Shown one piece after another: positions 1 to 23,109 of a DNA stretch of 23,109 nt (position 1 is its first letter; every line of letters begins with the position of its first letter). The notes beneath the pieces are model-generated. The model was given only the letters and a program-made list of their open reading frames with translations, did not search any database and was not told the origin of the DNA. Origin of the DNA: Sediminispirochaeta sp. (GTDB lineage: Bacteria > Spirochaetota > Spirochaetia > DSM-16054 > Sediminispirochaetaceae). The stretch spans positions 1 to 23,109 of the forward strand of contig DSBN01000313.1 of assembly GCA_011046055.1 (NCBI GenBank), given 5' to 3'. The translations under genes were made by a program, and so were the position numbers.

Positions 1-698
1 GGGTAGAAGTTGTCCTCGTAGAGGAGTTCAAACTCCGGTTCGGTCTTCAACACCGTCCCCAGATCCTTCAGGGCGGCGAAGACCTGGATCCCGCCGATGG
101 TGTTCATAGGGTGATCTTCGTTGAACTCGACCTTCACCCGCAGAACCCGTGTTTCCGCTTCGGCTGCTTCCATCAGCTCCAGCCGGTCGTACTCGCTCAG
201 AACTCCGCTAGCCTCTCCAGGCTTTTCCGCTCCCTTCGTGGGCGACTCGGTAGGAGCGGAGGACTTCGCCTTCTTCGGCGGTGCAGCCTCTACCGGCTTC
301 TCCTTCGAGAGAAGTCCGCGCAGGCTCTCCTTCAGCTCGCTGATATCCTCGTCGTACTCCTCACCCTGCTTTTGTGCTTCCAAAAGGGCCTTGATCACAT
401 CGATCGAGTTCAGCAGTATATCGACCACCGATTCGTCGGTGGTCACCTCGTTGCTGCGAATCGCATCGAGCACATCTTCCACCAGGTGGGTAAACTCAGA
501 GAGTTTTGTCATCTGCACCGTGGCGGCGGCACCCTTGAGGGTGTGGGCGGCGCGAAAGATCTCGTCAATAGCATCCCTATCGGAGGGATCCTTTTCCAAC
601 ACCAAGATATTCTGCTCCAGGCCGTCTACCTGCATCTCCGCTTCGATAAAAAAATCCTTGAGCAGTTCTTCGTTGTTTGGGTCTAGATAGTCACTCAT
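1..698 (-). CDS. cheA: Chemotaxis histidine kinase CheA, N-terminal part (partial)
   Basis: This is the first 232 residues of CheA, the kinase that passes chemoreceptor signals to CheY; the kinase core lies beyond the left edge. I translated it from the minus strand, starting at ATG 698-696 and open to position 1. Residues 1-115 are a P1/Hpt domain with the phospho-acceptor motif AHTLKGAA (His52). A Lys/Pro/Ala/Glu-rich linker follows (about 130-165). A second folded region begins near residue 184 (RVLRVKVEF) and resembles the CheY-binding P2 domain. No clear Shine-Dalgarno precedes the ATG. It is divergent from the exported-protein pair at 828. In a spirochaete it would control periplasmic flagella, and flaA lies only 2.5 kb away. 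Family assignment is firm; the P2 call is likely. Confidence 0.93.
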   Translation of the reverse strand, partial: MSDYLDPNNEELLKDFFIEAEMQVDGLEQNILVLEKDPSDRDAIDEIFRAAHTLKGAAATVQMTKLSEFTHLVEDVLDAIRSNEVTTDESVVDILLNSIDVIKALLEAQKQGEEYDEDISELKESLRGLLSKEKPVEAAPPKKAKSSAPTESPTKGAEKPGEASGVLSEYDRLELMEAAEAETRVLRVKVEFNEDHPMNTIGGIQVFAALKDLGTVLKTEPEFELLYEDNFY

Positions 699-803
699 TA
701 CGCATTAATCTTTATATATAACGTTATTTAAGTCAAGTATAATCTCAATAGAGAGTCCAAAATGTCGATATTCTAAAGAGGTACTTTTGTCAGAAATTTG
801 CGT

Positions 804-809
804 TATAAT
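804..809 (+). promoter_or_regulatory. Putative -10 element upstream of the exported-protein pair
   Basis: A perfect TATAAT lies 18 bases before the chosen ATG at 828, with AAGGAG at 818-823 in between. The matching -35 at a 16-18 base spacer is poor (TACTTT-like). If used, transcription would begin near 816. That excludes the upstream in-frame TTG at 798 as a start. The rest of the 699-803 stretch is AT-rich with no gene seen. Confidence 0.4.
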
Positions 810-827
810 AGAAAGGTAAGGAGTGGT

Positions 828-2042
828 ATGAACAAATTGGTGTTGTATATTAGTGGAATGCACAAACTTCGATCCACAAAAAGGGTTCTTTTCTCCATCC
901 TTTTGCTCAGTTTGCTGGCTGCTGCCACTCTTCCGGCGGCGGATTTGAGCGTCTCCGACCTCGAGTTGATAACCAGGGGTCGATGGGAGAACCAGCGTCT
1001 GCTACTCTCTACCCGAGGCCGGAGCGAGATAAGCCTATCCGGGGGGTACAAATTCGGCGGCAATCTGCAGCTGGGATTCGAGAGTTCCGATTTGAGTTTT
1101 GCCGGAGCTGATTCCCCCGACTACGGCGATTATACCGATGCCGATGCTTATTCGACGGCGGTCTTGGAGTATTTGGACAAGCAGACGAATCTCGAGTTTC
1201 GGGGAGCTGACATTATCTATCGTGGAGTCTTTGGGAGCGATGTAGACCTGAGCTATTTTATCGGTCACAAGCAGCGCCTCGTTTCGGCGGAAACTTTTCC
1301 TGACGTTTTTGGTTCACGCCCCATTTCTACCAAGTACCAGGGCTACCTATACTTTCCGAAGCTCGAGTATCGGGGAATTCACTCGGTTCGCGGGACGGGA
1401 CTGGAGTTTTCCAGCGATTTTGGCGACGAAAATATCCGCGGCAATCTCTACCTGTACCAGGATAGCCTGCTGCCCGAGGGAAATTATTCGACGGATGTTC
1501 AATTCATGTTGAGCCAGGAGCAACTCAAAATCGAACTCTTCGCCGGAGCCTCCTTCCCACAGGGGGAGTATGGCTTGTACCGGGGAGGATTTCTGTTCTA
1601 CTATCGCCCCGCGGAACGGGGTGAATTTTTCGCCCAGATCGGACTGCCCTACTATCGCCCTTTTGAGCAGCTCACCATAGATGATTTCTACTTTCTCTTC
1701 GAACCGCGGGTCCACTTCGACTATGTCAGTATAATCACAACGCTGTTCTGGCACCCCGAACGCTACCTGATGCAGGAGACCGGTGATGCCGGGTCGGCGG
1801 ACATCCATTTCAACCTGCTCTTCGGAGATCAGGAAAAAAACCCGATCACCGGCGGTTTCGAGACCAATTTCAACCTGGAAACCTCCGATACGGGAATACA
1901 AGATTTCAGTATCACCACCAGCCCCTATTTGAGCGCCGTGACCAGCGGGGTGATTTGGAACTTCATGGTGAATGTCACCTTGCTTCCCTACAGTTTAGAA
2001 GATATGTTCGAGGGAATAATCGGCGTGAAGGCGGTGTTTTAA
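828..2042 (+). CDS. Exported beta-barrel-like protein of unknown function
   Basis: I do not recognise a named family. The 404-residue product begins with a basic stretch and a long hydrophobic core (about residues 20-34), then a signal-peptidase-like site near PAA-DL (about 38). The mature part is rich in alternating polar/aromatic strands with many Tyr, Phe and Gly and ends in a terminal Phe (VKAVF), as outer-membrane beta-barrels do. I chose ATG 828 because AAGGAG sits 4 bases upstream; ATG 858 is a possible shorter start with a poorer ribosome site. The next gene starts one base after this stop and has the same build, so the two are probably co-transcribed and may act together. Outer-membrane location is inference from signal and composition. 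Confidence 0.72.
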   Translation: MNKLVLYISGMHKLRSTKRVLFSILLLSLLAAATLPAADLSVSDLELITRGRWENQRLLLSTRGRSEISLSGGYKFGGNLQLGFESSDLSFAGADSPDYGDYTDADAYSTAVLEYLDKQTNLEFRGADIIYRGVFGSDVDLSYFIGHKQRLVSAETFPDVFGSRPISTKYQGYLYFPKLEYRGIHSVRGTGLEFSSDFGDENIRGNLYLYQDSLLPEGNYSTDVQFMLSQEQLKIELFAGASFPQGEYGLYRGGFLFYYRPAERGEFFAQIGLPYYRPFEQLTIDDFYFLFEPRVHFDYVSIITTLFWHPERYLMQETGDAGSADIHFNLLFGDQEKNPITGGFETNFNLETSDTGIQDFSITTSPYLSAVTSGVIWNFMVNVTLLPYSLEDMFEGIIGVKAVF

Positions 2043-2043
2043 G

Positions 2044-2952
2044 ATGAAATACGTGTCTACTCTCGATAAAGCACATGCGGTCCGTTGGAGCTTGGCGGCA
2101 GCCTTGCTGTTTTTTTCGCTCTCATCGGCTACGGCGTTGGAGATCACCTCTCTGGCCCACGGAGGAAACATTCTCTTTGACAAAGCCAGCAAAAACGCGC
2201 AGGAGTCCATAAGCGGAACCGATTACTACTACGGGCTGAGCGTGTTCGGCTCACAGGAGCTGAATGAGAACCTGGATCTCCACGCCGGCCTGGTGTACGA
2301 TCCGGTGCTCAGGTACACCGCCTACACCCGTTTCGAGTACTCCCGGGACTTCTACACGATCTCGGTGGGTCCTTTTCTGGGATTCTTCAACAATTGGCAG
2401 ACCATAATGAAAAGCGGCATCTCCAGTTCGGTCCGCCTGTTCTTCCCCGGCGTAGCCTTTGTCTCCTTTGGTTCCGACAGTTCCATCTCCGCCAGGTTCA
2501 GTAAAAAAGGGGACTACCTGCAGGAGCACAACCATCTCTCCGTGGGCTATTACGTACCGAACGCTATCTGTTCGCTCAACCTGACTACCAAGCGATTCGT
2601 CGAACAGCTGACCGACGACCTGGAAGTGGACGACTCCTATACCGAGTACTCCTTTGAGGTGGACATTTTTCAAAAAAACGTACCAGTTCAAGTTCTACTG
2701 GCCTTCTCCTACCAACAGTTGAAGCGGTCTTACTCCGACGGTCAGTCCAATACTATCAACTCGCTTATTCTGGGAACCGATTTTGACATCGAACTGTCAC
2801 CGAAGCTCAGCCTCCTTTTCGGTCTCGACAGCAATATCTACTCCTTCGGAAAATACAACGACGGCAGCGGTTCCACGGCGCTGGGAATGCCGCAAAGCGG
2901 CTTGGGAGTATTCCTGTTCCGCTCGAACCTGGGACTTCGGTTTTCCCTTTGA
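2044..2952 (+). CDS. Second exported beta-barrel-like protein of unknown function
   Basis: This 302-residue protein has a hydrophobic signal segment (about residues 16-32, ending SSATA-LE), then repeating amphipathic strands (for example YTISVGPFLGFF and LSVGYYVP), and a C-terminus ending RFSL. That pattern fits an outer-membrane or periplasmic beta-barrel. No enzyme motif is visible. Its ATG lies one base after the upstream stop, so translation is probably coupled. A strong hairpin terminator follows 24 bases after the stop. I cannot assign a function. Possible roles are a porin-like pair or an assembly partner of the upstream protein. Low similarity between the two by eye suggests they are not recent duplicates. 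Confidence 0.7.
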   Translation: MKYVSTLDKAHAVRWSLAAALLFFSLSSATALEITSLAHGGNILFDKASKNAQESISGTDYYYGLSVFGSQELNENLDLHAGLVYDPVLRYTAYTRFEYSRDFYTISVGPFLGFFNNWQTIMKSGISSSVRLFFPGVAFVSFGSDSSISARFSKKGDYLQEHNHLSVGYYVPNAICSLNLTTKRFVEQLTDDLEVDDSYTEYSFEVDIFQKNVPVQVLLAFSYQQLKRSYSDGQSNTINSLILGTDFDIELSPKLSLLFGLDSNIYSFGKYNDGSGSTALGMPQSGLGVFLFRSNLGLRFSL

Positions 2953-2975
2953 TAAGACTCCGCTAGTGCGAGCAT

Positions 2976-3037
2976 AAAAAAAAGCCGCCTCCCTGATTCA
3001 GAATCGTCTGCTTCAGAGGGCGGCTTTTCTTTTTTTC
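2976..3037. terminator. Bidirectional rho-independent terminator
   Basis: The arms AAAGCCGCC (2981-2989) and GGCGGCTTT (3019-3027) pair, extended inward by CCTGA/TCAG with a small bulge. The hairpin is flanked by an A-run on the left (2975-2983) and a T-run on the right (3025-3036). It can therefore stop both the exported-protein pair on the plus strand and flaA read-through on the minus strand. Confidence 0.88.
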
Positions 3038-3126
3038 CGAAGTACTTCTTTCTTCGCTAGGAAGTATAATGGGCCAAGGATTGCACAAACAAGCCATACA
3101 TATTGAACTGCAACAATTTGAATACG

Positions 3127-3159
3127 TGACGCCCCCGGGGTTCCACCCCGAGAGCGTCA
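3127..3159. repeat. Interrupted inverted repeat in the flaA 3' region
   Basis: TGACGC (3127-3132) pairs with GCGTCA (3154-3159), and CGGGG (3136-3140) pairs with CCCCG (3146-3150), with a 3x3 internal loop and a 5-base apex. No T-run follows on either strand, so it is not a standard terminator. It lies 41 bases past the flaA stop and before the terminator at 2976-3037. A 3' stabilising or processing hairpin of the flaA mRNA is a reasonable guess. The rest of 3038-3200 shows no gene. Confidence 0.6.
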
Positions 3160-3200
3160 AGACAAATCTATATAGCGCTTATTCGGACCCTAAACTACTC

Positions 3201-4169
3201 TTAGTTGTTGGCCTCTTGCTCGGCCTCATCCTGGTGAATCTTCTGCCGCTCCAGTGCTCTGAGCACCTGCACCTCTCCGAGACGTCGCCATTCGGCGTTT
3301 CTTCTGGACTCTTCACGCTCTTCGAGGATACCCCACAGGGCTTCGTTGTCTATGCCCTCATCGCCGGGCAACACGGCCAAGTCGTAGGTGAGCTTCACGT
3401 CTTTGATGTAAGTAATGACATCCCCGCCTTCCTGAGAGGCGTCCTTGTAGATTACAAAACCTTTGAGCTTGCGGAAGGGAGTCGATCGAGGATAGAGCGG
3501 TTGTGAACGCAGCTCTCGGTTGCGTACGTCATCCACATAATTGGGATTCTCCCAGCCGAGGGTTCTCCATCCGCGGAACTGCATGTAGTCGAGGAAGAGA
3601 TTCCGCTCACGGCCGTTCTCGTCTTCCATGATGATGCCCAGGCCGTTGGGAAAGTTGGAGCCATAGACGTTCACCTCGATCCTCTTCAGTGCTCCTACGT
3701 TCTTCACGACACCATTGCCTTCGAACTTGCTGCCTTCCCTATCCTGCTCATCCGCCTGCATATACGCGGGAATCTCAAAGGGGGGTTTGACGATTGCATA
3801 GGAGTTGAAGGGCTCCATGGGGAAATGGACGCGTATGCCCATCACCGTCTCGCCGGCGAATCTCTGCGCTTCTTCTCGGACCGGAGCCTCGAGAGTATAG
3901 GAGAGTCGTTGATTCTCGACGGTCCTCGACGAGGAGGATAGAACCACATCCCAATTTTCAATGGCCAGGGAGGTCTTCATCAACTCTCTCTCTTCTTCGG
4001 TAAAGCCTACGCCGGCTTTCTCAGAAAAATCGACAAGAGTCGCTTCGTTATTTCCGTCCTCAAGATCCGCAGTCAGGGTAGAAAAATCAATGAGAATCGA
4101 TTCTTCCGCGGTAACAGAGAAACTTACCACCAAAAGCAAAATACCAAGTAGAATTCCGAACCGTTTCAT
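3201..4169 (-). CDS. flaA: Periplasmic flagellar filament sheath protein FlaA
   Basis: FlaA coats the FlaB core of spirochaete periplasmic flagella. The 322-residue product has a signal peptide (MKRFGILLGILLLVVSFS, cleavage near VTA-EE, about residue 21), as expected for export through the Sec route. The body shows FlaA-family stretches: an acidic N-terminal region, GIRVHFPMEPFNSYAIVKPPF, a central LKRIEVNVYGSNFPNGLG, then QPLYPRSTPFRKLKGFVIYKD and YIKDVKLTYD near the C-terminus. The acidic/basic tail (EEREESRR to EQEANN) is longer than the core needs. The start is set by AAGGAG 7-8 bases upstream. It has its own strong promoter (4277-4304) and an unusual leader holding an inverted copy of the 60-bp repeat. 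It stands apart from other flagellar genes here, as FlaA genes often do. Confidence 0.93.
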   Translation of the reverse strand: MKRFGILLGILLLVVSFSVTAEESILIDFSTLTADLEDGNNEATLVDFSEKAGVGFTEEERELMKTSLAIENWDVVLSSSSRTVENQRLSYTLEAPVREEAQRFAGETVMGIRVHFPMEPFNSYAIVKPPFEIPAYMQADEQDREGSKFEGNGVVKNVGALKRIEVNVYGSNFPNGLGIIMEDENGRERNLFLDYMQFRGWRTLGWENPNYVDDVRNRELRSQPLYPRSTPFRKLKGFVIYKDASQEGGDVITYIKDVKLTYDLAVLPGDEGIDNEALWGILEEREESRRNAEWRRLGEVQVLRALERQKIHQDEAEQEANN

Positions 4170-4200
4170 CCAGTGCTCCTTTTAAAACAGATTACCTAGT

Positions 4201-4260
4201 TATGAAAACCGCCGTCCCGACAATTTTCACTGTTTCGAGTGCTGCAAAGCAGCATGATAA
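4201..4260 (+). repeat. 60-bp double-hairpin repeat, copy A
   Basis: This copy matches the tandem copies at 19786 and 19852. It shares the TATGAAAA start, the TTTTCA segment, the block TGTTTCGAGTGCTGC (identical to copy B) and the GCAGCATGA end. It has one base fewer than the other two, and its first hairpin is degraded. The second hairpin is intact: TGCTGC (4240-4245), loop AAA, GCAGCA (4249-4254). It lies inside the predicted flaA 5' leader and is antisense to flaA relative to the orientation used by the other two copies with the permease. Confidence 0.85.
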
Positions 4261-4276
4261 ATCTATTGCATTTAAA

Positions 4277-4304
4277 ATTATACGGAACCAAGTTAGTTTG
4301 TCAA
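4277..4304 (-). promoter_or_regulatory. Strong sigma70-type promoter of flaA
   Basis: On the minus strand a perfect TTGACA (4304-4299) and a perfect TATAAT (4282-4277) are 16 bases apart. Transcription would start near 4270, giving a leader of about 100 bases before the flaA ATG. That leader contains repeat copy A. The consensus fit indicates housekeeping-sigma expression rather than a flagellar sigma28 promoter. Confidence 0.85.
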
Positions 4305-4355
4305 CGATTTTTCTTTTTTTTTATGGTTTCGGACTTTGCTGAGTTTCAATCCGGC

Positions 4356-4844
4356 TCAATTCCGCTCCGTTTCGATCTCACCTTCCATCAGTTCTGGTTG
4401 TACCCCGTTTATACTGTAGATGACCTCGCGAATCTCCGGGAAATTGAAGCGAACCGTCTTGGTCAGACAGGCCAGGGCCTCCTCAAAAGAGAGAGCCGCG
4501 TCGGAAATACCGTTCAAAATCGCCATATTGAAGTCCAGATAGAGGGTCTGATCGCGCAGAAGAATGGTTTGCAGCCGGGTCTCCCGAGAAAACAAGCTCA
4601 CCAGGTCCACATTCATCGGACCGAGCAGTACCTCTCGCACCAGCAACTCGACGTCTTTCTCTTTGGTATCCTTGACCGGAAGGCTGCGTGCCTCGCCGTA
4701 ACAGCGGGAACTCCGGTATTCGGGAAAGAACAGTACCTGTTCGGTCCTTCCACTTCCCCAGACCATATACATCACCGCTGATAACAGCAATAACAACAGT
4801 AGTATCCCACCAAGGGCGGTGGAGCTCTTGTCCTTTAGTCTCAC
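4356..4844 (-). CDS. Membrane-anchored GerMN-domain protein
   Basis: This is a 162-residue protein with one N-terminal membrane segment (about residues 11-29, Leu-rich) followed by a GerMN domain facing the periplasm. GerMN features seen: REVLLGP (70-76), LFSRETRLQTILLRDQTLYLDF (85-105, described by its ends), the helix with EEALACLTKTV, and NFPEIREVIYSINGVQP (134-150). GerMN domains occur in spore germination protein GerM and in exported proteins linked to peptidoglycan amidases; their ligand is not settled. The start is GTG 4844, with GGAG 6 bases upstream and only 3 bases after the amidase stop. It is therefore the last gene of the operon and probably a partner of the amidase. Confidence 0.85.
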   Translation of the reverse strand: MRLKDKSSTALGGILLLLLLLSAVMYMVWGSGRTEQVLFFPEYRSSRCYGEARSLPVKDTKEKDVELLVREVLLGPMNVDLVSLFSRETRLQTILLRDQTLYLDFNMAILNGISDAALSFEEALACLTKTVRFNFPEIREVIYSINGVQPELMEGEIETERN

Positions 4845-4847
4845 GCC

Positions 4848-5891
4848 TTACTCCATAGAAAAGGGCTGTTCAAAATGCTCGACGAAGTCATGAACGCCAT
4901 TATAGATGCCTTCGGCGATCTTCTTCAAGTGATCGGGGTCCCTCATTTTCAGGGCTTCCTCTCTGTGAGTGACAAACCCTATCTCCACCAAGACCGAGGG
5001 CATCCGGGCGTTGCGCACTACAAACCAGGTCTCCTCTTTCAAACCCCTGTTCTCATGCTCAGCCCCTATTCTCCCCTCCAAACCCTGAAGAATCCTTTTG
5101 GCCAACAGGATACTTTCGACGGTGTACTCCTCTTCCAGCATAGTATTGAGAATCGGCGCTACCTCTCGGGCGCTCTCGTCGAGGGTCTCCGGATCGATGA
5201 GTTTGCGCCGATAGTCTGGAGGCAGGTACCAGACCTCGAAACCCTTGGCTTTGCTGTTCAGAGAGGCGTTGGCGTGAATAGAGATGAAAATCATCGCCTC
5301 CTGCTCGCCCAAATCGATATCGTTGGCGATCTCGGTGCGTTCCTCCAGACTCAGGTACTCGTCTCGATCCCTGGTCAGGACTATATTTTTCTCCTTGTAG
5401 CTACTTTTCAGCAGCCCCGCCAAATCCAAAGCGACTTTCAAGACCAAATCCTTCTCCATTATCTCGATCGCCTCTCCTTGCTCATCGCTAAACCTGCCTA
5501 TGGCTCCCGAATCCCGGCCCCCGTGACCGGCGTCGATAATAATAGTTGAGACAAAGAGTTGGTTTGATCTGTCCGGTAGAAGTCCGAGACGGTGCAACAG
5601 GAAGTCCGCATCTTCCCGGGAGAGCGACAAGTCTCCGCCGGAACTTCTTGTGGGAGGATCGATAGTCCTCAGCTCCTGGTAGTTGATCAGTAAAAACCGG
5701 CTGTCCTCACGGAGCACATAGCTCTGGTCGTTTTTATATATCTTCCCGACTCCGCGCATGGGATCCCACTGGAATGAGGCCCCCGTCTTCTTTAGTATCT
5801 GGTCCAGCTCCAGGGTATCGGAGGCGTGAAGCACGGCGGCGAGAAAAAAAACGACGAGTGTGAATGTGAATATTTTCTTGAACCTCACCAT
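4848..5891 (-). CDS. N-acetylmuramoyl-L-alanine amidase (Amidase_3), exported
   Basis: This enzyme cleaves the bond between muramic acid and the stem peptide of peptidoglycan in the periplasm. The 347-residue product has a signal peptide (about 5-23, ending LHA-SD). An N-terminal domain of about 85 residues follows (GASFQWDPMRGVGKIY), resembling substrate- or wall-binding domains of copper-amine-oxidase-N type. The zinc amidase domain spans about 114-340: IDAGHGGRDSGA with His123, the Glu in MEKD (Glu146), IHANAS with His206, and the catalytic Glu of LVEIGF (Glu303). All expected residues are present. Its ATG overlaps the upstream ATP-grasp stop by 7 bases, so translation is likely coupled. 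AmiC-like roles in cell separation fit, but targeting to flagellar or glycan assembly sites is only inference. Confidence 0.92.
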   Translation of the reverse strand: MVRFKKIFTFTLVVFFLAAVLHASDTLELDQILKKTGASFQWDPMRGVGKIYKNDQSYVLREDSRFLLINYQELRTIDPPTRSSGGDLSLSREDADFLLHRLGLLPDRSNQLFVSTIIIDAGHGGRDSGAIGRFSDEQGEAIEIMEKDLVLKVALDLAGLLKSSYKEKNIVLTRDRDEYLSLEERTEIANDIDLGEQEAMIFISIHANASLNSKAKGFEVWYLPPDYRRKLIDPETLDESAREVAPILNTMLEEEYTVESILLAKRILQGLEGRIGAEHENRGLKEETWFVVRNARMPSVLVEIGFVTHREEALKMRDPDHLKKIAEGIYNGVHDFVEHFEQPFSME

Positions 5892-7483
5892 TGACGGAAG
5901 TACTCACCTCCAAAACGACTCATAGTATCGACTATCCAAAGTCCCGCCTGTATACCGGCCCGCAGGAAATGCCGCCAAAAAAGACTCCCCACTAGAATAT
6001 CGGAGTTTTTCGACTCCTCTGAAAGACGTATTCCCGGCTCTTTTTCCAGAACGGCCAGGGCATCGGCCACGCTCAAGCCGTGCCAATCCCTCTCTTCCAG
6101 CTCCAGCCATGACGGCGGGGGAAGGACCGTGATCCGGCGGGGCCCTGTCGGGCTACCGTTCAACTCTCTGAACTCAGGCATTCGCTCCACATACTCTTTC
6201 GCCCAGGCCATGGCCTGGGGATACGCGGCCGGCACCCATTGGCAGGTCTCTCCCCGTAAAAAATCAGCGGTTCTCGTCTCCCCTGGGCGCAATCGAACCA
6301 AGATCTTCCTACACGCCTCTTCGGCGGCGTTGACCGCCGCGTGCCTTTCCGCGGCCGCGGAGATGCAGTTGCCGCACTTCTCTACATTGTTGGTGGGAAA
6401 ACTCACCGGATCCCCCTGTTTTACCCGAACAAAAACATCCCGCACACCGGCTATCCCCGCAGCCTCCCGAAGCCCTTCTACTCGGTCTACAACTCCGGGT
6501 ATAGAGATGAAAGCCCGCTCGGCGGAAACCCAGCTCTTGCGCTGCTCCAAGGAGCCCGGCGGCTTGCCCACCGCCAGCTCCAGAGCTCGTCCGGTCAGGG
6601 GGACTCCGCTGGCATAGGGGTAGGTCCACCCGGACATGTAGCCCCCGGAAAGTCTGGCGGCCACCTCACCGATGACCGCTCGGCGTCCGTCCCACTTCAC
6701 ATCCCCCTTTGCCGCGCCCTTGTCGATCCCCAAGGCCTTCACCGCCGCGGTGAAACTCTCCTCTACCAGCTGCAGTACCCTCCCCGAATACTCGGTGGGC
6801 ATGGTATGTCCCATCTCCACAAAGTAGGGGGGGAAAAAGATGTGTCGGTCCGCTATTCCGGTGATGCGAGGCTCGCCGTCTACAACCAGGGCGTCGATGC
6901 TGAACTCGGGTCCGGGCACGTACTGCTCGACAATTATCTGCCCGCTGCGGCTGTGTTCGCCGGCCAAGCGAAAAGCCTCCAAAAACTCAGCTTCCGAGTC
7001 GATGCGCCGGATTCCTCGAGCTCCCATATTATCCACCGGCTTGACCACCAGGGGAAAGTCGAGACCAGACAGCACCTTGCGCGGCTCGTCTTGGGAGCTC
7101 AAAACGCGAAAGGACGGCGAAGGTATGCCGTTCTCCCGGAAGACCCGGCGCATGCGCTCCTTGTTGCTGGCGGCGAGGGCGGTCTCCGGCTCCAGCCCGG
7201 GAAGGCCCAGGGACCGGGCTACCCGGGCGACGGTGTAGCTGAAATCGGTGCCGGCGGTGAAGACTCCGTCGAGTCCATGATCCGTTTTGATACGACGGGC
7301 CGCCGAGATCATCCCCTCGATATCGGCCAGATCTACATGGACAAAGCTGTCGGCCAAATGGCGGTACTCGGCGTTTTCGTTGCCGTCAGCCACAAAAACC
7401 GTCCACCCCTGCTCTTTGGCCCACTGGATGGCCGGTTTCTGCATAACCCCCGCTCCGAGAATCAATATATTATACTTTTCCAT
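5885..7483 (-). CDS. ATP-grasp ligase of unknown substrate with a C-terminal extension
   Basis: ATP-grasp enzymes join a carboxylate to an amine or thiol through an acyl-phosphate. From ATG 7483 the product has 532 residues. Residues 1-100 form a Rossmann-like pre-ATP-grasp domain (ILILGAGVMQKPAI). The ATP-grasp core covers about 105-310, with FPLVVKPVDNMGARGI (143-158), VEQYVPGPEFSIDAL (185-199) and the metal/ATP-binding strand VIGEVAARLSGG (270-281). The remaining 220 residues include a typical C-terminal ATP-grasp lobe (AERAFISIPG) and then roughly 130 residues I cannot assign. ATG 7483 is chosen over the longer frame because AGGGAC lies 7 bases upstream. It overlaps the fusion gene before it by 14 bases. 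A ligase adding an amino acid or acyl group to a sugar would suit the context; the substrate is unknown. Confidence 0.85.
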   Translation of the reverse strand: MEKYNILILGAGVMQKPAIQWAKEQGWTVFVADGNENAEYRHLADSFVHVDLADIEGMISAARRIKTDHGLDGVFTAGTDFSYTVARVARSLGLPGLEPETALAASNKERMRRVFRENGIPSPSFRVLSSQDEPRKVLSGLDFPLVVKPVDNMGARGIRRIDSEAEFLEAFRLAGEHSRSGQIIVEQYVPGPEFSIDALVVDGEPRITGIADRHIFFPPYFVEMGHTMPTEYSGRVLQLVEESFTAAVKALGIDKGAAKGDVKWDGRRAVIGEVAARLSGGYMSGWTYPYASGVPLTGRALELAVGKPPGSLEQRKSWVSAERAFISIPGVVDRVEGLREAAGIAGVRDVFVRVKQGDPVSFPTNNVEKCGNCISAAAERHAAVNAAEEACRKILVRLRPGETRTADFLRGETCQWVPAAYPQAMAWAKEYVERMPEFRELNGSPTGPRRITVLPPPSWLELEERDWHGLSVADALAVLEKEPGIRLSEESKNSDILVGSLFWRHFLRAGIQAGLWIVDTMSRFGGEYFRQW

Positions 7484-9224
7484 GGTCGTTGTCCCTTTTT
7501 GTAGCGTAAATTTCAAAGCTGTCGCCCAAACGAAACACTCTGCTCAGCAGCAACAGAACACGGTACCACCCTCCCCTACCGGTTGCCGGGAGTAGAGGAA
7601 AACGCTCCGGGTGATGACCGGTGACCACCACCTTTCGCACCCGAAAGCCTCGTCTGTTCAGAATACGCCGGGCCGAACCGGGAGACCACACCGTGTGGTG
7701 GTCGGCGGGACTTTTTTTCAAAAAGCTCCCTATCCGACCCCGGCCGGAGATACCGGAGGAGTTCGGCGTAGAAAAGGCGAATACCCCTCCCGGCTTCAGC
7801 AGCTCTCGGACTTTACACAGCACCCTCGCGGGGTCGGCGAAGTGTTCGATCACGTACCACATACTTATCACGTCGTAGCTGTTCGGGGGAGCTTGGTGGT
7901 CTTCAAAAAAACCCTGGCTCGCCGGAATCTTCAACTCCTTCCGCACGTACCCCACCGCCGATTCGACGGGATCAAGCCCCTCAGCCCGGAATCCCGCCTC
8001 CCGCGCCTCTTGCAGAAAGGGGCCGTAGGCGCAACCCACGTCCAGCAGCTTTTTGCTCCGAGGGCTCACAATTGAGCTGAGTGATGCGAGTCTCTTTTTG
8101 GAGAAACCGCGAATCTGCTCGAAGTCCTCCAGGTAGCTGCGTCCGTACCGTCTCCGGTACTCCTCGAAAAAATACTCCTCTCGATAGCTCTCCCCTCGAT
8201 CGATGAAATCCAACTGATAGACGATACCACACCGGCGACAACGGAAAAAGCTCCGCTCCTCCTGCCGCAACACCGCCTCACCATCGATAGTACCGCAAAT
8301 GGGGCAGGCACCTATCAGAGGCGGCACCAGCCGTGAGAGCAGCGCCGCCAAATCCCTCGGTGGACCGGGGGCGATCCTCTCCATTATACCGTTCACCACC
8401 CTGGGATTCTCCATGTACCGCCTCAGCCTGGAGGAGTGAATTTTTTTCACCCCCAGCCGCGGAAACCCCGCCTTTTTGGATAAGGTGTCGTGATAAGAGG
8501 AGGGATTGAGCAGCAGGACCGCGCATCCGGCGCTCAAGCCCTCGTAGGCGGTGAGACCGAAACTGGTGAACAGCACATCGTATCGGTGGAGTATTTCCGC
8601 TAAGTTGTCGGGCGCCCGAAGGATCTCCACCCCCGCGGGGTAGCCGCGAGGCCCGAACAGCGGACCCTCCACCACCGTGATATTCCCCGCCTCCACCCCC
8701 TGGCGAGAGAGCAGCTCCTCCAGCATCCTTTCGGTAAGGTGCCCCGGATCTTCTCCGCCGAAGCTCACCAGAAAACGCAGAAATCGTTCCGGCGGCTCAC
8801 GCCGACGGGAAGCTTGGGGCAGGAGAGCGGAGTCGAAGACGTTTGCCCCACCCATATCGCCGGGCAGGGGGAAGGTGTCGATCAGATAGGAAAAGTACTG
8901 CCGGTACTCTCCGCCCTCATCCAGACCGACGGGAACCCCCAGGTGTCGGTAGCGGCGAAGCTCCCGCCCGTTGGTCGCTCTCCGGTCATAGATGCAGAAA
9001 TCCCAGCTCCGTCTATCCAGTTCGGTCTCGGAGACAAGCACCGCCTCCTCTGCCGCTCCCGAAGCTTCTCGCAGCTGGGAGATATTCCCAATCCGCGCCG
9101 CGGCGGGGATGAATATATTCACCTGGTGATCCCGTCTCAAGCTCTCAGAGAGTCGCAACGCCCGTCGCAGGTGTCCCGTCCCGTTTCCCCGTCGTACGGA
9201 AGGAAGGAATAGAAAGCTGCTCAC
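7470..9224 (-). CDS. SpsG/PseG-like domain fused to a zinc-ribbon SAM methyltransferase
   Basis: Two enzyme modules lie in one 584-residue chain. Residues 1-300 resemble SpsG/PseG, the GT-B-fold nucleotide-sugar hydrolases/transferases of sialic-acid-like sugar pathways. The cues are the nucleotide-loop motif GNGTGHLRRALRLSESL (13-29), VSFGGEDP (153-160) and the late FTSFGLTAYEGLSAGC (219-234). Residues 307-332 are a zinc ribbon (CPIC and CRRC: Cys307, 310, 329, 332). Residues 390-540 are a class I methyltransferase with motif I LLDVGCAYGPF (393-403), the acidic ELKIP-side loop, and WYVIEHFADP (456-465). Zinc-ribbon sugar C-methyltransferases look like this. The start is GTG 9224, 3 bases after the SpsF stop. 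The fusion implies that both reactions act on the same sugar nucleotide. The exact reaction is not deduced. Confidence 0.85.
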   Translation of the reverse strand: MSSFLFLPSVRRGNGTGHLRRALRLSESLRRDHQVNIFIPAAARIGNISQLREASGAAEEAVLVSETELDRRSWDFCIYDRRATNGRELRRYRHLGVPVGLDEGGEYRQYFSYLIDTFPLPGDMGGANVFDSALLPQASRRREPPERFLRFLVSFGGEDPGHLTERMLEELLSRQGVEAGNITVVEGPLFGPRGYPAGVEILRAPDNLAEILHRYDVLFTSFGLTAYEGLSAGCAVLLLNPSSYHDTLSKKAGFPRLGVKKIHSSRLRRYMENPRVVNGIMERIAPGPPRDLAALLSRLVPPLIGACPICGTIDGEAVLRQEERSFFRCRRCGIVYQLDFIDRGESYREEYFFEEYRRRYGRSYLEDFEQIRGFSKKRLASLSSIVSPRSKKLLDVGCAYGPFLQEAREAGFRAEGLDPVESAVGYVRKELKIPASQGFFEDHQAPPNSYDVISMWYVIEHFADPARVLCKVRELLKPGGVFAFSTPNSSGISGRGRIGSFLKKSPADHHTVWSPGSARRILNRRGFRVRKVVVTGHHPERFPLLPATGRGGWYRVLLLLSRVFRLGDSFEIYATKRDNDHGKV

Positions 9225-9227
9225 AAC

Positions 9228-9929
9228 TCAACCCGTACTCGGAATTTGCTGCTGCATCGCGGAGACTATCCTCCGTGTAGACAGGGGATTCCCGACGTAA
9301 AGTTCCCTAAATATCCGTTTGAGATGTTGATAATCGTCCGCGGTGTCCAAGGTCAGTCGCAGCTCTGGAGCTTGACAAGCCGACGGGGCCGGCGGGCGGT
9401 GAATGCGAAACCGATCGGGATTGTCGTACAGATACGGACAGACGTGTTCCCGGTAGTAGAGGTTTTTCTTGCCCTCTCCGGCGGTCTCTTTTCGCGCCAC
9501 TTCCAAAGCCGTTCGCCCCACGCACTCCACTCCCGCTCCCAAGGGCAGGCCATGGAAAGCACTGTAGTCGGCACCCTGCTCCAGGTGCTCCTCCATGATT
9601 AACCGTGCACACTCTCCGTCCACCAGAGGGTTGTCCCCGGTGGCGCGGATGATGTGCTCCAGACGGAAGTACTCCGCGGCGTGGGCAAAGCGCTCGAGGA
9701 CGTCTTCTTTCGGCCCCACGAAGAGCTGGAATCCCCACTCTTTCGCCAAGGGAGCCAGAGCGTCGCTGCTTGCCAGGTCGGTCAGGAGCGCGTGTACATC
9801 CACCTCCAGACGGCGCAGGGACTCCATAGCGTGGGTTATCACCGGCCTGCCGGCCAGCGGCAGCAGCGCCTTTTCGGGCAGACGCTGGGAGTCCAGGCGA
9901 ACCTGCAAAAAAACACCGACTCTGCTCAT
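9228..9929 (-). CDS. spsF: SpsF-type sugar cytidylyltransferase
   Basis: This GT-A-fold protein of 233 residues belongs to the acylneuraminate-cytidylyltransferase-like family that includes Bacillus SpsF. Its relatives activate a sugar acid or similar by CTP. The nucleotide-binding signature is near the start: VFLQVRLDSQRLPEKALLPLAG (ends given; residues 6-27), where Arg11, Arg16 and Lys20 sit as in the family. A metal-site strand RATGDNPLVD follows (95-104). Near the C-terminus LRLTLDTADDY matches the family's second signature. ATG 9929 overlaps the upstream TGA as ATGA, and this start matches the family N-terminus better than the in-frame ATG at 9947. It sits between a glycosyltransferase-like gene and the SpsG fusion. 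The sugar substrate is unknown. Confidence 0.87.
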   Translation of the reverse strand: MSRVGVFLQVRLDSQRLPEKALLPLAGRPVITHAMESLRRLEVDVHALLTDLASSDALAPLAKEWGFQLFVGPKEDVLERFAHAAEYFRLEHIIRATGDNPLVDGECARLIMEEHLEQGADYSAFHGLPLGAGVECVGRTALEVARKETAGEGKKNLYYREHVCPYLYDNPDRFRIHRPPAPSACQAPELRLTLDTADDYQHLKRIFRELYVGNPLSTRRIVSAMQQQIPSTG

Positions 9930-10891
9930 CCCTCGGGCTCCTCCCACAGCTCGGTTACTTCCCGCGCATCCCGGGAAAAGCGGTACTTATTCAATTGGGC
10001 CCATTGACGGACCTTTTTGAACTCCCTGTAGGCGGTGAAGATCGGGCTGCCCGACCGAAGGTAGTAGGGAAGAAAACGACGCCAGGGGATCTCCCCCCTA
10101 TCGCCGACGAATCGAACGGTGAGGTTTTTGAGAAAAAACTGACGATAGCTCTCGTCAGCGGTGGTATCTTCGCTTGGTTCGGGGGAGAGGTACCGGATCC
10201 GAAAGCCCGTCTCACACTCTATACGCTCCCCCCACATATGGGCTCTGAAACCGAAATCCATCTTTTGCCAGTAGGGGTTGTGGATCATAAAATCGTATCC
10301 GCCGGTGAGAAGGAAACGTTCTTTGTTGTACAGCCCGCAGTAGTCAAAAGGAAAAATCGTCTTCACCCCGTTTTTCCGCGGCGGAAGGGGGATCACCTTC
10401 AGCAGACGTCTCTGAAACGCCGGGATCATCACCGAGGGAACGGTCTCCAGCTTGGTGTTCTGCAGGACCGGCACCGTGCACAGGCGCTCGGAGCTCACCA
10501 GTCGATGCAAGAGCTGCGGGCTCAGGGGCGAGGAGATCTTCATGTCGCTCCAGAGAACCAACACGAAATCACTCTCCGATTCCTTCATGCCGATGTTGAT
10601 CTGTTCGCCGCGGCTGACCTGTTCGTGGAGGAGCAGAAACTTTATCTGGGTGTATTTGAGACTCAAAGCGTCAATATCGTAAGTGCTGGTCTTCGGTTCG
10701 ATGGAAATCACTTCGATGTTGCCCACCTGGACTAATTCTTTGAAAAACTCCTGGCGGTAGGGGCGACTGCCCCGGTGCAGCAGAAGAATGCTCAAAGGGG
10801 GGTTCACTCGTAAAGAGCGGTCAATCTTTCCCCCGCCGACTATCGTGTAGGGGATCCGTAGGGTCTTAGAAGTTGTAGGTATAGTACTCAT
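9926..10891 (-). CDS. GT2-like glycosyltransferase-related protein
   Basis: This 321-residue protein resembles GT-A (family 2-like) glycosyltransferases. Residues 32-65 read as the first Rossmann strand and nucleotide-binding part (PPLSILLLHRGSRPYRQEFF). The region GEQINIGMKESESDFVLVLW (95-114) ends at SDMK, which takes the place of the usual DxD metal motif. Later segments include FPFDYCGLYNKERFLLTGGYD, similar to the acceptor-side part of GT2 enzymes. The start is ATG 10891, with AGGAA 5 bases upstream; the longer frame to 11044 would run deep into the upstream gene. It overlaps the radical SAM gene by 26 bases and SpsF by 4, so it belongs to one operon. The weak DxD leaves open a binding or inactive role. 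Donor and acceptor are unknown. Confidence 0.75.
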   Translation of the reverse strand: MSTIPTTSKTLRIPYTIVGGGKIDRSLRVNPPLSILLLHRGSRPYRQEFFKELVQVGNIEVISIEPKTSTYDIDALSLKYTQIKFLLLHEQVSRGEQINIGMKESESDFVLVLWSDMKISSPLSPQLLHRLVSSERLCTVPVLQNTKLETVPSVMIPAFQRRLLKVIPLPPRKNGVKTIFPFDYCGLYNKERFLLTGGYDFMIHNPYWQKMDFGFRAHMWGERIECETGFRIRYLSPEPSEDTTADESYRQFFLKNLTVRFVGDRGEIPWRRFLPYYLRSGSPIFTAYREFKKVRQWAQLNKYRFSRDAREVTELWEEPEG

Positions 10892-12404
10892 CACACTTCC
10901 TACACGCTTCGGGGTAGTCCTCTTCCAGATGAAGTCGGTATTTCTCTTCTCCCCGACGCCACACAGTCTCGATCCCGTCTTGATACACATTACCGAGCAG
11001 ATGTTCCTGCCGCAGGTCCTCCCGACACATGGGAACCGAGCCATCCATAAGAACCACCAAATCTCTCTTGAGATGCCAACAGGGGAACCTTCGTACCGGG
11101 GAAAGATCGCTAATTTTTCGCTCCGGCAGATACCCGCAAAAGGTATCGTACTTTTGGATGATCACATCGACTCCCTCTTGTTGCTGCCAGTATTTAAAAA
11201 ATTGATCCACCTGCTCTTCATTGTCCCGCATTCTCACCGCTTGGACGAAGACCTGGTGGGGAAAGAGCTTGCGCAGCAGGTCGGTAGTCTCTTTTGCCTC
11301 TTCCCAGTTCGCCCCCCGCAGCTGCCGGTAGGTCTCCCCGTCGTTCGCATCCAGGGAGACAATCCAGGTCAATGCTCGGTTGCCGGCGTGTTTTTCAGCG
11401 ATGGACTCCAGCCCGGCGAGAGTCCATCCGACACCGGAGGTCTCAATTACTAAAGAGAAGCGGGGTATCTCCAACACCCTATCGATCAGCTCTCCTATAC
11501 GACCGTGCAAGGAGGGCTCCCCCCACACCGAGATTCCTACAACCAAATCGTCACAGAACGCCTTCGCCTGCCGAAGCAAGTCCTGCCAAGACTCCGTACT
11601 GATCTCATCTCGGCGATGAAGTATATCCCCGCCAAACTTCGGATAGGGGCAGTAGCTGCAGCTCTGTGGGCAGCCGTCTACCACCTGAGCATAAAGGTAG
11701 GCCGGGAGAGTCCGTAGCAACTCGGGACGCTTTTGCAGGATATCCTGTACGCTGGGGGCATCGTGCCCCCCCGCTTCGATCACCCTTTCGAGCAGCATTT
11801 TATTTCGCCGAGTGTCCGCTGACAGGGCTACCCGGAGAAGCCGTTGATCCGTTGGAGCGATCTCCGTCTCCAAATCAAAGGCGTTAATGTCCTTTTGCAG
11901 AACCTCAAAAATATACTCCCGGCTGAGTGAGACCTGATGGCGGCGGCTCAGCTCGAGGAGCTGCTGTATCGCTTCGGGCTTGATTATCTGGGGACACAGC
12001 CCCTTCGGGTATCCGTCGGCAAAACTGTAATCGGCAAAATATCTGAGATGATTCTCGAACATTTTTTTTGTGAGCTTCAAGTCCACCAAAGGCTCGTCCG
12101 CCCAGACCACGAAGGCGTGATCGTAGCCTCCGCTCTCCTCGAGCATAGTCTCCAAGAGCTCGGGTACGGACCATGTGTCCCGGACCAGAGTTCTTCCCAT
12201 CGTATCGTTCCACACCGCAGCCAAGTCCTCCGACTTCACATCCGTCAGGAGCACCACCTGCTGCACGTCCGGAAAGAGGCCCAGCTTAGCGCGTACCTGT
12301 TCGAAGGCACTTTTCGGCTCTCCGACCTCCTCTGGATCGGGAAGCCTCTCCCGGAGTGCGTACTCATTGAGTCCAAGGGCATGTAAAAAAAGTATATTTC
12401 CCAT
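10866..12404 (-). CDS. Radical SAM/SPASM protein with sugar-nucleotidyltransferase-like N-terminus (spiro-SPASM type)
   Basis: The 512-residue protein joins three parts. Residues 1-230 look like a degenerate GT-A nucleotidyltransferase (HALGLNEYALRERLP, then VWADEPLVDLKL at 100-111 in the place of the metal strand). Residues 235-440 are a radical SAM domain with CPQSCSYC (Cys245, Cys249, Cys252) and a WGEP motif (294-297). The C-terminal part (about 450-512) is a SPASM-like auxiliary FeS region: FPCWHL, PMCREDL, and CRKCDEYY. I recall a TIGRFAM-type family named spiro-SPASM, limited to spirochaetes, with this build. It heads the sugar-gene overlap string, 32 bases after proB. ATG 12404 has no convincing Shine-Dalgarno. 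The reaction is unknown; SPASM enzymes modify peptides, proteins or small molecules, and here a sugar nucleotide is an attractive target. Confidence 0.85.
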   Translation of the reverse strand: MGNILFLHALGLNEYALRERLPDPEEVGEPKSAFEQVRAKLGLFPDVQQVVLLTDVKSEDLAAVWNDTMGRTLVRDTWSVPELLETMLEESGGYDHAFVVWADEPLVDLKLTKKMFENHLRYFADYSFADGYPKGLCPQIIKPEAIQQLLELSRRHQVSLSREYIFEVLQKDINAFDLETEIAPTDQRLLRVALSADTRRNKMLLERVIEAGGHDAPSVQDILQKRPELLRTLPAYLYAQVVDGCPQSCSYCPYPKFGGDILHRRDEISTESWQDLLRQAKAFCDDLVVGISVWGEPSLHGRIGELIDRVLEIPRFSLVIETSGVGWTLAGLESIAEKHAGNRALTWIVSLDANDGETYRQLRGANWEEAKETTDLLRKLFPHQVFVQAVRMRDNEEQVDQFFKYWQQQEGVDVIIQKYDTFCGYLPERKISDLSPVRRFPCWHLKRDLVVLMDGSVPMCREDLRQEHLLGNVYQDGIETVWRRGEEKYRLHLEEDYPEACRKCDEYYTYNF

Positions 12405-12422
12405 AATTCGAGTATCGACCGG

Positions 12423-12437
12423 AAAGGGCTTCCCTTT
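12423..12437. repeat. Small hairpin at the proB stop
   Basis: AAAGGG (12423-12428) and CCCTTT (12432-12437) form a 6-bp stem with a 3-base loop, touching the proB stop codon (12437-12439). There is no T-run, so it is not a full terminator. It lies between proB and the radical SAM gene. It could cut read-through or guide mRNA processing. Confidence 0.45.
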
Positions 12438-13540
12438 TATACCTCTTCCAGAAACACTATATCTTCCGGTCGTGCGATTTCATCCCTCCGTTCGCGTCCA
12501 TACATTTGACTGACCGCGCTTGAATGTTTACCGATCAGACTGGCTATTTCGGTACTATTGTAGGCGGGAACCGCCTTGGCCTCCTGGTTGATCATTACCA
12601 CATCACCCTCCCGAAATATCCCCTCCACGGAGAGAATTCCCGAAGGAAGAAGGCTTTTATGCCGCCGCAGAGCATCCAGCGCGCCTTGGTCGACCAAGAT
12701 TTTTCCCTTGGGAACACTGTTGAGAATCCAACGAACCCTCGCCGAGAGCCTCTCCTGCGATAGGAAGAGGGTCCCCATATCCTCTCCGGCAAGTATACGT
12801 CTCAGAACATCGTCCTCCCGTCCGTGGGCCAATACAGTTCGGCAGCCTGCGTTGGCGGCGATGGAAGCCGCATCTAGCTTTGTTTTCATTCCCCCCGTGG
12901 AGAACTCGCTCCCCGCGCTTCCGGCGTAGGTGTAAATCTGCTCGTTAATATTTTCTACTATCGGAATACGTCGGACCGTCGCGGCGGATTTGGGGTCTCC
13001 GTCGTAGAGCGCCTCTACGTCACTCAGCAAAATCAAAAGTTCCGCGTCTACCTTGCTGGCCACCATTGCGCTGAGCCGGTCGTTGTCCCCGAAGGCGCTG
13101 CCGATCTCGTCGGTGGAGACACTGTCGTTTTCATTAAAAATTGGAACCACCGCCAAGGAGAGCAGCTGTTCGATCGAACTCCTGAGGTTGAGATAGGAGG
13201 TACGGTTGTTGAACACCTCCCGGGTCAACAGGACTTGGGCGATTCGAATACCGTGGGGCTTAAAGGATTCTCTGTACTGGTGCATCAGCAGAGGCTGCCC
13301 TATGGCCGCGCAGGCCTGTCTCATCTGGATATCCTTCACCCGGCTGCTGAGGCCGAGCTCCGCCGCCCCCATTCCAATAGCCCCCGAACTGACCACCAGG
13401 ACCTGTATCCCCCGTTCCGAAAGCGCGGCGATCTGTCGACTGATCTGGTTCACATACTCTATGTCCAGGCGCTCTCCTCCGGAGAGCAGACTGGTGCCGA
13501 TTTTTATTACGATCCGCTTCACTCGGGAAAAATCTCTCAC
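12437..13540 (-). CDS. proB: Glutamate 5-kinase ProB
   Basis: ProB phosphorylates glutamate in the first step of proline synthesis in the cytoplasm. The 367-residue length equals the usual ProB. Residues 5-260 are the amino-acid-kinase domain: IVIKIGTSLLSGG (10-22), VVSSGAIGMG (49-58), the glutamate-site NENDSVSTDEIG with GDNDRLSAMV (136-160), LLSDVEALYDGDP (171-183) and STGGMKTKLDAA (214-225). Residues 275-360 are a PUA domain ending in AYNSTEIASLIGKHS. The start is GTG 13540, which overlaps the proA stop (GTGA). AGGAGG sits 4 bases upstream. The frame extends further upstream into proA but that part is a shadow. The order proA then proB is the reverse of the common proBA order. Confidence 0.95.
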   Translation of the reverse strand: MRDFSRVKRIVIKIGTSLLSGGERLDIEYVNQISRQIAALSERGIQVLVVSSGAIGMGAAELGLSSRVKDIQMRQACAAIGQPLLMHQYRESFKPHGIRIAQVLLTREVFNNRTSYLNLRSSIEQLLSLAVVPIFNENDSVSTDEIGSAFGDNDRLSAMVASKVDAELLILLSDVEALYDGDPKSAATVRRIPIVENINEQIYTYAGSAGSEFSTGGMKTKLDAASIAANAGCRTVLAHGREDDVLRRILAGEDMGTLFLSQERLSARVRWILNSVPKGKILVDQGALDALRRHKSLLPSGILSVEGIFREGDVVMINQEAKAVPAYNSTEIASLIGKHSSAVSQMYGRERRDEIARPEDIVFLEEV

Positions 13541-14844
13541 ACTCCCTCCTGGCCGGAATCGGAAGTAATATCTTTGTGTAGAAAGGGGCGTCCCTCGGGC
13601 CCCGTGTAGTCGGCCACCTTTTGTCCTTGTCCGTAAAGTTTCCATTTGTAAATGCAGAGCCCGTCCAGGCCGACAGGCCCCCGAGCGTGAATTTTGTTGG
13701 TACTTATACCCACCTCAGCGCCCAGACCGTAACGATAGCCGTCGGCGAAACGGGTACTGCTGTTCCAAAACACCCCCGCCGAGTCGACCATGTTCATGAA
13801 GTACTCCGCAGCTTCAGCGTCGGCGCTCACAATCGCGTCGGTATGTCCCGAACCGTAGGTATTGATATGCTCGATCGCCTCATCCAGGCTGTCGACCACC
13901 CGGACCGATAGAATCGCCTCCAGGTACTCGGTACGCCAGTCCTCTTCCGTTGCCTCGTTCATTTCGGCGTAGCTCCTGGCCCGGGGACAGCCCCGCAGTT
14001 CGGTTCCCCGCTCGCGCATCCGTTGTGCCAAGGCGGGGATGAAACGCGCGGCGATGGCGCCGTCCACCAGGAGAGTCTCCAGTGCATTGCAGACCGCCAC
14101 GTACTGGTTTTTTGAGTCATCTACCAACTCAACGGCCATCTCCGCGTCGGCGGAGGAATGGACGTACATATGGGTGACACCGTCGGCGTGTCCGAGTACG
14201 GGAATAGAGGTGTTGGTCATAATATACCGCACAAATTCGTTGGAGCCTCGCGGGATCAAGAGGTCGATGTGCTCGCTGAGGGAGAGCATCTCTTTGACGT
14301 CCTCTCTGGTCTCGGCCAGCTGTATCCACCCTTCGGGTACCCCGGCCTCTCGGCTTGCTTCGGCGATGATATGGGAGAGCAGCCTATTGGTTCTGCCGGC
14401 CTCGCTGCCCCCTTTTAGTATGACGGCGTTTCCGCTTTTCAGAGTCAAACCGGCTATTTGCACCAGAGCGTCCGGTCGCGATTCGAATATCATCCCAATC
14501 AGCCCGATGGGGCAGGTCACCTGACGCAGTTCGAGCCCTTCGTCCAAAAGTCGAGCGCCTATCACTCGACCAACCGGATCTGGGAGCTTCTTCACATCTT
14601 CCAAGCCACGGCAGGTCGCGGCGATCTTCTCATCCTGAAATTTCAGCCTTTTTAATAGAGGGAGAGCCCCGCCGGCTTTTTCGAAGTCGACCATATCTTT
14701 TTGGTTTTCTTCACATATAAGCGTCTCGTTCTTCTTCAGTGCCTCTACAATATAGCTCAACGCACGGTTCTTCTCCTCCGTACTCAAAACGGCACATTTG
14801 ATTTGTGCCTTTTCCGCCTGTATGGCCATCTCTTCGATGCGCAT
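13537..14844 (-). CDS. proA: Gamma-glutamyl phosphate reductase ProA
   Basis: ProA reduces glutamyl-5-phosphate to glutamate semialdehyde with NADPH. The 435-residue protein shows the expected motifs: CPIGLIGMIFESRPDALVQI (111-130), LKSGNAVILKGGSEA (135-149), LIPRGSNEFVRYI (196-208), and the catalytic Cys252 in VAVCNALETLLV. Near the C-terminus NSSTRFADGYRYGLGAEVGI and KIHARGPVGLDGL are also family-typical. ATG 14844 is preceded by GGGAGG 8 bases upstream, so it is preferred to the ATG at 14868. It starts the long minus-strand transcript and has its own promoter (14872-14900). It overlaps proB by 4 bases. Confidence 0.95.
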   Translation of the reverse strand: MRIEEMAIQAEKAQIKCAVLSTEEKNRALSYIVEALKKNETLICEENQKDMVDFEKAGGALPLLKRLKFQDEKIAATCRGLEDVKKLPDPVGRVIGARLLDEGLELRQVTCPIGLIGMIFESRPDALVQIAGLTLKSGNAVILKGGSEAGRTNRLLSHIIAEASREAGVPEGWIQLAETREDVKEMLSLSEHIDLLIPRGSNEFVRYIMTNTSIPVLGHADGVTHMYVHSSADAEMAVELVDDSKNQYVAVCNALETLLVDGAIAARFIPALAQRMRERGTELRGCPRARSYAEMNEATEEDWRTEYLEAILSVRVVDSLDEAIEHINTYGSGHTDAIVSADAEAAEYFMNMVDSAGVFWNSSTRFADGYRYGLGAEVGISTNKIHARGPVGLDGLCIYKWKLYGQGQKVADYTGPEGRPFLHKDITSDSGQEGV

Positions 14845-14871
14845 TTCCTGTACCTCCCTATTGAGCACCCC

Positions 14872-14900
14872 ATTTTAGCCGTTCAACGCCTTAAAGACAA
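14872..14900 (-). promoter_or_regulatory. Putative proA operon promoter
   Basis: On the minus strand TTGTCT (14900-14895) and TAAAAT (14877-14872) are separated by 17 bases. Transcription would begin near 14865, about 20 bases before the ATG, which leaves just room for the GGGAGG ribosome site. It is divergent from the ABC importer promoter and only 8 bases away from it. Confidence 0.6.
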
Positions 14901-14907
14901 GATTCCC

Positions 14908-14940
14908 TTGACAAGCCATTATATATCGTCTTATATAATG
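14908..14940 (+). promoter_or_regulatory. ABC importer promoter overlapped by a perfect palindromic operator
   Basis: TTGACA (14908-14913) is followed by a -10 region, either TATATA at 14932 (18-base spacer) or TATAAT at 14934 (20-base spacer). A perfect inverted repeat, CATTATATA (14917-14925), 6 bases, TATATAATG (14932-14940), fills the spacer and the -10. A bound dimeric repressor would block polymerase. The downstream genes are a metal-complex importer, so a Fur- or DtxR-type regulator is likely. I cannot tell which. Confidence 0.72.
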
Positions 14941-14970
14941 ACTACCATACACCATCTTAGGAGCATGTAC

Positions 14971-16098
14971 ATGCAACGAATAGGATCCATAAACTCACAC
15001 AAAAGTGGCGGCAACAAGCGGAGGTTCACCTTCTCCAAGACACTACTCTTCTTGTGGCTGCTTCTTGTAACCGCCCACGTCGGAGCACAGTCCTCGTCAT
15101 ACCCCATGATCGTGGAGGACGGTCTGGGCCGCGAAGTAAAAATAGCGAGCCGACCCGAAAGGATTGTGCTCGCCGGCAAGGCGACACTCATCACCGCCAA
15201 CGCCTTCTACCTTTTCAATGACTACCGGGACAATGTGGTGGCCATCGGCAAAACCAACCAAGGCTTGGGCAACTTCCTGCCCTATTTGGACGAGAACTTC
15301 GACGATGTGGCGAAACTGGCCCACGAGGTGGGACCGGAGCAGATCATAGCTCACCGCCCGGACCTGGTGATCATAAAAGACTTCATGTACTCTCGATTGG
15401 GAGAACCCTTGGAGAAGCTGGGCGTGCCCGTGTTTACCCTCTCCTTGGAGACCGCCGAGGCGTACCAAGATGAGATCATTCAGCTCGGTCGAGCTTTGAA
15501 CCGAGAAGGGAGGGCGGAAGAGATTCGCCGCATCTATTCACAACGTCTGCAGCAGGTCGACCAGCGGCTTGCCTCCTTGCCGGAGAACAGGCGCCCCTCG
15601 GTACTCCTGCTCTACTACTCCAACCGCGGGGGAGACCGGGCCTTCAACATCGCCCCGGCCGATTGGATGCAGACCTACCAGGTCGAACAAGCCGGGGGGA
15701 GGGCGATCTGGAAAGAGTCCAACCTGGGTAAGGGCTGGAAAACGGTGAACTTTGAGCAGATCGCCGCCTGGGACCCGGATTATATATGTATCACCAGCTT
15801 CAATACTCCCACCTCGGACTTTTTCGAAGAGATCCTCTCGGGGCCCCAGTGGAGCATGCTCCGTGCTACCCGCGAGGGACGAGTTCTTGAGTTTCCCGCC
15901 GACTTCTACAGCTGGGCCCAACCGGATGTACGTTGGATCCTCGGCATAGAGTGGCTGGCCAAAGTCCTGCACCCGGAACTCTTTTCGGATTTCTCCATGG
16001 ATTCGATAGTAGAGAGTTTCTACCAAGAGATGTACAACCTGGACGGCGGCACCTACGATTCGGTGGTCAAACCGCGACTCGAAGGGATTTTAGAATAA
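14971..16098 (+). CDS. Iron-complex/cobalamin-type ABC transporter substrate-binding protein
   Basis: This periplasmic protein would capture a metal complex (siderophore, haem or cobalamin) and give it to the permease encoded next. From ATG 14971 it has 375 residues. AGGAG lies 7 bases upstream; the frame extends to 14701, but those ATGs precede or overlap the promoter. A signal peptide spans about residues 18-40, with a cleavage site near VGAQ-SS. There is no lipobox Cys, so the protein is probably soluble in the periplasm of a two-membrane cell. The PF01497-type fold is visible: VEDGLGREVKIASRPERIVL (48-67), then GPEQIIAHRPDLVII and the second lobe WKTVNFEQIAAWDPDYICI. Ligand residues cannot be read from sequence alone. 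Thirteen bases separate it from the permease gene. Confidence 0.86.
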   Translation: MQRIGSINSHKSGGNKRRFTFSKTLLFLWLLLVTAHVGAQSSSYPMIVEDGLGREVKIASRPERIVLAGKATLITANAFYLFNDYRDNVVAIGKTNQGLGNFLPYLDENFDDVAKLAHEVGPEQIIAHRPDLVIIKDFMYSRLGEPLEKLGVPVFTLSLETAEAYQDEIIQLGRALNREGRAEEIRRIYSQRLQQVDQRLASLPENRRPSVLLLYYSNRGGDRAFNIAPADWMQTYQVEQAGGRAIWKESNLGKGWKTVNFEQIAAWDPDYICITSFNTPTSDFFEEILSGPQWSMLRATREGRVLEFPADFYSWAQPDVRWILGIEWLAKVLHPELFSDFSMDSIVESFYQEMYNLDGGTYDSVVKPRLEGILE

Positions 16099-16111
16099 GA
16101 CTGAGGCGGCG

Positions 16112-17134
16112 ATGCACAAACTCCTGGCCGGCCAACGCCGAAAAATAGTCCTTCTGACACTGCTCTTGATACTCACGTTCATTCTGGCGGTTCTCAGCGG
16201 CCGCTACCCCCGGCCGGGGTTGATCCCGCCGCAATTGCTCTTCGAGGATCCGATGGCTATGAGCCTGGTCCTGCAGCTGCGCCTGCCGCGAGTGATCGCG
16301 GCGGTACTGCTGGGGGCCGGGCTGGCCGGGGCGGGGACGGTTTTCCAGATGATTTTTGCCAATCCCCTGGTGGAGCCCGGTTTTCTCGGGGTCAGCCAAG
16401 GCGCGGCCTTCGGCGCTTCCTTGAGCATCATCGCCTTCTCCTCCTCTCTCTGGATTGTCCAGATATCGGCCGCTCTGTTCGCCCTTCTCGGCCTGGCCTC
16501 GAGTTACGCTCTGGCCCGTCATTTCCGTTTCGGCGGCTGGGTCCTACGGCTGATACTGGCGGGCATCGCGGTGAGCGCGCTCTTTTCGTCGGGAATAGGC
16601 CTGTTGAAATTCATCGCCGATCCCATGAGCCAGCTGCCGGAGATAACCTTCTGGATGCTCGGGGGTCTGTACAGTGTGGAGTGGCGGCACATCTTCTCAA
16701 TTCTCCCGGTGGCCCTGCTGGGCCTGGCGGTGATGTTCGGCTACCGCTGGCGGCTCAACCTCCTGTCAATGGACGACCGCACCGCCTTCTCCCTCGGGCT
16801 GGCCCCCTTTCGCGAACGGCTGCTGCTTCTGGCCACCGCGACGCTGGTCAGCGCGGCGGTCATCTCGGTCAGCGGTATCGTCGGCTGGGTGGGGCTCATC
16901 GTCCCGCACATCGGACGCCGGCTCTTGAGCTCCGACTCCCGAGCCTCCCTCCCGGCTTCGATACTCATCGGAGCAATCTACGTCCTGCTCTGCGACACCT
17001 TCGCCCGGACCTTGATGGACGGAGAGATCCCCCTGGGGGTGCTCACCAGTCTCATCGGGGCGGCTCTGTTTATTTTTCTCCTCACCGGAAGAAAGATCAA
17101 AAGGGGGAAGTTCCTTGCCCGCGAATCTGCTTGA
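16112..17134 (+). CDS. FecCD-family ABC transporter permease
   Basis: The 340-residue inner-membrane protein is nearly all hydrophobic helices (about ten). Family motifs include LRLPRVIAAVLLGAGLAGAG (ends near residues 55-74), NPLVEPGFLGVSQGAAFGA, and FWMLGGLYSV. Near the C-terminus GIVGWVGLIVPHIGRRL is the cytoplasmic coupling region that contacts the ATPase. The start is ATG 16112, with GAGG about 6 bases before it. It is the channel component for the substrate-binding protein upstream and overlaps the ATPase gene by 20 bases. FecCD proteins serve iron-siderophore, haem and vitamin B12 uptake; the substrate is not resolved. Confidence 0.93.
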   Translation: MHKLLAGQRRKIVLLTLLLILTFILAVLSGRYPRPGLIPPQLLFEDPMAMSLVLQLRLPRVIAAVLLGAGLAGAGTVFQMIFANPLVEPGFLGVSQGAAFGASLSIIAFSSSLWIVQISAALFALLGLASSYALARHFRFGGWVLRLILAGIAVSALFSSGIGLLKFIADPMSQLPEITFWMLGGLYSVEWRHIFSILPVALLGLAVMFGYRWRLNLLSMDDRTAFSLGLAPFRERLLLLATATLVSAAVISVSGIVGWVGLIVPHIGRRLLSSDSRASLPASILIGAIYVLLCDTFARTLMDGEIPLGVLTSLIGAALFIFLLTGRKIKRGKFLARESA

Positions 17135-17894
17135 ACTAGAACAAATCTCCTACCGCTACAACGCCCACTCGCAGCTGGTCCTGGACGATGTGACCCTGAA
17201 AATAACGGAGGGAAGCGTGACGGCGGTACTAGGACCCAACGGAGCGGGAAAGTCGACGCTCCTCGACCTCTGCCTGGGCTGGAAGGAGGCGGAAACCGGA
17301 AGGATCCTGCTACGAGGCCGGGAGATCTCCAGCTATTCACGCAAAGAGATGGGACAACTGATGAGCTTGGTCCCCCAAAACGAAAGGGTGCGCTTCGACT
17401 ACAGCGTCCTGGAGTACCTCCTCCTGGGCCGGGCTCCGTACCTCTCCCAACTGGAGATGCCCAAGGCGGAGGATCTAGGGATCGCCGAGCGGGCCCTGGC
17501 CACCGTCGGAATACCAGAGCTCCGCCACAGGTCCGCCTCGCGACTGTCCGGAGGCGAGCACCAACTGTTGATGATCGCCCGAGCCTTGGTCCAGGAGCCG
17601 GAAATCCTCATTCTGGACGAACCCACCAGCCAGCTGGACCCCGGCAACAGGCAGAGGGTGGTTCGCCTGCTCCGCGAGCTGCACGCTCAAGGGGTCACTA
17701 TTATATTCAGCACCCACGACCCCGGACTGGCGGCGGCGCTCGCCTCCCATGCGGTGCTGCTGAAAAAGGGAAAAATCCTGCAGGCCGGGGTCGAAGAGAG
17801 CGTCCTCAAGGACTCCTGCCTTTCGACCCTGTACGACACCGAGATGAGGGTCCTGCGCCAAGAGGGCAAGACCATCGTCTACTGCGCCGAATAG
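17115..17894 (+). CDS. Iron-complex/cobalamin-type ABC transporter ATP-binding protein
   Basis: This 259-residue ATPase powers the importer. Walker A is GPNGAGKST (40-48), the Q-loop VPQNE (86-90), signature LSGGEHQ (144-150), Walker B ILILDEP (164-170) and H-loop His201 in STHD. All are intact. The start is TTG 17115, preceded by AGGGGGAAG; no ATG occurs nearby and the family N-terminus begins just there. It overlaps the permease gene by 20 bases, so translation is likely coupled. Its stop is 8 bases from the adenine deaminase stop on the other strand, and no terminator hairpin is visible between them. Convergent read-through is therefore possible. Confidence 0.93.
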   Translation: MPANLLELEQISYRYNAHSQLVLDDVTLKITEGSVTAVLGPNGAGKSTLLDLCLGWKEAETGRILLRGREISSYSRKEMGQLMSLVPQNERVRFDYSVLEYLLLGRAPYLSQLEMPKAEDLGIAERALATVGIPELRHRSASRLSGGEHQLLMIARALVQEPEILILDEPTSQLDPGNRQRVVRLLRELHAQGVTIIFSTHDPGLAAALASHAVLLKKGKILQAGVEESVLKDSCLSTLYDTEMRVLRQEGKTIVYCAE

Positions 17895-17902
17895 GGAGCT
17901 TG

Positions 17903-19663
17903 TCAACTCACCTCTATCCCGACGAAACGAAACTGTCGGGCGTCGAACAGACCCAGGTCGGTCAGCTTGAGCTCTGGAATCACCGGCAGAGCCATAAAAC
18001 TCAAGGTCATAAAGGGGTCCAGTACCGGGTTCACCCCCAGGGTCTCCCGGGCGATGGGGTACATCCTCGCCAACTGCTCGGCCACAAAATCCGCCGAACG
18101 GTCGGACATCAGTCCGGCGATTGGAAGCGCCAAACTTGAGAGTACCTGACCGTCTAAAACCATCGTTATGCCCCCGCCCATATCGATCAACTCCTCCACC
18201 GCGCGGGACATATCGCGGTCATCGGCTCCTATGACAATGATATTGTGTGAATCGTGGGCAATGGTGAGCGCCACCGCCCCCCGTTTGAGGCGGTAGTTCT
18301 CCACCAGACCCAACCCTACATGGCCGGTGTTGTTGTGTCGTTCGATCACCGCCATTTTCAGCACATCCAGGGAAGGGTGAAAAACAAAACGCCCCTGCTG
18401 GTCCAGATGGACTTTGCGGCTCACCTCTTCGGTTATCAGGCTCTCCGGCTGGACCCGCATGACCCGAACGATGTCGGACTCCAGTTTCAGCTCCAGACGT
18501 CCCATCGAAAAATCCTTCACCTGCAGAGCTCCGCTCACCGATGAAATGTCGGCGTTCGGAGGATCGAACAGGGCCCGGCCTTTCTCGGCGACCTTCTGAC
18601 CGGCGATATAGACCTCACGAACTTGAAAATCCTTCAGGTCATCCACTACCACGATATCGGCTCGGTAACCCGGGGCCAGAGCTCCGGTCCCCTTCAAGCC
18701 GTAGGCTTCGGCGCTGTTGATGGTGGCCATCTGGATCGCGGTGACCGGATCCACTCCCCGGGCTACGGCCATTCGCAGATGGTTGTCGATATGCCCCTCC
18801 TTGAGGATGTCCTCCGGCTGTCGATCGTCGGTGCAAAAAAGGCAGCGTCGCGAATTGCTCTCGTTGACCCCGTGGATCAAATCGGGCAGGTTCCTGGCCG
18901 CCGAGCCCTGACGGATCAGACAGTACATACCCACCGCCAGCCGCTCCCGCATCTCTTCGATGGTGGAGCTCTCGTGGTCGGTCTCGACCCCCGACCCGGC
19001 GTAGGCGTTGAGCTCCTTGCCCAGCACCATCGGCCCGTGTCCGTCGATGAGCATCCCGTGAGAAGAGGCCATCACCATTTTGTCGAGCACCTTTTCATCA
19101 CCGGCCAGCAGAGAGGGGTAGTCCATCATCTCCCCGAGCCCCAAAACCCGAGGATGGTCCAGGAAGAGAGACAAGTTCTCCGCGTCCAGAACCGCTCCGG
19201 CGTTTTCAAAGCTGGTGGCGGGCACGCAGCTGGGCAGCATAAAAAACACCCGCAGCGGGAGTCCCTCGCTGGCGTCCAACATGTAACTGATGCCCTCGGT
19301 TCCACAGACGTTGGCTATCTCGTGGGGATCGGCGACGATAGCCGTGGTCCCCCGGGGAACTACCGCCCGGGCGAACTGCTCCGGAGAGCTCAAGGAGGAT
19401 TCAATATGCACGTGGGCGTCGATCAAGCCCGGCATCAAATAGGCACCTTCCATGTCGATTTCCCTTTCACCCTCGTAGGCTCCGATCCCGACGATCCGTC
19501 CCCGGTCCACCGCCAGGGTTCCCTCCTGGACTTCGTGAGAGAAGACGTTGACCACCTTGGCGTTTTTCAAGACCAGGTCGGCCCGCTTCCTGCCCACGGC
19601 TACGTCTATCTGTCGTTTTAGTTCCTTTTTATCGGCTAAGCCCTTGCTCTCGTTTTTTTTCAT
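17903..19663 (-). CDS. ade: Adenine deaminase Ade
   Basis: This amidohydrolase converts adenine to hypoxanthine and ammonia. The 586-residue length fits bacterial Ade. The metal-binding motif GLIDAHVHIESS (79-90; His84, His86), ADPHEIANVCG (111-121), HGMLIDGHGP (202-211), the ETDHES segment (His230) and CTDD (Asp279, Asp280) are all present. The C-terminal half carries LTIAHDSHNIIVIG and MGGGITMVLDGQ, typical of the Ade C-terminal domain. A promoter candidate lies at 19700-19728. The ATG is preceded by a weak GGACGGTGA. It is divergent from the purine permease, which would bring in its substrate. Confidence 0.94.
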   Translation of the reverse strand: MKKNESKGLADKKELKRQIDVAVGRKRADLVLKNAKVVNVFSHEVQEGTLAVDRGRIVGIGAYEGEREIDMEGAYLMPGLIDAHVHIESSLSSPEQFARAVVPRGTTAIVADPHEIANVCGTEGISYMLDASEGLPLRVFFMLPSCVPATSFENAGAVLDAENLSLFLDHPRVLGLGEMMDYPSLLAGDEKVLDKMVMASSHGMLIDGHGPMVLGKELNAYAGSGVETDHESSTIEEMRERLAVGMYCLIRQGSAARNLPDLIHGVNESNSRRCLFCTDDRQPEDILKEGHIDNHLRMAVARGVDPVTAIQMATINSAEAYGLKGTGALAPGYRADIVVVDDLKDFQVREVYIAGQKVAEKGRALFDPPNADISSVSGALQVKDFSMGRLELKLESDIVRVMRVQPESLITEEVSRKVHLDQQGRFVFHPSLDVLKMAVIERHNNTGHVGLGLVENYRLKRGAVALTIAHDSHNIIVIGADDRDMSRAVEELIDMGGGITMVLDGQVLSSLALPIAGLMSDRSADFVAEQLARMYPIARETLGVNPVLDPFMTLSFMALPVIPELKLTDLGLFDARQFRFVGIEVS

Positions 19664-19699
19664 AGATCACCGTCCCGAAGAAGTGTGTTTGTTCCGTTC

Positions 19700-19728
19700 A
19701 GTATAAATCAGCTTCGCTTTTTTTTCCA
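19700..19728 (-). promoter_or_regulatory. Putative ade promoter
   Basis: On the minus strand TGGAAA (19728-19723) and TATACT (19705-19700) are 17 bases apart. Start near 19693, about 30 bases before the ade ATG. The -35 matches consensus at four of six bases and the -10 at five of six. Confidence 0.45.
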
Positions 19729-19749
19729 CAACAAACTGCAACAAGCGAC

Positions 19750-19778
19750 TTGCGCGAATAAGAAAGTCGAGTTACAAT
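19750..19778 (+). promoter_or_regulatory. Putative purine permease promoter
   Basis: TTGCGC (19750-19755), a 17-base spacer, and TACAAT (19773-19778). Transcription would begin near 19785, exactly at the left end of the tandem repeats. The resulting leader of about 160 bases therefore consists mostly of repeat copies B and C. Confidence 0.6.
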
Positions 19779-19785
19779 CAGCTAA

Positions 19786-19847
19786 TATGAAAAGAACCGT
19801 ACCCGGCTGTTTTCATTGTTTCGAGTGCTGCGAAGCAGCATGAGAAA
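19786..19847 (+). repeat. 60-bp double-hairpin repeat, copy B
   Basis: First of two tandem copies in the permease leader; 53 of 62 positions match copy C. The second hairpin is TGCTGC (19826-19831), loop GAA, GCAGCA (19835-19840). The first hairpin has two mismatched pairs. Read as codons from its ATG (19787) it gives an 18-residue Cys-rich frame ending at TGA. That frame lacks a ribosome site. Confidence 0.88.
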
Positions 19848-19851
19848 CTAT

Positions 19852-19914
19852 TATGAAAATAGCCGTACCCGGCTATTTTCGTAGTTTCGATTGCCGCGAA
19901 GCGGCATGCGAAAA
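19852..19914 (+). repeat. 60-bp double-hairpin repeat, copy C
   Basis: Second tandem copy, 66 bases after copy B. The first hairpin is a perfect 11-bp stem (19855-19865 with 19870-19880, loop TACC). The second hairpin is TGCCGC (19892-19897), loop GAA, GCGGCA (19901-19906), extended by an outer TTTCG/CGAAA stem. The T-to-C and A-to-G changes relative to copy B keep pairing. Confidence 0.88.
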
Positions 19915-19945
19915 CAAAAATCCATATTTCACAGGAGTAAATGTG

Positions 19946-21229
19946 ATGGAAAAACTATTTCAGCTAAAAGCGCACAACACTACCCTAAAAACGGAGCTTG
20001 TCGCTGGTCTGACGACCTTCCTCACAATGGCCTACATCCTGATTGTGAATCCGCAGATTCTCAGCAATACAGGAATGGACATTGGTGGTGTGTTTACTGC
20101 AACTGCCCTTTCCGCGGCGATCGCGACCTTGGTAATGGCTTTTGCAGCAAACCTTCCCTTCGCCTTGGCTCCGGGAATGGGCTTGAACGCGTTCTTTGCC
20201 TTCACCGTTGTGTTGACAATGGGGTATTCGTGGCAGTTCGCGCTGACGGCGGTCTTCCTGGAAGGTATCATCTTCATCATCCTGACCCTCTTGAACGTCC
20301 GTGAGGCTATTATCAACTGTATTCCCGTCAACGTGAAGCGGGCGATTTCCGTTGGTATCGGTCTGTTTATCGCCTTCATCGGACTGCAGAACGCGGGGAT
20401 CATCGTCAAAGACGAGGCAACCATGGTAATCCTAGGGGATGTGACCGGCTCGATGCCCCTGCTGGCGCTGATCGGAATGGTCATCATGGGGGTCCTGCTG
20501 GCCTTCAAGGTCAAGGGCGCCCTGCTGATAGGTATCGTCGCGGCGACCATCATCGGCTTTCCCTTGGGGATCACCAACCCGCCGTCGGGCAACTGGGCGC
20601 CCCCTTCCATCTCCTCGATCTTCCTGCAGTTCGACTTCTCCCAGATCTTTACCCTGGATATGCTGGTGGTGCTTTTTACCTTCCTCTTTGTCGACATGTT
20701 TGACACGGTGGGTACCCTGATCGGCGTCTCCACCAAGGCCGGGATCATCGACAAAAACGGCAACATCCCCAAGGTCAAGGGTGCCCTGCTGGCCGACGCG
20801 ATAGGTACCACCGTTGGAGCAGCCCTGGGTACCAGCACGGTGACCACCTACATCGAGAGCGCCTCGGGCGTGGCCGAGGGAGGCCGAACCGGACTTACCG
20901 CCTTCACCACCGCCGTTCTTTTTCTCCTGGCTCTGTTCGTCAGTCCCCTGTTCCTGATGATCCCCGGAGCCGCCACCGCACCGGCGCTGGTGCTGGTCGG
21001 ACTTTTCATGATGTCGCCGATCAAAAATATCGACTTCGAAGACTACACCGAATCGATCCCCGCCTTTTTGACCATTATCATGATGCCCCTGGCCTACAGC
21101 ATCGCCGACGGTATCATGTTCGGTATGCTCTCCTACGTAATTCTGAAGCTCCTGGGCGGAAAATCAAAAGATATTTCCATGGTCACCCTGATCGTGGCGA
21201 TTGTCTTTTTTATCAAGTTCCTGCTCTAG
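19946..21229 (+). CDS. AzgA-type purine (adenine/guanine/hypoxanthine) permease
   Basis: This 427-residue inner-membrane protein belongs to the NCS2/AzgA purine:proton symporter group. Many membrane helices are visible. Family motifs are TELVAGLTTFLTMAYILIVN near residues 15-34, FALAPGMGLNAFFAFTVV, FIGLQNAGII, FVDMFDTVGTLIGV, and GTSTVTTYIESASGVAEGGR (ends given). ATG 19946 is chosen because AGGAG sits 8 bases upstream and the family begins with FQLKAHNTTLKTE. The in-frame ATG at 19853 would add a 31-residue extension encoded by repeat copy C. It is flanked by adenine deaminase and a xanthine-dehydrogenase-like enzyme, so a purine substrate is well supported; which base is not. Confidence 0.92.
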   Translation: MEKLFQLKAHNTTLKTELVAGLTTFLTMAYILIVNPQILSNTGMDIGGVFTATALSAAIATLVMAFAANLPFALAPGMGLNAFFAFTVVLTMGYSWQFALTAVFLEGIIFIILTLLNVREAIINCIPVNVKRAISVGIGLFIAFIGLQNAGIIVKDEATMVILGDVTGSMPLLALIGMVIMGVLLAFKVKGALLIGIVAATIIGFPLGITNPPSGNWAPPSISSIFLQFDFSQIFTLDMLVVLFTFLFVDMFDTVGTLIGVSTKAGIIDKNGNIPKVKGALLADAIGTTVGAALGTSTVTTYIESASGVAEGGRTGLTAFTTAVLFLLALFVSPLFLMIPGAATAPALVLVGLFMMSPIKNIDFEDYTESIPAFLTIIMMPLAYSIADGIMFGMLSYVILKLLGGKSKDISMVTLIVAIVFFIKFLL

Positions 21230-21255
21230 TTCACGTTCTTAAGAAAGCACAATTG

Positions 21256-21289
21256 AAAAAAGGCTGTCCATCGAGGACAGCCTTTTTTT
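21256..21289. terminator. Bidirectional rho-independent terminator
   Basis: A perfect stem AAAAAAGGCTGTCC (21256-21269) with GGACAGCCTTTTTT, a 5-base loop (21270-21274) and a T-run to 21289. The A-run at the left acts as a T-run on the other strand. It ends the permease transcript and the molybdenum hydroxylase transcript, which converge here. Confidence 0.95.
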
Positions 21290-21338
21290 GATCCGTCGTA
21301 GCGGTAAGCGGCAACAAAGATCGGTTTTGTCTCCGTGC

Positions 21339-21818
21339 TTATTTCTCTCTGTTCAGTTCCACCGCGGCGATTTCGATGGCGTCGACTATCTGCTGGTAGC
21401 CGGTGCAGCGGCAGAGGTGGGCGTTCATTCCCTTTCGTATCTCCTCACGGCTGGGTTTGGGATTTTTCTGAAGCAGTGAGATGGCCCCCAAGACCATACC
21501 GGGGGTACAGAATCCGCACTGAATCGCCCCGGCGTCGACGAAGGCCCGTTGGACCGGGTGGAGTCCGCCGTCTTCCCCCGCCACTCCTTCGATGGTCAGG
21601 ACCTCCTGGCCCAAGACCGAGGAGAGTTTGGTGATGCAGGAGCGCTTTGCCTTGCCGTCGACCAGGACGGTACAGGCTCCGCACACGCCGGTACCGCAGC
21701 CGTTCTTGGTCCCCGTCAGATCGAGCCTCTCCCGGAGGTAGTCAAGCAGACTCAGGTCGATATCCGCTTGTGCAACTTCGTATGTACGACCGTTCACCGT
21801 TAATTTTCTTTTATCCAT
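21339..21818 (-). CDS. Xanthine dehydrogenase-like [2Fe-2S] small subunit
   Basis: The iron-sulphur subunit of a molybdenum hydroxylase. It passes electrons from the molybdenum site toward FAD. The 159 residues hold two clusters. The plant-ferredoxin-like cluster has Cys41, 46, 49 (CGTGVCGAC) and Cys61. The second has Cys101, 104 (CGFC), 136 and 138 (CRC). All eight are present, and the length is normal for a separate small subunit. ATG shares its A with the TAA of the large subunit gene, and GAGGAG lies 8 bases upstream. No FAD subunit gene is visible; it may lie beyond the right edge or elsewhere. Purine neighbours favour xanthine/hypoxanthine as substrate. Confidence 0.94.
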   Translation of the reverse strand: MDKRKLTVNGRTYEVAQADIDLSLLDYLRERLDLTGTKNGCGTGVCGACTVLVDGKAKRSCITKLSSVLGQEVLTIEGVAGEDGGLHPVQRAFVDAGAIQCGFCTPGMVLGAISLLQKNPKPSREEIRKGMNAHLCRCTGYQQIVDAIEIAAVELNREK

Positions 21819-23109
21819 TATACCAACTCCTCGGGCTTCACTTTGATCGGCAGATCCCGGTACCGGATGCCGGTGGCGTTGTAAACCGCATTGGCGATCG
21901 CCGGCGCGATGAGCTCCAAGGCCGGCTCACCTATTCCCTTGGCTCCGGAGGGGGATTGGGGGTCGTGGTTCTCGACGATAATCCCGGTCATATCGGGCAT
22001 ATCGGTAGCCCGGGGAATCTTGTAACGGTTGAGATCGGTGTTTTTTATCTTCCCCTGCTCCAGATCGAGTCCCTCCATCAGCGCCATACCGCTGCCCTGG
22101 GTGATACCTCCGTACATCTGCCCCAGTATCATGGCCCGGTTTATGGCTCGACCGATATCGTGGCCGGCGACTATATTTTTCAAGCTGATCTTCCCGGTCT
22201 TTTTGTTCACCGTCAGCTCCACCGCCTGGCTGCTGTAGACGTAGGTGAAGTAGGCGTCCCCCTGCCCGGTCTCCTCGTCCCAAGAGACATCGGGGGCCTG
22301 AAAGGCGCCGAAGGCGTAGGGGTAAACACGCTTGAGAAAGAGGTGCTTCATCGCCTCATCCCAACTTATCTTCGATTCGTCGTCGGGTCCCCATAGGGCG
22401 TCTTCGGCAAAACGCACCTGCTCGGGCCGGCACTGGAGGATGTCGCTGAGCTGCTCGGCCATTAGCCGCTTCAATTTACGGGCGGCGATAGTCACCGCGC
22501 CGCCGCCCATAATGGTTCCCCGGGTAGCAACGGTGGTCCCCCCGTCGGGGACGTTGCTGGTGGAAGAGCGGCGGTAACGTATTCGACCCAAGTCGACCCC
22601 CAACTCATCGGAGAGAATCAGCATCATCACCGATTCAGAGCCCTGCCCGTTCTCGTGAATAGCGGTCTCCAGAAGGATCGATCCGTCGAATTGACAGTTG
22701 ACCACCGCTGAGCAGAAGTCCATCCCTTCGGCTCCCAGGCTGGAGCCGCGGTAACTGACCGACAGTCCTACACCGTAGAGCTCGTCGCCGTCGGACTTGC
22801 CCCGGGAGCAGTGCTCAAGCTTCTCCTCGTAGCCGATCTCGTCGGCCACCTTCTCCATGACCTGCTGCAGGCTCACCGTGTGGGTGTTCAGTATCTGCCC
22901 GGTGACCGTTTCGCCGTCCTGTTTGACCATATTGATGCGGCGGTACTCCAGTGGGCTGATGCCCAGTCTTTCCGCCGCGATATCGGCGATCTGCTCCACC
23001 GCGAAGTTCACTTGGGGCGCCCCGAAACCGCGCATGGCGCCGGTGACGGGATTGTTGGTTGCCGCGCAGAGCACGTCGGCGTGGACGTGTTCCACCGAAT
23101 AGGGGCCAA
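21818..23109 (-). CDS. Xanthine dehydrogenase-like molybdopterin-binding large subunit (partial)
   Basis: The catalytic subunit, binding the molybdenum cofactor. The first visible codons are 429 residues from the stop; the N-terminal part lies past the right edge. The first residues read GPYS, then NNPVTGAMRGFGAPQ, a family hallmark around the molybdenum pocket. Later come the cofactor-binding ENGQGSES segment, DGGTTVATRG, GGITQGSGMALMEG and AKGIGEPALELIAPAIANA. The Glu of GIGE, 36 residues before the end, is the general base in xanthine dehydrogenases. Context (adenine deaminase and purine permease) supports hypoxanthine/xanthine oxidation. Related aldehyde- or nicotinate-type hydroxylases remain possible, because the substrate-defining N-terminal part is missing. 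Confidence 0.93.
   Translation of the reverse strand, partial: GPYSVEHVHADVLCAATNNPVTGAMRGFGAPQVNFAVEQIADIAAERLGISPLEYRRINMVKQDGETVTGQILNTHTVSLQQVMEKVADEIGYEEKLEHCSRGKSDGDELYGVGLSVSYRGSSLGAEGMDFCSAVVNCQFDGSILLETAIHENGQGSESVMMLILSDELGVDLGRIRYRRSSTSNVPDGGTTVATRGTIMGGGAVTIAARKLKRLMAEQLSDILQCRPEQVRFAEDALWGPDDESKISWDEAMKHLFLKRVYPYAFGAFQAPDVSWDEETGQGDAYFTYVYSSQAVELTVNKKTGKISLKNIVAGHDIGRAINRAMILGQMYGGITQGSGMALMEGLDLEQGKIKNTDLNRYKIPRATDMPDMTGIIVENHDPQSPSGAKGIGEPALELIAPAIANAVYNATGIRYRDLPIKVKPEELV

Follow-up and report, generated by a model that had tools for sequence, protein, structure and literature searches.

Gene content and layout of the locus

The window analyzed here, a stretch of 23,109 nucleotides from Sediminispirochaeta sp., carries seven genes followed by flaA, all of them on the minus strand (Table 1), as stated in the preliminary description. 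The junctions between these genes were also confirmed, with figures that depend on the start codons used in that earlier reading: the spiro-SPASM frame stops at 10866 and the GT2-like frame starts with the ATG at 10891 (a 26-base overlap), the GT2-like stop at 9926 and the SpsF ATG at 9929 overlap by 4 bases, the ORF coordinates leave a 3-base gap between SpsF and the next gene, the ATG of the ATP-grasp gene at 7483 gives an overlap of 14 bases, the ATP-grasp and amidase genes overlap by 7 bases, and gaps of 3 and 186 bases separate GerMN from the amidase gene and flaA, respectively. Scanning the window for Rfam families and tRNAs returned no match. Searches against Pfam and NCBIfam detected no acetyltransferase family in any of the eight operon proteins, and neither a PseB dehydratase nor a PseC aminotransferase was found among the window proteins scanned.

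Table 1. Genes of the spiro-SPASM to flaA operon in the window
Feature	Coordinates	Strand	Supporting match
Spiro-SPASM protein (TIGR04321), 512 aa	10866..12404	-	NCBIfam match, 561.7 bits (cut-off 250)
GT2-like protein, 321 aa	9926..10891	-	No Pfam or PDB match
SpsF-type cytidylyltransferase	9228..9929	-	CTP_transf_3, 87.6 bits
SpsG/PseG-like UDP-sugar hydrolase + zinc-ribbon SAM methyltransferase (SpsG-MT)	7470..9224	-	Weak PseG; Methyltransf_23
ATP-grasp carboxylate-amine ligase	5885..7483	-	ATP-grasp_4 and LAL_C2, both over cut-off
Amidase_3 N-acetylmuramoyl-L-alanine amidase	4848..5891	-	Amidase_3, 166.5 bits
GerMN (Germane-domain) protein	4356..4844	-	Germane, 36.1 bits
FlaA flagellar sheath protein	3201..4169	-	FlaA, 259 bits

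All eight genes are found in the same order and on one strand in 41 of 80 related spirochaete loci, so the arrangement is not a matter of chance; of the remaining 39 loci, 21 run into a contig end no more than 200 bases past the final matched gene, and the other 18 depart from this arrangement. The GT2-like gene follows the spiroSPASM gene in 75 of the 76 loci with enough room, and FlaA follows GerMN in each of the 40 related loci where 2.6 kb or more of sequence was available. Five loci were flagged as out of order; in the three that were inspected, the SpsF profile had matched near the start of spiroSPASM. No pathway gene could be recognized from the ORFs in the inserts of two loci (L053 and L148). 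Certain loci from Treponema metagenome-assembled genomes (MAGs) lack SpsG-MT and the ATP-grasp gene.

Proteins of the probable glycan module

The spiroSPASM protein, a member of TIGR04321, combines an N-terminal cytidylyltransferase-like domain with a radical SAM domain and C-terminal SPASM cysteines. Its N-terminal domain matches SpsF in hhalign (97.3%) and, judging by motif counts, is devoid of the catalytic motif. The radical SAM motif CxxxCxxC is intact in the window protein and present in 93 of 126 nonredundant family rows; it has changed at least seven times across the family in a FastTree tree and is missing, for example, from the spiroSPASM of G165 (locus L005). The C-terminal region resembles the radical SAM enzyme BtrN (4m7t and 4m7s; 42.9 bits), in contrast to which the cluster motif is altered or lost in many spiroSPASM proteins. 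A text search of the sampled literature for the exact term spiro-SPASM returned no match, and a role for the TIGR04321 family is proposed here. It appears unlikely, but such proteins could even be double pseudo-enzymes and the missing partner of spirochaete flagellin glycosylation, either a carrier or adaptor handing a CMP-activated nonulosonic acid (CMP-NulO) to a FlaB transferase or the transferase itself. As pseudo-enzymes, they may still hold a CMP-sugar in the motif-less cytidylyltransferase-like domain.

In SpsF, the pattern RxxSxRLPxK can be read in the window protein and is matched in its strict form by 63 of 75 family rows, and a comparison with a solved cytidylyltransferase (6oew) scores 133 bits; we propose that SpsF is a CMP-nonulosonic acid synthetase. 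The PseG-like stretch of SpsG-MT is weak (27.9 bits, cut-off 153.55), its Methyltransf_23 match reaches 96.3 bits, and the motifs GxGHlxR, DEGG, and FG.eD are conserved in alignments. These alignments (A2 to A5) comprised the window and between 17 and 19 loci chosen by hand from the 80. SpsF and SpsG-MT are fused in a single frame in G056, G019, G157, G091, G380, L060, and L073. The solved structures closest to the ATP-grasp protein are 4dim and the L-amino acid ligase 3vot, and we propose this protein as the ligase that N-acylates the precursor of the nonulosonic acid. By their family relationships, spiroSPASM, SpsF, SpsG-MT, and the ATP-grasp protein thus look like a nonulosonic acid module.

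The preliminary description had noted that no NeuB-like synthase is present, which is true of the window but not of the genome, where a NeuB-type gene (NeuB PF03102 plus SAF) lies at positions 1 to 699 of another contig (G000:C95). The absence of NeuB from the window can therefore be dismissed as a sign of new chemistry. A divergent NeuB is encoded in 61 of 61 spiroSPASM-bearing genomes of the 80-genome set described below. The NeuB of G198 scores below the NCBIfam cut-offs for both PseI (215.7 against 340.25 bits) and NnaB (240.9 against 399.65 bits), as do those of G056 and of the window's genome (G000), the latter being a contig-end copy, so these proteins are assigned only to the NeuB family of synthases. 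No conserved sugar cluster was seen in the NeuB neighborhoods, and NeuB is unlinked to the operon.

Co-occurrence with flagellin

The genomes for the survey were drawn from a hand-picked starting set of 99, which comprised the window's genome, one genome for each genus of the class with FHIPEP, and representatives of 13 FHIPEP-less genera. Nineteen were dropped on completeness or contamination: 15 FHIPEP-bearing genomes that were less than 90% complete, G207 and G366 because of 8% contamination, and two genomes without FHIPEP, G226 and G223. Some results were known before the drop, in particular that G223, which has no FHIPEP, encodes spiroSPASM, the ATP-grasp protein, and NeuB. The resulting 80 genomes are the window's own, retained at 68% completeness, plus one per genus.

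Within this set, spiroSPASM is encoded in 61 of 66 flagellin-positive versus 0 of 14 flagellin-negative genomes, and the ATP-grasp gene is found in the identical 61 genomes, including three (G019, G056, and G184) in which it lies far from spiroSPASM. The Fisher p-values for such co-occurrences ignore phylogeny, and the absences cluster in a few lineages. The suggested tie of the glycan pathway to flagella is supported by this distribution. Genome-wide, the expected co-occurrence of all seven genes is borne out for spiroSPASM with ATP-grasp and fails for GT2, whose presence does not track these two; SpsF, SpsG-MT, the amidase, and GerMN were compared at the fetched loci. Three genomes (G149, G186, and G304) carry FHIPEP but show no flagellin match, so that FHIPEP alone was rejected as a flagellum marker; all three are devoid of spiroSPASM, the ATP-grasp gene, and NeuB. 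The two Borrelia-like genomes (G076 and G300) encode flagellin and lack the same three genes genome-wide. SpiroSPASM and ATP-grasp are also missing from the flagellin-positive G230, G241, and G344, all of which encode NeuB. G230, a 94% complete genome from the same genus as the window, lacks GT2 as well, as if the whole operon were either missing or unassembled.

Restoring G223 would place spiroSPASM in 1 of 12 FHIPEP-less genomes. Among the 20 FHIPEP-less genomes examined out of 43, spiroSPASM scored over the cut-off in one, matched weakly (<33 bits) in three, and was not detected in 16. A search of 179 genomes for spiroSPASM left 8 with no match and 16 with matches only under the cut-off. 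The earlier searches for GT2, ATP-grasp, and NeuB were run on a hand-picked set of 59 genomes.

GT2-like protein, amidase, and GerMN

The GT2-like protein matched no Pfam family at an E value of ≤0.01 and no solved structure at ≤0.1, and a PHROGs search returned nothing. Among the best 120 of its 660 listed homologues, 9 of the 10 with an organism name were spirochaetal and one came from a Deltaproteobacteria MAG; in 22 genomes of other classes, it was unmatched in 20 and weakly matched in 2. The motifs W.D and WQ..DFGFR...WGE are conserved in the alignment. The amidase falls short of the equivalogs CwlD (94.2 against 221.55 bits) and AmiB (77.9 against 532 bits) and is assigned by its Amidase_3 domain.

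GT2 stands next to the amidase gene, with no glycan genes at the locus, in the two Borrelia-like genomes, where the locus reads GT2-amidase-GerMN-FlaA and SpsF and SpsG-MT are absent, in the flagellin-less G149, and in four flagella-less (FHIPEP-less) genomes, whose loci retain GT2-amidase only. Conversely, glycan genes remain where GT2 (G189) or the amidase (G096 locus) is absent. Since GT2 and the amidase persist at the loci of Borrelia-like and flagella-less genomes from which the glycan genes are missing, they are probably wall-remodeling enzymes that share an operon, rather than a pathway, with those genes. GT2 would then probably be a wall or envelope enzyme paired with the amidase and standing outside the nonulosonic acid module. 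It was also considered as the flagellin NulO transferase and rejected, given its retention in Borrelia-like and flagella-less genomes, its loss in G189, and the 20 of 22 unmatched genomes of other classes. GerMN accompanies FlaA in both Borrelia-like loci and was not seen in the four flagella-less ones, a pattern that suggests that it travels with FlaA.

Proposed pathway and alternatives

These data make it likely that the operon combines a flagellin-glycan module, a wall module, and flaA, and the glycan module, together with the divergent unlinked NeuB, can be expected with similar assurance to produce a CMP-activated NulO for the FlaB core flagellins. The FlaB glycan of Treponema denticola is reportedly a NulO of the pseudaminic configuration with a 2-methoxy-4,5,6-trihydroxyhexanoyl group at N7; such a group would require an acyl ligase and a methyltransferase. 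In the pathway that we infer, including its substrates, order of steps, and FlaB as the acceptor, a UDP-linked amino sugar would be N-acylated by the ATP-grasp ligase, in place of PseH/SpsD, the acyl group would be O-methylated by the methyltransferase domain, the SpsG domain would take off UDP, NeuB would condense the sugar with phosphoenolpyruvate, and SpsF would yield the CMP-NulO to be attached to FlaB. Several observations weigh against this model: the absence of spiroSPASM and ATP-grasp from G230, G241, and G344, the NeuB genes of the flagella-less G221 and G265, the occurrence of spiroSPASM, ATP-grasp, and NeuB together in the FHIPEP-less G223, the Treponema MAG loci devoid of SpsG-MT and ATP-grasp, and the scores of SpsG and the scanned NeuB proteins under the curated cut-offs.

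Both the assembly of filaments and motility in T. denticola depend on the FlaB glycan, which has a mass of 450.2 Da (Kurniyati et al. 2017, cited in PMC9481697), and the sampled literature names no genes for this sugar. In Leptospira biflexa, cryo-EM revealed FlaB1 glycan densities at the core-sheath interface; in Borrelia burgdorferi, FlaA is believed to be located near the filament base. The FlaB glycan may aid the binding of the FlaA sheath to the FlaB core, which would explain the operon linkage to flaA.

In the preliminary description, the gene set was taken to synthesize a modified sugar and attach it to a wall or flagellar target, with a peptidoglycan amidase coupled to the pathway. Its flagellar part is supported, whereas the coupling is not, as natural gene losses split GT2-amidase from the glycan genes. 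A single envelope pathway, in which the products of all seven genes build a modified sugar and place it on the wall and the amidase acts on or with it, would fit the tight overlaps, the conserved order of all genes, and the nearly invariable position of GT2 after spiroSPASM; it is nevertheless very unlikely, considering the loci with GT2-amidase and no glycan genes, the reverse cases of G189 and G096, and the absence of spiroSPASM and ATP-grasp where flagellin is absent. It is also improbable, if slightly less so, that the nonulosonic acid serves a surface polysaccharide or lipopolysaccharide and that its link to flagellin reflects only shared ancestry. Gene clusters for NulO biosynthesis have been described in Leptospira interrogans, in the part of the literature sampled, and NeuB is encoded in the flagella-less G221 and G265, both of which would agree with a surface glycan; what argues against it is that the three genomes with FHIPEP and no flagellin match, of which G149 is unlike its family member G238, encode none of spiroSPASM, ATP-grasp, and NeuB, and that flaA lies at the operon end.

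The nature of the acyl group in the flagellin-glycan pathway is less constrained. The LAL_C2 domain of the ATP-grasp protein and the presence of L-amino acid ligases among its closest solved structures would be consistent with the addition of an amino acid to the sugar instead of a methoxy-hexanoyl group, an appreciable but lesser possibility. The methyltransferase fused to SpsG points instead to a hydroxy or keto acid, as does the FMN-dependent alpha-hydroxy-acid dehydrogenase (FMN_dh) that is joined to ATP-grasp in six proteins from other classes.

The operon and the unlinked NeuB provide a concrete, testable gene list for the spirochaete flagellin sugar. SpiroSPASM, ATP-grasp, and NeuB extend into lineages that, by gene content, appear to be Treponema-, Brachyspira-, and Leptospira-like, and their distribution predicts that the sugar is absent from Borrelia. 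Its synthesis would be genetically tied to the FlaA sheath, in agreement with the cryo-EM placement of FlaB glycans between core and sheath. The amidase among the glycan genes appears to be a separate passenger and, given the gene-loss pattern, its sharing of the operon should not be taken as membership in the sugar pathway.

Comparison with known systems

The PseBCHGIF pathway of Campylobacter and Helicobacter includes PseG, PseI, and PseF steps, and SpsE of Bacillus subtilis is a NeuB-type protein. PseI and PseF have their counterparts here in NeuB and SpsF, and PseG has a putative one in SpsG, although SpsG (27.9 bits) is far below the PseG cut-off (153.55) and the NeuB of G198 (215.7 bits) is below that of PseI (340.25). 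In Shewanella oneidensis, the sfmABCDE genes take part in modifying flagellin with a NulO of 274 Da that carries a 236-Da moiety with methyl groups (PMC3765264), and the pathway similarly involves a PseI-like protein, a SAM methyltransferase, and an ATP-grasp_4 protein, SfmE, whose likeness to the window ATP-grasp protein is at the family level. In contrast to the spirochaete operon, the sampled text of that paper mentions neither spiroSPASM nor a fusion of SpsG-MT type nor a linkage of flaA to an amidase. According to the same text, SO_3261 to SO_3264 are needed for normal motility, the ATP-grasp gene SO_3265 is outside this set, and the flagellin shift in its mutant is slightly smaller; the position of the ATP-grasp gene outside the motility-required set counts against the model proposed here. 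The sps genes of B. subtilis, as far as the sampled text of PMC7439481 describes them, encode a legionaminic acid pathway (SpsD-SpsG-SpsE-SpsF) that differs in having the putative acetyltransferase SpsD and in targeting the spore crust, but its SpsG, SpsE, and SpsF steps come in the same order as proposed here.

Gene content and conservation of the operon

The host genome of the window (2.29 Mb in 400 contigs, 68% complete; the window is contig 1) carries eight genes arranged head to tail on one strand (see the table), and a re-reading of the window bore out the gene junctions given in the preliminary description. The gene described there as radical SAM encodes a member of the spiro-SPASM family (561.7 bits, NCBIfam cut-off 250).

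Features of the window (genome G000) and of the compared genomes (G), loci (L), and proteins (P)
Feature	Location	Strand	Family
spiroSPASM	10866-12404	-	NCBIfam TIGR04321
GT2-like	9926-10891	-	
SpsF	9228-9929	-	
SpsG-methyltransferase	7470-9224	-	
ATP-grasp	5885-7483	-	
Amidase	4848-5891	-	Amidase_3
GerMN	4356-4844	-	
FlaA	3201-4169	-	
proB + proA	12437-14868	-	
Two neighboring proteins, 414 and 302 aa	798-2949	+	
Transport and purine genes	14857-23095		
NeuB-type synthase	G000:C95:1-699		NeuB + SAF
Two more FlaA-family matches	G000:C275:1764-2928		
SpsF-SpsG-methyltransferase in one frame	G056, G157, G019, G091, G380 (L140:6328-8910, L141-L144)		
ATP-grasp-dehydrogenase fusions	P0002, L172:7753-10026, L174:6738-9017, L176:6467-8797, P0001, L169:6906-9068		PF01070
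CxxxCxxC lost or altered in spiroSPASM	L004-L011, L016-L021, L023-L033, L056, L060, L140-L143, L146, L147 (spacing altered), L153, L154, L158, L159, L165, L166, L168		

The spiroSPASM alignment was scanned against one genome per species, and the best 80 of the 542 confirmed loci, all spirochaete-named, were compared. All eight genes occur in the window's order on a single strand in 41 of these 80 loci, while 21 stop within 200 bases past the last matched gene and 18 are truly different; 15 of the latter carry Treponema titles, and the breaks fall between genes of the set. In loci L067, L074, L090, L094, and L102, for example, the stretch from SpsF to the amidase contains neither SpsG-methyltransferase nor ATP-grasp. 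In loci that continue for at least 2.6 kb, GerMN is succeeded by FlaA in 40 of 40 loci, the amidase by GerMN in 42 of 42, and ATP-grasp by the amidase in 41 of 41. Of the regions fetched from 32 additional genomes, 14 hold every gene of the set in order; several others are natural deletions. In the alignments, the motifs expected of active enzymes are kept in SpsF, SpsG, methyltransferase, ATP-grasp, and GT2. SpsF, SpsG, and the methyltransferase form a single frame of ∼850 to 910 aa in five genomes and are likewise single-frame in loci L060 and L073.

The proB and proA genes precede spiroSPASM by 32 bases, share its strand, and may be cotranscribed with it; ProA and ProB were found by phmmer in only 6 of the 80 loci, in 5 of them upstream in the same orientation. 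The 414- and 302-aa proteins, without a match in Pfam and NCBIfam scans, are perhaps outer membrane barrels. The far end of the window is an ordinary purine-catabolism neighborhood, with an iron-type ABC transporter (Peripla_BP_2, FecCD, ATPase) followed by adenine deaminase, a xanthine/uracil permease, and molybdenum hydroxylase subunits. Two more FlaA-family matches lie close together on a different contig.

Proposed glycan module and flagellin

The glycan module (spiroSPASM, SpsF, SpsG-methyltransferase, ATP-grasp, and a NeuB-type synthase encoded elsewhere) follows flagellin, as judged from spiroSPASM, ATP-grasp, and NeuB. The survey covered 80 genomes, namely, that of the window (itself 68% complete) and one per genus of its class, at least 90% complete and <8% contaminated (19 of 99 were dropped). 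Flagellin (PF00669 at an E value of ≤1e-15) was matched in 66 of them. Of these flagellin-positive genomes, 61 have spiroSPASM and 64 have NeuB, which is absent only from the Borrelia-like pair; the other 14 genomes include none with spiroSPASM and 2 with NeuB (Fisher P values, which ignore phylogeny, of 7.7e-12 for spiroSPASM and 1.3e-10 for NeuB). ATP-grasp occupies the identical 61 genomes, in three of which (G019, G056, and G184) it lies >100 kb from spiroSPASM. At the family level, 32 families have both flagellin and spiroSPASM, 5 have neither, and 1, the Borrelia-like family, has flagellin only.

Three genomes count against this link: G230 (of the window's genus; this genome is also without GT2), G241, and G344 encode flagellin and NeuB but neither spiroSPASM nor ATP-grasp. 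Each of the three is a draft assembly, with contig numbers of 160 to 430. A further counterexample, G223 (690 contigs, 88% completeness, 8% contamination), has spiroSPASM without the export gene FHIPEP. In a phylum-wide sample of 179 genomes, spiroSPASM scored over the cut-off in 155, and FHIPEP occurs in 178. FHIPEP is present in G149, G186, and G304, which have no flagellin match and lack spiroSPASM, ATP-grasp, and NeuB; these genomes possibly encode nonflagellar type III secretion or decaying flagella. All three proteins are present in G238, from the same family as G149.

The absence of a NeuB-like synthase, claimed in the preliminary description, holds for the window but not for its genome, which encodes a NeuB-SAF protein. 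All three NeuB-type synthases scanned fail to reach the curated cut-offs for NeuB and PseI, and a comparison of 20 regions revealed no neighborhood conserved past close kin, the relatives standing alone, so that these synthases look like a divergent subfamily.

The GT2-amidase unit

The proposed coupling of the amidase to the glycan pathway appears to be one of operon neighborhood, not of pathway. GT2 and the amidase are a separate unit, because natural deletions leave them without the glycan genes and GT2 is widespread in the window's class (35 of 37 genomes, including 9 of 9 lacking FHIPEP, in a hand-picked set of 59). In the Borrelia-like G076 and G300, the locus reads GT2-amidase-GerMN-FlaA, without spiroSPASM, SpsF, SpsG, methyltransferase, or ATP-grasp. 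GT2-amidase-GerMN is found in G149 (no flagellin match), with ∼3 kb of contig remaining beyond, and GT2-amidase alone in the flagella-less G192, G185, G219, and G181. Conversely, GT2 is missing from G189 and the amidase from the G096 locus, with the rest of the set present. Neither Pfam nor PDB yielded a match for the GT2-like family; 9 of the 10 organism-named homologs among the matches listed (best 120 of 660) are spirochaetal. The unit would most simply act in wall metabolism.

The spiroSPASM protein

The N terminus of spiroSPASM is homologous to SpsF (hhalign probability 97.3%, E value 1.8e-11) and also matches 6oew. No spiroSPASM row (0 of 136) shows the cytidylyltransferase catalytic pattern, which is present in 63 of 75 SpsF rows. 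The radical SAM motif CxxxCxxC is intact in the window protein and in 93 of 126 nonredundant rows, and on a FastTree tree it has changed at least 7 times; the altered loci in the table include some genomes fetched twice. The full set of four SPASM cysteines survives in 136 of 137 rows, and the CxxxCxxC-altered loci retain it except for one cysteine in L143. Yet no genome of the 80 that encodes ATP-grasp lacks spiroSPASM. With one motif absent from all rows and another from many lineages, this protein may be a scaffold or sugar carrier.

Proposed pathway and comparison with known systems

SpsE of Bacillus subtilis is presumably the counterpart of NeuB. In the legionaminic acid pathway of that organism, SpsG, SpsE, and SpsF act in succession (PMC7439481). 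The operon has no recognizable acetyltransferase; its ATP-grasp is of the carboxylate-amine ligase type by domain and structure matches, and its methyltransferase is fused to SpsG. The original Treponema denticola study reportedly described a pseudaminic-type nonulosonic acid (NulO) with a 2-methoxy-4,5,6-trihydroxyhexanoyl group at N7. The T. denticola FlaB glycan is given as 450.2 Da in PMC9481697. ATP-grasp would form the N-acyl bond of the NulO in place of an acetyltransferase, and the methyltransferase would make the methoxy group of the acyl chain; together, they would account for both oddities of that glycan. Six proteins from other spirochaete classes carry ATP-grasp joined to an FMN-dependent alpha-hydroxy-acid dehydrogenase domain (four strong matches, two weak), a pairing that would be consistent with a 2-hydroxy or 2-keto hexonic acid, e.g., one derived from 2-keto-3-deoxygluconate.

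In Leptospira biflexa, putative FlaB1 glycans are placed between core and sheath, with a proposed role in sheath binding; a 1998 paper cited in the same source states, in its title, that Treponema pallidum and its relatives glycosylate flagellins and not sheath proteins. In Borrelia burgdorferi, FlaA is believed to lie close to the base of the filament. The FlaB1 glycan position and the Borrelia-like family, the sole flagellin-bearing family without the module in the 80-genome set, fit a glycan that would link the FlaB core with its FlaA sheath.

In the open-access literature searched, the exact term "spiro-SPASM" returned no paper, "Treponema" with "spsF" led to a paper applying SpsF to Fusobacterium, and combined pathway terms gave only a match judged unrelated from its listing; the authors of the 2017 T. 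denticola study may already have named some of the operon genes. A genetic precedent is the Shewanella sfmABCDE set, in which ATP-grasp and a methyltransferase belong to a flagellin NulO pathway, although its ATP-grasp gene falls outside the group named as required for motility (PMC3765264). Given this precedent, the kind of pathway is, by analogy, already known, and the spirochaete operon would be a further version of it, with differences.
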